Source: Photobacterium toruni (GTDB lineage: Bacteria > Pseudomonadota > Gammaproteobacteria > Enterobacterales > Vibrionaceae). From it: a stretch of 64,000 bases of DNA. The DNA lies in NCBI RefSeq assembly GCF_024529955.1, contig NZ_AP024856.1, positions 62,001 through 126,000 on the forward strand, in the 5' to 3' direction. Positions 1-64,000 of the stretch are shown here, piece after piece. The notes under the pieces were generated by a model. The model did no database searches. It was not told the DNA's origin and saw only the letters and a list, made by a program, of their open reading frames with translations. Both the position numbers and the translations under genes were made by a program. The stretch's first letter is position 1. Each line of letters begins with the position of its first letter.

Positions 1-2
1 TT

Positions 3-368
3 GGTGAGGCGTTAGTGGTGCCTTGGGTAAATAAAGAAATAATGATTGAACACCTTGCTCAAATATCACGAACCACCGAAAAAGGTCGTTATGCTATTGT
101 GGTGATGGATGGTGCAGGCTGGCATACTGACGATATTGCCAATCAGTTTAATAATCTCAGTATCATCAAACTTCCACCCTATTCCCCTGAACTTAACCCG
201 ATTGAACAAGTTTGGAGTTGGCTACGACAACACTATCTCGCTAATCAAAATTTTGCTGATTATAACGACATTGTCGACAAGGTTTGTCTTGCATGGAATC
301 GCTTCAATGAATCTGCTTTACGCGTCACTAAAATGTGTTCGAGAGATTGGATTAACCTGACCAGTTAA
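3..368 (+). CDS. IS630-family transposase, C-terminal part (cut by window edge)
   Basis: The reading frame is open from the first bases of the window, so the N-terminus lies outside. The visible 121 residues carry the last two acidic residues of the IS630/Tc1 DDE catalytic core: the Asp in VVMDGAGWH and the Glu in LNPIEQVW, preceded by LPPYSPE, which is typical of this family. It would catalyse cut-and-paste transposition at TA targets. The element ends shortly after the stop, near 390, where it abuts the stub of a minus-strand gene it appears to have broken. Confidence 0.88.
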   Translation, partial: GEALVVPWVNKEIMIEHLAQISRTTEKGRYAIVVMDGAGWHTDDIANQFNNLSIIKLPPYSPELNPIEQVWSWLRQHYLANQNFADYNDIVDKVCLAWNRFNESALRVTKMCSRDWINLTS

Positions 369-390
369 TTTTCCAGATTGGTATAATACA

Positions 391-459
391 TTCTTGTTTA
401 ATAAAACCAACATTTTGTAAACGTACAAAAATATCATTATCTTTTGAATGTAATTTCAT
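391..459 (-). pseudogene. 5' stub of a small gene interrupted by the IS630 element
   Basis: Reading leftwards, an ATG at 457-459 follows a strong Shine-Dalgarno (GGAGGG at 464-469) and encodes MKLHSKDNDIFVRLQNVGFI before the frame runs into the IS630 end. A palindrome sits just upstream. The ribosome site and the operator-like palindrome suggest this was a real small gene. The remaining 20-odd residues are too short to assign a family. The exact IS boundary was not determined. Confidence 0.4.
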
Positions 460-472
460 TTTACCCTCCACT

Positions 473-488
473 TTTACATTATTGTAAA
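473..488. promoter_or_regulatory. Palindrome TTTACA-N4-TGTAAA upstream of the stub gene
   Basis: A perfect inverted repeat TTTACA-TTAT-TGTAAA lies just upstream of the ribosome site of the stub gene at 459. The position suits an operator for a DNA-binding regulator. The arms equal those of the vibrio ParB2 site, but that site has a 1-bp spacer, not 4, so a partition role is not claimed. Confidence 0.35.
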
Positions 489-535
489 TAGTAAAATGTG
501 AGAGGGATTAAATTAAGCAGTCCATTATGCGTTGC

Positions 536-1657
536 TTAACTCATGCCTATTATGCGTTTGTATTTCACCAATCGTTTTTCATCCGTTTTATCCAACTGAC
601 AACCAATAGACTCTAAATCACGTTGATATCGCGTTAAGATTAATAAGTTTTCACGCGCCCACACACCTTCAGCATGGCTTCCTTTCACCACACGTGGACG
701 GTGGCGTAAAGCTGGCCGCGTTACAGTGTTAGAATTATCTTTATTTGAGAAAAAAAGCACAACTTTCGTGATTCGCTTGCCCTGTTTACTCTTATGATCA
801 GGGATCGCTGTCAACGCCAAATCAGACAATTGGTTCACCTGCTCGAACGATTTGGTATTTTTCAGTAACTCAGAAATAGATTTATAATTGACAACGAAAA
901 GTGCGTTTAATCTTGCTAAATCAAGTGTAATTGACCAACCACCATTCGTATCTTGACTCTTATTCGCATTGGCATGCATACGTAAGAGTAAATATAACCT
1001 TCTGGATACGAGTGGCAAACTATCAATAATTTTAGCGTCATAAACAGTGAAACACTCTGTTAGTAATAACATGTGTTTTGCAATACTCGGTGTCAACACA
1101 ACATCGATTTTGTGTGCTGAATAAAGCTTTTTTTGGTCAGTCGTAGTTAGCACGTTTCTCGAGGTGAATCGTTCGAAATCATGCGTAGTGTGTACGTCAT
1201 GATCACGACGACGGATATAGAATTTAGCTGACTCGATAACAGAAATAACAGAAATACTAGAGCTCGTATAACTCATGATATTAACGTCGGAGACATGTCG
1301 ATAATTGAGCAGAGCAATGGCATCTTGGGTGAATTCTTGATAGCCGTGCGTTTTATTCGACAGTGTGGTCTTAATATAATCAGAAGCATTGATGGTCAAC
1401 GTTCGGTATTTTTCATCGATACTGGTGCCGCCACTTTTGAAATAAGCGTTGACGTAATCATCATCGTTGATCAAATCCATTGGATACGGATCTAAATGAC
1501 GGACAATATATTCCAGCAAGCGCCACACTCGTTTACTTTTAACAGTAGATAACAGGTTCAGCAGATTATTATCAATACGATAATTCTGCTCATACATTCC
1601 GTTGTAATGCTTCAGTTTAAAATAATTTAACTGTGCTTTTTTATTTTCATTATCCAT
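536..1657 (-). CDS. Plasmid replication initiator (Rep_3-like), first replicon
   Basis: About 373 aa from ATG 1657. A TTG-initiated extension to 1732 is open but has no better ribosome site. The protein is basic, and the stretch around residues 210-235 (LPLVSRRLYLLLRMHANANK) resembles the winged-helix region of Rep_3-type initiators. Function is supported mainly by context: directly upstream, at 1786-1931, lie six directly repeated iterons, the standard layout of an iteron plasmid where Rep binds iterons to open the origin and also represses its own promoter. No close relative was recognised, so the family label is an inference. Confidence 0.5.
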   Translation of the reverse strand: MDNENKKAQLNYFKLKHYNGMYEQNYRIDNNLLNLLSTVKSKRVWRLLEYIVRHLDPYPMDLINDDDYVNAYFKSGGTSIDEKYRTLTINASDYIKTTLSNKTHGYQEFTQDAIALLNYRHVSDVNIMSYTSSSISVISVIESAKFYIRRRDHDVHTTHDFERFTSRNVLTTTDQKKLYSAHKIDVVLTPSIAKHMLLLTECFTVYDAKIIDSLPLVSRRLYLLLRMHANANKSQDTNGGWSITLDLARLNALFVVNYKSISELLKNTKSFEQVNQLSDLALTAIPDHKSKQGKRITKVVLFFSNKDNSNTVTRPALRHRPRVVKGSHAEGVWARENLLILTRYQRDLESIGCQLDKTDEKRLVKYKRIIGMS

Positions 1658-1785
1658 AGATAAACTATAACGGTTTAAATAAATTAGATATACATCAAAG
1701 CTAATATTATTTAACCAATAACACAGAATCAAATTATAAAGCTGAAAGCATACATAATTTCGATCAATAACCGATTTTCTCTGTA

Positions 1786-1931
1786 TACTTTTTACTCCGA
1801 GTAAAAGGTGTGAACACTCTACTTTTTACTCCGAGTAAAATTAATTCACTCTACTTTTCACTCCGTTTGTTTGTACTTTTTACTCCGTTTATATGTACTA
1901 TTTACTTCGTTTGTATGTACTTTTTACTCCG
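1786..1931. repeat. Six iterons, candidate origin of the first replicon
   Basis: The 14-mer TACTTTTTACTCCG (with 1-2 mismatches in some copies) starts at 1786, 1820, 1852, 1874, 1896 and 1918. The last four copies are spaced exactly 22 bp, two helical turns. In the first two copies the unit extends into the palindrome TTTTACTCCGAGTAAAA. Position right upstream of the minus-strand initiator gene suggests a Rep-binding origin or copy-control region. Confidence 0.72.
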
Positions 1932-1977
1932 GCTTTGTATTTTAAGATACTGTTTTTTATGAAGAATAAACACCCAT

Positions 1978-2035
1978 AAAAGAAAGAAAGGAAGTTCAAT
2001 ATTGAAAGATAAAGAAAGAAAGAAAGAAAGAATGA
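1978..2035. repeat. AAAG-rich simple repeat
   Basis: A purine tract dominated by (AAAG)n, with the densest run near 2008-2032, between the iterons and the next gene. Such tracts are often slippage-prone. No function is apparent. Confidence 0.5.
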
Positions 2036-2175
2036 AGCTCATCACTTATTTATTTTTAAATGACTTAAAAAAACGGGAATAAAAAATAAGGGAGGCAAAT
2101 TAGCTTGATTAAAGTAAAGATCACGAGACTAACTTTGCAACACTAACGATACCGTCGCTAGTAGGGCTAAGAAGC

Positions 2176-2818
2176 ATGCAACCAGTAATTGATAATCTCT
2201 ACATAACCGTCATACCGATCTTTTGTCATCAGGATGCAGAGCGATTAGATTATTTTTGCTCAAACCATGATATTCATTATCCACAATCAGGCTACGTAGA
2301 AAGCAAACCAATATATTTTTGTACTGTGGATCCTATTGTGATCGATGACGCCAATTTGGTATCGATGATAAACAAATACCGGGCCATCTACGCGCTAATA
2401 TTCCACACTGCAGATTTCATTGCTGGACACTTAAACAATGCGAACTTAACCACTAAATCAACGATTGAATTTTCAAAAACAGCTGCATGGTTTAGACACG
2501 ACATATTGTCGATTATGCAAAAGAAACTCATGCCCAATGTTGGGATAGATGACAGAGTTATTATTACGGCACCAGAGCAATTAGCGATGAGCCATTTCGA
2601 TCTCAACCCCTATATTATCAGTATTAGATGCTCAAAAAGATGTTATTTATATTGAAAATGTGAACCCTACGTCCACACCAAAATTACTGCCGTTCAATAT
2701 TGATAAAATCAAATACCACTACATACAAAGTCAATTGTCGACATTAATAAGTGCACTTACCTATTCTGGCCACTCTTGCACGGTTCCTATGTCATTATTT
2801 TCCCAAGAAAATAATTAA
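2176..2818 (+). pseudogene. Hypothetical plasmid gene with a frameshift
   Basis: The frame starting at ATG 2176 runs to a stop at 2655 (159 aa), but its last ~20 residues look out of frame. The +1 frame is open from about 2590 to a TAA at 2816-2818 and reads naturally (PILSVLDAQKDVIYIENVNP then LPFNIDKIKYHYIQSQLSTL). Joined, the two parts give a ~214-aa protein without recognisable motifs. The break lies near the codons for LAMSHF (about 2585-2605). It is either a one-base indel mutation or a sequencing error. It sits just before the conjugation operon; function unknown. Confidence 0.5.
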
Positions 2819-2841
2819 GGAGCTCAAATTGGCCTCCTTAA
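2815..2841 (+). terminator. Weak stem-loop after the frameshifted gene
   Basis: TTAAGGAG and CTCCTTAA form a perfect 8-bp stem around an 11-nt loop, overlapping the corrected stop codon and followed by a short T-rich stretch. It may separate this gene from the pilin gene. Confidence 0.35.
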
Positions 2842-2953
2842 GTTTCCAACAGTAAACCAATTTATATGATAGTTACTATCAAGCTGTTATAGGGCGTTAC
2901 TAAAGATTTTTCCAGCTTCTATCTCTTAAATTGACACTTATAGGTACAGCAAT

Positions 2954-3280
2954 ATGAAAACAATGATTAGTACTATCAACTCAGCCTTGAAGAACAAGAA
3001 AATTGCACTATTCACCGTATTTGCATGCATGATTTCAACCCCAGCTATGGCTGGTACTGGTGGTGGTGCTTTTGAGGGCTCATGGGATATGTTGAGTGAA
3101 TTGGCCATGGGTTATCCAGGTCAGATCCTTGCATTTCTAACTATCTGCGGCGTCTTATTTTTCTCTGTTGTTCGTCCAAATTTAATTGGTCTAGGTGGCT
3201 CAGTCATAATCATGGTGGTGCTCGCACAGTTAAAATCAATCGTTAATGGATTCCTTGATGCAGGATTACCGATTTTATAA
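2954..3280 (+). CDS. traA: TraA-like conjugative pilin precursor
   Basis: 108 aa with a long N-terminal export signal (positive MKTMISTINSALKNKK, hydrophobic IALFTVFACMIS, cleavage after TPAMA), leaving a ~73-aa mature peptide. That is the size of F-type pilins. The mature part has two hydrophobic segments (AFLTICGVLFFSVV and SVIIMVVLAQL). Position directly before traL-traE-traK-traB is the canonical F-type order. Sequence identity with F TraA is low, as is usual for pilins. A hairpin directly after the gene should raise pilin mRNA relative to the downstream genes. Confidence 0.75.
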   Translation: MKTMISTINSALKNKKIALFTVFACMISTPAMAGTGGGAFEGSWDMLSELAMGYPGQILAFLTICGVLFFSVVRPNLIGLGGSVIIMVVLAQLKSIVNGFLDAGLPIL

Positions 3281-3291
3281 CAACGTAAAAA

Positions 3292-3320
3292 GAAGGCAGA
3301 TTACGATCTGCCTTCCTTTT
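3292..3320 (+). terminator. Intra-operon terminator/attenuator after the pilin gene
   Basis: GAAGGCAGAT-TACG-ATCTGCCTTC makes a perfect 10-bp stem with a tetraloop, followed by CTTTT. It lies between pilin and traL within an otherwise tight operon. Partial termination here would give more pilin message than secretion-channel message. The traL ribosome site (AGGAGG) begins immediately after it. Confidence 0.72.
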
Positions 3321-3330
3321 AGGAGGAAGT

Positions 3331-3660
3331 GTGGCCAAAAACGAAATTAATGAAAACGAATTACATCAACTTCCATACAACCAAACCTACGTCCCTGTCA
3401 GAATCAATGATAGACAAATATTTGCAGGCCTTGAGACTGACAGTTTTGGCATTTTGATCCTTTGCTTTGTTATCGGCAATTACACACAGATGCTAGATCT
3501 AGGTATCGCGGTGGGGACGATTTTGGTTTATCTAAATGGTAAAGCAAAAACCAACTTTCAACGGGGAAAACTTCGGCACTTGATGTGGTGGTATGGGCTA
3601 GATATTCCGAAAGAAACCAGACGTTTACCTGATTGCTACAAACGCGAGTTTTTCCGGTAA
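3331..3660 (+). CDS. traL: TraL-like conjugation pilus assembly protein
   Basis: 109 aa, GTG start chosen because AGGAGGAAG precedes it by a few bases. It has the TraL layout: a polar N-terminus (QTYVPVRINDRQIFAGLETD), a hydrophobic pair of segments (FGILILCFVIGNY, LDLGIAVGTILVYL) and a basic C-terminus ending near the WWYG motif (LRHLMWWYGL). TraL is an inner-membrane F-type pilus assembly factor, counterpart of VirB3. It is followed at short distance by traE, as in F. Confidence 0.82.
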   Translation: MAKNEINENELHQLPYNQTYVPVRINDRQIFAGLETDSFGILILCFVIGNYTQMLDLGIAVGTILVYLNGKAKTNFQRGKLRHLMWWYGLDIPKETRRLPDCYKREFFR

Positions 3661-3697
3661 ATAAATAAGTATCACGGCGCATTACGGAGGATTTAAC

Positions 3698-4345
3698 ATG
3701 CCATTTTTTTCAAAAAAAAGTAAAAGTATCAAAGAGAAATTACTGCCTAGTAATATACAACGATCTTGGACAGAGGCTGTCGATCACAGCTATAGAATGA
3801 CGATTGCAACTATTTTGTCGGTAGCGACCATCGTCTTGCTGAGCTACAAAATAGTAACAACAAAACCTGTCACCATCGTTATCCCACCACAGCTCAACGA
3901 AACAATCACCATTGTTGGTAATAAAGCAGGTGAAAGCTACAAAAAATTATGGGGTATTCATATCGCCTCGATGCTTGGTAATGCGTCTGAACGTAGCGTG
4001 AAGGTTGTATTAGAAGCCTTAAAACCCATGTTATCTGTTGCTGATTATGACGTAATGTCTGAACAATTATCAACACATGTCAAAGCACTCGCCCTTCGTT
4101 ACCAGACCCAAAAATATACTGTCCAGGATACATATTACGATCCCAAAAGAGACATCATCTACATCTACGGTGACCGCGAACTTATCAGTAAGAAAAAAGT
4201 GACCGCCAAGAAAGCTGGCATGAAACCTATTCGATGGACCTATGAAATTACAATCAAACAAGCTGGTGGAAAACCAAAAATGCCATACATAACTCAATAT
4301 GAAGGTACGCCTCGTTTTGATTCTAATCGATTAGAGAAGAAATAA
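3698..4345 (+). CDS. traE: TraE-like T4SS inner-membrane protein (VirB5/TraE family)
   Basis: 215 aa. One N-terminal membrane anchor (about residues 35-52, TIATILSVATIVLLSYKI) is followed by a periplasmic domain with the TraE-type line VTIVIPPQLNETITIVGNKA and the later KYTVQDTYYDPKRDIIYIYG. Length matches F TraE (about 190-210 aa). A ribosome site (GGAGG) is a few bases before the ATG. It is required for pilus assembly as part of the F-type channel. Neighbours traL and traK confirm the call. Confidence 0.85.
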   Translation: MPFFSKKSKSIKEKLLPSNIQRSWTEAVDHSYRMTIATILSVATIVLLSYKIVTTKPVTIVIPPQLNETITIVGNKAGESYKKLWGIHIASMLGNASERSVKVVLEALKPMLSVADYDVMSEQLSTHVKALALRYQTQKYTVQDTYYDPKRDIIYIYGDRELISKKKVTAKKAGMKPIRWTYEITIKQAGGKPKMPYITQYEGTPRFDSNRLEKK

Positions 4346-4356
4346 GGATTTGTGTC

Positions 4357-5520
4357 ATGAATTATAAAACTCTATTTACCGGCTGCATGCTGGTGCTTAT
4401 ATCGTTCACATCTAATGCTGAGCAATATCAACTCCCCATTACACCGATCGGTGAGGTTAAATTAAAACAATCGGATGCTGTAGATGACAGGATCGACGAT
4501 GTAATCAATCAGGTTGTTAATAATTTACCGTCAGACAAAAAAAAAGAACTCATAAAACATTTCCCTGCCAATGACATCGCCCAACCAAACAAGACTGTCT
4601 CTAATAGCTTTGCCCCTCAGAAAGACAGTTTTGGGCGTTCGACGTTGCTTTATGAGCAAACCAGTACCGAGGTGATCCCTAAGACCACACCAGCAGATAT
4701 CATCACCGAACAAATGAAGAAAAAATTTAAGCCTGTGCAACGATACAAGCTAACTGCAGGCGATAACATCACCTTACCTGCTGCCAAGTTTATCATGAAC
4801 AGTATCCGCACCAATTTTGGTCAAGTCGAGGTGAAAACGACAGATCCCAATGTCGTGCTTGAAATGGATGGTTCATTTGTATATTTCACGACAGAGAAAG
4901 ACGCACCATTTGGTCTGCGTATATACGAAAAAGGTGTTCCTGAGTCTCAAGTAAATATTACCGTGTGGCCGCTTAACGTCCTCGCGACAATGGTTGAGGT
5001 AAATGTGTCTCTTGATAAAGCAACGAAATCGAAAATTGCTAAAATCAAACGAGATATCAAAATTGAACAACAACACACAGAAATACGTATCCGTGACAAA
5101 GAAAGTGAGTTGATACTCGCCTCTGATCCTAAATTTCAATCATCGCCATACGAATACCGAATCAACAACATCTTTTCTCAAATTGCAGGTAATGAAACAC
5201 CTAAAGGCTACAACTTCATTGAAGGCATTCCACCTAAAGCAAAGTACCCTTGTCGTTTCGATGCTAAGTCTGAAACAAAACAGCGCCTAATTTCTTCACG
5301 AAGGATCGTTGATGTTGTGCTAGTACAAAACACTCATCCAAGTCGATCTATCGTATTACGCGAAGAACAGTGTTGGACTTCAGGCGATATCATTTCTACC
5401 GCAATTTTAAACAAAGCAACACTTAAACCTAATGAAATGACAGAGGTTTACGTTATGCGCGACCGCCTTTATTACGAACGCATTAAAAATCGTAATAACC
5501 GTCCTAGTTTATTAAATTAA
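4357..5520 (+). CDS. traK: TraK-like T4SS secretin (VirB9 counterpart)
   Basis: 387 aa with a cleavable signal (MNYKTLFTGCMLVLISFTSNA). The central part (about residues 125-215: GDNITLPAAKFIMNSIRTNF, VVLEMDGSFVYFTTEKDAPF) matches the TraK pattern of F-type systems, which form the outer-membrane core ring with TraV and TraB. The C-terminus holds VDVVLVQNTHPSRSIVLREE, a TraK hallmark region. It starts 11 bp after traE and ends 12 bp before traB, so it is translated within one operon. Confidence 0.83.
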   Translation: MNYKTLFTGCMLVLISFTSNAEQYQLPITPIGEVKLKQSDAVDDRIDDVINQVVNNLPSDKKKELIKHFPANDIAQPNKTVSNSFAPQKDSFGRSTLLYEQTSTEVIPKTTPADIITEQMKKKFKPVQRYKLTAGDNITLPAAKFIMNSIRTNFGQVEVKTTDPNVVLEMDGSFVYFTTEKDAPFGLRIYEKGVPESQVNITVWPLNVLATMVEVNVSLDKATKSKIAKIKRDIKIEQQHTEIRIRDKESELILASDPKFQSSPYEYRINNIFSQIAGNETPKGYNFIEGIPPKAKYPCRFDAKSETKQRLISSRRIVDVVLVQNTHPSRSIVLREEQCWTSGDIISTAILNKATLKPNEMTEVYVMRDRLYYERIKNRNNRPSLLN

Positions 5521-5532
5521 GTGAGAAAATGA

Positions 5533-6915
5533 ATGACTAAATTGAAGAATCAATTTGAGGATGTTTGGGGTGACCGTAAAAAACGTATCGCACTATTATT
5601 TGTCACAGGCGGTATAGCAACAATTGGTTTAATTCCATACATCACTCCTCAACCCGATGATAATAACAATCGCAATCTTACAGCAATACAAAAAGTATTC
5701 GGGCCACTCGATACTGAACAAATTCTTGAACGTCGTGACCTAGATGGCATTGCAGAGGCCTATGAAACACTTTCTAAAATTGAACGCCGTGGCATGGATA
5801 AAACGGAAAACATTGAATTTGAGTCCTTGCTCGGTGAAATTGAAGAATTGCGGGACCAACTATCATCTACTCAGGATGAATTTACCCGACTCAAGAAAGC
5901 TCAAAAAGTCGCTGATCAACAACGTATCCAGCAAGCTTCGCTTAAATCGAACAATAACATTAGAAACACAGGCGGCACCAATATAACCGAAGAGCAAAGA
6001 CGCTTTGGTGAACAACGTACCACACCAACGGAAGTCGTTAATACTCAGGCTAATCAATCAACAGTAAGCCAACCGTCCCAATTCGGTATTAGAACAGTGA
6101 ATGACATGGCTGATGTGATGATGATGAATAATGGAAATATTATTAATTTAAGCCAACCGAGTGCCGTAAATAGTAGTACTGACAATACTTCACCAGAACA
6201 AAAGCAAATAGAACTCGCTAATAAAGAAAAAGCGCTCGATGAAAAAATAGCGAATAACACTATCAGTGAAGAGGCAACAGGCTACACCATTCATATTCCA
6301 ACAACATCATTACTCACCGGTGTTCTGCTCTCAGGAATGCAGGCACCGACATCAATTGGTGCCAAGCGAGAGCCATTACCTGCCACAATTCGTTTTAAAC
6401 ATGATGCGTTGTTACCGAATAACTTTCGGGTGGACATACGTGATTGCCAAGGCACGGTCAGTGCTATCGGAAGTTTATCGGATTCACGCGCATATATGCG
6501 ATTAGAAAAAATTGTCTGTATTGATGAAGATGGTTTGATTGCAGAAGTAAGCGCTAAAGGCTACGCGACAGGTGGAAATGGACAAGCCGGTATCCCTGGA
6601 CGCCTAGTATCGCGCAATGGGGAAGTTCTGCGTGGCAGTGTTTGGTCAGGCCTGTTTTCTGGGATCGCACAGGGTATTTCTCCTCAACGAGTTATCGGCG
6701 TGGATGTTGTAAACGAAAACTCAGGTGGTTTTCAAGTCCCTGATCTTGGCTCTATTGGTGCATCTGCCGCGTTAAATGGGGTTTCTGGCTCTATGGATCG
6801 TATGAGTGAATATTACATAAAAATGGTCGAGGAGATCTGGCCAACTGTCGATGTTCCAGCAATGCAGGAAGTCACTTTCTTTCTGACAGATCCATTGAAG
6901 CTCACATTTAATTAA
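5533..6915 (+). CDS. traB: TraB-like T4SS core protein (VirB10 family)
   Basis: 460 aa. Single N-terminal membrane segment (ALLFVTGGIATIGLIPYI, residues ~22-39), a coiled-coil stretch (ESLLGEIEELRDQLSSTQDE, ~95-130), a low-complexity Gln/Asn-rich linker, and a C-terminal TrbI/VirB10 domain (from ~245: IPTTSLLTGVLLSGMQAPTS, LPATIRFKHDALLPNNFRVD, GNGQAGIPGRLVSRNGEVLR). VirB10-type proteins span the envelope and sense energy from the ATPases. Length is close to F TraB (475 aa). Confidence 0.9.
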   Translation: MTKLKNQFEDVWGDRKKRIALLFVTGGIATIGLIPYITPQPDDNNNRNLTAIQKVFGPLDTEQILERRDLDGIAEAYETLSKIERRGMDKTENIEFESLLGEIEELRDQLSSTQDEFTRLKKAQKVADQQRIQQASLKSNNNIRNTGGTNITEEQRRFGEQRTTPTEVVNTQANQSTVSQPSQFGIRTVNDMADVMMMNNGNIINLSQPSAVNSSTDNTSPEQKQIELANKEKALDEKIANNTISEEATGYTIHIPTTSLLTGVLLSGMQAPTSIGAKREPLPATIRFKHDALLPNNFRVDIRDCQGTVSAIGSLSDSRAYMRLEKIVCIDEDGLIAEVSAKGYATGGNGQAGIPGRLVSRNGEVLRGSVWSGLFSGIAQGISPQRVIGVDVVNENSGGFQVPDLGSIGASAALNGVSGSMDRMSEYYIKMVEEIWPTVDVPAMQEVTFFLTDPLKLTFN

Positions 6916-6926
6916 GGAGCCAAGAA

Positions 6927-7439
6927 ATGAGTTCAGATAAATCTGCTATTGAAATTATCGAAGAAACCATACAAGAGAAGCACACTCCATCTCCCTCAAA
7001 AACCATTGAAGGCGTCGCTTCTAAAAAGAATGACAGTGAACACCATCAGCAAAAAAACAATACTGGTTCTGATAAAAACTTGTTTTTCGTATTAGTAAAA
7101 TATGCGTCTATGGCCATTTTTATGGTGTTAATGTTAATTATCTACAATATGTATTTTGATAACGACACCAACGAACAAACCAAAATTGTCATTATGGACA
7201 TCAACGAAAATACACAACATGTCATTTCGCAAGGTGGCGATGAAAACGCCATTATTCGTTATAACAATTTCGTCTCTAATTTATTGTCTGATCGTGGGTT
7301 CATTGTCCTTGATCGTGCAAGTATTTTAGGTCCAGTGCCTGCTGAATACCTAGCGCCACTTTTCGACCTATCCGTTATTACGCCAACGAGCTCGACATAT
7401 AAACCACGAAGACCAATTACAACTCTGACCCAAAAATAA
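6927..7439 (+). CDS. TrbI-like inner-membrane protein of F-type T4SS
   Basis: 170 aa with a charged N-terminal ~48 residues, one membrane segment (about 50-75: FFVLVKYASMAIFMVLMLII) and a small periplasmic domain. The segment IVIMDINENTQHVISQ followed by RGFIVLDRASILGPVPAEY resembles the F TrbI pattern (FDMKxTVDxF then VILVSPAVVxGAPD). TrbI affects pilus retraction in F. Its ribosome site AAGGAG overlaps the end of traB. The assignment rests on this short similarity and position; otherwise it is a hypothetical T4SS accessory membrane protein. Confidence 0.5.
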   Translation: MSSDKSAIEIIEETIQEKHTPSPSKTIEGVASKKNDSEHHQQKNNTGSDKNLFFVLVKYASMAIFMVLMLIIYNMYFDNDTNEQTKIVIMDINENTQHVISQGGDENAIIRYNNFVSNLLSDRGFIVLDRASILGPVPAEYLAPLFDLSVITPTSSTYKPRRPITTLTQK

Positions 7440-7449
7440 TAATTATTGC

Positions 7450-7475
7450 GAGGCATTAGTGAAAACTGGTGCCTC
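7450..7475 (+). terminator. Weak stem-loop between the trbI-like and dsbC-like genes
   Basis: GAGGCA and TGCCTC form a 6-bp stem with a 14-nt loop, extended by G-T pairs, in the only wide gap (about 160 bp) of the conjugation operon. No long T-run follows, so this may be a partial attenuator or an RNA-processing site. Confidence 0.3.
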
Positions 7476-7601
7476 ATTTACTCACCAATCATCAGCTGCC
7501 CCAAACTTGGTACCTAAATAAATTAATGGGGCCAATATTGTCTGCTTAATTTAAACAATGCTCCCGGATCACACGCAAACTATGTGTAAAAGGAGAAAGC
7601 T

Positions 7602-8378
7602 ATGATTTACCTGTCAGATTTACTACGGACCCTATTACTCACCTCTTGTTTTTTTATCTCATTATCTATCAATGCGTTTGAAATTGATCTCAAAAAAACG
7701 AAAGCAGCATTTGATAACCTGCCTAATGTTGTTGCTCAACATGCGATAGCAACTGAACGCTTGCTGATGTTGGAATTAGAAGATGGCACATTTTTACTGT
7801 CCACAGGGGATGGTCGATTTGTCATCAAGGGCGCATCGTTATTTTCTAGTCTGAACACTCGATATATTAAAAATGTAAAAGAATTTAAAGAAGCTGACCA
7901 ACTCACATATAAACAAATTGGTATCAAACTTGAAGAACTGTCTGGTTTTTATATTAATGAAAGTGCAGACAAAATGGGTGGTTCAATTTTTGTCTCTCAA
8001 ACATGTCCGACATGCTACATACAATTAAAGCGTTTAAAAAAGAATTTTCCTGACAAACGCTTCAAAGTCATCGTCACACCTATCCTCTCTAAAGCTGAAT
8101 ATCGCGACGGTATTTTAGCGCAATGCGCCAATGATCCTAGCAACGCTTTGCGATCACTCGTTGACAGAAAATGGTCGCAAGTACGGTTCCCAATTAACTC
8201 TGAGGATAACGAGTGTCGAAATGCACTCAACGCTATCAACCTCAATATCGCCAGTCTACAGATGTTAATGCAAGGACAACGCATGGCAATACCAGCTCTG
8301 ATTAATAACGAAGGTCAGCGCTTTATGGGACTGGCTGACGATCACATTACACTAAAAAAATTCATCGATGGAGAATAA
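7602..8378 (+). CDS. DsbC/TrbB-like thiol-disulfide isomerase of the conjugation system
   Basis: 258 aa with a signal peptide (to about SLSINA). The thioredoxin-like domain begins near residue 125 with the redox motif QTCPTC and has a cis-proline loop (MAIPALI) near the C-terminus. The N-terminal ~100 residues resemble the DsbC dimerisation region. F-type T4SSs encode such a protein (TrbB or DsbC) to form disulfides in cysteine-rich periplasmic Tra proteins. It has its own good ribosome site (AAGGAG) after the gap and is followed 3 bp later by traV. Confidence 0.75.
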   Translation: MIYLSDLLRTLLLTSCFFISLSINAFEIDLKKTKAAFDNLPNVVAQHAIATERLLMLELEDGTFLLSTGDGRFVIKGASLFSSLNTRYIKNVKEFKEADQLTYKQIGIKLEELSGFYINESADKMGGSIFVSQTCPTCYIQLKRLKKNFPDKRFKVIVTPILSKAEYRDGILAQCANDPSNALRSLVDRKWSQVRFPINSEDNECRNALNAINLNIASLQMLMQGQRMAIPALINNEGQRFMGLADDHITLKKFIDGE

Positions 8379-8381
8379 TTA

Positions 8382-9086
8382 ATGCAGAACAAATATCGCT
8401 TTATATTGGTGAATTCTATTTTGTTACTAACGAGTGGATGCGTCGGCGTTATTGGTGAAGAAAAAAGTACCTGTCCAGATAGTCAATCAGGTGTCATATG
8501 TGCATCAAGCCGTGAGATATATGATCTGACCAATAAATATGATAGCGCGGAAGAATATGCAGCCGCCACAGGTGATCCACGTGTCATTACGCTTGATCAG
8601 GAGGGAAATGTAATAGAAAAAAAGACAGTAAGCACCGCATATACTGGTGCGAAAAATAACGCTCCTTCTGTATCACATGATAACCAAATGTTTAGCGCGG
8701 CAGAAAACGCATATCAAACGCAACTATTACCACCACCAGAACCGCTTGCGATGAGAAAACCTGCGAACATTGTTCGTATCCTCACTCGACCTTATACGAC
8801 TGAAGAAGACACGTTAAAAGTGCCGGGTTATGCCTATATCGAAGCACAATCTCGAACGTGGATAATCGACCGTAGCGTACAAATTGATAATGCTCAGTTT
8901 ACGTCATTATCAATGCGACGTGACTCTATCAAACAAGATTACACACCACAGGACCCAAACCATATTGGTGTCGAAAATCGAACCGGTGCAGATGCAAAGC
9001 TGACAAATATGCAGGTACAACAAAATGCACGCCTTGAAGCTGCAAAGCTCATTCAAGATGCTCAAAGTCTCAAAGGCTTTAAATAA
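8382..9086 (+). CDS. traV: TraV-like T4SS outer-membrane lipoprotein (VirB7 counterpart)
   Basis: 234 aa with a lipoprotein signal and lipobox (LLTSGC, Cys ~20). Further cysteines follow at CPD and VICASS, as in TraV. The C-terminal half has MRKPANIVRILTRPYTTEED and YAYIEAQSRTWIID, which resemble the TraV line. TraV anchors the TraK/TraB core complex at the outer membrane. It sits between the DsbC-like gene and traC, a normal position in F-type operons. Confidence 0.78.
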   Translation: MQNKYRFILVNSILLLTSGCVGVIGEEKSTCPDSQSGVICASSREIYDLTNKYDSAEEYAAATGDPRVITLDQEGNVIEKKTVSTAYTGAKNNAPSVSHDNQMFSAAENAYQTQLLPPPEPLAMRKPANIVRILTRPYTTEEDTLKVPGYAYIEAQSRTWIIDRSVQIDNAQFTSLSMRRDSIKQDYTPQDPNHIGVENRTGADAKLTNMQVQQNARLEAAKLIQDAQSLKGFK

Positions 9087-9099
9087 ATAATGAGGGTGT

Positions 9100-11775
9100 A
9101 TGGCTAATTCAGTTAATAAATTTTATGAGGATTTCGGTAAGAACGATATATCGAAATTAATGCCCGTACTTGGATTCAATCGTCGACATCAATATTTTGA
9201 ATTAGATGATAGCCACATTGGAAACATGTACAAAATCCAAACGGCAGGTGGTGCTACTGACAATATGCAGGCTCAACTCGAGTCTATTTTTAAACAAGAA
9301 TGGCCAGATGACAGTTTTATTCAAATTGTATTCTGGGCAAACGACGATCTCAATGAATTCACGACCAACTTTTCCTATTACCATGGCTATCGTCAAGAAG
9401 GAACAGTAGGTGAGAAATTAAACGCCATTTCTCGCGGTTTAATCAATCATTATCAAAAAGCGTCACAGGATGGATTTGCCAGAAGTGAATGCCGTCCTCG
9501 ATCGTTTGACTGCTATGTTTGTGTGAAAACACCAATCAAAGGCAACCTTGGTATACCTACAAAAGAGGAACTTAAAAATTATAAATCTCTACGTGATGAT
9601 CTTGTAGAGAGCTTCGATTCTGTTGGCCTATTCACTCAAAATATGGACGAGTGGATGTGGCGTGACATGATGAACAAAATGCTAAACCGCAAAAAAAACT
9701 CTCCATGGCGCCGCGGTAAAACGCCTCATTGCGCTTCACTGTTGCCGCGAGAGCAGGTGCAAGATATTGGCGGTGGTATTACGTTCGAAAAAGATAAAAT
9801 TTTTATTGATGATCAGCAAATCGCTTTATTAAGTCCAAAAGTTTACCCAAAAATCATTGGCTTTGGCGATATGCTCAATGTGTTTAATGATTGGCGATTT
9901 GGTCAGCAAACTGCGTGGGGTAATTTCCTCATGGTTTTAAATGTCCATTTCCCTAACGATAAAAAAACACGAAGTGAAGTTAAAAAGAAGCGTACTTACA
10001 TGGGTGCTGTTGCGAATAATCGACTAACATCGTGGATGGACAAAGTACGTTGGCAAAAGAAAGATTATGATATTGCGTTTGATAAATTAGAACAAAAACG
10101 TTCTCGGTTAATTAATTGCTACCTGCAGTTTATGATTCTTGGCGACAATGAAGACCATTTAGATAAACAAGTTTCTAAGTTTAAGCAAATTGCAGCCTCA
10201 AACGCAGGTTTCGATCTTGAGCGGGACACACATCTTACACCTCCACTATTTTTACACTCCCTGCCCTTTGGACCAGAAGTCTCTGCAATGAAAACACTTA
10301 AACGCTACAACACACTACCAAGTGATGTTGCCGCATTTTTCTCCCCTGTGTTTTCAAGTTCTAACGGTAATGCGCCTAATAAACCAATCATACCGTTTGT
10401 GACTCGCAATATGGGCATGTTTGGGTTTAATCCTTATGAGACAGACGGCTCTATGAACGGACTCGTTGTTGCAGAATCAGGCTCAGGCAAATCTGTACTC
10501 GTACAGTACATCGTCACATGCGTTCTTGGATCAGGCAATCTGCCGTCGTCGAAGATGTGGTCGGAAATGAACCTCAGTGAAAAAGAACTCGAAGATGCTT
10601 TGCGCATCAGTGACGATTTGATACAAGCCAAAAATGACGGCGGGATGGCAATGATCATCGATGTTGGTCGAAGTTACCTAAATCTATGTGACGAATTAAA
10701 TGGCTTATTCTTGTCATTTGGTCCAGGCATGGAGTTCTCACTCAATCCTTTTCCATCCGTTGTTGATTTCAACTCTGCAGAAGATCCGCAATCAGGAATG
10801 ATTTTAGAGATGCTTAAAATCATGGCCGATCCTTCCGGCAAGCTCGACGTCGTTACGAGTCGTATGATGGCTGATGTCCTTCAGCAAATGTGGGAAGCAC
10901 ACGGCACAGAATCGAGTGTCACTATCTTTCAGACAATGTGCTCGGATTCAGAAGACAAACGTTTAAAAGATATTGGTATTACTCTCAAACCCTACGCTGA
11001 AGGCGGCATGAATGGACATCTATTTACCACCAAAAAGCCACCCCCGAGCCTCGACAATCCTTTCATAGTTTGTGAACTGGAGGAATTAAAAGCTCAACCG
11101 GAAAACCAATTGATTGCACTCATGCAAATTATCAATCTCTGTTATCGACATTTTTTCCTTGCCGATGGTAATAAAGATCCGTCTAAGCAACGTCGTAAGG
11201 TATTTATTGTTGATGAGTGTTGGTCATTTTTAGGTGGTAATGATGACTATCAAGGTCAGACGAATCCTGTGGCCACGTTCCTCGAATCAGCTTTTAGACG
11301 ATTTCGAAAAGTTAATGCGAGTGCCTGGATCATTACTCAGATGCTGTCTGACGTCTATGGCTCATCAGTCGGACGCGCCATTGTCGCTAACTGCGTATAT
11401 CGCCTTTTCCTCTACCAAAAACGTGACACTATCGAGCAAGTAAAAAAAGACAAAATGCTCGATTTATCTGAGCAAAACTTCGAGTTACTTAAAAGCATAC
11501 GAACACGAAAAAACATGTTTGCAGAAATATTTTTCCAAGCAGGTGATGACGTTTGTGAAATCATTCGCTTTTATGCCCCCAAATCCATGCTGCTGCTTTA
11601 CTCAACAGATCCCCGCGACCGTGCGGAAATTCGACGTTACCAATCACAAGGGATGAGTATTGACGAAGCAATAAGCGCAATCATTAAAGATCGTGATGAA
11701 ACGGATTACGCAAGCGATATGTATGATCTTGAGAATGATGACGAGAATGAAGAAATTCACGAGGAGGCGGTATGA
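9100..11775 (+). CDS. traC: TraC-like T4SS ATPase (VirB4 family)
   Basis: 891 aa, close to F TraC (875). Walker A is ESGSGKSVLV at about residues 460-470 and Walker B is KVFIVDECWSF near 705, with the VirB4/TraC line FRKVNASAWIITQMLSDVYG after it. The N-terminal half is the TraC/VirB4 N domain. The C-terminus is acidic (NDDENEEIHEEAV). It supplies energy for pilus assembly at the inner membrane. Its stop overlaps the start of the cold-shock-like gene by 4 bp. The rest of the F-type set (traW, traU, traN, traF, traH, traG) does not follow here. Confidence 0.93.
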   Translation: MANSVNKFYEDFGKNDISKLMPVLGFNRRHQYFELDDSHIGNMYKIQTAGGATDNMQAQLESIFKQEWPDDSFIQIVFWANDDLNEFTTNFSYYHGYRQEGTVGEKLNAISRGLINHYQKASQDGFARSECRPRSFDCYVCVKTPIKGNLGIPTKEELKNYKSLRDDLVESFDSVGLFTQNMDEWMWRDMMNKMLNRKKNSPWRRGKTPHCASLLPREQVQDIGGGITFEKDKIFIDDQQIALLSPKVYPKIIGFGDMLNVFNDWRFGQQTAWGNFLMVLNVHFPNDKKTRSEVKKKRTYMGAVANNRLTSWMDKVRWQKKDYDIAFDKLEQKRSRLINCYLQFMILGDNEDHLDKQVSKFKQIAASNAGFDLERDTHLTPPLFLHSLPFGPEVSAMKTLKRYNTLPSDVAAFFSPVFSSSNGNAPNKPIIPFVTRNMGMFGFNPYETDGSMNGLVVAESGSGKSVLVQYIVTCVLGSGNLPSSKMWSEMNLSEKELEDALRISDDLIQAKNDGGMAMIIDVGRSYLNLCDELNGLFLSFGPGMEFSLNPFPSVVDFNSAEDPQSGMILEMLKIMADPSGKLDVVTSRMMADVLQQMWEAHGTESSVTIFQTMCSDSEDKRLKDIGITLKPYAEGGMNGHLFTTKKPPPSLDNPFIVCELEELKAQPENQLIALMQIINLCYRHFFLADGNKDPSKQRRKVFIVDECWSFLGGNDDYQGQTNPVATFLESAFRRFRKVNASAWIITQMLSDVYGSSVGRAIVANCVYRLFLYQKRDTIEQVKKDKMLDLSEQNFELLKSIRTRKNMFAEIFFQAGDDVCEIIRFYAPKSMLLLYSTDPRDRAEIRRYQSQGMSIDEAISAIIKDRDETDYASDMYDLENDDENEEIHEEAV

Positions 11776-12005
11776 AAACAATAGCGATTGTTAAATGGTT
11801 TGATAAAGAACGTGGCCATGGCTTTTGCAATGAGTTCTGCGTGATAAAAGGCGATGTCATTTCTTCTAACGATGTATTTATTCATTATTCAGACATCGAA
11901 TCTCAAGGCTTCAAGAAATTGAATAAAGGTGAGCTTATCAAATGCAGTATTGTTCGAACCGAACGTGGAACTCAAGCTCGCGAAATCACGCGTTTTGTTA
12001 AATAA
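11772..12005 (+). CDS. Small cold-shock-domain-like protein
   Basis: 77 aa. The N-terminus AIVKWFDKERGHGFC matches the nucleic-acid-binding RNP1 region of CspA-type domains (normally GxVKWFNxxKGFGFI), and DVFIHYSDIESQGF matches RNP2 (DVFVHxSAI). An insertion, CVIKGDVISSN, sits between the two. It overlaps traC by ATGA, so it is translationally coupled to the conjugation operon. It may be an RNA or single-stranded DNA chaperone; this is inference. Confidence 0.72.
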   Translation: MKTIAIVKWFDKERGHGFCNEFCVIKGDVISSNDVFIHYSDIESQGFKKLNKGELIKCSIVRTERGTQAREITRFVK

Positions 12006-12076
12006 GGATGTATTCATCTTAAACCGTGAACAATCACGGTTTAGGTGTATTAACAAACAAACATATACAAGGTCAC

Positions 12077-12451
12077 ATGATGAGCTTAATAAAAAACATT
12101 TTTTTAGTGTTAGCACTCTTAATGTCAACATCGAGTTTTGCTAGTTCTAAATCACAAAATTCTGTTTTAGAAGCAATTGATGATTTTTGTCCTAAATGCG
12201 ATGGACTCGTTGAGCGTTACAGACTGAAAACAAATGCAGTATGTAATGGATCACCCAACATTGTATCGGTATTAACGTCGGATGGCGGTTCGATATTACT
12301 TGGATTGAAAGCGACAAATCATCCGTATTTTCAGGCGGTCGATACGTTTTCTAACACAGCGTTCAACTGTGATTTAAACGTGTGGTCAAAACACATAGAG
12401 AAATATGTAGAAAAGATCAGTGTAGGCGGTACAAGCACCACTATTTATTAG
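12077..12451 (+). CDS. Small exported protein of unknown function
   Basis: Start set at ATG 12077 (AAGG 6 bp upstream) rather than the longer in-frame start at 12026, because it begins an export signal (MMSLIKNIFLVLALLMSTSSFA). The mature ~100 residues have CPKC near the N-terminus plus two more Cys (AVCNGS and AFNCDL), suggesting disulfides. That fits co-expression with the DsbC-like protein upstream. No family recognised. Confidence 0.6.
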   Translation: MMSLIKNIFLVLALLMSTSSFASSKSQNSVLEAIDDFCPKCDGLVERYRLKTNAVCNGSPNIVSVLTSDGGSILLGLKATNHPYFQAVDTFSNTAFNCDLNVWSKHIEKYVEKISVGGTSTTIY

Positions 12452-12464
12452 GGACGGATTTAAT

Positions 12465-14504
12465 ATGAAAAAAATATTATTGGCTAGTGCAATACTTTTA
12501 TCATTATCAGGATGCGGTGGAGGTGATGAAGATAAGGACTCCAAGAAAACACCAACAGGCAGCGTAACCAAGGCGAAATTAGATATTGATACTAGACTCA
12601 CGCTTATTGAGCCAGAGGTCAATCAAGTCGAACTTATCACACTTAAATTTTCCAAAGCTGCGACAACTGACGGCTCAATACGCTATACCATCGCCAATGA
12701 AACAACCACTGATGACGACATTTTTGTTGGTACCCAAACGATCAGTTTCAAACGTGGCGATAAAACAGTAGTGCTACCAGTTTCTATCAACAGTGATCTT
12801 GTTTATGACGATGGTGAAACTTTTACATTAACGATTGATTCAGTGTCAGGTTTAGACATTGAAAATGCCTTAATGACGATTACATTGTCAGATCCACGTA
12901 CTCTTCCTCAACTATCAAGCCAAACAACACAGTCAGATTTTAAAGAAACAGACGGGCAGGTAGACGTTAAATTAAAGCTCACTGAAACCTCACCGTATGA
13001 TGGTTGGATAGATTTCAAATTAGAAATGTTAGATGAAACAAAAAACGAATCTGGTAGCAATGGTATTGAGGCGACGCTTGATAATGTGCGTGTTGAATTT
13101 AAAGCAGGTGCCAAAGAGATAATCGTACCAATTACGATCATTGATAATGATATTTGGAATGGCGGAACCACACCACACACGCTCACGGCTATCGATTCAC
13201 AAAACCTAATTATTACTGGCGGCGCTGTTAATACTCATGAAATTAAGCTAACCGACGATGATGAGAATTATCCGACAGTGTCATTTGAAACAGAGAAAAT
13301 CGACACATTAACAGAGGGAAGTAAGTATCAGGTCGCAGTTATACTTTCTCACGGCCTAGAATTTGGCACGAATGTCCCCTTTAATTTTTCAAGCGGTACA
13401 GCATCGTTAGATGACTATCTGATTAATGTCGACGGTTACGATTATTCTTCAGATACAAATCCTGGCACGAATATGGGTATAAGCTTCGAAAGCAAAGAAA
13501 CTGTAAAATACATTGAAGTAGAAGCCAAAAACGACAATGTAAATGAGGGTGGTGAAACGATCATCATCAATCTTTTAGGTGACCAACTCAGCAGTAATGT
13601 TGAAGCTGGTGAGCACCTTACTAAAATTATCATCATTCCAGGCGACATTAAAATGAATGATTCTGGTGTCACTGATTTCCTAAAAGACGTTAATGATATT
13701 TCTGCCTCACCATTCCCTCTTTCCCCACAAGATTATCCTAATCAAGATGGTGAATCTGGTTTAGATGTAGATAATTTCAATAACAGCGATGGTCATGCTG
13801 GACGCTCTTATAGCAAATTAGATTACGCTGGAAATATTCTAAGCCATGATAGTGCAGATTACGAATGCATCAAGGACAATAATACTGGCGTTGTATGGGA
13901 GCGTAAGTCACAGCCTTACACGGGTGAATTACCCCCTGACGGATTAGATGACTCTCAACTACGAAGTTTTGTGAAAACAGAAATAAATGACCAAGACCGT
14001 TATCGTTTCGCACACACCGTTTTCAATGCCTCAAATTATAAATACTTTTGGTTTAACGATGTTGATTCAATAAATGGTGGTAACGAAGGTACAACGGGTG
14101 TTCGCTTAGAAGCAGATATACCCGTAAGTGCGCAGTGTGCTTTCCCGCGAGAAACAAATGCCGAAGCTAATGCAAAGTACCCTGTTATCGATGGCATTCG
14201 ATACTGTTCTACCGAGCAATATTTGAAGTATCTCAATAGTGCAGCATTGTGTGGTCGTACTGATTGGGAAATTCCAACTATCCATCAATTACGTAATAAT
14301 TTTGTTTATCAGAAATCTGGTATTAATGCCCAAGCACCGAATTTTTACGACAATATCAATATCACCGATGAGTACGTATCAAGCACACCATCGCCAACGA
14401 ATAGCGGTTCTGTTTTCTGTTTAGATAATCAATATGGCCACGTAAAGCTGTGCAGTAAAAACACTGCTAATTCCGTGATTGCTGTAGCAGGAGGTTTAAA
14501 ATGA
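12465..14504 (+). CDS. Surface lipoprotein with Calx-beta-like repeats and a C-terminal Lcl_C (DUF1566) domain
   Basis: 679 aa with a lipobox (LSLSGC). Residues ~35-400 hold three Calx-beta-like repeats, seen as FKRGDKTVVLPVSINSD, FKAGAKEIIVPITIIDND and FESKETVKYIEVEAKNDN, each followed by an acidic Asp/Glu-Gly-Gly calcium-type loop. The C-terminal ~250 residues have DUF1566/Lcl_C signatures (NNTGVVWERKSQP, CGRTDWEIPTIHQLRN). Probably an outer-surface protein, possibly adhesive in mating. It overlaps the next gene, another Lcl_C protein, by ATGA. Confidence 0.68.
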   Translation: MKKILLASAILLSLSGCGGGDEDKDSKKTPTGSVTKAKLDIDTRLTLIEPEVNQVELITLKFSKAATTDGSIRYTIANETTTDDDIFVGTQTISFKRGDKTVVLPVSINSDLVYDDGETFTLTIDSVSGLDIENALMTITLSDPRTLPQLSSQTTQSDFKETDGQVDVKLKLTETSPYDGWIDFKLEMLDETKNESGSNGIEATLDNVRVEFKAGAKEIIVPITIIDNDIWNGGTTPHTLTAIDSQNLIITGGAVNTHEIKLTDDDENYPTVSFETEKIDTLTEGSKYQVAVILSHGLEFGTNVPFNFSSGTASLDDYLINVDGYDYSSDTNPGTNMGISFESKETVKYIEVEAKNDNVNEGGETIIINLLGDQLSSNVEAGEHLTKIIIIPGDIKMNDSGVTDFLKDVNDISASPFPLSPQDYPNQDGESGLDVDNFNNSDGHAGRSYSKLDYAGNILSHDSADYECIKDNNTGVVWERKSQPYTGELPPDGLDDSQLRSFVKTEINDQDRYRFAHTVFNASNYKYFWFNDVDSINGGNEGTTGVRLEADIPVSAQCAFPRETNAEANAKYPVIDGIRYCSTEQYLKYLNSAALCGRTDWEIPTIHQLRNNFVYQKSGINAQAPNFYDNINITDEYVSSTPSPTNSGSVFCLDNQYGHVKLCSKNTANSVIAVAGGLK

Positions 14505-15022
14505 TTAAAATTATCTTAGTTTCGGCCATTGCAGCCAGCATGGCACCGAGTGTATTTGCGCAAACGTGTAACGATAAAATGGTACGTTCCAATGAACAGT
14601 CTCAGTTTATTTTAAATGATAGTCGTGGTGTAGTAACAGATGCTGTAAACGCATTAGATTGGCAGATTTGCCCACTCGGCATGAGCTTTGAAAATGGCGA
14701 TTGTATCGGAACGGCAACGCAGTTCGATTCTTGGAAAATGGCTCTAGATGCTGTCAGTAGCTTCAATGCTTCAAGTGATGTGCAATATCGATTACCGACA
14801 ATTATCGAGTTAAGTTCTATCGTCGAACGCAGCTGCTCATCGCCGGCTATTGATGTTGCTGCATTCCCATCCACACCTAATGCATGGTTCTGGTCTTCTA
14901 CATATACATTTGGCGCGAACGATGTTGATCTAGGCCGTAAGATTAATTTTGAAGATGGCCTAGAATTTGATAATCGTGCTAATAGTAATCGGCATATTCG
15001 TCTGGTAAGGTCATTGCGCTAA
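14501..15022 (+). CDS. Exported Lcl_C (DUF1566) domain protein
   Basis: 173 aa with a signal peptide ending at VFAQ. It is essentially a single DUF1566 domain: ALDWQICPLGMSF, WKMALDAVSSFN, YRLPTIIELSSIVERSC, AWFWSSTYTF and HIRLVRS, each typical of the family. It overlaps the preceding Lcl_C lipoprotein by 4 bp and the next gene by 1 bp, so the three are one translation unit. The molecular function of the domain is unknown; it is common in exported proteins. Confidence 0.72.
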   Translation: MIKIILVSAIAASMAPSVFAQTCNDKMVRSNEQSQFILNDSRGVVTDAVNALDWQICPLGMSFENGDCIGTATQFDSWKMALDAVSSFNASSDVQYRLPTIIELSSIVERSCSSPAIDVAAFPSTPNAWFWSSTYTFGANDVDLGRKINFEDGLEFDNRANSNRHIRLVRSLR

Positions 15023-15384
15023 TGATCAAACTTTTATCTTCATTATGCCTAACAATACTGTTGGGCATAATATTAGTCCTCACATTGGACTATAAAGCAG
15101 GGGTAGAAATAAATACTAATGTCGATAATCAACGCCAACATATTAAAGAGAGTTACGCATCAGATACCAACCTGAGTCATTTTGCTCAACAACATTCTGG
15201 CCTGAGAAACATAACACTTATTTCTACGAACATTGAACACAACAAATTGGTTAGTTCATTTTGGTCAGTCACGTTTAATGACGACACTAATACCATGGTT
15301 TTTGGTATTGATGGCAAAGGGGACTGGATTAATACCCACGCTTTAACAATGACGATGCAATCGCCTGCACCGTTTAAATCCTGA
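15022..15384 (+). CDS. Small membrane-anchored or exported protein
   Basis: 120 aa starting at the stop of the preceding gene (TAATG overlap). One N-terminal hydrophobic segment (LLSSLCLTILLGIILVLTL) is followed by a soluble domain with TLISTNIEHNKLVSSFWSV. It looks like a type-IV-pilin-like or simple signal-anchor protein, but no motif allows a firmer call. Confidence 0.55.
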   Translation: MIKLLSSLCLTILLGIILVLTLDYKAGVEINTNVDNQRQHIKESYASDTNLSHFAQQHSGLRNITLISTNIEHNKLVSSFWSVTFNDDTNTMVFGIDGKGDWINTHALTMTMQSPAPFKS

Positions 15385-15529
15385 TTATACAGAGACTGCA
15401 TTAGACATTAATGCAGCACCTGTTTCTCGCTTAAAATATTTAAACACTTCAATATCCTCTCCTTAATTTAAATCGCATCTATGCCTAGCGAATATAGTAG
15501 ATCATACGACCGCTATTTGGGTATTCACT

Positions 15530-17914
15530 ATGCGAAATCTACTGTTACTACCATTTATTTTTTTATCGTCATTTTGTTATGCGGAAATTGTTGAATATAC
15601 ATTTACCGATACTAACAATAATAGTGTGAGTAAAAAATCGGATGTTCAATTCCTCAATCCTTCATCAGATCTCGATGTTTTTCTCTCTGGTGGTTTGGAT
15701 AGAAAAATGAAATTGAGCATTCGGGATTTAAGCACAAATACCAATATCTACGAACACACATCAAATTACATCACCATCGATGATCGACTTCAATCAAGTG
15801 CAGGTTTGGAATATTACGCAAAAATATTTTCAGTCCCTCGGTTGACTGATGGCAACTATAGGCTTACTCATCAACTCATCGATAATACAAATAGCATCGT
15901 AGTAACAGAAATTAAAGACATCACCGTAGATACTGAACTGCCGAGTTTTGGCGAGTGGAGTGCGCAAGGTGGCTATGGTATGGATGTCTCAAGTGAGACA
16001 TTTAAGCTTGGACGTGGTGGGTCTGGAAACAACCGTTTTTTCTTAAACGACGTTAGCGACAATACAGAAATCGATAAAGCTCTGCTTGTGCTATATCGTG
16101 AAGATGGCAGTGAATATTCACGACGTAATGCTATATACGATCCCGTCAATACTCAGTTAACCAATCACTACCGCTATCTCTTTCCGTTAAGCAATTTGGA
16201 TGAAACCTTCACCGTAAAATACGAAATTACCGACATCGCAGGTAATGTTTCACACCTATCTAGTAAAAAAATGATGATGGATAATGATCCGGGTGAAAGG
16301 ACACTCGTTGGATTTTATAATCCTTCCAAGTCAGGCAGTGTTGTTCCTGGATTATCAAATTATGAAGCCTATCGATCAGGCATGACGGTCTACACCAACC
16401 CTGTTCGTTTCGTCTATCGCATTCCCAAAACAAACTGGTACGAATACAGCGAAGGTGGATTAAGAGCCACGAATGGCGCAGGCTCGGTAAGTAAAGTCAG
16501 CGAAGACGATGACAATGTTTATGTTCAATTTATTGCCCCTTACAATTTTTTCGATGGCAATTACATTCGCTTCATAAACAAATATGAGTGGGGTGGCGCT
16601 GGTGTCGGCTATTCAGTAACGTTGGATCCAAGTGCAAGAGCATCACCATATTTAGCTGGTGTTGACTATTACTACAGCGACGTTGGCTGGATGAGCATGT
16701 ACCGTTACGCCATCCAGAATGATCAACTCCCTGTCTCTATCTCTAAAGTGCGGATAAGAGTGAGTGCTCGTAACTACGACCAGATTGGTTATCACATTGG
16801 CGGTAATTGCACGATCCCCGCAGGAAGCACATCTTGTGAATACCCGTGGTCATATACAATGGAAAGTGGTGAGGCTGGTTATCTTCACTCTAATGCAACC
16901 GTCTATGATACTGACAGGACTCTTAGAAGTAACCCTCGCTGGGCAGAGGTCCAGTTTAACGATAAACACTATCCAAGCATCAATGCTGTTTACGATGATG
17001 TCGAAAAAAGCATTACTGCCAATATTAATCAGCCCGGTGCCGGTTACTATTTTGACCGGTTGCGTTTATCACACGCTTGGCTAATCAATGCCGATAATGG
17101 ACAACAAATTAATGCAAGTGGTGGGTTCGTCAGTCGTAATGGCGAAAATTATGTTTATAAGTGGTATCTAAAAGACATAGCAGAAGGGGACTATCAGATC
17201 CGTGTTAGAGCTAAAGAACGACACGGCCCACAAACTGATTCAACTGCCTTTTCCTACCGCAGTGATCGAACACCTCCAGTGATAACCTTTGCATTTAAAG
17301 ATCAACCGTATGTCGAAGGTATGCTAATCAAAGGACTCGAAAACATCAGTTTCAAAATAGAAGACGCCAGCGATGTGGCAATCACATCTATTAATTTTAA
17401 AGGCGGTCCAGCATCAGATAACGTCGAGTTGGCATGGAATAAAAAGGATGACTATTGGGGACTAGAATATCCTCGAACTTTTCCATCGCAAGACGAGGCT
17501 GATATGTACATTCTTACATTAACAGCCACTGATGCGTTCGGTCAAAGTACGACCGAGGTTTACAGTTTTAAGTATGAACCCAACAATCTATTTTCTGTCG
17601 AGTCTGTTAAAACCCTCGCAGTCAATAGGGTACTGAGAGATAGCACCAATAAACCGCACATCTTAATTAAGTCCAACCAATTGCGTTCTGACAACGGCAA
17701 CCTTGCTTTTGGTCCTCAACAGGTATTCGTCACTGTTCGTTCTGATTCACCGATGCCACTGGAGGTACATAACACTGTCATACGTCCAGGCGAAACAAAA
17801 GGTATCGATGTAGATATAGGTTCCGATGGTCGCTTGTACTTACCTTTGATTCCAGCAGAGAGCGGCATAGAAGGTAAGGCTCAATACATGCTCGAAATTA
17901 ACGGAATAAATTAA
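15530..17914 (+). CDS. Large exported protein with Ig-like domains (DUF4165-like)
   Basis: 794 aa with a signal peptide (MRNLLLLPFIFLSSFCYA). The body has repeated beta-sandwich signatures: DGNYRLTHQLIDN...DITVDTELP, YEITDIAGNVSHLSSKKMMM, EGDYQIRVRAKERHG followed by SDRTPPVITF, and LTATDAFGQSTTEVYSFKYE. It resembles the DUF4165/Ig-like giants carried by some conjugative elements of Vibrionaceae and Shewanella; that label is from memory. It is likely exported to the surface, where it may affect cell contact or mating recognition. It is followed 10 bp later by an L,D-transpeptidase-like gene. Confidence 0.6.
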   Translation: MRNLLLLPFIFLSSFCYAEIVEYTFTDTNNNSVSKKSDVQFLNPSSDLDVFLSGGLDRKMKLSIRDLSTNTNIYEHTSNYITIDDRLQSSAGLEYYAKIFSVPRLTDGNYRLTHQLIDNTNSIVVTEIKDITVDTELPSFGEWSAQGGYGMDVSSETFKLGRGGSGNNRFFLNDVSDNTEIDKALLVLYREDGSEYSRRNAIYDPVNTQLTNHYRYLFPLSNLDETFTVKYEITDIAGNVSHLSSKKMMMDNDPGERTLVGFYNPSKSGSVVPGLSNYEAYRSGMTVYTNPVRFVYRIPKTNWYEYSEGGLRATNGAGSVSKVSEDDDNVYVQFIAPYNFFDGNYIRFINKYEWGGAGVGYSVTLDPSARASPYLAGVDYYYSDVGWMSMYRYAIQNDQLPVSISKVRIRVSARNYDQIGYHIGGNCTIPAGSTSCEYPWSYTMESGEAGYLHSNATVYDTDRTLRSNPRWAEVQFNDKHYPSINAVYDDVEKSITANINQPGAGYYFDRLRLSHAWLINADNGQQINASGGFVSRNGENYVYKWYLKDIAEGDYQIRVRAKERHGPQTDSTAFSYRSDRTPPVITFAFKDQPYVEGMLIKGLENISFKIEDASDVAITSINFKGGPASDNVELAWNKKDDYWGLEYPRTFPSQDEADMYILTLTATDAFGQSTTEVYSFKYEPNNLFSVESVKTLAVNRVLRDSTNKPHILIKSNQLRSDNGNLAFGPQQVFVTVRSDSPMPLEVHNTVIRPGETKGIDVDIGSDGRLYLPLIPAESGIEGKAQYMLEINGIN

Positions 17915-17924
17915 GGAATGTATC

Positions 17925-18566
17925 ATGCGGTTTTTATCGATGCTTTTTATCGCTGTCTTATTTTCTCTTCTTAGCTCAACAGTACACGCTAATACCTTTC
18001 AGAAAAAAGCTTGGGATATTTACTTCCAAGCTCAACTTGACTCTGAAATCTCTTTTTATACGTTTGCGAAAGGCTACCTCGAATACTTGAAGCACGGACG
18101 CAAGCCCATTCTTTCCATAATCGACTACACGTTACCTTCATCGTTTCCCCGTATGTGGATCATTGACCTTGCTGAGAAGAAGTTGGTGAAACGCACGTAC
18201 GTATCTCACGGCACCAATAGTGGGACGCTGTTCGCGACTCAATTCTCAAACACTATTAACTCTAAGCAAACGAGTTTAGGGACATACCGTGGCGCTGAAG
18301 TCTATTACGGTAAACACGGTCGTTCGCTCAGGCTTGATGGATTGAGTGAAGGCAATAGTAACGCAAGGAAACGTGCCATTGTGATCCACGGGGCAGACTA
18401 TGCTAACCCAGACGTGATTACTAAAATTGGCATGTTGGGGCGTAGTTGGGGATGTCCCGCCGTGCCGAGTGAAGATACCAATGTGGTTGTCGATTATTTA
18501 AAGGATGGCGCCACTATCTACACGCTGAGTAATCTTGATAATCCTTATCTACTCGCCAAAAAATAG
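17925..18566 (+). CDS. L,D-transpeptidase-like (YkuD-fold) exported protein
   Basis: 213 aa with a signal peptide (to VHA). The catalytic-domain features are visible: MWIIDLAEKKLVKRTYVSHG, the His motif AIVIHGADYA and the nucleophile motif SWGCPAVP, the HxxxxxxSxGC arrangement of murein L,D-transpeptidases (PF13645 type). It probably trims or cross-links peptidoglycan in the periplasm, which could help assemble the conjugation machinery or anchor the neighbouring surface protein. It lies 10 bp after the Ig-like gene. Confidence 0.78.
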   Translation: MRFLSMLFIAVLFSLLSSTVHANTFQKKAWDIYFQAQLDSEISFYTFAKGYLEYLKHGRKPILSIIDYTLPSSFPRMWIIDLAEKKLVKRTYVSHGTNSGTLFATQFSNTINSKQTSLGTYRGAEVYYGKHGRSLRLDGLSEGNSNARKRAIVIHGADYANPDVITKIGMLGRSWGCPAVPSEDTNVVVDYLKDGATIYTLSNLDNPYLLAKK

Positions 18567-18602
18567 CGGCTTTGAGTAGTATAAAACACCAAAATACGCC
18601 AT

Positions 18603-18622
18603 CTGTGGCGCATGCGCCACAG
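18603..18622. promoter_or_regulatory. 20-bp perfect palindrome downstream of parB (candidate centromere site)
   Basis: CTGTGGCGCATGCGCCACAG is its own reverse complement over 20 bp. It lies just beyond the parB gene (which ends at 18848 on the minus strand), the position of sopC relative to sopB in F. F's sopC core is also a GC-rich palindrome (TGGGACCACGGTCCCA). There is only one copy and no T-run on the plus strand, so a terminator is less likely. Binding by the ParB here is an inference. Confidence 0.45.
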
Positions 18623-18748
18623 CACCAAAAAAAAGCAAAAATAACGATTAAAATTAAACACTTACAACCAAAAAATGACGCCGCATTTTTTTTTAAAACT
18701 TTGGCGAAATTGATTAAAAAAACAAACAAATCCAACGAGGAGAGAACA

Positions 18749-18790
18749 ATGGTTAAAGAAAAAAAAGTGTACTCGCACACAGTATTCTGA
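18749..18790 (+). CDS. Possible 13-codon peptide with a strong ribosome site
   Basis: ATG 18749 is preceded by GAGGAGAG at 18737-18744 with good spacing and encodes MVKEKKVYSHTVF, then stops directly before the bidirectional terminator. It may be a leader peptide, the relic of a longer gene, or chance. It also lies in frame within a longer 72-codon frame (18572-18790) that has no ribosome site. Confidence 0.25.
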   Translation: MVKEKKVYSHTVF

Positions 18791-18797
18791 ATACAAA

Positions 18798-18838
18798 AAA
18801 TGCCGCGTTGGTCAATTAACGCGGCATTTTATTTTTAA
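18798..18838. terminator. Bidirectional terminator between parB and the accessory genes
   Basis: AAATGCCGCGTT and AACGCGGCATTT form a 12-bp perfect stem with an 8-nt loop, flanked by TTTTATTTTT on the right and AAAAAA on the left. It can end transcription from both directions: the plus-strand L,D-transpeptidase side and the minus-strand parAB operon. Confidence 0.85.
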
Positions 18839-18847
18839 GTCTGGTTG

Positions 18848-19852
18848 TTAACTGATAAGACTCAGAATACGTTTTAGCTTATCTGGATGGTTCAGTGCTA
18901 TGTCGATAAGTGATGTTATCTGTCCAGTTTGATCTTCAGTTATATTGCGCATTTTAATTACTTTATTCGATTTTGACGTTCGTTCCAGTTGAACAGAGAC
19001 TTTGCCATCATCAGAAGCATAAATGACTTCAGGCGCTTTCTTATTAGTTACTTTATCTTCATGTGCATTTAATTTCTTCACACGACGATTGAGGAGTTGG
19101 CTCACTTTCTTTTTGAACACATCTTTATTTGCATCAGCATTTTTCTCAGAGACATCTTTGACTAATTCTTTGAAAAACTGCTCAATGTCTTGGCCAGCTT
19201 CCTTTACCAACTCCAAAGCCGTTATATAACCTAAGCTATCACGTTCCGATATATCAAGACCACGTTTCGTGAACGTATAATAAATAGGAGCAGGGACTTT
19301 AAATGCTCTTAAACTACGACTTAGTTTTGTTTCAGATATCCCTTTAACAGCGGCAAACTCTTTCTGTGTACCTTCCCACTTATCTAACTGCGCACTGTAA
19401 TACTTACCGAGCTCGTAACTGCTGATCGGTTTATGATTATCTGCAGTCAAAACAAGAGACTCAATTTCAGAATCTGTAAGCTCTTCTTTGATCAATTCGT
19501 AATCAAGTGGACAGTCATCCATGATTGCGCGTGCACGACGTCGAGAACCGTCAATAAAGTAAATCAGGCCATCACTGCCTTTATAACAAAGACAAGGGCT
19601 GGTCTGTGTGTCTTTGAGATCGGCTAAATCTTCTAGAGAATCTTCGGTCAGCAGCTCTTGAATACGAAAGTTCTGTAAGGGAATAGCTGAATGTTTCTCT
19701 AAATCTTCACGACCTTTGAATGTTTGTAGAGAAACAGTGACAGGCTCTGTACGGCCTTTAATACGAATTTTTCGTGCCTTAACCGCTAAACTATTTGCGT
19801 TACTGCCACCAACATAGGCGCCTTTTTGATGTCCTAATTGACCAATTTGCAT
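18848..19852 (-). CDS. sopB: ParB/SopB-type plasmid partition protein
   Basis: 334 aa. The N-terminal domain follows F SopB closely: PVTVSLQTFKGREDLEKHSA, RIQELLTEDSLEDLADL, the ParB motif FIDGSRRRARAIM, then LTDSEIESLVLTADN and ISSYELGKYYSAQL. A helix-turn-helix follows (TQKEFAAVKGISETKLSRSL). The C-terminus (KVSVQLERTSKSNKVIK) resembles the SopB dimer domain. ParB binds centromere sites and stimulates the ParA ATPase. It is co-transcribed with the parA gene 2 bp upstream; a 20-bp palindrome downstream is a candidate site. Confidence 0.9.
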   Translation of the reverse strand: MQIGQLGHQKGAYVGGSNANSLAVKARKIRIKGRTEPVTVSLQTFKGREDLEKHSAIPLQNFRIQELLTEDSLEDLADLKDTQTSPCLCYKGSDGLIYFIDGSRRRARAIMDDCPLDYELIKEELTDSEIESLVLTADNHKPISSYELGKYYSAQLDKWEGTQKEFAAVKGISETKLSRSLRAFKVPAPIYYTFTKRGLDISERDSLGYITALELVKEAGQDIEQFFKELVKDVSEKNADANKDVFKKKVSQLLNRRVKKLNAHEDKVTNKKAPEVIYASDDGKVSVQLERTSKSNKVIKMRNITEDQTGQITSLIDIALNHPDKLKRILSLIS

Positions 19853-19854
19853 AA

Positions 19855-21102
19855 TTATTTCTCTAAGTTCAGTGTTTGCATTTCAATTTTAAACGTATTT
19901 ACGAACGCCTCAGAAGAGGATATGGCTTTATGGAATTCAGTTTTCGACGTTTTAGAACGTGACTGAACAAGATCTAATACTGTACGGCCAGTTGAAGCTG
20001 CTTCAAGAAAAGCTTCACTACGATTTATGTAATTAGATATCAAGCGATCTTGTACTGAGCGACATAAGCGGCCAACAATGTCTTTTTCTTCACGCGACTT
20101 CGGATCATGATTAACAACAGCGGCTTTTAACCATTTTATATTTGTTCCATGAGATGGTAGTTGTTCTAATCGTGTAGCCAAGGTACCCATGAAATTAGTT
20201 GTCGATGCTAGATCTATAAATTTAGGCGTGATTGGCACCAGTAATGCATCAACAGCTTCAAATAAACACCATAAAATTGCATTATCTGCAGGCGGGGTAT
20301 CAATTAAAACAGTATCGAAATGCTTATTTAAAATAGGTTTGATGTTATCTCTGAAATCACAAATTAGTGCCAATTTTTGTTCATCTTCGAGATTGAAGAA
20401 CACTCCAACTAAGCGATCATCAGTAGGGTAAGCAATTAAGGTTTTCAAGTTAGGTAAATGGGTATTGAACATCACAGCAAGAATAATCTCTTCCAATGTA
20501 TGCCCATTATCTAAAAAGGTCTTAACTGGATTATCATCTTCAAAATTTCGAAGGAGTATATCGATGAAGGTAATGATTTCTTCATCTTTTTGTTCTGCTG
20601 AGTTGAACGTTAATGTTGAACCCACACTACCTTGGGGATCCATATCGATAACCAGCACCCGCTGTGAGTCAATTAAATCTAGTGCTAATCCAACAGCAAG
20701 CGTCATGGTCGTCGAGCTCTTGCCAGTACCGCCTTTGTGGTTAGTAATAGCAATGAGTTTTGATGAGTAAAGATCTGAATAATATTGTTCAACACCCATA
20801 AATTCACGCAACGATGCAATATCATGGCGAGAATAGTAATGCGATTTAGCTATGACGATAGGTTCAATTTGATGTTCATTGCTTTGGTTGTACTGCTCAA
20901 TTTTTGTTGATAACGTTTTGTTTGTCATATCAAGAAATTTGCTCAACTCACCTTTCTTCATCGAATGATTCAAGATCCGCTGATCAACGCCGGAAAATAG
21001 ATTTTCATCATTAACTTTGATACGCAAAGCTTCACCAAGAGAAGGGCGCTCTTTCACCAATCTCCCGTATAAGTCTGAACAAACTTGATTAGCAACGAAC
21101 AT
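19855..21102 (-). CDS. sopA: ParA/SopA-type partition ATPase
   Basis: 415 aa, type Ia ParA. An N-terminal ~100-residue DNA-binding region (with FLDMTNKTLSTKIEQYN) precedes the ATPase domain. The deviant Walker A is NHKGGTGKSSTT (about residues 118-130), Walker A' is VLVIDMDPQGSVGSTLT and Walker B is FDTVLIDTPPADN. Such ParAs position plasmids on the nucleoid and repress their own operon. A consensus-like promoter lies 35-60 bp upstream. It is convergent to the tra side and divergent from the 183-bp repeat array. Confidence 0.93.
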   Translation of the reverse strand: MFVANQVCSDLYGRLVKERPSLGEALRIKVNDENLFSGVDQRILNHSMKKGELSKFLDMTNKTLSTKIEQYNQSNEHQIEPIVIAKSHYYSRHDIASLREFMGVEQYYSDLYSSKLIAITNHKGGTGKSSTTMTLAVGLALDLIDSQRVLVIDMDPQGSVGSTLTFNSAEQKDEEIITFIDILLRNFEDDNPVKTFLDNGHTLEEIILAVMFNTHLPNLKTLIAYPTDDRLVGVFFNLEDEQKLALICDFRDNIKPILNKHFDTVLIDTPPADNAILWCLFEAVDALLVPITPKFIDLASTTNFMGTLATRLEQLPSHGTNIKWLKAAVVNHDPKSREEKDIVGRLCRSVQDRLISNYINRSEAFLEAASTGRTVLDLVQSRSKTSKTEFHKAISSSEAFVNTFKIEMQTLNLEK

Positions 21103-21135
21103 AACAACAAAACCTCTAAAATATTTTGAATATTT

Positions 21136-21164
21136 ATAATAATAGATAAATTAAGAATAAACAA
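21136..21164 (-). promoter_or_regulatory. Sigma-70-type promoter for parAB
   Basis: On the minus strand TTGTTT (21159-21164) and TATTAT (21136-21141) are separated by exactly 17 bp, and the -10 lies about 34 bp from the parA ATG, with AGAGG before the start. ParA-type proteins usually autoregulate such promoters. Confidence 0.55.
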
Positions 21165-21410
21165 ATAGAATTACACCATAGAATAAAGAATTCGCCTTTC
21201 ATGAGGTAATTACTCAGTTATGTAAATTATTTTGTGTTACAACCTCAATGTGACATCTATCACGAAACGTAATTAGATGATTTTTGATACCAATAAGATT
21301 GAAATCGATATTTTCTTAAAACAGAAAGTTTGTAAATGATTCCAATAAATATTGTATAGAGTGACGAGTTGGCCGCTAGTCAAAGCCACTTCTTGGCAGC
21401 TCTCAGTAAG

Positions 21411-22695
21411 AGATCTAAATAAAAGTGATCAAGTAAATTACGCCACATCATTTAAAATCAGTATCTTAGCAAACGCTGATGTTCACTTTAGACAAAGAAC
21501 CCCCACGTTACTCTAAAGTGAGATAGTTCGTATTGTGTCTAAAGTGACAGGTGGACGATTAGGCAATGTCCGTTCTAGGCAGTTTTCAGTGAGAGATCTA
21601 AATAAAAGTGATCAAGTAAATTACTCCACATCATTTAAAATCAGTGTCTTAGCAAACGCTGATGTTCACTTTAGACAAAGAACCCCCACGTTACTCTAAA
21701 GTGAGATAGTTCGTATTGTATCTAAAGTGACAGGTGGACGATTAGGCAATGTCCGTTCTAGGCAGTTTTCAGTGAGAGATCTAAATAAAAGTGATCAAGT
21801 AAATTACGCCACATCATTTAAAATCAGTGTGTTAGCAAACGCTGATGTTCACTTTAGACAAAGAACTGCATATTCCTCTAAAGTGAGATAGTTCGTATTG
21901 TGTCTAAAGTGACAGGTGGACGATTAGTCAATGCCCGTTCTAGGCAGTTTTCAGTGAGAGATCTAAATAAAAGTGATCAAGTAAATTACGCCACATCATT
22001 TAAAATCAGTGTGTTAGCAAACGCTGATGTTCACTTTAGACAAAGAACCCCCTCGTTACTCTAAAGTGAGATAGTTCGTATTGTGTCTAAAGTGACAGGT
22101 GGATGATTAGTCAAACCCACTTCTTGACAGCTCTCAGTGAGAGATCTAAATAAAAGTGATCAAGTAAATTACACCGAATTAATTAAAATCAATAGCTTAG
22201 CACGTATTTAAATTCACTTTAGACAAAGATAGCCCGTATTTGTCTAAAGTGAAATAGTTCAAGTTGTGTCTAAAGTGACAGGTGGACGATTAGTCAAACC
22301 CACTTCTTGACAGCTCTCAGTGAGAGATCTAAATAAAAGTGATCAAGTAAATCACGCTGCATCATTACAAATCAGTGTGTTAGCAAACGCTGATGTTCAC
22401 TTTAGACAAAGAACTGCATATTCCTCTAAAGTGAGATAGTTCGTATTGTGTCTAAAGTGACAGGTGGACGATTAGTCAATGCCCGTTCTAGGCAGTTTTC
22501 AGTGAGAGATCTAAATAAAAGTGATCAAGTAAATCACGCTGCATCATTTAAAATCAATCTGTTAGCGAACAGTGGTATTCACTTTAGACAAAGATAGCCC
22601 GTGTTTGTCTAAAGTGAAATAATTCAAGTTGTGTCTAAAGTGACAGGTGGACGATTAGTCAAACCCACGTCTAGACAGTTTTCAGTGAGAGATCT
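21411..22695. repeat. Array of seven ~183-bp repeat units (left part), RctB-type control region candidate
   Basis: AGATCT boundaries at 21411, 21594, 21777, 21959, 22142, 22325, 22507 and 22690 give a period of 182-183 bp. Each unit carries AAAAGTGATCAAGTAAAT (a GATC-containing core), two to three copies of TCTAAAGTGA or its complement TCACTTTAGA, and a conserved CAGGTGGACGATTAG. No open reading frame fits. The array leads to an RctB-like initiator. The GATC core TGATCAAG is close to the RctB 11/12-mer of Vibrio chromosome II (ATGATCAAGAG), as I remember it. Likely initiator-binding iterons or a copy-control/incompatibility region; a partition centromere is an alternative. Confidence 0.8.
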
Positions 22696-22711
22696 TAAAT
22701 ACAGCCGTTTT
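22696..22711. repeat. Left junction of the bacteriocin insert: fragment of the dispersed repeat
   Basis: Directly after the last left-hand AGATCT the sequence changes to TAAATACAGCCGTTTT. It matches the tail of the dispersed intergenic repeat found at 46925-46942 and 50147-50165. It marks where foreign DNA enters the 183-bp array. Confidence 0.55.
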
Positions 22712-22713
22712 GA

Positions 22714-22725
22714 GCAAATTATTGC
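22714..22725. promoter_or_regulatory. GCAA-ATTA-TTGC palindrome upstream of the bacteriocin
   Basis: A perfect GCAA-N4-TTGC palindrome lies about 60 bp upstream of the first possible bacteriocin start. The same motif occurs in triplicate upstream of both hcp genes. No -24/-12 promoter was seen after it. Confidence 0.4.
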
Positions 22726-22782
22726 CTACGTTATTTGAAGGGTATCCTATACGGACTTATTTATTCTTTATTAGATCGGGTC

Positions 22783-22940
22783 ATGGTAGGAAAAATTGTT
22801 AATGTAGACCAACTGGGTTTTGACGAAGCCTAAGGATTGAAGGCGATTGGTCTAGATTTTCTGATAATGAATTAGCGGCGCTATCTTCAAGCAAAAGTGC
22901 AAGTTCAATTCGTAATGAATTAGAAAGTGGTGACATAGCC
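22783..22940 (+). pseudogene. Frameshifted 5' portion of the bacteriocin gene
   Basis: ATG 22783 opens MVGKIVNVDQLGFDEA and then stops at 22831. The -1-corrected frame, open from 22830, reads LRIEGDWSRFSDNELAALSS and continues without interruption into the bacteriocin frame. The simplest reading is a single lost base near 22829. Restored, the toxin would be about 540 aa. Either translation now begins at an internal start, or the gene is inactive, or this is a sequencing error. Confidence 0.5.
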
Positions 22941-24401
22941 TTGATAGTTGATTCTCCATCCTCTCCGATGCTTAGTAAGATGGAAAATGGATTTTCAGTT
23001 TCCCAACAAAATGCACCATTACTCTCTGATTATGGCGTAAAAAAAATAGGTCACCGTTTTTCTGGAAACTATTATGGTGGGACTGTTGCAAAGTCTGGAG
23101 GGTCACTTCATCCAGCTAAACCAATGCCAACTTATATCCCTGAGCCTGTTATTAAAACGCAACCTTCTATTTATGATCCGATAAAAATTAGCGACAATTT
23201 ATCTAAACCAAAAACAAATAAAATTTTTGCTAAATCGTGCTCTCAGCCATTTGGTAATACAGAAGCTTGTCAAAAAAAAGAATCCCTTAATAATGCTTTT
23301 CGTTTTTGGGGGATGTTCTTCAGTTCTGCTGAGGCCTTTGTTCCTCCTTTACCTATTACGGCTGTGGCGGGGGCTGAAATAACACTCGGTGCAGGTGCTG
23401 CACAAAATAAATCAATAAATGGAAAAACAGCTTTAGCACTCACTAAAGTCGTTGGTAATTTCAAGGATAAGAAATTAGATAATATGCGATTTTCGGTTGA
23501 AATATCTCCGGTGATGTCTGTCGCAGTTATGTTGTTTAAAGCCTTACAGTTTGGTGATAAAACGCAGTATACAGAAGATGAATTACGAAATAGGGAAGAG
23601 GTACAAAGCCGTATTCGTGTACAAATCACAGAGCCTGTGGGTGATAATGTTTATCCGACAGTACAAGCCTACCATGTTGATGATACTCGTATCCCTGTTC
23701 GTTATGTCAGTAAAAATGAACAAGCCCAATATTCAGTTGCTTTAGAAGAAAATGGCCCAACGATATATTGGTCACCAGACGAGACTGGAAATCAAGTTCC
23801 CCATACAACGCCCTCTCAAGATGATGGGGTGTCATTCGGTGATATTTGGGTAAATCCACTCAGTGATGCGGTTAATGACCCATCGACGGTATTACCGATG
23901 CCAGCTGAGAGTGATTGGCAAGATAGAATTCTTGTGTTCCCAGAGGATTCAGGGATTGAGCCATTGTATCTGGTCTTTAAGACAACTGCTCGTAATGAAC
24001 CAGAGAAGGTGTCAGGGCAAGGAAAAGATGTTAAATGGAAAGATGGTTATTGGCTTGGAGTGGCTGCAAACAAAGGGCAAGGACAATATATACCAACAAA
24101 GATAGCGGATGCATTACGAGGGCGGGAGTTTAAAAGATTCTCTGATTTGCAGACGGAACTTTGGAAAGAAGTTGCGAAACATCCTGAATTATTTGAACAA
24201 TTTTCAGATTTAAATAAAAGTCAAATTCAACAAGGAAATGCACCTTTTTCAAGACATAATTGGAAGAAATTAAAAAGGTATTCACTACATCATATTGAGC
24301 AAATTCAGCATGGTGGAGGGGTTTATAATATAGATAATTTAAGCGTTGTTACTCCTAGATTACATTGGGGAGAAATACATGGTTCAGGAGATAGAAGCTG
24401 A
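22941..24401 (+). CDS. Colicin E/S-type pyocin-like HNH DNase bacteriocin
   Basis: At least 486 aa from TTG 22941 (frame open from 22830). The C-terminal ~130 residues parallel the colicin E2/E9 DNase: DVKWKDGYWLGVAANKGQGQ, IPTKIADALRGREFKRFSDL, LWKEVAKHPELFEQF, PFSRHNW, then the HNH core YSLHHIEQIQHGGGVYNIDN and VVTPRLHWGEIHG. One extra residue separates the last two His compared with colicin E9. The middle (residues ~230-340) looks like the S-type pyocin domain. A hydrophobic Ala/Gly-rich segment lies near 135-160. It kills by DNA cleavage after import. The immunity gene overlaps its stop by 1 bp (TGATG). Confidence 0.86.
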   Translation: MIVDSPSSPMLSKMENGFSVSQQNAPLLSDYGVKKIGHRFSGNYYGGTVAKSGGSLHPAKPMPTYIPEPVIKTQPSIYDPIKISDNLSKPKTNKIFAKSCSQPFGNTEACQKKESLNNAFRFWGMFFSSAEAFVPPLPITAVAGAEITLGAGAAQNKSINGKTALALTKVVGNFKDKKLDNMRFSVEISPVMSVAVMLFKALQFGDKTQYTEDELRNREEVQSRIRVQITEPVGDNVYPTVQAYHVDDTRIPVRYVSKNEQAQYSVALEENGPTIYWSPDETGNQVPHTTPSQDDGVSFGDIWVNPLSDAVNDPSTVLPMPAESDWQDRILVFPEDSGIEPLYLVFKTTARNEPEKVSGQGKDVKWKDGYWLGVAANKGQGQYIPTKIADALRGREFKRFSDLQTELWKEVAKHPELFEQFSDLNKSQIQQGNAPFSRHNWKKLKRYSLHHIEQIQHGGGVYNIDNLSVVTPRLHWGEIHGSGDRS

Positions 24402-24652
24402 TGAATTTAAAAAAAAACATTGAAGAATATTCAGAATTTGATTTTTGTAATTTACTAAAATATTTAAATAACGCGCAAGAAAAGGAAGCTGATGAGATCA
24501 TGGATTGGTTAGATGACAATATTAAGCATCCTGATGGTTATGGTTTAATTACTCATCCAATTGAATGTGGTATTGAGGATTCACCTGAGGCTGTTATAGC
24601 AGAACTAAAACGATGGTATAGAGAGCAAGGATTATTTTTGTTTAAAGAATAA
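24401..24652 (+). CDS. Colicin E/pyocin-type DNase immunity protein (Im9-like)
   Basis: 83 aa, same size as Im9 (86 aa). IEEYSEFDFCNLLKYL matches helix I of Im9 (ISDYTEAEFLQLV), and HPDGYGLITHP followed by EDSPEAVIAELKRWYREQG matches HPSGSDLIYYP and DDSPSGIVNTVKQWR. The family binds next to the HNH active site of the cognate DNase and blocks it. Overlap with the toxin stop indicates coupled translation. Confidence 0.9.
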   Translation: MNLKKNIEEYSEFDFCNLLKYLNNAQEKEADEIMDWLDDNIKHPDGYGLITHPIECGIEDSPEAVIAELKRWYREQGLFLFKE

Positions 24653-24694
24653 ACTTGTTAGTCCAAGTTAGTAATGTCACATAAAAAACTAGTG

Positions 24695-24730
24695 CGCATA
24701 AGATGGCATATGTTAAATACAGCTATTATT
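24695..24730. repeat. Diverged copy of the dispersed intergenic repeat core
   Basis: CGCATAAGATGGCATATG followed by TTAAATACAGCTATTATT aligns with GCATTAGATGGATACTG-TTAAATACAGCTGTTTTT at 46908-46942. With the fragment at 22696 it brackets the toxin/immunity pair. A separate hairpin (AACACGTTT...AAAACGTGTT, about 24749-24775) follows in the same 320-bp gap. Confidence 0.5.
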
Positions 24731-24843
24731 GACAAAATTTACGTAACACGTTTCTGCCCCAAAACGTGTTAGAGCATCGGAAAATTTAAGATTCTTGGTA
24801 TCAAAAAACGAACGTTTGATTAAAGGTAGATAAACCCAATCGG

Positions 24844-24855
24844 GCAAGTTATTGC
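24844..24855. promoter_or_regulatory. GCAA-GTTA-TTGC palindrome (GGGCAAGTTATTGCCC)
   Basis: A 16-bp near-perfect palindrome with core GCAA-N4-TTGC in the gap before the gene at 24975. It is the same motif as in the hcp upstream regions. No sigma-54-like -24/-12 element was found between it and the gene. Confidence 0.4.
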
Positions 24856-24974
24856 CCAGATAAAACTAAGTGTATGATATTCATCATGTATTGATACTAA
24901 ATCAACTCACAATAAAAACTTTAAAAAATCATTTCATAATTGTGAAAATAAATATTAATTAGGATTGAAGTTAA

Positions 24975-25424
24975 GTGAAATATTGCATAGAAAATATAGA
25001 AACACTTTTAGCCAATAAGATAAATGAGGCATATTTAGAGTTTGGTTCAAAAGAACTTAAGATCATTGATATTGGTGCATTTCCATGGCATAAGTCGATT
25101 GAATTATCTTTTCTCTTTACTGAACATGATCCTGAAGATGAAGATGATATAGCTTCTTGGGCCAATTATGATTACTCTGGATTAACTGAGGGTAAATGGA
25201 AAGAAGCAGAAGAACTCGCTTCTGAAATGTTCTCACTCTTTGGTGATTGTAATGATGGAAAAGGGCCGTTTATTGACTTCGCTAAAGCAGCCACTTCAAA
25301 AAAAGTTAAAGAAATTATAAATCAATTTAATTTATCACCTGATTTTACTATTCAAGTTTTACATCCAGATGATGACAGTAATGGCAATTACTGTGAGCTA
25401 ATAAATCAAAGTGAAATAAAGTAG
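24975..25424 (+). CDS. Acidic cytoplasmic protein, possible orphan immunity protein
   Basis: 149 aa from GTG 24975 (ATG absent; AGGATTGAAG upstream). Soluble and strongly acidic (EHDPEDEDDIASWANYDYSG, LFGDCNDGKGPF, LHPDDDSNGNY), with no signal peptide. Placed just after a DNase/immunity pair and before another immunity-like gene, it fits the pattern of accumulated orphan immunity genes in polymorphic toxin loci. No family recognised, so function is inference. Confidence 0.5.
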   Translation: MKYCIENIETLLANKINEAYLEFGSKELKIIDIGAFPWHKSIELSFLFTEHDPEDEDDIASWANYDYSGLTEGKWKEAEELASEMFSLFGDCNDGKGPFIDFAKAATSKKVKEIINQFNLSPDFTIQVLHPDDDSNGNYCELINQSEIK

Positions 25425-25486
25425 TCTTATATAAATTACCGAGTCAGCGTAATCTACGAGCAAGCCATATCAGATATAGCCCCTTT

Positions 25487-25876
25487 TTAGGGGTATATGT
25501 AGCAACGTTCTATATTGTTTATTGAAATTAGTATCGTTGTTGTTTCTATAATGATTTCTCCATTCTCTTTTGTTATTACCATGTTCATTTTTGGTTTTTC
25601 GCCAGTAATTTGAATTTCACATTTTGATGTGATGTTCTTTGTCCCTATTCTTGGTGGTTCTAACATGCTTAGTGCTCCAATTGTAAAGTACACAGCATTT
25701 ACACCTTCTTTTTCCCACCTTTCATGAATCTCTTGATCTGAAAGGAAAAAGTAACACCTTATAGTTATACTGTTTCCTTTCAATATAATATCTTCTAAAT
25801 AAATCGTTTCTGGTAACGTATATGACTTAAATATATGAAACCATGCTTTATCATTAATTTTTTCTAACCAATTCAT
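25487..25876 (-). CDS. Imm50-like immunity protein
   Basis: 129 aa. The layout MNWLEKINDKAWFHIFKSYT then LEDIILKGNSITIRCYFFLS then VYFTIGALSM and CEIQITGEK resembles Imm50-family proteins, small beta-rich immunity proteins of contact-dependent or T6SS toxins. Convergent to the preceding gene; its start lies next to the IS91 end at about 25880, so its promoter may have been altered by the insertion. No cognate toxin is adjacent. Confidence 0.45.
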   Translation of the reverse strand: MNWLEKINDKAWFHIFKSYTLPETIYLEDIILKGNSITIRCYFFLSDQEIHERWEKEGVNAVYFTIGALSMLEPPRIGTKNITSKCEIQITGEKPKMNMVITKENGEIIIETTTILISINNIERCYIYP

Positions 25877-25911
25877 GATCTTAATTTTTCCTCAAGAGCA
25901 TCAACCTGCGG

Positions 25912-27174
25912 TTGCGACTTTCCCGCTGTAAGTTCATCGAATACAATTACGGCATCAGAATTACGTTAGCTCCGACCATGTATAACCCGAATAGTATCAA
26001 TGCTCTTTTTACCTTAGATAAATGTTTTCATAATGCGCTGAAAAACGGTCACGTTTTTCGCACAGCAGAGCTTGAAGCAGTGGTCAAAGTATTATCATGT
26101 AAAACACATAAGCTCGGTGCTAAAGCGTATAGTTGCACCAACCCTCGGTGCTCTCATGAAAAACGGGTATGTAATACCTGTAAGAGCAAGCTCTGCACGT
26201 CATGCGGCCAAAAGGCCACAGAGCGTTGGATAGCGGTCATCAATTCAATCCTCCCTGATTGCAAATATCGGCATATTACGTTCACGATGCCAAAGGCATT
26301 TTGGCTAATTTTTCAATATAACAGAGTGTTATTGAACCATCTGTTTTCCCTTGCCGCCAACACATTAATAAAGCTTGCGAAAAAGAGAGGGGTAACCGTC
26401 GGTATTTTTTCGGCTCTGCATACCTATGGTCGACAAATAAATTTCAATTGTCATATTCATTTATCAATAGCGGAATTCGGCTTAAATCGACAGGGGAAGT
26501 TGAAATCATTTTCCTTTAAGTTTGATTTGCTCATGAGCCAATGGCGTTATGAGGTCATTAACCTGTTAAGAACACATTATCCCGTATTAATTTTACCGCC
26601 AGAATTGGAGGTGGAAGGCAATAGCCCTCAGTCCTGGACTGCATTTTTAGACAGAAACTATAATCGTCATTGGAATGTTAATGTTAATGTTAATGTTGCC
26701 AAAAATACCACTCATAAGACGCATACCGCGAAATATTTAGGGAGTTACGTGAAAAAGCCGCCGATAGCGGCTGCTCGGTTGGCTGATTACACCGGTGGGG
26801 ATGTGACATTTACTTATCTAGACCACAGAAGTAAAAGCTATAAAGATTTAACCTTAAGCCAAACAGAAATGATGCTGAGGATATTGAACCATGTGCCTGA
26901 AAAACACTTCAAAATGATCCGTTATTTTGGTTTTTTATCGAACCGTTTACGGGGACGCTTATTGCCATTGATATATAAACAACTCGGACAAGAGGTTGTT
27001 ACTGCCAAAACCTTTGGTTTTGCAGCGATGATGAAAGCATTTTTGAAGGTTGATCCGTTCAAATGTATTTTGTGTGGTGCTCGAATGGTATTCACGGGAT
27101 TTATTATAGCAGGATTAAAAGTAGGTCAATTAGTATCAGCAATAGAAAATATTGCGTTACAGAGGCCAATTTAA
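25912..27174 (+). CDS. IS91-family transposase (HUH, rolling-circle)
   Basis: 420 aa from TTG 25912; ATG 25978 (MYNPNSINALFTLDKCF) is an equally good start. An N-terminal zinc-finger region has C-rich spacing (YSCTNPRCSHEKRVCNTCKS, LCTSCGQKATERW). The HUH-type metal motif is NCHIHLSIAEFG, and the catalytic tyrosine region is HTAKYLGSYVKKPP. IS91 transposases nick one strand at the ori end and replicate through the element. An in-frame hexanucleotide run, NVNVNVNV, near residue 255 looks like slippage. Confidence 0.9.
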   Translation: MRLSRCKFIEYNYGIRITLAPTMYNPNSINALFTLDKCFHNALKNGHVFRTAELEAVVKVLSCKTHKLGAKAYSCTNPRCSHEKRVCNTCKSKLCTSCGQKATERWIAVINSILPDCKYRHITFTMPKAFWLIFQYNRVLLNHLFSLAANTLIKLAKKRGVTVGIFSALHTYGRQINFNCHIHLSIAEFGLNRQGKLKSFSFKFDLLMSQWRYEVINLLRTHYPVLILPPELEVEGNSPQSWTAFLDRNYNRHWNVNVNVNVAKNTTHKTHTAKYLGSYVKKPPIAAARLADYTGGDVTFTYLDHRSKSYKDLTLSQTEMMLRILNHVPEKHFKMIRYFGFLSNRLRGRLLPLIYKQLGQEVVTAKTFGFAAMMKAFLKVDPFKCILCGARMVFTGFIIAGLKVGQLVSAIENIALQRPI

Positions 27175-27230
27175 GGCCGTAGTCAGGGTAGATCTATCCG
27201 AAATCAGTGTTTATGATCAAAACCGCTTTA

Positions 27231-27340
27231 ATTCCATCCAAATTTTCTCATTCTTTAATCTACTTATAATGAAAAAGGTCAAAACCACGTTTTGTATTCG
27301 TTTTTCTTGATGGATAGTAATCTTTCAGATTCCTATCCAT
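27231..27340. repeat. IS91 terminal segment, present twice in the window
   Basis: This ~110-bp end contains an inner hairpin built from ATGGATAG and CTATCCAT. Its reverse complement is found at 50167-50276 with a single difference seen by eye. Confidence 0.8.
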
Positions 27341-27341
27341 A

Positions 27342-27997
27342 TTAAAAGTGATCAAGTAAATCACGCTGCATCATTTAAAATCAATCTGTTAGCGAACAGT
27401 GGTATTCACTTTAGACAAAGATAGCCCGTGTTTGTCTAAAGTGAAATAATTCAAGTTGTGTCTAAAGTGACAGGTGGACGATTAGTCAAACCCACGTCTA
27501 GGCAGTTTTCAGTGAGAGATCTAAATAAAAGTGATCAAGTAAATTACGCCGAATTGATTAAAATCAAAAGCTTAGCACGTATTTAAATTCACTTTAGACA
27601 AAGATAGCCCGTATTTGTCTAAAGTAAATAGTTCAAGTTGTGTCTGAAGTGACAGATGGACGATTAGTCAATGCCAGTTCTAGGCAGCTCTCAGTAAGAG
27701 ATCTAAGTAAAAGTGATCAAGTAAATCACGCTGCATCATTACAAATCAATCTGTTAGCGAACAGTGGTGTTCACTTTAGACAAAGAACTCCCACGTTTCG
27801 TCTTAAATGAGATAGTTCATATTGTATCTAAAGTGAGGTAGTTCATATTGCATCTAAAGTGAGGTAGTGAGTATCATGTCTAATGTGAGATAGTTTATAT
27901 TGTATCTAAAGTGAGATAGTGAGTATCATGTCTAATATGAGATAGTTTATATTGTATCTAAAGTGAGATAGTGAGTATCATGTCTAATATGAACTTT
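27342..27997. repeat. Right part of the 183-bp array, decaying into short repeats
   Basis: One full unit (27342-27522, differing at one base from the unit ending at 22695), a second unit to 27704 and a partial third. From about 27800 the pattern collapses to 30-40 bp repeats of (T)ATCTAAAGTGAGATAGT and GAGTATCATGTCTAATATGAGATAG. The initiator-type motif TCTAAAGTGA thus continues almost to the DnaA box. Confidence 0.78.
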
Positions 27998-28004
27998 TAG
28001 GATC

Positions 28005-28346
28005 TAGATTAGAATTTCATAAATTCACAACAATAATTTATAAAATTATTTGATTTAGTTGTTTTTTTCCCACCAAATCTGTGCACAACCCTGTGGATAA
28101 GCTGTGATGTATAATTTGATCTCTAACTCTATCAGTTAGATCTCTTGCTCTGTATCTGAGATCTTTATAATTAAAATGCCGGATCTATGATCAAAAACAT
28201 ACGATCAGTAATCCAAACAATGAGATCTCTAAGCCTAAATAATGGCAAAACATTGATAGTAAAGGGTTTTTCTGGTTGTTTTCCCTGAGCAGATCAGAGA
28301 TCCGATACCTGATATCAAAAATACGATATATTAAAGGAAACAATAA
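28005..28346. other. Candidate RctB-type replication origin: AT-rich region, DnaA box, GATC cluster
   Basis: A strongly AT-rich segment (28015-28075) is followed by a perfect DnaA box on the minus strand (TTATCCACA, 28092-28100), and then by nine GATC sites between 28118 and 28302, many within AGATCT or TGATCA. The initiator gene begins at 28347 with AAAGGA upstream. DnaA box plus Dam-site clusters next to rctB are the layout of vibrio chromosome II origins. GATC density here is many-fold above the roughly one per 256 bp expected. Confidence 0.62.
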
Positions 28347-30641
28347 ATGATTGTTTTTGATAAAGAACAGAATTGTTATCTTGAAAATGAAAGAGTTGGC
28401 TCTGATGGTTCAATACTGCTTTTTAAGAAAAATGATCTCGACAATATAGATATTGAACGTCTTAAGCGATCAGAAAGGGATAAGTTATCGAAAATATTAG
28501 AGAATTGTACTATTGGTACTGATAACTGTTTCTCTACACTTCAAATAAGTCAAATCCTAGACAAAAAAGTACCAACAATCAGGCGTTTTATTCAAAACCT
28601 ATTAAGTACTGACTTTGCCAAAAAGGAAGCTAACTTCATACATAAAGATAATAGTCGAATAATCCTCTATGTTTTTACGCCTCAAAATAGTGAGAAAAAT
28701 GTTGTAACGAGCTACTCAACAATTACTTCCATAAGCAACATGAATAGACAGCTAACTCTTGTCGGTGATTCTAATCCAGTAGAATCAGCTCATCTGTCGA
28801 TTAATGAAAACGGTCTTCTTCAAGCTTTATTTCAAGATACAGCTATCCCTAGACATACGAGCTTTGCGAGCTGCTTAAGACCATTAACTAAAAAAAATAA
28901 TATAACTTTTACTGATTATGAAGTTAAACATTCAGAAGACTTTTCGTCTAAATTAACGGCGATAGACAAGACAGAACGAATTGCTGATATTGAACACTTA
29001 CGGTTCTTATACGTTATCATAAATCTTACAATTTCTTATTTTGAAAGGCACAAGAAACAATTTATTGTAAAAGATGAGATCGAGGCGATTTGTAGTATAG
29101 ACAGAGATCAAATGCTCACTTGGTTAATGATGGAAACTGGTTCAGAGTATTGGAAAGATCACGTTGATCGTTACATAAAAATATGGGCAAATACTGAATT
29201 TCAAAGCATATCATTGTTTAATAAACAATTCTTAAAAAATAGAAAAACACCTTTATTCAGGATTGAATATGAATTAGCTAATAGGATAGATGCTAAATAT
29301 CCAGAGATATATGTATTGAGGTGGGATAAGAACGCCTTACAATTCATTCTGTCAGAAAAGGGGCCATACGTGCTTCCGTGGTCGGTTATGGCTGGTTCTA
29401 ACCTTGCATTTATTCTATATATCGATGCACGAAAAAAATGGCCAGGTAAAGCCTCAGCAAAACAAAAATATTACTATGATCATGAACAACTAATGAATCT
29501 GTTTCCTGTTTTCACTAACAAAGGAGAAACTCAGACAGATGAGCAGTTTATCGATTTTGTCATCGTTTCTTTGTATGAACATATCAGTAAGGTAAACATT
29601 TATCTTTCAAAAAATAAACAATTTAAAACAAAGAACTATGATCACATCAAATTTTATGATCGTCTTTCTAAGATAATTGATTTTAAAAATGTTAAAGCAA
29701 AAAAAAGATATGTTTCTCGTATTCAAGCATACATTGGCGGAATCATGTTCAACTTTGATATAGAAGGGATTGGAAAAAATAAGAAAATATATACAAGAGT
29801 AGACTATAAAAAGAATGAAGTAATATTTAACTCTTTACCTGAAAGAGTACGATCAAAAACTTTTGAAAATAGTAGTTGTTTAAGCATACCAAGCGACTTA
29901 AAGAAATTCGGTTATTATACTGTTTCTGCTCAATACTATGCATCTGATGAGATAACACTGAATACACATAAAATTATAAATCCCCGTATAAGCATTAAAG
30001 AAACACGGGATGATAAGTCATACCTAAATATACCTGAAAATATAATTAATATTGTCAAAGATGAAAGACAAACAACAGAATTAACAGACTTTACTCCCAT
30101 GTTGTCAGAACATGCAGAAGAAGTATTACCGGAGTTTTTAGAGCCTGAATTACCACCTGTCGTTAAACCAAAAACAGTGAGAAATGTGAAAGCATTACCA
30201 TTTAAGGTTGCACGATTTCCGTCGGGTAGAAGCCAACCAGAACAAAATCATTTGTGGATTACGATCAATCAAAATGATAAAACGAAACAAAAATTATTAG
30301 TTAGCTATTATTCGACAGAAGATGATATTAAAAACACGATTAAAGAGATCTGTCATCTAACACATGACTTCGAGGAACGTGTATCAGAGAGAATTAATAA
30401 AAACATGTATGGCTTAAAACCAATCCACATTGGACGGCATTTAATCGATAGAAATGTTATGAATGATCTATTCAGAAATATGAATTCTGTGTTAGATGAG
30501 AATTTAAAACTAAAGAATATCGACCAACTTTACTCAATAATCTGTAATAATAAAAAGCACATTATTACATATAGCGAGAAGTGTAATCCTCTCACCGAAC
30601 CCCTCGAGTTCGTAAAACTCTTTCAACACTATTTTAAATAA
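28347..30641 (+). CDS. RctB-like replication initiator
   Basis: 764 aa with no signal or membrane segment. By-eye comparison with remembered V. cholerae RctB (658 aa) gives matching blocks in the same order: IADIEHLRFLYVIINLTISY against the RctB block MTVDDLMTLFALFTLTVQY; the wHTH-like block with YVLRWDKNALQFILSEKGPY against YILVWEPSFFEELLTRDYF; and the C-terminal LLVSYYSTEDDIKNTIKE against ITLSRYTSPQALERSITA. RctB binds GATC-containing iterons to start chromosome II replication. The GATC-rich 183-bp array and DnaA box upstream support this. It is about 100 aa longer than RctB, so it may be a plasmid branch of that family. Confidence 0.58.
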   Translation: MIVFDKEQNCYLENERVGSDGSILLFKKNDLDNIDIERLKRSERDKLSKILENCTIGTDNCFSTLQISQILDKKVPTIRRFIQNLLSTDFAKKEANFIHKDNSRIILYVFTPQNSEKNVVTSYSTITSISNMNRQLTLVGDSNPVESAHLSINENGLLQALFQDTAIPRHTSFASCLRPLTKKNNITFTDYEVKHSEDFSSKLTAIDKTERIADIEHLRFLYVIINLTISYFERHKKQFIVKDEIEAICSIDRDQMLTWLMMETGSEYWKDHVDRYIKIWANTEFQSISLFNKQFLKNRKTPLFRIEYELANRIDAKYPEIYVLRWDKNALQFILSEKGPYVLPWSVMAGSNLAFILYIDARKKWPGKASAKQKYYYDHEQLMNLFPVFTNKGETQTDEQFIDFVIVSLYEHISKVNIYLSKNKQFKTKNYDHIKFYDRLSKIIDFKNVKAKKRYVSRIQAYIGGIMFNFDIEGIGKNKKIYTRVDYKKNEVIFNSLPERVRSKTFENSSCLSIPSDLKKFGYYTVSAQYYASDEITLNTHKIINPRISIKETRDDKSYLNIPENIINIVKDERQTTELTDFTPMLSEHAEEVLPEFLEPELPPVVKPKTVRNVKALPFKVARFPSGRSQPEQNHLWITINQNDKTKQKLLVSYYSTEDDIKNTIKEICHLTHDFEERVSERINKNMYGLKPIHIGRHLIDRNVMNDLFRNMNSVLDENLKLKNIDQLYSIICNNKKHIITYSEKCNPLTEPLEFVKLFQHYFK

Positions 30642-30648
30642 TTATTTA

Positions 30649-30679
30649 CTGGCTGCATGCCCTTAAACAATGCAGCCAG
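30649..30679. terminator. Stem-loop between the initiator and a convergent gene
   Basis: CTGGCTGCAT and ATGCAGCCAG form a perfect 10-bp stem with an 11-nt loop between the converging genes. No T-run on the plus strand; on the minus strand AAATAATTATTT follows. It may serve both as a weak terminator. Confidence 0.5.
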
Positions 30680-30686
30680 ATAACAA

Positions 30687-30983
30687 TTACTCTTTCACTA
30701 CCAATGGTACTCTTACTGCTGCTTTCAATGTGCGTGCTTGGGATTTAGTCATGTTGATTTCAAGTAATTTACAAATATAATCAAATGAATAGTCCTGCAT
30801 ATATGCAACAACATCAATTGGTACACGAGTTTTAGATTTTGGCCACGAGTACAGGTAATTATCGTTATATTTTCGATTTGTTTTAGTGCAGACGTGCCGT
30901 ATTGCATCAATTGGAGAGTCGAACATTGAGATATATGTGTCTACTACAGAACTATATGGTTGTTTATCCATTATTTGGTCCAT
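30687..30983 (-). CDS. Hypothetical small protein
   Basis: 98 aa, no signal or membrane segment. The middle (MQDYSFDYICKLLEINMTKS) could be a short helix-turn-helix-like element, and it ends with basic residues, so a small plasmid regulator is possible. The start may be M1 or the second Met (MDKQPYSSV). Convergent with the initiator gene. No family recognised. Confidence 0.5.
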   Translation of the reverse strand: MDQIMDKQPYSSVVDTYISMFDSPIDAIRHVCTKTNRKYNDNYLYSWPKSKTRVPIDVVAYMQDYSFDYICKLLEINMTKSQARTLKAAVRVPLVVKE

Positions 30984-31118
30984 AAAATCATCTACTAATA
31001 TAAATAATACATCAAGAGTTAAAGAATTGACTATATAAATAACTATATTTTGGTTGTTAACAAATCAGCTATACGGTGTATGTCCTTAATTCGATTATCA
31101 CGAATTAGGACTGACATT

Positions 31119-31535
31119 ATGCATAAAATTAATATTAATCCACATGCGATGCGTAGAGTGGAGCATCCAATCAAACCGCCGAAAAAATGCTTTAATTGTA
31201 ATTCTAAAGTTGTACTTCAGGATGCTGATGACGTTTTTGGAAGGGCATTAGGCGCGTGGCCATGGTTATATATTTGTACGCGTTGCAACTGCCGTGTAGA
31301 TACCCATCCAGGTACTGATATTCCCATGGGTACACTAGCAGATCATGAAACACGAAAGGCACGCCAAATTTCAAAATCACTGTTCGCCGATTGGGCTAAA
31401 CGTAATAATTACAGTCAAACGCGGCGTTATGAATTGTTATCGTCAATGCTGGACGTCAAAATAACAAAATGCCATTTCGCCATGTTCGATCTTGATACAT
31501 GTAAATCTGTTATTCAGTTATTAACTCGACATTAA
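31119..31535 (+). CDS. Zinc-finger-containing protein (DUF3268-like)
   Basis: 138 aa from ATG 31119, preferred over an upstream frame extension to 31050 that lacks a ribosome site. Two CxxC pairs (KKCFNCNSKV and YICTRCNCRV) followed by DTHPGTDIPMGTLADHETRKAR form the pattern of the DUF3268 zinc-finger family, common on plasmids and phages. A short C-terminal helix region follows. Its molecular role is unknown. Confidence 0.68.
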   Translation: MHKININPHAMRRVEHPIKPPKKCFNCNSKVVLQDADDVFGRALGAWPWLYICTRCNCRVDTHPGTDIPMGTLADHETRKARQISKSLFADWAKRNNYSQTRRYELLSSMLDVKITKCHFAMFDLDTCKSVIQLLTRH

Positions 31536-31645
31536 AGTGACCATATCTCTAGTCCTATCTATGTTGATAATGTCACGGATAAATAAAAACCGCCTCAATA
31601 ATAGACGGTTAATTATTAGTTACTCAAGTGTACCGCTTAGTTACA

Positions 31646-32395
31646 TTACTTCACTTTTTCCTGGTACTCATTAATGCTACTTAATAATGAGTTGTAAGCG
31701 ACAACACCGGGATGTAGTTTTTCCCCTACGTATATAGATGGTGTACCGCGTAGACCCAGATCTCTGAAAAGCTTATTGTTTTGATTAAGTTTTTGTTGAA
31801 CGTCGGGACTATTAGCTGTTTTTTCTAATTCAGCCAAATCGACATCTAGCAAAGAAGCCAGCTTGAGAGCTTGGTCGTAATTGATGCCTTTCGTGACCAT
31901 GAGCTCGTGTTGATAGGCAGGGTAGGCATTAGGTTTAATTATTGACATACCAATGGCCAATTTGGCTATTTTTGCTGACTCTGGACCTAATATTGAGACA
32001 TCTTTGTAGATTATTTTTGCACGTTTGTCGTTGTCTATCAGTTGTTTTAATTCCGGCGCAAAGGCTTTACATGCACCACAGCGATAGTCAAAAAATTCGA
32101 CGACTGGTACAGATCCATTGGCATTAAGTACAGGATCAGATTCATTTTCAAATAGTTGTTTAAAGTTAGCCTTCAATGCATCTTTTGCCGTAGATTTAGC
32201 TTTATTATCGACGAACTGTTGTAGTCGCAGTAACCCATTTTTTAGTAATTCAGGCTCCTCAATAAATGCTTGCGCAAGATATTCGTTAAATTGAGTTTGG
32301 GTGAGCGACACTTGTTTGTTCTCAGTTTCTGCTAATACGTTGGTTGAAATAGATGTCATTGAAAGTGCGATACCAATAATTAATTTTTTCATCAT
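31646..32395 (-). CDS. DsbA-family periplasmic thiol oxidoreductase (Com1/ScsC-like)
   Basis: 249 aa with a signal peptide (cleavage near VLAET). An N-terminal helical dimerisation-like region (EYLAQAFIEEPELLKNGLLR) precedes the thioredoxin fold with VVEFFDYRCGACKAF (active site CGAC) and a cis-proline loop RGTPSIYVG near the C-terminus. It belongs to the Com1/BdbD/ScsC-like branch rather than classical DsbA. Together with the DsbC-like protein of the tra operon it could handle disulfides of plasmid-encoded envelope proteins. Confidence 0.85.
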   Translation of the reverse strand: MMKKLIIGIALSMTSISTNVLAETENKQVSLTQTQFNEYLAQAFIEEPELLKNGLLRLQQFVDNKAKSTAKDALKANFKQLFENESDPVLNANGSVPVVEFFDYRCGACKAFAPELKQLIDNDKRAKIIYKDVSILGPESAKIAKLAIGMSIIKPNAYPAYQHELMVTKGINYDQALKLASLLDVDLAELEKTANSPDVQQKLNQNNKLFRDLGLRGTPSIYVGEKLHPGVVAYNSLLSSINEYQEKVK

Positions 32396-32500
32396 TTCAT
32401 TCTCTTGTTCAAATATCCATTAACCATAACGGTTCAAATAAAAATATATTTCATTTAATGGAGTAAAAAACGTTCTATTAAATTTTATTACGCTTAAAAC

Positions 32501-32528
32501 TTGCACTCTCCCACGTGCTGACTATACT
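32501..32528 (+). promoter_or_regulatory. Sigma-70-type promoter of the sigma-factor gene
   Basis: TTGCAC (32501-32506) and TATACT (32523-32528) with a 16-bp spacer, about 30 bp before the ATG. A ribosome site (CTGGAG) precedes the start. Confidence 0.5.
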
Positions 32529-32559
32529 TATCTCTATAGTAAGCGCTGGAGAATAATTT

Positions 32560-33498
32560 ATGTCTAATCCCCAAAGACAATTACAAAACGAAGCGATGAC
32601 GAAGATAATTGATTATGCTAAACAGCTATCTTCATCAACCACAGATACTAAATGGCGCGAAAAATATATATCGTTATTAAGTAACGATGACGAAAATACC
32701 TACTTAGCTTGTGCTGGAGAACGTACTGATATTATTGATAAATTAAAACATTGTGAAAAGCGTGATGCATTTAAAATCGCACCACTTACGATTGCAGGAA
32801 TAGAAAAATTATTTAGTAGTTCACCATTATTAAATAAACATTTATGGCAATACGCCATTCACTGTAAATTAATTATTCACTCTGTTATTAAATCAATGTC
32901 TTTCACTGACAATAACATCACCGATTTAGAACAGGACGGTTATATCGAGGTTGTTAATTCATTGCGTTATTATAAACACACGACTGGCATACAATTTACC
33001 ACCTACGTTTTCCCAAGACTAAAGGTTAAATTGGTTCGTCATTGCCGCGCATATAATAATAGTGTGCAAAAAAGTCAGCGATATATCGACGAAGAGCGTT
33101 TAGTTACTAAATTAAAAGAATCAAACAACCTTACTTATTCTGAGATGTTAGATGTAACGGGGTGGAATAAAAATAAATTGAACTTAGTGCTGCGACGTGC
33201 CTCTCAAGTGCATTATGTCGATGTAAATGAGAGCATCAATATCCATGCAACTGAGAAAGATACTATAGAAACACAGTTATCCGATTCTCAATTACATAGC
33301 TTATTGCACGATGAGTTATCACGTAAGAAAAATGTTATGCCTGAGCGTGAAATATTTTGTCTATTACACCTAATTGGGTTTGCAGTTAATCCTATGTCAA
33401 ACTCAGAATTAGCAAAGCATTTCGGTGTATCGAGAGCTGCGGTAAGTAACTATAAAAAACGTGCTATTGATAAGCTGCAAATCTGTCAATTTGCGTAA
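32560..33498 (+). CDS. Plasmid-encoded sigma-70-family RNA polymerase sigma factor
   Basis: 312 aa. Region 2 is visible as HCKLIIHSVIKSMSF, DLEQDGYIEVVNSLRYYKHT and TGIQFTTYVFPRLKVKLVRH (matching DLIQEGxxGLxxAxxxF and FSTYAxxxIRxxI). Region 4 is at the C-terminus: PEREIFCLLHLIGF and NSELAKHFGVSRAAVSNYKK. An intermediate helix-turn-helix (TYSEMLDVTGWNKNKLNLVL) resembles region 3. Sigma-70 factors direct RNA polymerase to specific promoters; this one may control conjugation or partition genes, which is inference. Divergent from the dsbA-like gene. Confidence 0.8.
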   Translation: MSNPQRQLQNEAMTKIIDYAKQLSSSTTDTKWREKYISLLSNDDENTYLACAGERTDIIDKLKHCEKRDAFKIAPLTIAGIEKLFSSSPLLNKHLWQYAIHCKLIIHSVIKSMSFTDNNITDLEQDGYIEVVNSLRYYKHTTGIQFTTYVFPRLKVKLVRHCRAYNNSVQKSQRYIDEERLVTKLKESNNLTYSEMLDVTGWNKNKLNLVLRRASQVHYVDVNESINIHATEKDTIETQLSDSQLHSLLHDELSRKKNVMPEREIFCLLHLIGFAVNPMSNSELAKHFGVSRAAVSNYKKRAIDKLQICQFA

Positions 33499-33523
33499 TA
33501 GCGTACACATCCACTTTCTAAAC

Positions 33524-33552
33524 ATGGGTTAATACAGTATTAGCCCATTTTC
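33524..33552. terminator. Terminator after the sigma-factor gene
   Basis: GGGTTAATA-CAG-TATTAGCCC forms a 9-bp stem with one G-T pair, followed by ATTTTC. It overlaps the end of the convergent small gene at 33540 and can serve both. Confidence 0.6.
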
Positions 33553-33761
33553 AAGCTTGGACAACTTGGTTTCATCCACTTATTTCTTAAGATAATATCA
33601 TTTGCCTGACTCCCAAAAAGTCTCGCAGCTGTACTCAACACGTGCTCTAAATGACGTGCCTCACGTACACTCAATTGCTGAATGATCCAAAAATCAAATT
33701 CATCGACAATCAAGATGTGGTTTGGATTAAATAAATTTGGTTGATTGTTATTTGCGCTCAT
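33540..33761 (-). CDS. Hypothetical small protein
   Basis: 73 aa, soluble. The segment HILIVDEFDFWIIQQLSVRE then ARHLEHVLSTAARLFG is predicted helical. No signal, motif or family recognised. It lies between the sigma-factor gene and a secreted lectin-like gene. Confidence 0.45.
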   Translation of the reverse strand: MSANNNQPNLFNPNHILIVDEFDFWIIQQLSVREARHLEHVLSTAARLFGSQANDIILRNKWMKPSCPSLKMG

Positions 33762-33853
33762 CGATTTACACCTCTACTACTAATAATCAGTTTTTAAAAT
33801 ATTAACGATTTCTTACCGCTTAAATGCAATTTAGCGGAGAAGAATTGCACTGG

Positions 33854-34759
33854 TTAACTACAATCTTTTATCGTTATTTTTAAATCCGCGGCATTACTTA
33901 ATCCTGAAGAGTCAGTCACTTTGTATTTAAGTGTGAAGGTGCCGTCGGTGTTTGGATCGGATACATACTTAAATGAGCAAGGTGGAAGGAGCGTGATCGT
34001 ACCGTGAGGTGGGGTTCCTATAATTTCACATGTATGCGTTTCTGTCACATTCAGGTCGTAAAATTCACCTGTAATAATTTTTTGTTGACCCATAGGTAGT
34101 GCGGTGCTTATCGATTCGACAATAGGTGGATTCTGCTGAAATACATCGCCATATGTTACCCCTGCCTGTGATGCATTAAAAAAACCAAACCGGCCTTTGG
34201 CTATTGTTTCATTCACGTCAAAAATTACCGCTCCATCGACTTTAGCAATAAAACGATCCGGTGATATCTCTATTTGGAACGTGTAATCGCGGCCTACTTG
34301 CCATCCTCCACCATGGTTATGATAAACGTTACTGATCCCAGAGCATGGGGCTTCAGCATGGTTCCACAAGCATGCGTTTATTGTCTCGAGACTACCGTTT
34401 ACTTTAAAAAAATGAAAACCTTCTATAGCGCCTTCCTGATTGTTTTTCTTCCAATGAAACACATGAAATTGTCCATTTCCGTAGCCTACTATGTATCCAA
34501 TGAAATCATCATCGCCAGCATCAACTCGAATTCTTCCAGTAAATACCTGATATTCGAAAGATTCGTGAGAAACAAACCCTGTTGCTGTTTGATTTACGCT
34601 TTGTATGACGGTATTACCGGATGGCTGAACATTCCACTGTCCATTACTCGGGTTACCTATCTGTGACCAAAGCGAAAGGTTTGCAGGTGACGGAGGCTCG
34701 CCAGCCAAGCTGGCAAACGAGGTTGTGATCGCTAAATAATATATAAATGCTCTGAGCAT
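33854..34759 (-). CDS. Exported lectin-like (thrombospondin C-terminal-like) protein with an Ig/cadherin-like domain
   Basis: 301 aa with a signal peptide (to SLAG). Residues ~28-205 show a concanavalin/TSP-C-like beta-sandwich: TGFVSHESFEYQVFTGRIRV, DDDFIGYIVGYGNGQFHVFH, FIAKVDGAVIFDVNETIAKG and GRFGFFNASQAGVTYGDV. The C-terminus (GTPPHGTITLLPPCSFKYVS, DGTFTLKYKVTDSSGLSNAA) is a bacterial cadherin/Ig-like domain. Likely a secreted or surface carbohydrate- or matrix-binding protein. Confidence 0.65.
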   Translation of the reverse strand: MLRAFIYYLAITTSFASLAGEPPSPANLSLWSQIGNPSNGQWNVQPSGNTVIQSVNQTATGFVSHESFEYQVFTGRIRVDAGDDDFIGYIVGYGNGQFHVFHWKKNNQEGAIEGFHFFKVNGSLETINACLWNHAEAPCSGISNVYHNHGGGWQVGRDYTFQIEISPDRFIAKVDGAVIFDVNETIAKGRFGFFNASQAGVTYGDVFQQNPPIVESISTALPMGQQKIITGEFYDLNVTETHTCEIIGTPPHGTITLLPPCSFKYVSDPNTDGTFTLKYKVTDSSGLSNAADLKITIKDCS

Positions 34760-34941
34760 GATATCGCCTTTTTTTTAATAATTACAAAGACGATAATTGA
34801 AACTGTGCGAGAATATTGTAATTAAGCAGATTAAATAATCATCCTTAATTTAGTTTGCCATGCGAATCAGCCTCATGATGAGTTGTGGTTTGAATTCAAT
34901 TAATGATATTAACTCAGACTTACCACATTCGAGAAGCTTCG

Positions 34942-35058
34942 CTAAATTAGGAATATATCGAGTTGATTAACTGGGTCTTTCATGGATTTATCATTATAAA
35001 TAGCCATGCCCACAAGTAACCAAACCATCGACTCTAAAGTAAGCTTTCGCTTTCTCAT
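34942..35058 (-). pseudogene. IS4-family transposase, N-terminal remnant
   Basis: Reading leftwards from ATG 35058, MRKRKLTLESMVWLLVGM then AIYNDKSMKDPVNQLDI matches the N-terminal domain of IS4-type transposases (RKLxxxxxVWxxxGMAxxxxxxxxxIVNxLDI). It stops at 34942 after losing frame. The catalytic part is absent here; a separate IS4 C-terminal remnant lies at 54098-54845. Confidence 0.6.
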
Positions 35059-35068
35059 CGTTACAGTA

Positions 35069-35287
35069 TCAGTCAACGTATAAGCAAGCTTCATTAATTA
35101 ACTCTAAAGGCAATAAATCAGCCAGTGTTTCAACTTCAGATCCATTTTCTAGTTGATTATAGGTAGCAGGTGTATAACCAATGAAGTTACCGTGAGCATC
35201 TTGATAGTAATTAACTTGGGTGGATTCAGCTGCACAAATAGAAGTTGCGGTTAATAAACCACAAACAAGTAAAGATAGTTTTATCAT
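35069..35287 (-). CDS. Small exported protein, promoter displaced by IS6 copy 1
   Basis: 72 aa from ATG 35287 (MIKLSLLVCGLLTATSICAA signal), leaving ~52 mature residues (STQVNYYQDAHGNFIGYTPA...). The IS6 end sits 9-10 bp before this ATG, so the native promoter and most of the ribosome site have been replaced by IS sequence. A frame extension into the IS is a by-product of the insertion. Family unknown. Confidence 0.45.
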   Translation of the reverse strand: MIKLSLLVCGLLTATSICAAESTQVNYYQDAHGNFIGYTPATYNQLENGSEVETLADLLPLELINEACLYVD

Positions 35288-35296
35288 TGTTTCTTG

Positions 35297-36155
35297 GGGC
35301 TTGTTGCAAATAATCAAAGCAGGTAAATGAGACCTACAATTGACTCATTATTACTGGAAAACAACGTCAATATTGAAGAGACGATTAATAAAAGCGGATC
35401 TCTCCCGCACAATAGTTTGACGTTCATCATTGCGTAACCAAAAATCAAACTGCCCTTTGTTCAACATCCGTAATGATTCAAATCCCTGAATCGTTGACCA
35501 TGCACGTTTTCGTATTTTAAGTCCACCGGTGGCGACAATGAGTTTCTTAATAGGCGCGTGATCAGACTCGATACCATTATTGAGGTATTTTACTTGTCGC
35601 TGCTCAACATCCTCGCGTAATCGCCCCTCCTTCTTCAAACGGGCAATCGCATTAGCATAGGATGAATGCTTGTCTGTATTTAGCGTTTTAGGCTGATTAT
35701 TGATGCTGTAATGTCTTAGGCAACGCCTAAGAAACTGATAAGCGGCTTCTTTCTTGCGCTTTGGCGAAAAATAGAAATCTAGTGTTTCACCTTGCTTATT
35801 AATAGCGCGATACAGATAAAACCATTTTCCTTTTACTTTGACGTAAGTTTCATCGAGCTGCCACGAAGAGTCCATCCTGATGAATTGGTAACGATGTAAC
35901 TTCTTACGTAATGATGGAGCATATTCAATAAACCAACGATAAATAGTCGAACGATTCACTGCAATCCCTCGCTCCGCCAGCATATCGCTGAGATTTGCGT
36001 AACTCATTGGGGTCGAACCATACCAACGAAGACACCAAAGAATAATCTCAGGAGTAAAGTGTTTCCATTTAAATTCAGGATTAGCCATTGAGTTGCCAGA
36101 TTAAATGAGGAAAGAAACGATTCTGCGTTCAAGCTGAATTTTTTGCAACAAGCCC
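35297..36155 (-). mobile_element. IS6-family insertion sequence, copy 1
   Basis: 859 bp bounded by inverted ends GGGCTTGTTGCAAATAAT and its partner ATTTTTTGCAACAAGCCC. It has one full transposase gene. The flanking 8-mers (GTTTCTTG left, TTGTTAAT right) do not match, so this copy has no target duplication, indicating a later recombination or deletion at one side. It differs from copies 2 and 3 at two transposase residues. Confidence 0.9.
35351..36088 (-). CDS. IS6-family transposase (copy 1)
   Basis: 245 aa. DDE residues lie in DSSWQLDETYVKVKGKW, LNTDKHSSYANAI and YLNNGIESDHAPIKK, with the IS6 hallmarks WCLRWYGSTPMSYANL and RSTIYRWFIEY at the N-terminus. It differs from copies 2 and 3 by GETL/GEIL and KRKK/KRNK. 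It mediates replicative transposition and cointegrate formation. Confidence 0.93.
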   Translation of the reverse strand: MANPEFKWKHFTPEIILWCLRWYGSTPMSYANLSDMLAERGIAVNRSTIYRWFIEYAPSLRKKLHRYQFIRMDSSWQLDETYVKVKGKWFYLYRAINKQGETLDFYFSPKRKKEAAYQFLRRCLRHYSINNQPKTLNTDKHSSYANAIARLKKEGRLREDVEQRQVKYLNNGIESDHAPIKKLIVATGGLKIRKRAWSTIQGFESLRMLNKGQFDFWLRNDERQTIVRERSAFINRLFNIDVVFQ

Positions 36156-36412
36156 TTGTTAATGATGTTACCCGATCCTAAATTCTCACTTTTGGTGCTT
36201 TTCGCAAGCTAATTACTAAAAAAACAGGGTTATTCATCAGTTTATAAATTTGGTAATTATTACAGATGTTATGTTAAGTTAGTGGTTAAGTGCGTCGATC
36301 TAACTAGATATTAACAAAAAAGTTAATAACAGTGATTCATTGAATGAGTGGTATAGTTTTATCTAATTTAGGAACGTCGTTATTATTCCAAGCATTGCCA
36401 TTTGCGACTTAT

Positions 36413-36431
36413 GGGCTTGTTGCAAAAAATT
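36413..36431. repeat. Solo IS6 inverted-repeat end
   Basis: GGGCTTGTTGCAAAAAATT equals the first 19 bp of the transposase-proximal end of the three IS6 copies, then diverges. It lies 258 bp from the end of copy 1 with no element attached. Probably the scar of an IS6-mediated deletion, or the end of a related lost element. Confidence 0.55.
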
Positions 36432-36440
36432 AAAACAAAG

Positions 36441-36475
36441 AAAAAAGCTTTGCTCGTAAGCAAAGCCAAAATAAG
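36441..36475 (-). terminator. Terminator of the auxiliary T6SS operon
   Basis: GCTTTGCT-CGTA-AGCAAAGC forms a perfect 8-bp stem with a tetraloop. On the minus strand it is followed by TTTTTTC. It lies just after the last gene of the hcp-vgrG operon. Confidence 0.8.
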
Positions 36476-36481
36476 GGATCA

Positions 36482-36808
36482 TTATTTATTTTTCTGGGGC
36501 TCTAATGGCGTACTACGATAATCATTACCCGCTAAAATATCATAGTGAATTACGGTATCATCTTTAAATTTGGAAAAATCAAAGTAAACAGTTCTTCGAG
36601 CAGCACTTTTTTTAGTCGAAATATTGACATCATTTGCAAAGATTACGCAGCTAATATAGTCTTTCCACGTACCATCTTTGTAATTATTCCTAACAACATT
36701 GCATCTTTTGGCCTTAATTTTAGAATCAAGCTTGATTGGCTTATCATCTCTTAATATGCTCGGTGAGATAGTTACCACCTTACAGAACGCTGTAAGGCGA
36801 TAAGCCAT
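36482..36808 (-). CDS. Hypothetical protein after the DUF2931 gene
   Basis: 108 aa, basic, with no clear signal peptide (MAYRLTAFCKVVTISPSILR). It overlaps the DUF2931 stop (TAATG) and so is coupled to the effector/immunity genes. It may be an accessory or second immunity factor for the lipase effector; no family recognised. Confidence 0.5.
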   Translation of the reverse strand: MAYRLTAFCKVVTISPSILRDDKPIKLDSKIKAKRCNVVRNNYKDGTWKDYISCVIFANDVNISTKKSAARRTVYFDFSKFKDDTVIHYDILAGNDYRSTPLEPQKNK

Positions 36809-37545
36809 TATTGAAGTTGATCTACAGTATAATTCTTCGATGTATATATCTTATTTACCTTATCCCAAGGGATCGGGACTAGTGTTGCATTAGCTTTTTT
36901 AGCTCTTTTTAAAACAGAATTTCTAGTCTGATTATGATCGGAATAAGTACTCCCATTATAATCAGTATTAGGCGTCGCGATGGGAGATAGCTCTGTGACA
37001 TAAGTATATTTACCACACCCCTCTAACCATACTTTTACTTGGCCGTTAGGTAGAAAACCAAAATCAAATGTCGTTTGGTAGCAAGAGCGACGAATACCAT
37101 CAGCTTCAACTCGGTTTTGTTTTTTATACATCAGCACTTTCATTTTTGGCGTGACATTTAGTTCTGTGATATAAAATTTTGCATCAAACAAGGATGTCCA
37201 ATAGAGCACTATTTTATCGGGTAAATGGTTGGTGTATTGGACTTGTCTATATCCACCCATAGTCGCAAAAGCTAAGGGTAATCCATAGCCATCATAATTG
37301 GGTAGAAACTCTTTCACGCGTTTTAGGCCACTGACCGTCATAAACTGACTATGAGTATGTAAAATAGAAGTCCAATCTTCTGTTTTATTAATACCATAGG
37401 CTTTGGTGACTCTTACTGGATAAAATGATGGCATGGCATAAGCCACCGTCCAATCAGGTACCTCATCAGGTACTCGTTCTTTATTTATCACGCCACATCC
37501 ACCCAGAAAAAGGGAGAATATCACTGTTGATATAATGGTTTTCAT
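36808..37545 (-). CDS. DUF2931-family lipoprotein, probable immunity to the Tle1-like effector
   Basis: 245 aa with a lipoprotein signal (FLGGCG). The segments WTVAYAMPSFYPVRVTKAYG, YRQVQYTNHLPDKIVLYWTS and LPNGQVKVWLEGCGKYTYV are typical of DUF2931 proteins, which are often found next to T6SS phospholipase effectors. An immunity protein against a periplasm-acting lipase must face the periplasm, as a lipoprotein does. It follows the effector by 0 bp. Confidence 0.75.
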   Translation of the reverse strand: MKTIISTVIFSLFLGGCGVINKERVPDEVPDWTVAYAMPSFYPVRVTKAYGINKTEDWTSILHTHSQFMTVSGLKRVKEFLPNYDGYGLPLAFATMGGYRQVQYTNHLPDKIVLYWTSLFDAKFYITELNVTPKMKVLMYKKQNRVEADGIRRSCYQTTFDFGFLPNGQVKVWLEGCGKYTYVTELSPIATPNTDYNGSTYSDHNQTRNSVLKRAKKANATLVPIPWDKVNKIYTSKNYTVDQLQ

Positions 37546-39639
37546 TTACTGTCCTTGTTTACATTCAAAAATTTCACGAAGAGCGATACTGCCATCGTCC
37601 TTATAAAATTGATGATTAGCTATCCCACCATCTGCTGAATGGTGAATAAGGTCGTTATCCATAAAATCTTGTAAGCGTTTATCGTTACACAGCGATTTTA
37701 CAATCTTATCTATTTCACCATCTTTAGCGGCATTTAAGATCGTTTCGCAATATTGACCAAAAGGTATAGAGCCAATTGTTTGTGGAACAATGTAAGTTGG
37801 AAAATCTTTATTATTCCAGACATCACCATCTTCGATTTTATCATCCAATGGCACACCATAATAGCTCGCTAAACCAAACATTAAGCGTAAATACAAGCGG
37901 GATAATTCGCCATGAGCCACGCGTCGATAATACAGTTTGGTGGTAATTTGCTTTTGATCACCACTCAAGGGGGTGATATCACTTTTGACTGTAAAATTTT
38001 GGGCTTTCCAGCCCATAGTAACTTCTTTTTCTTGGTGCTGTTTAAGGTCGTCTTCAAAACGTTTTTGGGTTCTTTTGAGTTCAAAATCAAAGAAACGGCC
38101 TCTTTGAGTCAGGGTTTTTATGCACTTATTCTCTAGTAATGGTAATAAGTACCCTTTATCGAGTGCGGCAGATGCATAATAACCGCCGCCAATATCAGAG
38201 TGACAGCCAGGCACTTCAAGCTCGATAAAATTTGACGCGGGATTGAATTTATTTAAACAAAAATTATAGCGGTATTCCGCTTTTCGGCTTGCGGTTAAAT
38301 GAACCGCATGCTTAACACGCGCAGGGTCTAGCCATAATCGTACATTTCCTGTTTTATCATTGTGGGGAGATGTATCAAATGTTGCGAAGTCGGTGATTGC
38401 CGCTACCGTATCAAATATTCCTGCAAAAGTGATTTCACAAGAATGGTTGTGTTGCCAGTCAAAGTTAACTGCAAAGTTAATATTGTTATCTTGGCAAGCT
38501 TTAATCATTTGAGTCGCAAACTTCCCTTCTTTACCTTCTAACACAAGGTTAATAAAATGCCGTGCCGCCGCCGCACCTCGACTAAAACCCCATACGTCTA
38601 ATTCAACTTTTTTAATACCATCATATGCATCAAAAACATCTAATATTCCAGAGTGTATATCCTTTAAATTTTTACATAATTGTTTAATCCCTGTCTCGGA
38701 TTTTTGGGTGACACCATAATCACCAATGCCAAGCCCTTGTCCGAGAAATACTCCGCGCAGTAATGATTCATCAGCGGGGGCGATATCGGTACTGTTACCT
38801 GTACCAATCCCTGTGATGTACTCACCGTGATAAAAAATCCGTTCTTTTTTATTTGGTGTCATTATTGTTGGATAACGTTCAAACAGCTTCTGAATATTGG
38901 TATGCTCATTGGCGGCACTACCTGTAACTTCATAAACTTCAACACATTGGTTTTCGTCAGGTTTGTTTTCAATAGGAATTCGAAACTTTTCATGTTGAGG
39001 GTATTGAAAGCAGTGGTCATCTAAATCTTTAATGGGAATACGGCCGTTGTGACTCGCTATTTCAAAACGAGATTTCCACAGTGGGGTGAATCTTTTTATC
39101 TGCTCTAGCCCCCAATCTGAACTATAAGTATTATTTCCTGTGCCGTCGAAAAACAGACCAACACGAAGTGTAATGTAATTAAAACCTTTTACTTTAATCA
39201 CATAGCTGGCATTCGTGATTAAATGAACCTCGCCTCCAGCCTTGGCGATATGCTTAGGTGGCAATGTTTGAGTGGATTCTAATTCAACAAAATCTCCCGT
39301 AGTGGCCGTGATTAATTGTTTGGTAGCATTGTTATGTCCTAGCGATTTTAAACGTTGAATGACATTATCTGGCTCACCATCAAGAGGGGTGCGTTGTTGT
39401 AACTCTTCTAACCATGTCGCATTATCAAACACAATTGAAACTGGGCCGGAAGCAAGTGACCTCAACACAACAGGCTTATCTGTAAGCTGTATGATAAATA
39501 CAGTGCCTGATGCATCGGTTAATCGACCACTGATGTTTTTAAAAGGAACGTTATGCTCGTCCACAAACATTAACTCAATCCAGTATTTCATTTTCTCACA
39601 CGGAATACAGAATGGACTTGTACCTGTTGGGCTACTCAT
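37546..39639 (-). CDS. T6SS phospholipase effector, Tle1-like (DUF2235 alpha/beta hydrolase)
   Basis: About 697 aa from ATG 39639, which overlaps the adaptor gene by ATGA and follows AGGGA; a TTG-initiated start 18 bp upstream is possible. DUF2235 hallmarks: RVGLFFDGTGNNTYSSD near residue 160, the nucleophile elbow DVWGFSRGAAAARHF (GxSxG), FAGIFDTVAAI with the acidic residue, and PGCHSDIGGGYY with the His-Asp. Tle1 effectors degrade membrane phospholipids in the target periplasm. Loaded through VgrG by the DUF4123 adaptor encoded just upstream. Confidence 0.88.
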   Translation of the reverse strand: MSSPTGTSPFCIPCEKMKYWIELMFVDEHNVPFKNISGRLTDASGTVFIIQLTDKPVVLRSLASGPVSIVFDNATWLEELQQRTPLDGEPDNVIQRLKSLGHNNATKQLITATTGDFVELESTQTLPPKHIAKAGGEVHLITNASYVIKVKGFNYITLRVGLFFDGTGNNTYSSDWGLEQIKRFTPLWKSRFEIASHNGRIPIKDLDDHCFQYPQHEKFRIPIENKPDENQCVEVYEVTGSAANEHTNIQKLFERYPTIMTPNKKERIFYHGEYITGIGTGNSTDIAPADESLLRGVFLGQGLGIGDYGVTQKSETGIKQLCKNLKDIHSGILDVFDAYDGIKKVELDVWGFSRGAAAARHFINLVLEGKEGKFATQMIKACQDNNINFAVNFDWQHNHSCEITFAGIFDTVAAITDFATFDTSPHNDKTGNVRLWLDPARVKHAVHLTASRKAEYRYNFCLNKFNPASNFIELEVPGCHSDIGGGYYASAALDKGYLLPLLENKCIKTLTQRGRFFDFELKRTQKRFEDDLKQHQEKEVTMGWKAQNFTVKSDITPLSGDQKQITTKLYYRRVAHGELSRLYLRLMFGLASYYGVPLDDKIEDGDVWNNKDFPTYIVPQTIGSIPFGQYCETILNAAKDGEIDKIVKSLCNDKRLQDFMDNDLIHHSADGGIANHQFYKDDGSIALREIFECKQGQ

Positions 39640-40409
39640 GAGATTTTCCCTAACCAATGTTGTAGTTCTTGTTGTTCATCAATGTCTAAATGTAATCGCT
39701 CAATGACCAGAGTGAAGGATATTTGGGTCTGTTGTATTAATTGAGCGATCACCCAAAACTCCAAAGACGCTTTTTTTATCAACGAGCTACCTTGGTTAAA
39801 TAAGAGAGTTAAATCAGATTCTGTCTTATTCAGTTTCGCCATTAACTCTGGAATAGTTTGCCAAAGTCGTCGTGAGACACAATAGGCGTGGTTGTTGATG
39901 TTATACAGCTCAGTAAAGTCATCATTTTCAATTATCCACCACGGCGCTTCTTGTAAAGAAAACCGCTCTGGGTAAGCATTTTCAAAAAGTGTATATTTCC
40001 CAGAGATCATCACATAAACCCGTTGTGCAGCCCCCAGTAATTTTGCCTGTCTTTCTATAGAACTGTTGTAATAAACCGCATTAAAAATATGAGGGTCATA
40101 AAAACGAAACATCACGTTTTCACCTTGATAACCCGCTAAGAGCAAGGAGCGTAAATGGGCAATAAGTGTCTGATATGATAGCGACTCAAATAGAATACCT
40201 TTAGACAGTAAAGATTCATCTAGATGAGTGTGATTGTCAGTGATAGGGATCACCCAAGGGGAGACGTCGACCAAATCATAAAAAGGTTGAGAGGCAAACA
40301 GGGGCTCAGCGCCTTCTAGATAGCTCGCTCCATTGTGTAACACTGCTTTATATGTATCGTGATTAATGAGCCAATATAAAGGGAGATTATTTTCTATTTT
40401 ATTCAACAT
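39636..40409 (-). CDS. DUF4123 T6SS adaptor (Tap/TEC chaperone)
   Basis: 257 aa. DUF4123 pattern: LYWLINHDTYKAVLHNGASY at the N-terminus, PFYDLVDVSPWVIPITDN, then HLRSLLLAGYQGENVMFRFY and the FNAVYYNSSIERQAKLLGAA region. Adaptors of this family load a specific effector onto the VgrG tip without being secreted. Encoded between vgrG (1-bp overlap) and its presumed cargo (4-bp overlap), so stoichiometric coupled expression is likely. Confidence 0.88.
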   Translation of the reverse strand: MLNKIENNLPLYWLINHDTYKAVLHNGASYLEGAEPLFASQPFYDLVDVSPWVIPITDNHTHLDESLLSKGILFESLSYQTLIAHLRSLLLAGYQGENVMFRFYDPHIFNAVYYNSSIERQAKLLGAAQRVYVMISGKYTLFENAYPERFSLQEAPWWIIENDDFTELYNINNHAYCVSRRLWQTIPELMAKLNKTESDLTLLFNQGSSLIKKASLEFWVIAQLIQQTQISFTLVIERLHLDIDEQQELQHWLGKIS

Positions 40410-42439
40410 TAACTTTGCTCCTCTAGAGGACAGGTTTTCACCATAGGAACATTAGCTTTTTCTGCTTTCATGAATGCGGTAATAGAAACTATAGCTGTAG
40501 GTATTAATGCCACAGCAGCTTCGACCGCACCAGGTAATAATGGCGAAACACCCGCATAGCCAGAGCCGCTGCCTGCACTCCCTCCTGAGTTTAAATTCAC
40601 TGCCGTCCCGACCAATGACACACCCGACGCGTCTATTTTGATAAAGCTACCGCCTGCTTTTAATGTAATTTCAGCACCAGCTTCAATCACAACTTTATTA
40701 CCGGCTTTAATATGAATCTCATTCCCCGCATCGACTAATATCGCTTTACCTTGTTTAAGATGCAAAGTGCCATCGATCATCAATGTTTGATCACCTTTAA
40801 TATGGTGACGACTTTCACCATCAACCGTTAAATGATCATTCATTTTTATCTGGGTAAAGCGCTCATTTTCTACATCAAGGTGTAAATCATGTTTAATGTT
40901 ATCGGTACGGTCATTTTCAACTAAGACATTGACATCTTTTTGCGCTCGAACGTAAATTTCTTCTTTACCTGCTTGGTCTTCAAAACGTAGTTCGTTATAG
41001 CCATCACCTTGATGAGTTTCAGTGCGTAAAACAGTACGTGTTTTGTGGGCGGGTAACTCATAAGGGGGTTGGTTCGTCGCGTTATAGGTGCGACCTGTAA
41101 TAATAGGCTGATCGGGATCGCCTTCTAAAAAGTCAACGATAACCTCATGGCCAACACGAGGCAGGGCAACCATACCATATTGGCTACCCGCCCAACCTTG
41201 AGATACTCGCACCCAACAACTCGCGTTATCATCACTGTTACTGTAACGATCCCAAGGAAATTGAAGTTTGACTCGCCCAAATTCATCACAATAAATCTCT
41301 TCACCTTCGGGGCCAACAACCAGCGCGATTTGTGGGCCATCAACGGTGGGTTTGGCATTAAACGGCGGGCGCCAAGGACGATGAGCGGCAATGACAACAA
41401 ACTCATTATTATAGGTTGTTGCGCCTTCACCACCGGCTTCTTCTAATGCTTGGGGTTGAGTGCCAACATGGGTGACAGCGATGATCAACCAATCACGATT
41501 ACAGGTTTCATCATCATGCTCTTGCAGCGTAAATTTCACGCCGGGAAGAATAGTGGGTACATTACTTTTGGCATTCGCGGTCTGGGCATCGCGTCGAAGA
41601 GATTCAATTCGAAACTGCACAAAAGGTTTACCACTGGCATCGTCTTTATAACGACCTGGGTAATCAAAATGCTCATACGTGGCTTGTTGATAATCTGCTT
41701 CTTTAGCTGCTGATGTTTGCAAAAAACTATAAGCCGGCTTTTTAAAGCTGTAGTCTTTTAGCTGAGCGGATGATGAACTAATTTGGGTGTTACGCGAAAA
41801 AGTTCGAATAAAAGGCACGCTACTGCTACCACCACTGCGGCTATTGTAAGCTAGGGGCTCAGCTAAACGGGTTACTGTTTGGGTATCGTCACTAAAGATA
41901 AGAGTATTTTTGTTATTGTCGTGATTGAAGTAATAAAAAACCCCTTCTTCTGCGGCAATTCTATCGATAAAGGCTAAATCACTTTCACGGTATTGCACGC
42001 AATATTCACGCTGTACTAATTGGCGGCTGATTGCAAAACTATAATCATTAATGCCCATTTCTTGCAACAAGATAGAGATAATTTCTGGCACTGTTTGTGT
42101 TTGAAAAATACGGCTATTTTGACGCAAGGCTAACCGCGCCAAAGGTGGTACAAATTCAACGTGATAGATTGTGTGGCTATGGCCGGTATCGCCCTGAGTG
42201 AATTGGCGCACAATACCATGCCATTGCTGTTGTAATTCACCCTGCTGCCAAACTGTCAGAACCGCATTACGATCAATAGTTTCAAGCGGCGTTAAACTGG
42301 GATTGCGGCTGGCTAAATCGATTGTAAAAGAAAAAGGTAAAGACAAAGTGTCGTTGCCTTTAAATTCAGTCACAGCAAATGTTGATGCATCAAGTCCTTC
42401 AACCGTGAAGGTAAATTGTAATCCTGTTTGTTGTGCCAT
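40409..42439 (-). CDS. vgrG: T6SS spike protein VgrG
   Basis: 676 aa. gp27-like N-terminal part (LQFTFTVEGLDASTFAVTEF, FIDRIAAEEGVFYYFNHDNN), OB-fold/gp5 part (VVGPEGEEIYCDEFGRVKLQ, WVRVSQGWAGSQYGMVALPR, GHEVIVDFLEGDPDQPIITG) and the C-terminal beta-helix (GDQTLMIDGTLHLKQG, IHIKAGNKVVIEAGAEITLK). A short hydrophobic tail without an effector domain follows, so cargo is delivered through the adaptor. Located 109 bp after hcp, past a terminator, so expressed by read-through. Confidence 0.95.
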   Translation of the reverse strand: MAQQTGLQFTFTVEGLDASTFAVTEFKGNDTLSLPFSFTIDLASRNPSLTPLETIDRNAVLTVWQQGELQQQWHGIVRQFTQGDTGHSHTIYHVEFVPPLARLALRQNSRIFQTQTVPEIISILLQEMGINDYSFAISRQLVQREYCVQYRESDLAFIDRIAAEEGVFYYFNHDNNKNTLIFSDDTQTVTRLAEPLAYNSRSGGSSSVPFIRTFSRNTQISSSSAQLKDYSFKKPAYSFLQTSAAKEADYQQATYEHFDYPGRYKDDASGKPFVQFRIESLRRDAQTANAKSNVPTILPGVKFTLQEHDDETCNRDWLIIAVTHVGTQPQALEEAGGEGATTYNNEFVVIAAHRPWRPPFNAKPTVDGPQIALVVGPEGEEIYCDEFGRVKLQFPWDRYSNSDDNASCWVRVSQGWAGSQYGMVALPRVGHEVIVDFLEGDPDQPIITGRTYNATNQPPYELPAHKTRTVLRTETHQGDGYNELRFEDQAGKEEIYVRAQKDVNVLVENDRTDNIKHDLHLDVENERFTQIKMNDHLTVDGESRHHIKGDQTLMIDGTLHLKQGKAILVDAGNEIHIKAGNKVVIEAGAEITLKAGGSFIKIDASGVSLVGTAVNLNSGGSAGSGSGYAGVSPLLPGAVEAAVALIPTAIVSITAFMKAEKANVPMVKTCPLEEQS

Positions 42440-42504
42440 GATGTTACCTCAATTAAACCTATGCTAAAGCGATGAATGAATGCCTTAGCACAGGCATAAA
42501 CGAC

Positions 42505-42532
42505 AAAAGCCCGCACTGGAGGCAGTACGGGC
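42505..42532 (-). terminator. Terminator between hcp copy 1 and vgrG
   Basis: GCCCGTACTG and CAGTGCGGGC (minus strand) form a 10-bp stem with GT pairs, followed by TTTTG. The same structure lies after hcp copy 2 (58530-58555). It explains high Hcp relative to VgrG expression. Confidence 0.82.
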
Positions 42533-42548
42533 AATAATTATTTGATTC

Positions 42549-43067
42549 TTACGCTTCTAGCGGGGCGCGCCAGTCATCAGCACCAGATGTGCCAGAAACC
42601 GTGTGATCCCAATTAATTTTGCGGTAAGCCATTGAGATTTCGATCAGCTGAGTGAAATCAGCTTTGGTTGAATCTTGGCAATGTGGCATTTGATTGTCGA
42701 TATTCACAATTGTTGCATCAGTTAATGTGGTTGTGAAGTAATGCTCTTGCTTACCTTCAACAGAAGTGCGGTACCACTTAAGTTCAACCGTTGGCAGCAT
42801 TTCACCAGAAGCCAATGAGTTATACATTAGCGGTACGGCTTTGTTCAATGCCACGGTGAATTTGAAAGGCTTATGGACACGCTGACCAGCAGGTTGACCT
42901 GATTGTGGATCAGTTGGCACGGTTACAATGTGCTTAAACTCTTGCACCAGCATCTGGTCTTCATGACCTTCAACATAAATGTTACCGACAGAATCAGCGG
43001 TAAATGAACCCGCAGTGATGTTGCCCTGAGTGCGACCTTGGATAGAAATATAACAAGGAGTTGGCAT
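42549..43067 (-). CDS. hcp: T6SS tube protein Hcp, copy 1
   Basis: 172 aa, the canonical Hcp length. MPTPCYISIQGRTQGNITAG, VEGHEDQMLVQEFKHIVTVP, KPFKFTVALNKAVPLMYNSL, VELKWYRTSVEGKQEHYFTT and KINWDHTVSGTSGADDWR are nearly superimposable on V. cholerae Hcp. Hexameric rings stack to form the secreted tube. The ATG is preceded by AGGACATTACA. A sigma-54-type promoter lies 60 bp upstream. Confidence 0.97.
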   Translation of the reverse strand: MPTPCYISIQGRTQGNITAGSFTADSVGNIYVEGHEDQMLVQEFKHIVTVPTDPQSGQPAGQRVHKPFKFTVALNKAVPLMYNSLASGEMLPTVELKWYRTSVEGKQEHYFTTTLTDATIVNIDNQMPHCQDSTKADFTQLIEISMAYRKINWDHTVSGTSGADDWRAPLEA

Positions 43068-43126
43068 TGTAATGTCCTAGTTTAATTAGAAAAACGTAGA
43101 GATAACTACGAAAACGCATCTAATTA

Positions 43127-43142
43127 AGCAGGTTTTATGCCA
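43127..43142 (-). promoter_or_regulatory. Sigma-54-type (-24/-12) promoter of hcp copy 1
   Basis: On the minus strand TGGCAT-N5-CTGCT matches the -24/-12 consensus TGGCAC-N5-TTGCA, including the invariant GG and GC with 10-bp spacing. It lies ~60 bp before the ATG. Hcp operons of vibrios depend on RpoN and the activator VasH. Confidence 0.72.
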
Positions 43143-43194
43143 ATCATTAAGCTATTGATATTAATGTGATTTTAAATACTCTCATCAGAATCAA

Positions 43195-43246
43195 GCAGGT
43201 TATTGCCTAAGTTAAGCAAGAACTTGCCCACTGAGCGATAATTTGC
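43195..43246. promoter_or_regulatory. Three GCAA-N4-TTGC-like sites upstream of hcp copy 1 (enhancer)
   Basis: Sites start at 43195 (GCAGGTTATTGC), 43216 (GCAAGAACTTGC, perfect) and 43235 (GCGATAATTTGC), spaced 21 and 19 bp, about two helical turns. They lie 53-104 bp upstream of the -24 element, where bacterial enhancer-binding proteins act. hcp copy 2 has the same trio. Confidence 0.62.
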
Positions 43247-43490
43247 CCGTAAAAATATATTTGTTGAATGTTAAATAATCTAAATATTCCGACTGATAGA
43301 TAATTATAAATTACGTTAATTGAATATGAATGAGCATGTTATCTAAATGATGATGGCACTAATATTTTTAGGGTATACTCCAATGAAACCAGTCCACTTT
43401 AGCTCTCACCCCGCATTGTATCATTAAAGAAACCATCTATAATAAACCGATTAAAGAAACCAACTTAAATTGAACCAATAGGTGATGATA

Positions 43491-44093
43491 ATGCTGATCC
43501 GTGCTTACCTTCGTGCCTCAACTACCGAGCAAGATGCCCAACGGGCAAAAGAAGAACTCAAAGCTTTTGGGGTGAAGTTTAATCATCGTATTGCGGGTTA
43601 TTACATCGAGAACCAATCTGGTATCAAACTTGAACGTCCAGAACTCAACAAGTTGATCGAAGATAGTGAAACCGGTGATGTGTTGCTGATTGAAAAGATG
43701 GACCGTCTAACACGTTTACCCTGGGGAGAATGGAAAACCTTAAAAGCACGCATTATGGCCAAAGGTTTAGTGATAGTCGTAGCCGATCAATCGATGACTC
43801 ATACCGTGTTCAGTTCTGGCGAGCAAAACAGCATTACTCTGGCCTTAACTGAATTTATGTTGGATTTAGGCGCGGCCATGGCCCGTGATGATTATGAAAC
43901 CCGTCATAAGCGTCAAGCACAGGGTATTGAGAAAGCCAAAGCTGCTGGTAAATATCGTGGCCGCCAACCTAATTTAGCCTTACATCAGGATATTTTAGAT
44001 CAACTCACATTAGGTCGTAGTTATTCGCAGATTCAAGAGAAGTTAGGCTGTAGCCGGGCGACAATTGCGAAGGTAGTAAAGATTGATTTTTAA
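43491..44093 (+). CDS. Serine recombinase of the resolvase/invertase family
   Basis: About 200 aa from ATG 43491 (AGGTGA upstream; in-frame GTG/ATG at 43482/43485 also possible). The catalytic N-terminus reads LIRAYLRASTTEQDAQRAKE, with Ser in the YxRxST motif, followed by LIEKMDRLTRLPWGEWKTLK. The C-terminal helix-turn-helix is GRSYSQIQEKLGCSRATIAK. It may be a transposon resolvase or DNA invertase; a paired site was not found. It separates the hcp promoter region from the IS3 remnant. Confidence 0.88.
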   Translation: MLIRAYLRASTTEQDAQRAKEELKAFGVKFNHRIAGYYIENQSGIKLERPELNKLIEDSETGDVLLIEKMDRLTRLPWGEWKTLKARIMAKGLVIVVADQSMTHTVFSSGEQNSITLALTEFMLDLGAAMARDDYETRHKRQAQGIEKAKAAGKYRGRQPNLALHQDILDQLTLGRSYSQIQEKLGCSRATIAKVVKIDF

Positions 44094-44147
44094 ATGACTT
44101 TTTTCGTTATGGAAATACGACAAACATAAGCATGAATTAGACTAAGT

Positions 44148-44241
44148 CAGACCCCACCAATATAATGGTGGTTTGACACCGAATGAATCAGCATGCAGAT
44201 TTAATAATGAATACAAACCTGTGGCCAATTTTACTTGACCA
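44148..44241 (+). mobile_element. Terminal remnant of an IS3-family element
   Basis: These ~94 bp (ACCCCACCAATATAATGGTG ... TTTTACTTGACCA) match, with a few changes, the reverse complement of 60836-60935, the orfB end of the degenerate IS3 at 60836-62082. No other IS3 sequence is attached here. Confidence 0.75.
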
Positions 44242-44366
44242 CTACAGTTTTCTTGGTAAGGGCTTTGTAATACTAATAAGTAGTTAAAAGTAAATTACTT
44301 ATACCTAAGTCATTGATGTTTAATCAACACAAAACTAAAAATTCACGATAACTTGTTTCTTGGTAC

Positions 44367-44885
44367 TTACTTAAATTTAGCATGAGTTGCGCAATCAACT
44401 TCGACAAGTTTCACTTCGTTACAAAACCTTGAAGTTTCACCTATGCCACTCCAAAATTTTTCATAATGCCTTTCACCTGAAAAAGGGTTAGTTATGGCAA
44501 TAATCGATTCTCCATTCCATGTGCTTGGTAAACCTGAAGGAACGTAACATTTATTAGGGCTCAGAGTTTGCTTAAATCTACTCTTATTCACTATCTCTGA
44601 CGCCCCTCCTCCATACCATTTGCATAATACAAGAAAATCCAATGGTTGGTTTGCTGGGAGGGCATAAGTTGGAGAGAGAGATGCAAATAATGGACTTTTT
44701 TCACCATTTACAGCATAAACAATATATGAACCCCACTTATTAATGTTACCTGCAATTTCAACCCGAGCGAAATTACCAGACTGCAAATCAACAGGAAGAC
44801 CGTCAAATGTCGTATTATCAGCACAACCAGACAGAACTACTGTAGCCAGAATCGTAACCGCAAAATTTTTTAGTTTATTATTCAA
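44367..44885 (-). CDS. Small lipoprotein of unknown function
   Basis: 172 aa with a lipoprotein signal (ILATVVLSGCADN). The mature part (VEIAGNINKWGSYIVYAVNG, LDFLVLCKWYGGGASE, LSPNKCYVPSGLPSTWNG) contains three more Cys. It is isolated between a recombinase/IS remnant and the cassette-like array. Family unknown. Confidence 0.6.
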   Translation of the reverse strand: MNNKLKNFAVTILATVVLSGCADNTTFDGLPVDLQSGNFARVEIAGNINKWGSYIVYAVNGEKSPLFASLSPTYALPANQPLDFLVLCKWYGGGASEIVNKSRFKQTLSPNKCYVPSGLPSTWNGESIIAITNPFSGERHYEKFWSGIGETSRFCNEVKLVEVDCATHAKFK

Positions 44886-45656
44886 TTTATTTTCTCTGAT
44901 TATATGTAACTTTACTAATCCATAAAGCTATCCATGCCACTTCAGGTTTATTTGTTTTAAACCTTTAACTAGAGCTAATATTTCTTTTTGATGTAGTTTA
45001 AGATTAACAACCTACAAATAAAATCACCAATAAGCATAAGAAACCTATAGCCTAATCCAAATTGGCATATTAGTTTACAATATAATACAAACTGTTGTAT
45101 ATGATTTAAGGAGGATTAATTGTAAAGGTAGAAGGCCCTTATACAAAGAGGAGTTGAGGTATATCCTTTTTATTATGTTTCGTATGCTTTGAATTATTGT
45201 GTGCTAAATATACCGAGTGCATATTTGGTCATCAACACCAAAAGTACACAAAATAAGTGGTATTTATCTGTATGCAGTAGGGCATGATTAAAAGCATACG
45301 GTATTTTAAGGGAATACGGGCTAGGGGCGTTTATTGTGTTGAAGTGGTGATTTGTGAATTAGGTAACATGGTTAACAAAATAACAATGTGGGTTTACCTC
45401 TGTTTTCACTTAGGGAAACCCATTAAAACACCGGCTATTCTGTTCGTTTTGAATGAATAGCGATCACGTAGTGCGGGATAGATGCATACTGTTAAATAGG
45501 GCCGTTTTTAGTGAAAATTAATATAGGTGTCGAGTGCATGGGCTTTTCTAAATCTATTCTGCTCGTTTCATGTAGCAGAGTGGCAAAATAGTTAGCTGAA
45601 AGTGGTTGAGTGAGGATATATTTCAACGATTAATGATTTGTTTATTGTAGGAAATA
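44886..45656. other. 770-bp stretch without a gene; contains one copy of the dispersed repeat
   Basis: No convincing open frame was found. At about 45458-45600 a copy of the dispersed intergenic repeat is seen (GATGCATACTGTTAAATAGG, then GGTGTCGAGTGCATGGGCTT). The rest is AT-rich and unassigned. Confidence 0.5.
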
Positions 45657-46808
45657 ATGAAGAAATTATTAATCTTCATTTTCAATGATGCTTTTCTTAA
45701 TAGCAAGCAATGTTCAAATAATAGCGAGACGATAAAAATGAGCCAACAACATACTCTTACATTGGGTGATGTGAAATTTTATGTAAGTACGGGCATGATA
45801 GAAAAATATACGACCATTTATAAAAACATTGTTATACCTGATGATTTTGACGGTATCTCTGTAACTTCTATCGGGTCTTATGCGTTTTCTAATAATAAGG
45901 TAACGAGCACCATCCCTAACTACATTGCTTTTATTGGGTCTTATGCGTTGCCTAATAATTACTTAACAAGTGTGACCATCCCTAATTCCGTTACTTCTAT
46001 CGGGTTGGAGGCGTTTTCTTTTAATGCATTAACAAGCGTGACCATCCCTAACTCCGTTACTTCTATCGGGGATGGGGCGTTTTCTAATAATTGCTTAACA
46101 AGTGTGACCATCCTTAACTCTGTGACTTCTATCGGGTCTTATGCGTTTTCTTATAATGCCTTAACAAGCGTGACCATCCCTAACTCCGTTACTTCTATCG
46201 GGGATGGGGCGTTTTCTTTTAATCGCTTAACAAGTGTGACCATCCCTAACTCGGTGACTGAAATAGGGAAACATGCGTTTTTTAGTAATTACTTAACAAG
46301 CGTGACCATCCCTAATTCCGTTACTTCTATCGGGTTGGAGGCGTTTTCTAATAATCACTTAACAAGCGTGACCATCCCTAACTCCGTCACTTCTATCGAG
46401 AGTGGTGCGTTTTTTAATAATTACTTAACAAGTGTGACCATCCCTAACTCCATTACTTCTATCGGGTCTTATGCGTTTTCTAATAATTATTCAACAAGCG
46501 TGACTATCCCTAACATTTCTATCGGGTCTGATCCGTTTTATAATAATGACTTAACAAGCGTGACCATCCCTAACTCCGTTACTTTTAATCGCTTAACAAG
46601 CGTGACCATCCCTAACTCAGTTATTTCTATTGGGGATGATGCGTTTTCTAATAATCACTTAACAAGCGTGACCATCCCTAATTCGGTGACTAAAATAGGG
46701 AAACGTGCGTTTTCTAATAATCACTTAACAAGCGTGACCATCCCTAACTCCGTTACTTCTATCGGGGATGATGCGTTTGATGGATACGTAATAATTACAA
46801 GAATTTAA
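45657..46808 (+). CDS. BspA-type leucine-rich-repeat protein (LRR_5)
   Basis: 383 aa. About 13 near-identical 22-residue repeats with consensus LTSVTIPNSVTSIGxxAFSN cover residues ~75-383, two of them internally shortened; a few degenerate units precede. The DNA repeats are 66 bp and nearly identical, so the gene can expand or contract by recombination. BspA-type repeats form a solenoid used in protein binding or adhesion. The N-terminus lacks a clear signal; ATG 45738 (MSQQHTLTLGD) is an alternative start. Confidence 0.85.
   Translation: MKKLLIFIFNDAFLNSKQCSNNSETIKMSQQHTLTLGDVKFYVSTGMIEKYTTIYKNIVIPDDFDGISVTSIGSYAFSNNKVTSTIPNYIAFIGSYALPNNYLTSVTIPNSVTSIGLEAFSFNALTSVTIPNSVTSIGDGAFSNNCLTSVTILNSVTSIGSYAFSYNALTSVTIPNSVTSIGDGAFSFNRLTSVTIPNSVTEIGKHAFFSNYLTSVTIPNSVTSIGLEAFSNNHLTSVTIPNSVTSIESGAFFNNYLTSVTIPNSITSIGSYAFSNNYSTSVTIPNISIGSDPFYNNDLTSVTIPNSVTFNRLTSVTIPNSVISIGDDAFSNNHLTSVTIPNSVTKIGKRAFSNNHLTSVTIPNSVTSIGDDAFDGYVIITRI
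45963..46760 (+). repeat. 66-bp tandem repeats inside the LRR gene
   Basis: The phrase TTAACAAGCGTGACCATCCC recurs every 66 bp with few changes across the gene. One shortened unit is near 46520 and another near 46585. High nucleotide identity beyond protein needs points to recent amplification or gene conversion. Confidence 0.85.
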
Positions 46809-46847
46809 TTCCTCTGAATTAAACATAACACCCGCTATATAAATTTA

Positions 46848-47195
46848 AGAAAGGTAGCTATTGGCAGCCTTTGTTGTATCTGGACGTTACCGCGTATCTG
46901 TCGGATCGCATTAGATGGATACTGTTAAATACAGCTGTTTTTAGAGAAAAGTCATGCTAGGTGTCGAGTGATAGGTCTTTATGGTCTTAAAATCGATTCT
47001 AGGGACGATTTGACGGATGTTTTGGTTGCATCAGATTGATCAGTGATTTATGGCGAGATTGATTGATAAAAATAGGCAGATTTATTTTAAATCTAAGACA
47101 TAAGGTCGCTTAGGCGGCCTTTGTTGTATCTAGTTGTTACGTGGTTTCGTCTCTGTCTCAGATCACATAAGATGCATACTGTTAAATACAAATGA
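46848..47195. repeat. Two copies of the dispersed intergenic repeat
   Basis: Copy one (46848-47030): a terminator-like hairpin remnant, TTGTTGTATCTGGACGTTAC, then GGATCGCATTAGATGGATAC, TGTTAAATACAGCTGTTTTT and GGTGTCGAGTGATAGGTCTT. Copy two (47101-47195): AGGTCGCTTAGGCGGCCTTT, TTGTATCTAG and AGATGCATACTGTTAAATAC. Together with 44886-45656 they flank the LRR gene on both sides. The rest of 46809-47798 holds no gene except the hairpins and signals listed separately. Confidence 0.75.
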
Positions 47196-47555
47196 TTAAA
47201 ATGAATTATAGTATTTACTCCATAGTAATTATTGATGTTTAGGTTATTTAATCTTATTAAACAATAAGATAACCAATAGAGATAGTTTTTACCTATCAAA
47301 TGAATATCATCGATCGGTATAAACATGGTTTTTTTTAAAGTGTATTGTAAGCCTTGTAGTTCGTTTTTTTTTGTTAACCTACAACTAGGGTTGAAAGTGT
47401 TTATTTGAATCAATAGAGGCTTTTATGGTTTCAAATAGAGCTATAGATGAGGTGATTAAGATGTTTTTATTTTAAGACGGTATCGCTTTTAATTTATCTT
47501 CCTCTGTTCGCGATGCATATTGAATTTCAAAGTTTAATAGATAACAATTCATCTG

Positions 47556-47610
47556 TTAGCTGTGGTGGCTAACTCAAAAATTATAGATTTATTAGCTGTG
47601 GTGGCTAACT
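47556..47610 (+). repeat. Two tandem 19-bp hairpin repeats, 36-bp period
   Basis: TTAGCTGTGGTGGCTAACT occurs exactly twice, at 47556-47574 and 47592-47610. Each copy can fold (TTAGC with GCTAA). A terminator follows 30 bp later. Could be a small RNA, or tandem operators for the winged-helix protein encoded at 47799. Confidence 0.6.
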
Positions 47611-47639
47611 AATCGATGTTGAAATGCATCAACAAAAGA

Positions 47640-47672
47640 CCTCGCTTTTATGATTTTAAGCGGGGTTTTTTT
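47640..47672 (+). terminator. Rho-independent terminator
   Basis: CCTCGCTT and AAGCGGGG pair (one G-T) around a 10-nt loop, followed by TTTTTTTG. There is no protein gene directly upstream, so it probably ends a non-coding transcript that includes the tandem hairpins. Confidence 0.78.
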
Positions 47673-47700
47673 GTGCTTTAATTTTATTAGTGGTTATGTT

Positions 47701-47728
47701 TTGCGCATCAATAAGTTAATGATATAAT
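47701..47728 (+). promoter_or_regulatory. Promoter of the winged-helix gene
   Basis: TTGCGC (47701-47706), 16-bp spacer, perfect TATAAT (47723-47728), about 70 bp before the ATG. Confidence 0.55.
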
Positions 47729-47798
47729 ACCTGTGTACCTAACCAGTACATATTGAGTTTAACCAACTCGAATAAAATTAAAATCAAAGGTATAAATT

Positions 47799-48341
47799 AT
47801 GCTTAAATTAACAAATAGCTATACCCCTGCCGTATCTCGCCAGAAAATGTATGATCTCTTTGTAGATACTCCATGCTTATATCAAATTGCGCTTAATCTA
47901 AATGATACAGATATAATTGTATTAGCTGCTTTATGCGATGGTAAATCAGTAACAAACTCTGATTATTATATTGGTGCTGATTACTCGATGATAAGATTAT
48001 CTGCAATAATTGGTCGATTGCGACGTAATTTTCCTATTTCTGCAATTGAAATTAATTGTTTAAATGAAATCAAAAAGCCAGTAAAGCGCAATAAGTACAT
48101 TATAACTAAAGATAGTTTGGCTGATTTACTTAGTGATCCTTTAAAGGTTTTATCTGAATGTGAATGTTTAGCATCAAATAAGAAAGATACTAGAGAGAAG
48201 CAAGATATAACTCGGTTTATAAGACGTCATGGTGAAGCTACTGCGTTTAAACATTTCTTCAAGCAAGCGTATAGCCATAAATCATTAACATCTGAGCAAT
48301 TAGATTCGTTGTTTGGAAAAATTGATGAAATGATTAGTTAA
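47799..48341 (+). CDS. Winged-helix-like DNA-binding protein, hypothetical
   Basis: 180 aa, soluble. LNDTDIIVLAALCDGKSVTN then MIRLSAIIGRLRRNFPISAI and NKYIITKDSLADLLSD look like a winged helix of the phage/plasmid regulator type. The C-terminal half is helical (HGEATAFKHFFKQAYSHKSL). Standalone gene with its own promoter and a terminator at 48363; likely a regulator or part of a mobile cassette. Confidence 0.55.
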   Translation: MLKLTNSYTPAVSRQKMYDLFVDTPCLYQIALNLNDTDIIVLAALCDGKSVTNSDYYIGADYSMIRLSAIIGRLRRNFPISAIEINCLNEIKKPVKRNKYIITKDSLADLLSDPLKVLSECECLASNKKDTREKQDITRFIRRHGEATAFKHFFKQAYSHKSLTSEQLDSLFGKIDEMIS

Positions 48342-48362
48342 TAATTAAGTTTGATATGAAAT

Positions 48363-48388
48363 GACCGTCCATCGAGGCGGTCTTTTTG
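48363..48388 (+). terminator. Terminator with dispersed-repeat features
   Basis: GACCG...CGGTC hairpin followed by TTTTTG and then TATCTAGAAATGACAGCGTA, related to the TATCTGGACGTTACCGCGTA line of the dispersed repeat. Confidence 0.65.
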
Positions 48389-48485
48389 TATCTAGAAATG
48401 ACAGCGTATCTGGTGTTTTCTTTCCTTTGAAAGCTATTGTATATGGTATGATTTTACCGTGTTTACTTCTTGAAAATATTAACAA

Positions 48486-49346
48486 ATGAGTATTGAATTT
48501 TTAGATAGTGATTTTGATAAAGTTTCTTATTTAGCCTCTTTAATTAAAACATCAGTTACAGGTGGTAATATTAAAGATCCTACAGATAATGCAGACTTTA
48601 AAACTTTAAGATTAGAGTTATTGAAAGATAATTTTTTGGTTCAATACCTACCATCTTGGTTAAAAATATCCCGTGATTTATCAGGTGTTTGGGACTATAT
48701 ACAACCTAAGTTTCCTAGTTATAGGGAGAGGAGAGGTTTTATAGATAAAGAATTTTCAGATGTATTATCTTATTTAGAATTTAGTACTAAAGACGCTAGT
48801 ATTGATTTGCTTAATAAAAAGATGCAATCAACTTTTTCCCCTACCAAAGACAATGTTCAAGAATTAAAACCTCCTATGAATACTCAAGAAACACAAAAAA
48901 TAAGTAATAAAGTTTTTATTGTTCATGGAAGGGATAACGAGGTTAAGCAGGAAGTAGCGAGGTTTATTGATAGTGTAGGTTTAGAAGCAATTATTCTACA
49001 TGAACAAGCTAATAGGGGGATGACAATTATTGATAAAATTGACCATTACTCAAATGATGTTGGATTTGCTTTAGTTCTCTATACTCCTTGTGATTTAGGT
49101 AAAAGTGTTTCTGAGCACGAAAATGGAATCTTAGCAAAAAAAAGAGCACGTCAAAATGTTGTTTTTGAACATGGTTATTTAATGGCTAAGTTAGGTAAAG
49201 ATAAGGTAGCTGCGTTAGTAAAGGATGATGATATAGAAAAGCCTAATGATATAGCTGGGGTTGTTTATATTTCATTAGATAAGGCTGGAGCATGGAAGTT
49301 AGATATAATGAAAGAATTAGAATGTGCGGGCTATAAGGTGAAGTAA
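48486..49346 (+). CDS. TIR-like nucleotide-binding effector protein (PF10137-type), likely defence gene
   Basis: 286 aa. The C-terminal half is a TIR-like domain: KVFIVHGRDNEVKQEVARFI, GLEAIILHEQANRGMTIIDK, VGFALVLYTPCDLGKS, RARQNVVFEHGYLMAKLGKD (conserved Glu in FEHG) and IAGVVYISLDKAGAWKLDIM. This family (predicted nucleotide-binding, TIR-like) includes NAD-degrading effectors of anti-phage systems. The N-terminal ~130 residues, with LVQYLPSWLKISRDLSGVWD, are a helical putative sensor. It stands alone: no cyclase or other partner is adjacent. NADase activity and defence role are inference. Confidence 0.75.
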   Translation: MSIEFLDSDFDKVSYLASLIKTSVTGGNIKDPTDNADFKTLRLELLKDNFLVQYLPSWLKISRDLSGVWDYIQPKFPSYRERRGFIDKEFSDVLSYLEFSTKDASIDLLNKKMQSTFSPTKDNVQELKPPMNTQETQKISNKVFIVHGRDNEVKQEVARFIDSVGLEAIILHEQANRGMTIIDKIDHYSNDVGFALVLYTPCDLGKSVSEHENGILAKKRARQNVVFEHGYLMAKLGKDKVAALVKDDDIEKPNDIAGVVYISLDKAGAWKLDIMKELECAGYKVK

Positions 49347-49385
49347 ATATTAGTTAGTACGCATAAATAGATTAACTGTTAAATG

Positions 49386-49408
49386 ACCGCCCATCGAGGC
49401 GGTTTTTT
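49386..49408 (+). terminator. Terminator after the TIR-like gene
   Basis: ACCGCC-CATCGA-GGCGGT followed by TTTTTT. Its sequence resembles the terminator at 48363, both part of the recurring intergenic pattern. Confidence 0.78.
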
Positions 49409-49443
49409 GGTATTTGTAGGTTAGTTTGTGATTTGTTATAGTT

Positions 49444-49460
49444 TAACTACAATGTAGTTA
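49444..49460. promoter_or_regulatory. Operator palindrome of the BrnT/BrnA pair
   Basis: TAACTAC-AAT-GTAGTTA, a perfect 7-bp inverted repeat ending 10 bp before the toxin ATG. Antitoxins of this class repress their own operon at such sites. Confidence 0.55.
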
Positions 49461-49470
49461 CGGTGTAATT

Positions 49471-49767
49471 ATGAGTTATCTACAATTTGAGTGGGATCCG
49501 AATAAAGCGGAAAGTAATATTCGAAAGCATGGCATTACTTTTATAGAGGCTGAATCAGTTTTTAGTGATGAATGTGCTCGAGTGATACCTGACCCTGACA
49601 GCTCATATGGTGAAGAACGCTTCATCATTATGGGGTTGAGTGAGAAACATAACACTCTCGTTGTATGTCATTGCTATAGAGGTGATGACGAAAGGATTCG
49701 AATTATTTCAGCTCGGAAAGCAGAAAAACGAGAACGTAAACAATATGAGGAGTTTCGTTATGCGTGA
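49471..49767 (+). CDS. brnT: BrnT-family toxin (type II toxin-antitoxin ribonuclease)
   Basis: 98 aa. FEWDPNKAESNIRKHGITFI, then EERFIIMGLSEKHNTLVVCH and RIRIISARKAEKRERKQYEE are the DUF497/BrnT signature. BrnT is a RelE-fold ribonuclease that blocks translation. The toxin precedes its antitoxin with an 8-bp overlap, the usual brnTA order. Confidence 0.92.
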   Translation: MSYLQFEWDPNKAESNIRKHGITFIEAESVFSDECARVIPDPDSSYGEERFIIMGLSEKHNTLVVCHCYRGDDERIRIISARKAEKRERKQYEEFRYA

Positions 49768-49969
49768 TCAATATGATTTTTCAAACTCAATGGCTAATCC
49801 ATACGCGAAAAAAGTAAAGAAGCAGATCACTATTCGACTCGATGATGATGTGGTGACTTACTTTAAATATTTATCTGAAAAGAATGGTATCCCATACCAA
49901 AACTTAATTAATCTTTACCTAAAAGATTGCGCATCAAAAAATAAAGAATTAACAATGGATTGGCAGTAA
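49760..49969 (+). CDS. brnA: BrnA-like antitoxin
   Basis: 69 aa from ATG 49760, within the toxin's last codons. ANPYAKKVKKQITIRLDDDV then VTYFKYLSEKNGIPYQNLIN is a ribbon-helix-helix domain of the BrnA/CopG type. It would neutralise BrnT and bind the palindrome at 49444. A terminator hairpin (GGTCGC...GCGGCC) follows. Confidence 0.87.
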   Translation: MRDQYDFSNSMANPYAKKVKKQITIRLDDDVVTYFKYLSEKNGIPYQNLINLYLKDCASKNKELTMDWQ

Positions 49970-49982
49970 AATGTTACAGTAA

Positions 49983-50166
49983 AGGTCGCTCATATGTAGC
50001 GGCCTTTTTTATGCCTGGTTGATACGATTTAGCGCTGTTCACATAACATTTGTAATGTTAAATGCTAACAATTTAAGAGGTCGCTTAGGCGGCCTTTGTT
50101 GTATCTGGACGTTACCACGTATCGGATCGCATTAGATGCATACTGTTAAATACAACCGTTTTTAAT
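49983..50166. repeat. Two adjoining copies of the dispersed intergenic repeat
   Basis: Copy one: GGTCGCTCATATGTAGCGGC then TTTTTTATGCCTGGTTGATA (49983-50035, a terminator for brnTA). Copy two: TAATGTTAAATGCTAACAAT, GAGGTCGCTTAGGCGGCCTT, TTGTATCTGGACGTTACCAC, GGATCGCATTAGATGCATAC, TGTTAAATACAACCGTTTTT (50053-50166). The IS91 end begins directly after. Confidence 0.8.
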
Positions 50167-50276
50167 GGATAGGAATCTGAAAGATTACTATCCATCAAGA
50201 AAAACGAATACAAAACGTGGTTTTGACCTTTTTCATTATGAGTAGATTAAAGAATGAGAAAATTTGGATGGAATTA
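50167..50276 (-). mobile_element. Orphan IS91 terminal end (inverted)
   Basis: ATGGATAGGAATCTGAAAGA through AAAATTTGGATGGAATTA is the reverse complement of 27231-27340, with one difference seen. No transposase is attached. The junction with the dispersed repeat is exact (CCGTTTTTA then ATGGATAGG). Confidence 0.88.
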
Positions 50277-50287
50277 CTCTAAATTGA

Positions 50288-50316
50288 AGAGCCGTAATTA
50301 TTTACAGCTCTTCTTT
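50288..50316. terminator. Stem-loop after the exported-protein gene
   Basis: AAGAGCCGTAATTATTTACAGCTCTT folds into a stem with one mismatch, just past the end of the minus-strand gene at 50328. T-rich sequence follows on either side. Confidence 0.5.
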
Positions 50317-50327
50317 GTAATCTAAAA

Positions 50328-51095
50328 TTAGTGATTAATAGGAGTACTTATGTACAACGTACTATTTAGTGTAGTTGTATCGGGACTTAATTCAAAATTC
50401 CAATTGCCACTGTTAGGAAGATGATTACTTCCACTAAGAACAAATTGAACTTCATTACTTGACTTATGCCAGATTGTTACCATATCCCGAATATTACTAG
50501 TATTCATAATGCTATGCTTTATAACATCTGAACATCCTTGAACAAATTCACCATCATTCAAGATTATTGTATAAACAGTCCCTTTGGGGATTAAAAAATC
50601 AGCAGCATCAACAGAATCTACAGACAGTGAAGCTATAGTATTAGCTTCTTCATGGGGAGTATCTGGTGGTGCTATATCATGAAATACAGGGATTGTTATA
50701 GATACAGGATGAGGTACAGATAAAACACTTTGATCAATAGTTAGTGTAATAGAATTAACGGCTCTAAGATCATCTAGTGCTGTTATTCGATAGCGAATAC
50801 TTGACTCTGTAGCCCCATAAGGAGTGACACGATTTGGAGTAGATAACGTTGTTGCATTACGAAAATCGTTAGCATTCGTTGTATTAAAGGTAGCACCATC
50901 GATATCGATATATAATGTAAAACCGAACAATAAATAAGAATAAGGGATAACATTCATATTTGCGGTAAGAACTGGCGTAGTAAGATGCTGTGTCGATTCT
51001 GGCGAAGACGTAAGGTCATTCGCAATAACTGATTGTGTAACTCCTAATGATGACCCACAAATAATCGCCGCTATAAAATAAGTATTTAGTTTCAT
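50328..51095 (-). CDS. Exported protein of unknown function
   Basis: 255 aa with a signal peptide (to VIAND). The body is Thr/Ser/Asn-rich beta-type sequence (VTPYGATESSIRYRITALDD, LSVPHPVSITIPVFHDI, GTVYTIILNDGEFVQGC). No known domain recognised. It is the only minus-strand gene in the toxin/antitoxin array, lying between two repeat copies. An inverted repeat (AACATGTC-N6-GACATGTT, about 51128-51149) is just upstream of its start. Confidence 0.6.
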   Translation of the reverse strand: MKLNTYFIAAIICGSSLGVTQSVIANDLTSSPESTQHLTTPVLTANMNVIPYSYLLFGFTLYIDIDGATFNTTNANDFRNATTLSTPNRVTPYGATESSIRYRITALDDLRAVNSITLTIDQSVLSVPHPVSITIPVFHDIAPPDTPHEEANTIASLSVDSVDAADFLIPKGTVYTIILNDGEFVQGCSDVIKHSIMNTSNIRDMVTIWHKSSNEVQFVLSGSNHLPNSGNWNFELSPDTTTLNSTLYISTPINH

Positions 51096-51275
51096 TTTTC
51101 ACCCGCCTACAAAATATTTTAAAATGTCAACATGTCCTTAATGACATGTTAATATTACGTTATTTATATGATGCAAACTGTGATCGATAACTTGATATGC
51201 ACGCAATTGCCCTTATGATGATAAGTATGCTTCCTCGTGAATTTATCCTCGCGTTTAACGCAACAGTTAGATGTT

Positions 51276-51402
51276 CTGTTCCGAAAGACGGTCTTTGTTA
51301 TATCTGGATGTTACGTAGTATCTGTTTGTTTGTACGTATAAAATTTGTGATGTTAAATGCTAACAATTTAAGAGGTCGCTTAGGCGGCCTTTGTTGTATC
51401 TG
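51276..51402. repeat. Copies of the dispersed intergenic repeat
   Basis: A degenerate copy (GACGGTCTTTGTTATATCTG, GATGTTACGTAGTATCTG) followed by an almost exact copy of 50053-50107 (GATGTTAAATGCTAACAATT, GAGGTCGCTTAGGCGGCCTT, TTGTATCTGG). No gene was found between 51096 and 51495; the open frame at 51197 covers the repeats and is not credible. Confidence 0.78.
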
Positions 51403-51461
51403 GTTACTGATACCAATTTTAAGCTATGTTTTGACCTTAATAAGCCAGTAATGTTAAAGTG

Positions 51462-51481
51462 ACCTATCATATATGATAGGT
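51462..51481. promoter_or_regulatory. 20-bp perfect palindrome, operator of the HigB/HigA-like pair
   Basis: ACCTATCATATATGATAGGT is its own reverse complement and ends 14 bp before the toxin ATG. Palindromic operators of this type bind the Xre antitoxin. Confidence 0.7.
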
Positions 51482-51495
51482 TTGGTGGTTGTGAA

Positions 51496-51816
51496 ATGGC
51501 TTGGAAAGTGGATTTTTACTCTGGTGTTGAAGATGAAATATTAGCAATGCCAGCTAAAATTCAGGCTCGTATGATTAAGTTACTCGAATTAATTGAATTA
51601 TATGGAGCAAATTTAGGCCCACCACATACAGACTCAATGGGAGATGGGCTTTTTGAAATAAGAGCTAAAGCTCAAGAAGGTATAGGTAGAGGTTTGTTTT
51701 GCTATTTAAAAGGACAGCACGTTTACGTATTAAGAGCTTTTGTGAAAAAGACGAACAAGACCCCAAAAAAAGAAATAGAACTTGCCAGAGAGCGAATGAA
51801 AGAGGTGAAGTTATGA
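51496..51816 (+). CDS. RelE/HigB-like toxin (Gp49-like)
   Basis: 106 aa. VDFYSGVEDEILAMPAKIQA, LGPPHTDSMGDGLFEIRAKA, GRGLFCYLKGQHVYVLRAFV and KKTNKTPKKEIELARERMKE are the pattern of phage-derived Gp49-like HigB mRNA interferases. It overlaps the downstream Xre antitoxin by ATGA: toxin first, as in higBA. Confidence 0.9.
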   Translation: MAWKVDFYSGVEDEILAMPAKIQARMIKLLELIELYGANLGPPHTDSMGDGLFEIRAKAQEGIGRGLFCYLKGQHVYVLRAFVKKTNKTPKKEIELARERMKEVKL

Positions 51817-52088
51817 GTTTATCTGCATTAAAAAGAAAAGCATTACAGAATCCTGAAGTAAAAGAAGCTTATGATGATCTAAGTGTTGAATTTGAATTAA
51901 TTAGTTCTCTAATTTCAATGAGAGAAAAATCAGGCTTAACTCAAGATGAAGTTGCTGAAAAAATGGGAACAAAAGCTCCGAATATTTCACGCTTAGAATC
52001 TGGACGATCAAATCCTAGTCTTAAAACTTTAGTGAGTTATGCTCAAGCATGTGGATTTAAGCTAAATCTTGGTTTTAAACATGCTTAA
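51813..52088 (+). CDS. Xre-family antitoxin (HigA-like)
   Basis: 91 aa from ATG 51813. Helix-turn-helix REKSGLTQDEVAEKMGTKAP followed by NISRLESGRSNPSLKTL is a textbook Xre domain. Binds and neutralises the toxin and likely represses the operon at the palindrome 51462-51481. A GGTCGCTC...GCGGCC terminator follows. Confidence 0.9.
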   Translation: MSLSALKRKALQNPEVKEAYDDLSVEFELISSLISMREKSGLTQDEVAEKMGTKAPNISRLESGRSNPSLKTLVSYAQACGFKLNLGFKHA

Positions 52089-52109
52089 TTTTTGTAAATT
52101 TAATTTTAA

Positions 52110-52300
52110 AGGTCGCTCATATGTAGCGGCCTTTTTTATGCCTGATTGATACGATTTAACACCGTTACACTGTCTCAGATCGTACTAGATGGACACTGTT
52201 AAATAGGACAATTTTTAGCGAAAAGTCATGCTACGTTTATTTGTGGTCTTAAAATCGTTTCTAGAGGCTATTTGGTGAGGTTTTGGCTGTCTCATACGAA
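52110..52300. repeat. Full-length copy of the dispersed intergenic repeat
   Basis: GGTCGCTCATATGTAGCGGC, TTTTTTATGCCTGATTGATA, AGATCGTACTAGATGGACAC, TGTTAAATAGGACAATTTTT, AGCGAAAAGTCATGCTACGT, GGTCTTAAAATCGTTTCTAG. It shows the order terminator, core, then a ~90-bp tail also seen at 46935-47030. Confidence 0.78.
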
Positions 52301-52392
52301 GAAATATTTTGTAACTAAAGATATGAGCAAGATTTTTCAAATTAATGTTATATAAATTTAATTTATATCTTGCTGCTTCAAGAGGTTTTTGT

Positions 52393-52575
52393 ATGGTTCA
52401 AACCGAACGGATAGATAATTATTATATAAATGATATACGAACTCGGTTAGTAGAAAAGTTACATGAGACAAGAAGAACCATAATTTCAGGTGATAAGGAC
52501 AAATTGGCTCAAGTTTTAGTTGAACTAGATCTTTATCAAAAAACGTTTGATGATTTATATGAGGGAAGGCTTTAG
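52393..52575 (+). CDS. Hypothetical small cassette protein
   Basis: 60 aa from ATG 52393 (MVQTERIDNYYINDIRTRLV); the longer frame from 52345 overlaps the repeat tail and is less likely. Helical and charged (EKLHETRRTIISGDKDKLAQ), no signal. Followed by the next repeat hairpin at 52594. Family unknown. Confidence 0.5.
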   Translation: MVQTERIDNYYINDIRTRLVEKLHETRRTIISGDKDKLAQVLVELDLYQKTFDDLYEGRL

Positions 52576-52593
52576 TTTCTTCATAATATCTAA

Positions 52594-52650
52594 AGAGGTC
52601 GCTTAGGCGGCCTTTGTTTTATCCGGACATTACCGCGTATCGGATCGCTT
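52594..52650. repeat. Copy of the dispersed intergenic repeat
   Basis: GAGGTCGCTTAGGCGGCCTT, TTTATCCGGACATTACCGCG, TATCGGATCGC, then divergence. It is the last recognised copy in the array before the VOC gene. Confidence 0.72.
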
Positions 52651-52826
52651 TTGATAATATATATTTATCAAATTTACTAATATGTTTAAGCAAAGTGAAT
52701 GCTTATTGTTTTTTATTGGTGAATTGAAAAGTAATTAAAATCAAGATATTGAAAAAATTTGGAATATTTATGCCTAAATCAGTACAGCAACAAATTGGGA
52801 ATGTGGCTCTAGTCGTTGAAAATTAT

Positions 52827-53685
52827 GGGCTTGTTGCAAAAAATTCAGCTTGAACGCAGAATCGTTTCTTTCCTCATTTAATCTGGCAACTCAATGGCTA
52901 ATCCTGAATTCAAATGGAAACACTTTACTCCTGAGATTATTCTTTGGTGTCTTCGTTGGTATGGTTCGACCCCAATGAGTTACGCAAATCTCAGCGATAT
53001 GCTGGCGGAGCGAGGGATTGCAGTGAATCGTTCGACTATTTATCGTTGGTTTATTGAATATGCTCCATCATTACGTAAGAAGTTACATCGTTACCAATTC
53101 ATCAGGATGGACTCTTCGTGGCAGCTCGATGAAACTTACGTCAAAGTAAAAGGAAAATGGTTTTATCTGTATCGCGCTATTAATAAGCAAGGTGAAATAC
53201 TAGATTTCTATTTTTCGCCAAAGCGCAATAAAGAAGCCGCTTATCAGTTTCTTAGGCGTTGCCTAAGACATTACAGCATCAATAATCAGCCTAAAACGCT
53301 AAATACAGACAAGCATTCATCCTATGCTAATGCGATTGCCCGTTTGAAGAAGGAGGGGCGATTACGCGAGGATGTTGAGCAGCGACAAGTAAAATACCTC
53401 AATAATGGTATCGAGTCTGATCACGCGCCTATTAAGAAACTCATTGTCGCCACCGGTGGACTTAAAATACGAAAACGTGCATGGTCAACGATTCAGGGAT
53501 TTGAATCATTACGGATGTTGAACAAAGGGCAGTTTGATTTTTGGTTACGCAATGATGAACGTCAAACTATTGTGCGGGAGAGATCCGCTTTTATTAATCG
53601 TCTCTTCAATATTGACGTTGTTTTCCAGTAATAATGAGTCAATTGTAGGTCTCATTTACCTGCTCTGATTATTTGCAACAAGCCC
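52827..53685 (+). mobile_element. IS6-family insertion sequence, copy 2, with target duplication
   Basis: 859 bp with the same ends as copies 1 and 3, in the opposite orientation. It is flanked by AAAATTAT on both sides (52819-52826 and 53686-53693), the 8-bp target duplication expected for IS6. It is the only copy of the three with one, so it is the undisturbed insertion. Confidence 0.95.
52894..53631 (+). CDS. IS6-family transposase (copy 2)
   Basis: 245 aa with the DDE motifs of copy 1 (DETYVKVKG, NTDKHSSYAN, NNGIESDHAP). Identical by eye to copy 3 and differing from copy 1 at two residues. ATG follows AATCTGGCAACTCA without a clear ribosome site. Confidence 0.95.
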   Translation: MANPEFKWKHFTPEIILWCLRWYGSTPMSYANLSDMLAERGIAVNRSTIYRWFIEYAPSLRKKLHRYQFIRMDSSWQLDETYVKVKGKWFYLYRAINKQGEILDFYFSPKRNKEAAYQFLRRCLRHYSINNQPKTLNTDKHSSYANAIARLKKEGRLREDVEQRQVKYLNNGIESDHAPIKKLIVATGGLKIRKRAWSTIQGFESLRMLNKGQFDFWLRNDERQTIVRERSAFINRLFNIDVVFQ

Positions 53686-54097
53686 AAAATTATGATGATG
53701 CTATCGCGTTTTATACTAAAAAGCTTCAATTTACATTGATAGAAGATACTGACTTAGGTGGTGGTAAACGTTGGGTTCAAGTTTCTCCTCCTAACTCAAA
53801 TGGTACAAATTTACTTCTTGCTCAAGCAAGTACCCAAGAACAGTCCAATGTTATTGGTAATCAAACAGGGGGGCGTGTTTTCTTATTTTTACAGACCAAT
53901 AATTTTTGGCGTGACTACGATCTAATGGTATTGAATGGTGTAGTCTTTAATGAAAAACCGAGAATAGAAGAATACGGTATAGTTTTGGTATTCCAAGACC
54001 TATATGGTAATAAATGGGATTTACTGCAACTGAACAATACAACTGAATGATATGTAAAAATTTACGATAAAAGACCGCTTCGATAGGCTAACACCTA

Positions 54098-54845
54098 TCA
54101 CTTAAGGTGTTTGGAACGAACTGGATAACGAGTTTTATTGATACGAACGGCTCTCTGCTTGGGCCGTTTTCTTCGTTCAGGTAATATGTAACGCTTTACT
54201 TGTTTTCTCATTGCTCTCAGTTTTTGAGGAATTGAACCTGGTGAAGCGATGGCACACCACATTAATTCATCTTGAATATCTCTTAACGCCATCATAAAAC
54301 TTATCAGTAATGGTGAAACATTCGCTTCTGCTGCTATTCTACTTATTTCTAAGCGAACAAGATTATAAGCTATCAATATTCCCCATATTTCTTGCTCAAT
54401 ACCTTATACTGATTGACTACGCAATAATATTTCATCTTCAAGCATGTCATGTTTTATTTCACCATAACTGTTTTCTATCTCCCAACGTTCGAAATAAACA
54501 TCAAGCAAAGCTTGATAGTTATAATGGTCACCAACTAAGGAAGTAAGAAGCCCTTGGATATTATTTTTTTGAGTTTTTTCTGGATACAGCACTAATCTAG
54601 CCTGCCATTTTTCAGGCAGGCTTGGGTCTTTAGTTCTGGCATATTTGGATACATCCATTTCTACAATCAAATCTCGTCCTGCTTCATCAAGCTGCTTAAT
54701 GACGGTATATCGTGTATTAGACTTAATTGGAGTCATCCAATGACTCGAACCATGCTGACGTTGCCAATTAATCATCAACTCGGCGCCAAGATAACATCGG
54801 TCAAAAATAGTTAAAGAATCTGGCGCTATTGAAGATATAAGCTGT
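54098..54845 (-). pseudogene. IS4-family transposase, C-terminal remnant with frameshift
   Basis: Two minus-strand frames: 54404-54845 (SLTIFDRCYLGAELMINWQR with the second catalytic Asp, then LLDVYFERWEIENSYGEIKH with the YREK signature) and 54098-54376 (MIAYNLVRLEISRIAAEANV, the IS4 tail). A stop (TGA in SQSV-stop) and shift separate them near 54376-54410. The N-terminal third is missing, so the element is inactive. Its right edge abuts the gene at 54854. Confidence 0.85.
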
Positions 54846-54853
54846 TAATTACC

Positions 54854-55858
54854 ATGACGATGGTTACAGGACTGAATGTTTCTCAGCTTGCCTTATTAAA
54901 TATGAATGAAGTGATAAAACAAGAGAAGGATATTTTGCTTTGTAAGCATGCGGATATGATCGCTATTAGTGTTATGGATTTCTTTAAAAATAACAAAGAA
55001 AAACAAAACCTAAAACCATGGTTTCATGGTATGCCACCTGAATCGAGAGCAAAACTTCTTTATGCGTTAACTACCGAGAGTCCAAATATAACTGATATAT
55101 TAGCAAAGAAAATTAGAGACGTAAGAAGTTATGAAACAGCACCATTTGGTACCGTTAAACTGACAGATAAAGAAAATACACAGCTAAAACTAGGGCTATC
55201 TGAAGAGAGTAAACGCTGGGCCGCTGTAGCGAATTTATTATCATTCTGGGTAAATGGCAATCCTGTTTATAGGACAATTGAAGATCATCAAGTTGAAGAA
55301 ACCTTCACTCGTTTTAATCCACAAGGGCAAACTATGATGGTTGCTGATTATGGTAATAAACTAGTCCCTTATATTGTTTGGGAAAAACTTAAAATTTTTT
55401 TAGATAGATCGAATTCGTTCCTTATTTCTTCAAATGTATCACCAACTGAAAGGATCGACCAACAAAACATTAAAAAAGTAATAAAGAAATTTAATAATTA
55501 CTTTTCATCTTATCCAAAAAATAAATACGAAAAAGTAGTTAAATTATTAGATGGAGAGGAATTCAGTTTTATCGTTTATAATGGAGATTTCAATCTCATA
55601 GGGGAAATACCCACTAATAATATCAGCTTATCTTTATGGAAATTAGGGTATTACCATATTGCACGTTCAAAAGTATTTCCAAAAGAATATAAAAAAAGTT
55701 CACTAAAGAAACTAATTAAGGAGAAATTAAATTCTGTTTTAGAATTAATAACAGCTCAGGAAGATACGATAGGAAAGATTGAAAACGCTAAAGAAATAAA
55801 AGATGCTATAAAGCAACATGATATGAATAAATTACTTGAACTTTTAGGGAATATCTAG
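54854..55858 (+). CDS. Putative T6SS effector of unknown family
   Basis: 334 aa, soluble, no signal peptide. It begins right after the IS4 remnant, so its N-terminus may be truncated. No catalytic motif was recognised; the central region (PFGTVKLTDKENTQLKLGLS, VNGNPVYRTIEDHQVEETFT) looks like a folded domain and the C-terminus is helical and Lys-rich. It overlaps by 1 bp (TAGTG) a gene for an exported protein, and the locus is convergent with a vasL relic, the arrangement of T6SS effector/immunity pairs. Effector role is inference. Confidence 0.5.
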   Translation: MTMVTGLNVSQLALLNMNEVIKQEKDILLCKHADMIAISVMDFFKNNKEKQNLKPWFHGMPPESRAKLLYALTTESPNITDILAKKIRDVRSYETAPFGTVKLTDKENTQLKLGLSEESKRWAAVANLLSFWVNGNPVYRTIEDHQVEETFTRFNPQGQTMMVADYGNKLVPYIVWEKLKIFLDRSNSFLISSNVSPTERIDQQNIKKVIKKFNNYFSSYPKNKYEKVVKLLDGEEFSFIVYNGDFNLIGEIPTNNISLSLWKLGYYHIARSKVFPKEYKKSSLKKLIKEKLNSVLELITAQEDTIGKIENAKEIKDAIKQHDMNKLLELLGNI

Positions 55859-56976
55859 TGAAAAAAATGTTCTACATTACAACTATAACAATAGTATTGT
55901 CGACTACCGCATGGGGAATGGATAACATAACGAATACAACATCTATCGATTTGTCACAAAACTTATCTAAGCAGGATATAATAAAAGTAAATTTAGCACA
56001 TGCTTATTATATTTATGGCGGTAACCCAAAGCGAGCTATAGCACTTCTAAAATCATATATTGATGATAAAAAAAATATCAAAGCTCGGTATATTTATGCA
56101 TCAGCATTATCACGCTATGATCTCAATACTTCGCTAACTATGCTGAAAGATCTTACTGATGAAGGCTACCCCTATGCAATGGAAACTTATGGAGAAAAAA
56201 GAACCTGCGAGCTCAATAAATACAATAAGTCTTGTCAGAAACAAGGCTACGATAAGCTATTAAAAACTACATATATCACATGGCGGAAAGCAGATCCTGA
56301 AGAGTTATATAATGACGCTTACCAAAAATATCTTGATATTCATGAGGTTCAATGAGTAAATAAACAACATACTTGGTATAGTAATAAAGCAGATAAACTA
56401 CTACGTCAATGTGCTAAAGAGCATTTTTTTCAGTGCGCAAATGCTTTGCAACTTGGTTATTATTCGGTAAAAAACCGAACAGAAAAACAAGAGCATGAAT
56501 ATGAATATGAATATGAATATGAATATGAATATTATAAAGACATTGCAAAAAAAATCTTAATTGATGTTGAAAATAACAACCTTTATGCAACTAATTATAT
56601 TGGTTGTTTTGATAAAGAAAGAAAATCAGCAAATGAGATATGTTTAACTCATGATGAATATAAAAAAATGTTGGATAACCTAGCCATTAAAGGTAATCTT
56701 CGAGAATACAGCAATTTATCATATTTATTATTTAATAGTAATGATGAATATAGCTTAACTGATTATGTTACTTTTTATGCGTATCTTCTCTATCCAGATG
56801 TAAAAATACCAAACGAATTAAAAACATCATATGACAAAGCAATAAAATTAAATAATGGTTTAGGCTGGAACTTCAAAATGATTAGCACTAATATCAAACC
56901 ATGGGAAAAACTGTATAATGATAAAAATATTAATGGTTTCTTCAATAAAGTTAATCAATTAAGTTCAGAAGAATAA
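55858..56976 (+). pseudogene. Exported Sel1/TPR-like protein, candidate immunity, split by an in-frame TGA
   Basis: GTG 55858 starts a signal peptide (MKKMFYITTITIVLSTTAWG). Residues to 165 are helical (LAHAYYIYGGNPKRAIALLK, KARYIYASALSRYDLN, Sel1/TPR-like). A TGA at 56353-56355 ends it, but the same frame continues open through VNKQHTWYSNKADKLLRQCA to 56976. A single base change would restore a ~372-aa protein. Six GAATAT units (56497-56532) encode an EY repeat after the break. Exported partner of the gene upstream: a likely periplasmic immunity protein. Confidence 0.6.
56497..56532 (+). repeat. (GAATAT)6 hexanucleotide repeat
   Basis: Six perfect GAATAT units encode (EY)6 in the candidate immunity gene. 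Copy-number change would keep the frame and alter length by two residues. Confidence 0.9.
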
Positions 56977-57012
56977 ATCTATCCCCCTCATTATGTTGAG
57001 GGGTGACCTTTA

Positions 57013-57038
57013 CCATGATAGCTACATTTAAATATTTT
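57013..57038 (-). pseudogene. Trace of a second vasL-like gene end
   Basis: On the minus strand, AAAATATTTAAATGTAGCTA then TCATGGTAAAGGTCACC matches the 3' end of vasL and its downstream sequence at 60727-60765 (AAAATATTTAAATGTAGTTA, CCATGGTAGAGGTCACT). The IS6 copy 3 end directly adjoins it, so the rest of this vasL copy is gone. Confidence 0.5.
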
Positions 57039-57897
57039 GGGCTTGTTGCAAATAATCAGAGCAGGTAAATGAGACCTACAATTGACTCATTATTACTGGA
57101 AAACAACGTCAATATTGAAGAGACGATTAATAAAAGCGGATCTCTCCCGCACAATAGTTTGACGTTCATCATTGCGTAACCAAAAATCAAACTGCCCTTT
57201 GTTCAACATCCGTAATGATTCAAATCCCTGAATCGTTGACCATGCACGTTTTCGTATTTTAAGTCCACCGGTGGCGACAATGAGTTTCTTAATAGGCGCG
57301 TGATCAGACTCGATACCATTATTGAGGTATTTTACTTGTCGCTGCTCAACATCCTCGCGTAATCGCCCCTCCTTCTTCAAACGGGCAATCGCATTAGCAT
57401 AGGATGAATGCTTGTCTGTATTTAGCGTTTTAGGCTGATTATTGATGCTGTAATGTCTTAGGCAACGCCTAAGAAACTGATAAGCGGCTTCTTTATTGCG
57501 CTTTGGCGAAAAATAGAAATCTAGTATTTCACCTTGCTTATTAATAGCGCGATACAGATAAAACCATTTTCCTTTTACTTTGACGTAAGTTTCATCGAGC
57601 TGCCACGAAGAGTCCATCCTGATGAATTGGTAACGATGTAACTTCTTACGTAATGATGGAGCATATTCAATAAACCAACGATAAATAGTCGAACGATTCA
57701 CTGCAATCCCTCGCTCCGCCAGCATATCGCTGAGATTTGCGTAACTCATTGGGGTCGAACCATACCAACGAAGACACCAAAGAATAATCTCAGGAGTAAA
57801 GTGTTTCCATTTGAATTCAGGATTAGCCATTGAGTTGCCAGATTAAATGAGGAAAGAAACGATTCTGCGTTCAAGCTGAATTTTTTGCAACAAGCCC
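57039..57897 (-). mobile_element. IS6-family insertion sequence, copy 3
   Basis: 859 bp with GGGCTTGTTGCAAATAATC and its inverted partner at the ends. Flanking 8-mers (AATATTTT left, TCATAAAC right) differ, so no target duplication remains, consistent with an IS6-mediated deletion or rearrangement that removed neighbouring T6SS DNA. Confidence 0.92.
57093..57830 (-). CDS. IS6-family transposase (copy 3)
   Basis: 245 aa, same as copy 2 by eye (GEILDFYFSPKRNKEAAY). DDE residues present; presumably functional and able to act on all three copies. Confidence 0.95.
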   Translation of the reverse strand: MANPEFKWKHFTPEIILWCLRWYGSTPMSYANLSDMLAERGIAVNRSTIYRWFIEYAPSLRKKLHRYQFIRMDSSWQLDETYVKVKGKWFYLYRAINKQGEILDFYFSPKRNKEAAYQFLRRCLRHYSINNQPKTLNTDKHSSYANAIARLKKEGRLREDVEQRQVKYLNNGIESDHAPIKKLIVATGGLKIRKRAWSTIQGFESLRMLNKGQFDFWLRNDERQTIVRERSAFINRLFNIDVVFQ

Positions 57898-58052
57898 TCA
57901 TAAACCCGATAACAAAATAAAAAGTTAACCATATGGTTATTTTGATAGAGTGTCAAAACCATAAAAGACATCAAAAAATATAATAAAAAACAAATTGATT
58001 ACCATACGATGGACGTGTAGATGAGTCTAAATTGCGCAATATTATTTAATAT

Positions 58053-58406
58053 TTATTTTAATAATTTACCTTTTACATTATTAAACATCGTTAATAACCG
58101 TTGGTGAGCGAGGAGATGTTGTTGAATAAATTTTCGACATACAATGACTTGCTTAGTGTAATCTTCGGGTAGAAGGAGATTTAGCTCGTGTGCAATAGTT
58201 TGAGCGTATTTGATCTCTTGTGCTGATGGCGGTGTTAACGCTTCAGGAATGGCTTTTAAAATAGAGGCTTCTAATGCCTCATTAAATTCTGGCCATGTTG
58301 TTAGATCAATACGATCTTCATTAGTTAATGATAACAAAGCTTCTTGTTGTTTTGAAACAGTAAAGTGATAAGTAATATTTCCAAGCTTAAATTCAATGAT
58401 ATTCAT
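58053..58406 (-). CDS. Hypothetical protein downstream of hcp copy 2
   Basis: 117 aa, soluble. MNIIEFKLGNITYHFTVSKQ then LALTNEDRIDLTTW-like text (LSLTNEDRIDLTTWPEFNEA) and a helical C-terminus (VCRKFIQQHLLAHQRLLTMF). It is 167 bp after hcp, past a terminator, in the same direction. Possibly a small T6SS accessory or phage-tail-like chaperone; no family recognised. Confidence 0.55.
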   Translation of the reverse strand: MNIIEFKLGNITYHFTVSKQQEALLSLTNEDRIDLTTWPEFNEALEASILKAIPEALTPPSAQEIKYAQTIAHELNLLLPEDYTKQVIVCRKFIQQHLLAHQRLLTMFNNVKGKLLK

Positions 58407-58529
58407 ATTAATAATGCGGTTACTTACAGTAAATACGTACTAAATGAGGTAGTGAAATATACGGTTAAATTTTTCTTAACCTCAGCTAAACGATGAATAA
58501 ATGCCTTAGCAAAGACATAAACGATAAAA

Positions 58530-58556
58530 GCCCGCACGGTCGAAACAGTACGGGCA
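58530..58556 (-). terminator. Terminator after hcp copy 2
   Basis: GCCCGTACTGT and ACCGTGCGGGC pair on the minus strand and are followed by TTTTA. Same structure as after hcp copy 1. Confidence 0.8.
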
Positions 58557-58572
58557 ATAGTTATACTTAGAA

Positions 58573-59091
58573 TTACGCTTCTAGCGGCGCACGCCAGTCA
58601 TCAGCACCTGAAGTACCTGAAACCGTGTGATCCCAATTAATTTTGCGGTAAGCCATCGAGATTTCAATCAGTTGAGTAAAATCAGCTTTGGTTGAATCTT
58701 GGCAATGTGGCATTTGATTGTCGATATTAACAATCGTTGCGTCTGTTAACGTTGTTGTGAAGTAGTGCTCTTGCTTACCTTCAACGGAAGTGCGGTACCA
58801 CTTAAGTTCAACGGTTGGTAGCATTTCACCTGATGCCAATGAGTTGTACATTAGCGGAACGGCTTTGTTCAATGCCACAGTAAATTTAAAAGGCTTATGG
58901 ACACGTTGGCCAGACGGTTGACCTGACTGTGGGTCAGTCGGTACTGTTACGATATGCTTAAATTCTTGCACTAACATTTGGTCTTCATGACCTTCAACGT
59001 AAATGTTACCCACAGAATCAGCGGTAAATGCGCCGGCAGTGATGTTGCCCTGAGTTTGGCCTTGGATAGAAATATAACAAGGAGTTGGCAT
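58573..59091 (-). CDS. hcp: T6SS tube protein Hcp, copy 2
   Basis: 172 aa from ATG 59091 (preceded by AAAGGACATTACA); an upstream frame extension to 59193 covers the promoter and is rejected. It differs from copy 1 in only three residues seen (GQTQG for GRTQG, GAFTA for GSFTA, GQPSG for GQPAG), but has many silent changes, so it is a true second gene rather than an assembly artefact. Same sigma-54 promoter and terminator arrangement. Confidence 0.97.
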   Translation of the reverse strand: MPTPCYISIQGQTQGNITAGAFTADSVGNIYVEGHEDQMLVQEFKHIVTVPTDPQSGQPSGQRVHKPFKFTVALNKAVPLMYNSLASGEMLPTVELKWYRTSVEGKQEHYFTTTLTDATIVNIDNQMPHCQDSTKADFTQLIEISMAYRKINWDHTVSGTSGADDWRAPLEA

Positions 59092-59138
59092 TGTAATGTC
59101 CTTTAATATGAAAATTTTTAGAATGTGTGCGTACATAT

Positions 59139-59154
59139 AGCAGGATGTGTGCCA
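59139..59154 (-). promoter_or_regulatory. Sigma-54-type promoter of hcp copy 2
   Basis: Minus strand TGGCAC-N5-CTGCT: a perfect -24 box and a -12 box with the invariant GC, at correct spacing, about 50 bp before the ATG. Confidence 0.8.
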
Positions 59155-59248
59155 AAACTCAAAGTTATATAACCTGTTGTTTTTATATGGCATTTAGATA
59201 TATGGTTTTATCAACAAACAGAGGTGAGCGAGTTGTTGCTTATATCGG

Positions 59249-59300
59249 GCAAAATGTTGCTTAACGGGCAAGATATTGCTTCTGCTGAGCAAAATGTTGC
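59249..59300. promoter_or_regulatory. Three GCAA-N4-TTGC palindromes upstream of hcp copy 2 (enhancer)
   Basis: Perfect copies start at 59249 (GCAAAATGTTGC), 59268 (GCAAGATATTGC) and 59289 (GCAAAATGTTGC), spaced 19 and 21 bp. They lie 95-146 bp upstream of the -24 box. Probable binding sites of the RpoN activator (VasH in vibrios); the identity of the activator is inference. Confidence 0.7.
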
Positions 59301-59461
59301 TTGAAAAGATACCTATCTAAAAATATATCATTATTTTCAGTTGGTTACAGTGTTAACTCTTGGCTTAATAGTTGCATGGCTATTACTCGTTATGAGTAGT
59401 AACGAAATAATGGTGTCTTTCGTGGCAGCATTTTGATCTATTTTACGAGGAGTAATAACTA

Positions 59462-60736
59462 TTGAGTACGATGGGATTTTATCAGAGTCGGCAATTTAAG
59501 TTTGTGGATGATGAAAGAAAACTGAGAAATTCTATAAGATATCAATTAATTAGAGATGAGATCAATCGTCTTAATAATCCATCTTATGGAAAAATTGATT
59601 GGGATAAAATCAAGATGTTGTGTGAGGATCTTGCTAGAACTGACGGGTTGAACTTTTTGACAACACTCTATTATACAACAGCATTGGTCAAAAAAAAAGG
59701 GGTGAGTGGGCTTGCAAATGGGCTTGAACTTCAACTTGCTGCGTTAATGCATCTCTATGAAAATAAAGATGCTAATCTAGTTAAATGTGCAGATCTATAT
59801 CGTTGGATGATTGCGAGATTAGGCAATGATTTACGTCGATTAGAGCCTAAAGAATCACAGCTTAAGGACCTTTACCGTTGTGAACGTTGCTGTAAAGAAA
59901 TTTATGAACTATTTCTAGACGTACATCCTCAACATGTTCCTGATTTAGAAGCCATTAGTTATGTGATTTTTGAACATGTCGATTATCTTGAAGGTAAGTT
60001 AAAGCTAATAGAGGCAGATAAACAAAATCATATTAATGAGCAACAAGATATCCCGCCTAAATTACCTCTGCGTAATAAGCATCTTATACGCTTTTCTTGG
60101 GTGTTTTTCTTCAGTTTGTTATTAGGGCTATCAGTTTTTGTTATTAAAGACTATTTGAGATCTACAACAAATTCATTGTTAAAGCGAGTTACGGCAGAGA
60201 AGTTAGAAGCTCAAGTACTTACTACAAAGCAAATTGATCAATTGCAGCATCAATATTCACCCTCTGTATTCACTGATAATAAGGCGACTATTATTCCTTT
60301 ATATTTGCGTCAAGCGAATAATGAAATTAATGCATTATCTGGTAAGAATATAGCTCAAGCATTTTCTTTGATGGATACCGTTAAGCAACTGTATCCTAAT
60401 GATGCACAAATAGAACAACATCAGCAGTATATTGCAGATATCCTAGAGCGATTTGAGACACAATATCGACGCTTTAAAACAGCCAGAACCAATATCGCAA
60501 ACTTACAACAAACGATGAATCAAAGTCATAGTAATAAATTGGCAGCACTATCAGACGAAATTAATGGCTATGCGATTAGTTTATCGCCAGTTTATGGAAG
60601 AATTAGTTATATTGAACAACAAATAGCAAATAAAAATCAGCCAGAAGTACAAAAAGAGCTTCAGCAACTTGATGGTGAAATAAAAGGGCTAGAATTGAAA
60701 TTTTCACAATTAATAGATCAAAGTAAAAATATTTAA
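59462..60736 (+). CDS. vasL: VasL-like T6SS protein (ImpA_N/TssA-related)
   Basis: 424 aa from TTG 59462, chosen because GAGGAG lies 10-16 bp upstream; ATG 59471 is in frame. The N-terminal ~190 residues are ImpA_N-like (KIDWDKIKMLCEDLARTDGL, FLTTLYYTTALVKKKGVSGL, LYRWMIARLGNDLRRLEP). One membrane segment (HLIRFSWVFFFSLLLGLSVF, ~205-225) and a coiled-coil C-terminal domain (QIDQLQHQYSP...) follow, as in VasL/TagA. It caps or supports the T6SS sheath. In vibrio clusters it follows vasK (tssM); here it is inverted relative to tssM. Confidence 0.85.
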   Translation: MSTMGFYQSRQFKFVDDERKLRNSIRYQLIRDEINRLNNPSYGKIDWDKIKMLCEDLARTDGLNFLTTLYYTTALVKKKGVSGLANGLELQLAALMHLYENKDANLVKCADLYRWMIARLGNDLRRLEPKESQLKDLYRCERCCKEIYELFLDVHPQHVPDLEAISYVIFEHVDYLEGKLKLIEADKQNHINEQQDIPPKLPLRNKHLIRFSWVFFFSLLLGLSVFVIKDYLRSTTNSLLKRVTAEKLEAQVLTTKQIDQLQHQYSPSVFTDNKATIIPLYLRQANNEINALSGKNIAQAFSLMDTVKQLYPNDAQIEQHQQYIADILERFETQYRRFKTARTNIANLQQTMNQSHSNKLAALSDEINGYAISLSPVYGRISYIEQQIANKNQPEVQKELQQLDGEIKGLELKFSQLIDQSKNI

Positions 60737-60742
60737 ATGTAG

Positions 60743-60835
60743 TTACCATGGTAGAGGTCACTCTTTGATCATCAGAAATATAAAGATTTTTTTGGTAAGC
60801 GTCATTATATAATTCTTCATGATCAGCTTTTGAAG
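60743..60835 (-). pseudogene. Remnant of a paralogue of the candidate immunity gene
   Basis: Minus strand KADHEELYNDAYQKNLYISD then DQRVTS matches KADPEELYNDAYQKYLDIHE of the gene at 55858. The fragment is cut by the IS3 end at 60836. Its sequence after the coding part also matches 56997-57038. It shows that this exported-protein family was present twice next to vasL ends. Confidence 0.65.
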
Positions 60836-60838
60836 TGG

Positions 60839-62054
<1,216 letters not shown>

Positions 62055-62084
62055 TTACTAGATGGCAAAATTAACTATGCTACT

Positions 62085-62312
62085 TCACATAGTCTATTAG
62101 TCGCCCATGGATGGAGCTCAGTCACTTCTACTGCCCTTCATGAACAAGGTTTTGATAGTTTGCTTATTGAAGCATGTTTATCACATGCAGATCAAAATGA
62201 ATTAAGAGCAAGTTACAACCGCTCGGATTATTTAAAGCAGCGTAAAGAGATCATGAGCTGGTGGAGTGCATATATAGAAAAAGCTGCGCAAGGCAGCTTC
62301 TTCTATAATTAG
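62085..62312 (+). pseudogene. C-terminal remnant of a P4-type tyrosine integrase
   Basis: The plus-strand frame reads VAHGWSSVTSTALHEQGFDS, LLIEACLSHADQNELRASYN (LSH with catalytic His and Tyr), RSDYLKQRKEIMSWWSAYIE and ends at TAG 62310. This is the end of the catalytic domain of integrases of genomic islands. The 5' part has been removed at the IS3 junction. No start codon remains. Confidence 0.82.
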
Positions 62313-62350
62313 CAAGTGTATAACTCTTTAGATACTAGACAAGAACTTAA

Positions 62351-64000
62351 TTAATAAAGTGTCTTACTCAATTTAAAGTTCTTAAATAGTAATGATGTAA
62401 ACGGATTAGCATCTACTTCAGTATTTAAACGATAAATCACATCACCATTATCAATAACGAATCTATAATCAACACTCGTTTCACTAGCACCTACAACCAA
62501 CCCTCGTTCAAGAAGACGGAAAAATGCCCATGGCCCTTGAATCGTAATTGCACGTGGTGATAAATTCTCCGACGCAGGAACTAATGATAATTTAGAGACT
62601 GCAGTTTCACGTAATGTATTGGGCCAAATCAGCTCTACTGGTCGACGAGAACCGTGGCTATACTCAACATATTGACCATCAACATTAATTACGCTACGGC
62701 GTTGATTAGCACTTAAATTAATTGGCTCAAGCGTAAACTCAACATCTAATATACCTTTACGGTTAAAGAAAGCTTGTTGAATTTTTTTCGCACTTGCAAA
62801 TTGTTTAAGTACATCACTACGTAATAATGCCTGTTTATCACCACTATTCATATCCATTGAAAGATTATCATTAATAAATAATTTCAAGTCATTATTATAA
62901 AAAGTATCCAGTGTGCCACCAGGCGCAAAGAAAACTTCAAAATCCTTTAATGACACATCTTTCGATGCATTACTATTGAATGGATAACGTGAAGCAAGTT
63001 TTTCTTTATATTCCTTATATACATCACGCTGCCAACGAACTTCAACATATTTAATCGCTTCTTGCCTAACCACATACCAACTTTCATCTGCAATATCTTT
63101 AACTAAACTATCAAGCGGTTTAGGTAAATTAGTAGCCATCTGTTGTAATGCATAAATAGGATCGTTATCCTTTAATGCTAATCGCTCTTTCGTTGCTTCT
63201 AAAGCCGCCTTACCTTTGTCAGGTGCATCTTGAATCGCTTTCATATAATGATAAAGTTGTTGTACTGAGGCCATCACTTCTTGTAGATATGCCGGTTGTT
63301 TACCATTATTGTCCAAAATTGAATCTATCTCAGTAAACGGTGTTGCAATCATTGATGCTACTTTATATTGCGGCGTTGCCATCAACACCATCCTTGCCTT
63401 ATCATTTTCAGGTAATTTTGGAAATAACTGAGTATTTATATCAACAATTTTAATAAAACGCTCTATTGGCTGTTTATGACCAACAATATTACCCAAAACA
63501 GTTACTGCTTCATTAATATCTGAAAAGTACTTAATTTCGATATTATTTAAGCCTAATTGCCATGTATTTACATAATCATCAACATACAAATCACGAATCT
63601 TTTGGCGTAACACTTGTTTATCTTCTGAACTAAACTTAGCCACTGTTGACTCACCTAATACCCAACTGTCAGTCAATGCTACATCTGACAATAATTCGAT
63701 TTTAGGTAAAAAGTAACTATTAAAACCTTTGGTCGTTAATAACTGTGGAATGTTTAGAGCATCATCTTGTGCGCGCTGACCAAAAACCACCTCAAATACA
63801 GGACCAACCGCTTTTTTTATATTAAGAGGCGCACCTAATGTTTGATCTGCCGTACGTTTTAAGTTGTTATAAACACGATCAGCCAAATCCACTGAACTTA
63901 GATCCTGTTGAGTTCTCTCGATTAAATTATCATACGGACTCATTATCGAAATCGCATTTTTATTACCGTGATTACGAAGACCTTGTAAATCAGTATGTGC
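62351..64000 (-). CDS. tssM: TssM/IcmF (VasK) C-terminal part, runs off the window
   Basis: At least 549 residues; the frame is open to the window edge, so the N-terminal ATPase and membrane part are outside. TssM C-terminal signatures: FEVVFGQRAQDDALNI, YVNTWQLGLNNIEIKYFSDI, FFAPGGTLDTFYNNDLKLFI, DVEFTLEPINLSANQRRSVI, VELIWPNTLRETAVSKL and GPWAFFRLLERGLV. TssM bridges the inner membrane to TssJ and anchors the baseplate. The other tss core genes are presumably beyond 64 kb. Confidence 0.93.
   Translation of the reverse strand, partial: AHTDLQGLRNHGNKNAISIMSPYDNLIERTQQDLSSVDLADRVYNNLKRTADQTLGAPLNIKKAVGPVFEVVFGQRAQDDALNIPQLLTTKGFNSYFLPKIELLSDVALTDSWVLGESTVAKFSSEDKQVLRQKIRDLYVDDYVNTWQLGLNNIEIKYFSDINEAVTVLGNIVGHKQPIERFIKIVDINTQLFPKLPENDKARMVLMATPQYKVASMIATPFTEIDSILDNNGKQPAYLQEVMASVQQLYHYMKAIQDAPDKGKAALEATKERLALKDNDPIYALQQMATNLPKPLDSLVKDIADESWYVVRQEAIKYVEVRWQRDVYKEYKEKLASRYPFNSNASKDVSLKDFEVFFAPGGTLDTFYNNDLKLFINDNLSMDMNSGDKQALLRSDVLKQFASAKKIQQAFFNRKGILDVEFTLEPINLSANQRRSVINVDGQYVEYSHGSRRPVELIWPNTLRETAVSKLSLVPASENLSPRAITIQGPWAFFRLLERGLVVGASETSVDYRFVIDNGDVIYRLNTEVDANPFTSLLFKNFKLSKTLY

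Follow-up and report, generated by a model that had tools for sequence, protein, structure and literature searches.

A probable RctB/ori2-type replicon of a diverged subfamily on a plasmid of Photobacterium toruni

The locus described here lies in a 64,000-nucleotide stretch (the window) of the 217-kb plasmid contig NZ_AP024856.1 of Photobacterium toruni and is best explained, with good probability, as an RctB/ori2-type plasmid replicon that belongs to a diverged subfamily. Its initiator is related to RctB in all four domains, its origin has the layout of ori2, and initiator gene and parAB flank the origin divergently, as they do in the host ori2 and in a 172-kb plasmid of Vibrio nigripulchritudo (Table 1). 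To this extent the chromosome-II-style replicon proposed in a preliminary description of the DNA stands, whereas the SopAB operon, the conjugation and the key site TGATCAAG that were part of that proposal are not supported. Nor can the replicon be regarded as unique, since plasmid replicons of the RctB type are already described in the accessible parts of two reports (PMC3020234, PMC8826520) and 37 plasmid records match the host RctB. What is new here is the subfamily, which is more diverged, carries a tandem box array and lacks the six ATCA motifs. No paper on this subfamily was found in a literature search that largely did not reach subscription titles, and megablast of positions 18848-30700 against plasmids gave only short matches in the IS91 region and its neighbourhood, none covering the replicon. 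The plasmid shares its cell with the host's own RctB-driven chromosome, whose site sequences differ. Cumulative GC skew was uninformative for placing the working origin.

Table 1. Positions in the window of the two replicons, the partition genes and the tandem array
Feature	Position	Strand	Basis
Second replicon, Rep-like protein, 398 aa	536..1732	-	sequence search
Iteron-like 22-34 bp tandem repeats beside second Rep	1786..1940		tandem-repeat search
ParB-like partition protein, 334 aa	18848..19852	-	ORF list, family models
ParA-like ATPase, 415 aa	19855..21102	-	ORF list, PDB and sequence comparison
Array, left block, 7.2 units of 183 bp	21377..22701		tandem-repeat search
Cargo, ~4.6 kb: bacteriocin-like DNase gene, small ORFs, IS91-family transposase	22702..27342		ORFs, family models
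Array, right block, 2.7 units of 182 bp	27343..27836		tandem-repeat search
TCTAAAGTGA-type boxes, 26-bp period, adjoining origin	27804..27992	+	repeat search
DnaA box TTATCCACA	28092..28100	-	motif search
Six GATC iterons (28118, 28139, 28160, 28182, 28203, 28224)	28118..28227	+	motif spacing
Putative unwinding stretch with GATC pair (28292, 28299) and two ATCA	28228..28346	+	composition, motif search
RctB-like initiator, 764 aa	28347..30641	+	ORF list, profile and structure comparison

The initiator protein

The initiator is not RctB proper but is distantly related to it. The 764-aa reading frame is present as first described, and the relation to RctB then proposed for it is borne out by structure comparison, in which all four RctB domains are found in order, as expected of an RctB-like initiator in the wide sense. 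On the sequence level the relation is faint. The RctB models of Pfam, NCBIfam and PHROGs do not match the protein, and PF11826 (RctB_central), which RctB proper would have to match above the curated cut-off, gives nothing; a PDB sequence search with the protein found no match, and the single sequence of the host RctB reaches 29.0, which is within the shuffled range. Direct profile comparison with RctB gives a match with a probability of only 36% (E 4e-4). A first structure model ranks RctB at the top, albeit at an E value of only 1.3e-3 and with a mean pLDDT of 55.2; the input alignment of a second model included an RctB-domain protein that was absent from that of the first. The match to domain IV rests on Foldseek, this domain being missing from the top 50 matches listed by VIA-align.

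Five members of the window subfamily were found. A protein database search restricted to proteins with shared short exact words yielded three relatives at E values up to 10, a pattern search of genome contigs added a single one, from P. carnosum, and viral contigs contained none. PF11826 matches neither the three database relatives nor the P. carnosum protein (E up to 0.1), whereas the related initiators scanned outside the subfamily match it with 29-84 bits, or in one case with 24 bits (cut-off 27), so that at least one subfamily of RctB-like plasmid initiators escapes the model. In the genome of the host PF11826 finds only one contig, which carries the 666-aa host RctB (635.9 bits), and it is present in 325 of the 329 genomes of the host's family.

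Origin core and upstream array

The perfect DnaA box TGTGGATAA and the nine GATC sites in exactly 185 bp (28118-28302) of the preliminary description are both confirmed. That description did not mention the phasing: intervals of 21, 21, 22, 21 and 21 bp separate six of these nine sites, which is improbable for nine sites placed randomly in 342 bp (P about 2e-4), and no other phased run among the 905 GATC of the contig exceeds two. An origin of the ori2 type is expected to have a DnaA box and, after it, six helically phased GATC iterons, as is the case here; six iterons at 22-23 bp were found in 30 of the 30 canonical loci examined. The phased sites are likely to be the initiation iterons. The unwinding stretch that follows is 67% A+T as compared to 61% for the contig, but the unwinding element with six spaced ATCA was not found in the window. 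Two ATCA precede the initiator gene here and two in P. carnosum, as opposed to six each in the host ori2 and in the ori2 of a V. cholerae-like genome, the two canonical origins checked; the latter genome owes its label to the sequence of its ori2 and to a top score against PF11826. Since no TCTAAAGTGA box with up to two mismatches occurs in 28101-28346, the initiator promoter region, a site for autorepression like the 29-mer of Chr2 ori2 is not seen, and an operator of some other sequence may serve there. At ori2-type origins the binding of iterons requires Dam methylation and crtS sets the timing; for the present origin, dependence on Dam is suggested only by its GATC sites and the presence of genes for Dam and SeqA in the host.

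Upstream of the origin, two repeat blocks with periods of 182-183 bp look like one array split by the cargo (4644 bp by coordinate arithmetic). By its sequence, the conserved repeat of this array is TCTAAAGTGA, a 10-mer that was absent from the preliminary description and that is common to the 44%-identical P. carnosum relative. It has 30 exact copies in the array and none elsewhere on the contig, as against 0.6 expected for the whole contig; with one mismatch allowed, 33 copies lie in the array and five elsewhere in the window. Each unit of the left block contains one inverted and two direct boxes as well as two GATC sites. By analogy, TCTAAAGTGA would be an inhibitory site of the 39-mer kind. 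The 39- and 29-mers consist of direct repeats flanking an A+T-rich spacer; in the array, direct box pairs 26 bp apart and free of GATC are present, but their sequence is a different one. TTACGG, of which the host ori2 has one copy and the V. cholerae-like ori2 four, occurs neither in the array nor in the origin, and its three copies in 21300-28346 all lie inside the cargo. A search of the host genome for crtS-like sites with the exact box-pair pattern returned nine matches, all in the array.

The preliminary description had instead taken TGATCAAG, in nine units, for the key repeat. The units of about 183 bp are real, yet there are ten copies in 20000-31000 rather than nine, seven at 21426 to 22522 and three at 27349 to 27714, and the motif proved the weakest cue of that description. 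We reject it as key site because 22 further copies occur on the contig, because the ten represent one event multiplied by tandem duplication (0.0085 being expected per unit), and because the repeat units of P. carnosum, while sharing the box organisation, are without GATC; the two GATC in 8400-9720 of that locus, at 8413 and 9455, lie at the array edges. The core of TGATCAAG is also found in the host and V. cholerae-like ori2, and it is possible that it is an 11-mer analogue only.

Partition genes, second replicon and alternative readings

The partition genes were previously called SopAB. The ParA-like protein is no equivalog of SopA (29 bits against model NF010259, cut-off 725) and has its nearest matches in PDB 7npd (E 1e-30), which we take to be ParA2 of V. 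cholerae, and in a ParA of a V. nigripulchritudo plasmid (229 bits); the ParB-like protein matches the NCBIfam plasmid ParB model NF010252 with 73.6 bits, which is below its cut-off. As the array begins beside parA and contains imperfect palindromes of 40-43 bp, it could be the ParB centromere of the adjoining parAB instead of a regulatory array bound by the initiator. We consider this quite unlikely, since the boxes continue, with their period of 26 bp, as far as the DnaA box and since the P. carnosum relative has kept the box organisation, yet shows no ParA Walker motif in 22 kb or in an overlapping 19-kb stretch and neither ParA nor ParB among the seven of 13 ORFs scanned at that locus. Then again, ParB2 of V. 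cholerae is described as binding the central 39-mer and competing there with RctB, in the accessible part of that report (PMC3688505), and by this precedent both proteins could bind the TCTAAAGTGA array.

Replication of the plasmid may be driven by the RctB-like replicon or by the second one with its Rep protein and iterons. The 398-aa Rep has relatives on Vibrio plasmids of 300-340 kb and tandem repeats (22 bp) upstream, two Rep3 genes likewise lie close to the RctB-like gene of the P. carnosum relative, and the array is interrupted by cargo, all of which would fit a plasmid replicated from 536-1940 with the RctB-like replicon silent or as a back-up. Such a division of labour seems doubtful to us, because the 764-aa frame is unbroken and four relatives (39-94% identity) have it conserved along its length, and because P. 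carnosum has retained the phasing of the iterons as well as the box units, which points to selection on the origin. That the initiator is an ordinary iteron protein of the Rep_3/RepE type without special tie to RctB is, finally, highly improbable: RepE and pi have the two-domain winged-helix core in common with it, but the structural match to Rep_3 proteins is much weaker and nothing corresponding to domains I and IV of RctB is reported in these matches.

Relatives, proposed mechanism and conjugation genes

With the RctB/ori2 system of Vibrionaceae Chr2 the replicon shares the four-domain initiator, the DnaA box and the six phased GATC iterons at nearly equal distances, in this case at 21-22 bp. 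RctB-like initiators are likewise carried by RctB-domain plasmids (pA1066 and the 172-kb plasmid of V. nigripulchritudo, pAWOD_2 of A. wodanis, and plasmids of P. toruni and V. alfacsensis), and most of the related initiators on plasmids bear an RctB-domain annotation. The accessible text on pA1066 reports a DnaA box, 18 repeats, an A+T-rich segment and parAB, and replication of the mini-replicon in V. cholerae, with none in E. coli (PMC3020234). The RctB chromid of Plesiomonas shigelloides, as far as its report is accessible, combines an RctB-like initiator and parAB with GATC-containing repeats beside a DnaA box (PMC8826520); it measures about 300 kb, its GATC run is of five and TRF reports no upstream tandem array. 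Among 15 RctB-family origins outside canonical Chr2, the window included, a GATC run of five or more is absent in six. Upstream arrays with units of more than 100 bp occur in six (the window, P. carnosum, V. alfacsensis, P. ganghwense and two genomes from a different family within the order), arrays of 34-53-bp units in more than seven copies in three, and no array in the remaining six, one of which was judged on 440 bp only. Where compared, the box sequences differ (TCTAAAGTGA versus GTCCAA).

We propose that the replicon would work overall like Chr2 ori2. The initiator would bind the six Dam-methylated GATC iterons and, with DnaA, open the adjacent DNA and aid helicase loading. The TCTAAAGTGA boxes, which form direct pairs at a distance of about 26 bp with one further, inverted box in each unit, would take the role that the inhibitory 39-mers have in ori2, titrating the initiator and pairing with the iterons (handcuffing) and so keeping copy number low, while host-encoded Dam and SeqA would limit re-firing and ParAB would segregate the plasmid. 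More tentatively still, RctB-family plasmids may form a wide class that has kept the iteron engine and repeatedly swapped the few chromosomal 39-mers for long, expandable tandem arrays with a box sequence of their own. The array would then be a brake on copy number that can be adjusted, and would release the plasmid from chromosomal crtS control while keeping it compatible with the RctB chromosome of its host.

The replicon touches on the open question of how a plasmid turned into the second chromosome of Vibrio and which origin features were added in the process, and helps to show which parts of the Chr2 system evolution retains (four-domain initiator, DnaA box, six phased GATC) and which it substitutes (six ATCA and TTACGG, replaced by a tandem box array). 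Its co-residence with a canonical RctB chromosome makes it a natural test of orthogonality, of control by Dam and SeqA separately from crtS, and of the effect of array length on copy number.

Conjugation of the plasmid, as first suggested, is unsupported. Genes of an F-type type IV secretion channel are indeed there, with matches to TraE, TraB/TrbI, TraC, TraN and TrbC, and to TraK and TraV below cut-off, but whole-genome profile searches for three relaxase families and one coupling-protein family (PF08751, PF07514, PF03432, PF12696; E up to 1e-3) found no match. Among the 37 plasmid records matching the host RctB, PLSDB flags four as conjugative and six as mobilizable.

Relationship of the initiator to RctB

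The 764-aa protein has no family match in Pfam, NCBIfam or PHROGs and no match by sequence in the PDB. A search of 5.8 billion proteins, covering only those with short exact words in common with the query, returned three relatives at 94%, 43% and 38% identity, the latter two from Photobacterium, and a fourth (44% identity in the alignment) comes from Photobacterium carnosum. Full-length relatives occur in 2 of 329 genomes of the host's family, its own and one other of its genus (G046); in 12 others the match is confined to profile positions 631-727 (E 1.5e-4 to 1e-3) and falls in open frames of 543-677 aa.

The preliminary description had likened this protein to RctB and named an HHpred-type comparison as a check. 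Direct comparison of the two families gave E 4e-4 and a score of 40.9 but a probability of only 36%. The score exceeds those of all 60 column-shuffled controls (maximum 32.2) and of 40 unrelated ORFs (maximum 24.1); the host RctB as a single sequence, at 29.0, does not stand out against such controls. Judged by sequence, the bridge between the window family and RctB is a V. nigripulchritudo initiator of 692 aa, encoded on a 172-kb plasmid. It resembles the window protein (22.5% identity, E 4e-8), and its family of three sequences aligns with the window family over 629 columns (hhalign, E 6e-25); it also lies over the PF11826 cut-off (29.2 vs 27 bits), matches RctB in the PDB (E 2e-7) and as a family aligns with canonical RctB (hhalign, E 2e-11). 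A profile that includes the bridge picks up host RctB (E 1.6e-6; positions 634-719) and aligns with other RctB frames at about 200-375, 633-740 or both; among the order's 394 genomes 37 have a match, the host's own included.

RctB-like plasmid replicons are already known. V. nigripulchritudo pA1066 (2010) has a DnaA box, 18 repeats, parAB and an A+T-rich segment, and its mini-replicon is functional (PMC3020234); Vibrionales plasmids that encode DUF3346 proteins have been described together with the Plesiomonas chromid (PMC8826520). The window replicon is thus a new, more diverged variant and not a new kind.

Layout of the replicon and its partition and transfer genes

The window covers bases 62001-126000 of contig C3, which measures 217,175 bp in a genome of 4.5 Mb and 7 contigs. 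Because the canonical RctB gene (PF11826, 635.9 bits) sits on another contig, C2, the genome has a normal chromosome 2 and C3 is an additional replicon of plasmid size. The features named in the preliminary description are present in the sequence, except that the repeat motif TGATCAAG has ten copies and not nine.

Features of the RctB-like replicon and of the second replicon (window positions)
Feature	Position	Remarks
Second replicon	536-1940	398-aa Rep-like protein with tandem repeats upstream
parB-parA	18848-21102	minus strand
Tandem array	21377-22701 and 27343-27836	~183-bp units, two blocks split by cargo
Cargo	between array blocks	~4.6 kb, bacteriocin-like DNase gene and IS91-family transposase
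Box series	27804-27992	26-bp period
DnaA box	28092-28100	
GATC sites	28118-28227	
Putative unwinding stretch	after GATC sites, before 764-aa ORF	67% A+T (contig 61%)

Within the cargo, 22941-27174 encodes the transposase, several small ORFs and a protein in which S-type pyocin and colicin-type DNase domains were recognised. The Rep-like protein of the second replicon has no meaningful Pfam or NCBIfam match, and its best relatives lie on 300-340 kb Vibrio plasmids; given this replicon, the RctB-like origin is only a candidate for the one in use.

A SopAB partition operon had been proposed, but the ParA is not a SopA equivalog. With 229 bits and 33% identity over its length, its nearest match is the ParA of the V. 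nigripulchritudo plasmid; among solved structures the nearest is 7npd (E 1e-30), which we take to be V. cholerae ParA2. Against host ParA2 the window ParA shows 29% identity (125 bits). The ParB matches host ParB2 (28%, E 5e-15) and, under the cut-off, NF010252. As for the F-type T4SS said to allow conjugation, TraE, TraB/TrbI, TraC, TraN and TrbC were found, with TraK and TraV below cut-off. Transfer itself is unsupported: PF08751 (MOBF), PF07514 (MOBH), PF03432 and PF12696 (coupling protein) gave no match genome-wide at E up to 1e-3, against over-cut-off matches in 1, 2, 1 and 4 of 14 control genomes, respectively. The window also carries a TssM-like protein that belongs to a type VI secretion cluster (62351-64000; TssA and TssK lie further along the contig) and 66-bp tandem repeats inside a 383-aa ORF (45857-46778), and elsewhere on the contig there is a RAMP-superfamily (CRISPR-related) protein (L006:14501-16678).

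Phased GATC sites and the box array

Past the DnaA box, six GATC follow at steps of 21, 21, 22, 21 and 21 bp, the first 26 bp from the box, with two more at +68 and +7 after the run. Nine GATC placed randomly in 342 bp would give a run of six with P about 2e-4, and no run longer than two occurs elsewhere on the contig (905 GATC). In all 30 canonical ori2 loci compared, the 30 best PF11826 matches and not a random sample, the first of six GATC lies 25 bp from the DnaA box and the six are spaced 22-23 bp, followed by +69 and +8 in 26 loci (69/17, 70/7, 70/8 and 66/27 in the other four). In host ori2 the distance from the DnaA box is 37 bp and all five GATC steps are 23 bp, with the next two sites at +70 and +8; the P. 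carnosum values are 38 bp, steps of 21, 21, 21, 21 and 22 bp, and +82 and +7. Different from ori2, the stretch before the 764-aa gene has two ATCA and not six, and no box lies near the initiator promoter; in V. cholerae, six ATCA are bound as single strand (PMC11711613). The iteron flanks are GATCTCTAA-like as opposed to GATCATGCTT-like in host ori2, and little cross-talk is therefore predicted.

The conserved element of the array is, by sequence comparison, TCTAAAGTGA rather than TGATCAAG. All 30 exact copies on the contig (20 direct, 10 inverted) lie within the array and none outside it; with one mismatch, 33 lie in the array and 5 elsewhere in the window. TGATCAAG, which host and V. cholerae-like ori2 also carry in their regulatory halves, was rejected in this role: it amounts to a single event in each unit (expected 0.0085) and has 22 further copies on the contig. 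In a typical window unit an inverted box is followed by direct boxes at +29 and +26; in P. carnosum, where the unit is 164 bp long, the steps after the inverted box are +27 and +31, and the last box has one mismatch. The boxes thus appear to accompany the initiator: the P. carnosum units lack GATC, and neither the 22 kb of P. carnosum sequence nor the overlapping 19-kb G046 stretch showed a ParA Walker motif (a Pfam scan of 7 of the 13 P. carnosum ORFs of at least 120 aa also gave no ParA or ParB). Near the P. carnosum RctB-like gene lie a homologue of DnaN, the DNA polymerase III beta clamp (L017:15316-16476), and two Rep3 genes.

The 39-mers of V. cholerae inhibit initiation; each is built from two 9-bp direct repeats separated by an A+T-rich spacer of 19 bp (PMC3688505, PMC6090056). 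The window boxes are similar in geometry but not in sequence, and by analogy they may be inhibitory. TTACGG, the motif of the V. cholerae sites (PMC11711613), is absent from the window array and origin and occurs once in host ori2 versus four times in V. cholerae-like ori2.

Recurrence among RctB-family plasmids

Host RctB is matched by 37 of 72,556 plasmid records: 12 at 60-90% identity (0.56-2.1 Mb), probably chromosome 2 filed as plasmid, and 25 below 60%. Nine of the latter, three from genomes of the order, the window, P. carnosum and the V. nigripulchritudo plasmid made up 15 origins, scanned to at most 2.8 kb upstream of the gene (8 kb for the window). Nine have a run of five or six GATC at 20-24 bp, the other six runs of 1-4. 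Upstream tandem arrays have units above 100 bp in six and 34-53-bp units in more than seven copies in three; no array was found in the remaining six, V. nigripulchritudo among them (440 bp covered). Two genomes from a different family (E about 1e-50) have initiators that do match PF11826 (45 and 47 bits); in them an array with GTCCAA boxes, many as direct pairs 35-36 bp apart, stands alongside six GATC at exactly 22 bp, with ParA and ParB after the initiator in the one scanned; the plan thus recurs with changed sequences. Upstream of the initiator, four stretches of RctB-family plasmids (L086, L087, L090, L093) have GATC runs never above two despite short tandem repeats, and by sequence methylation control may there have been lost or never gained. 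On A. wodanis pAWOD_2, an annotated DNA replication terminus site-binding protein (L087:5898-6878) adjoins the RctB-domain initiator.
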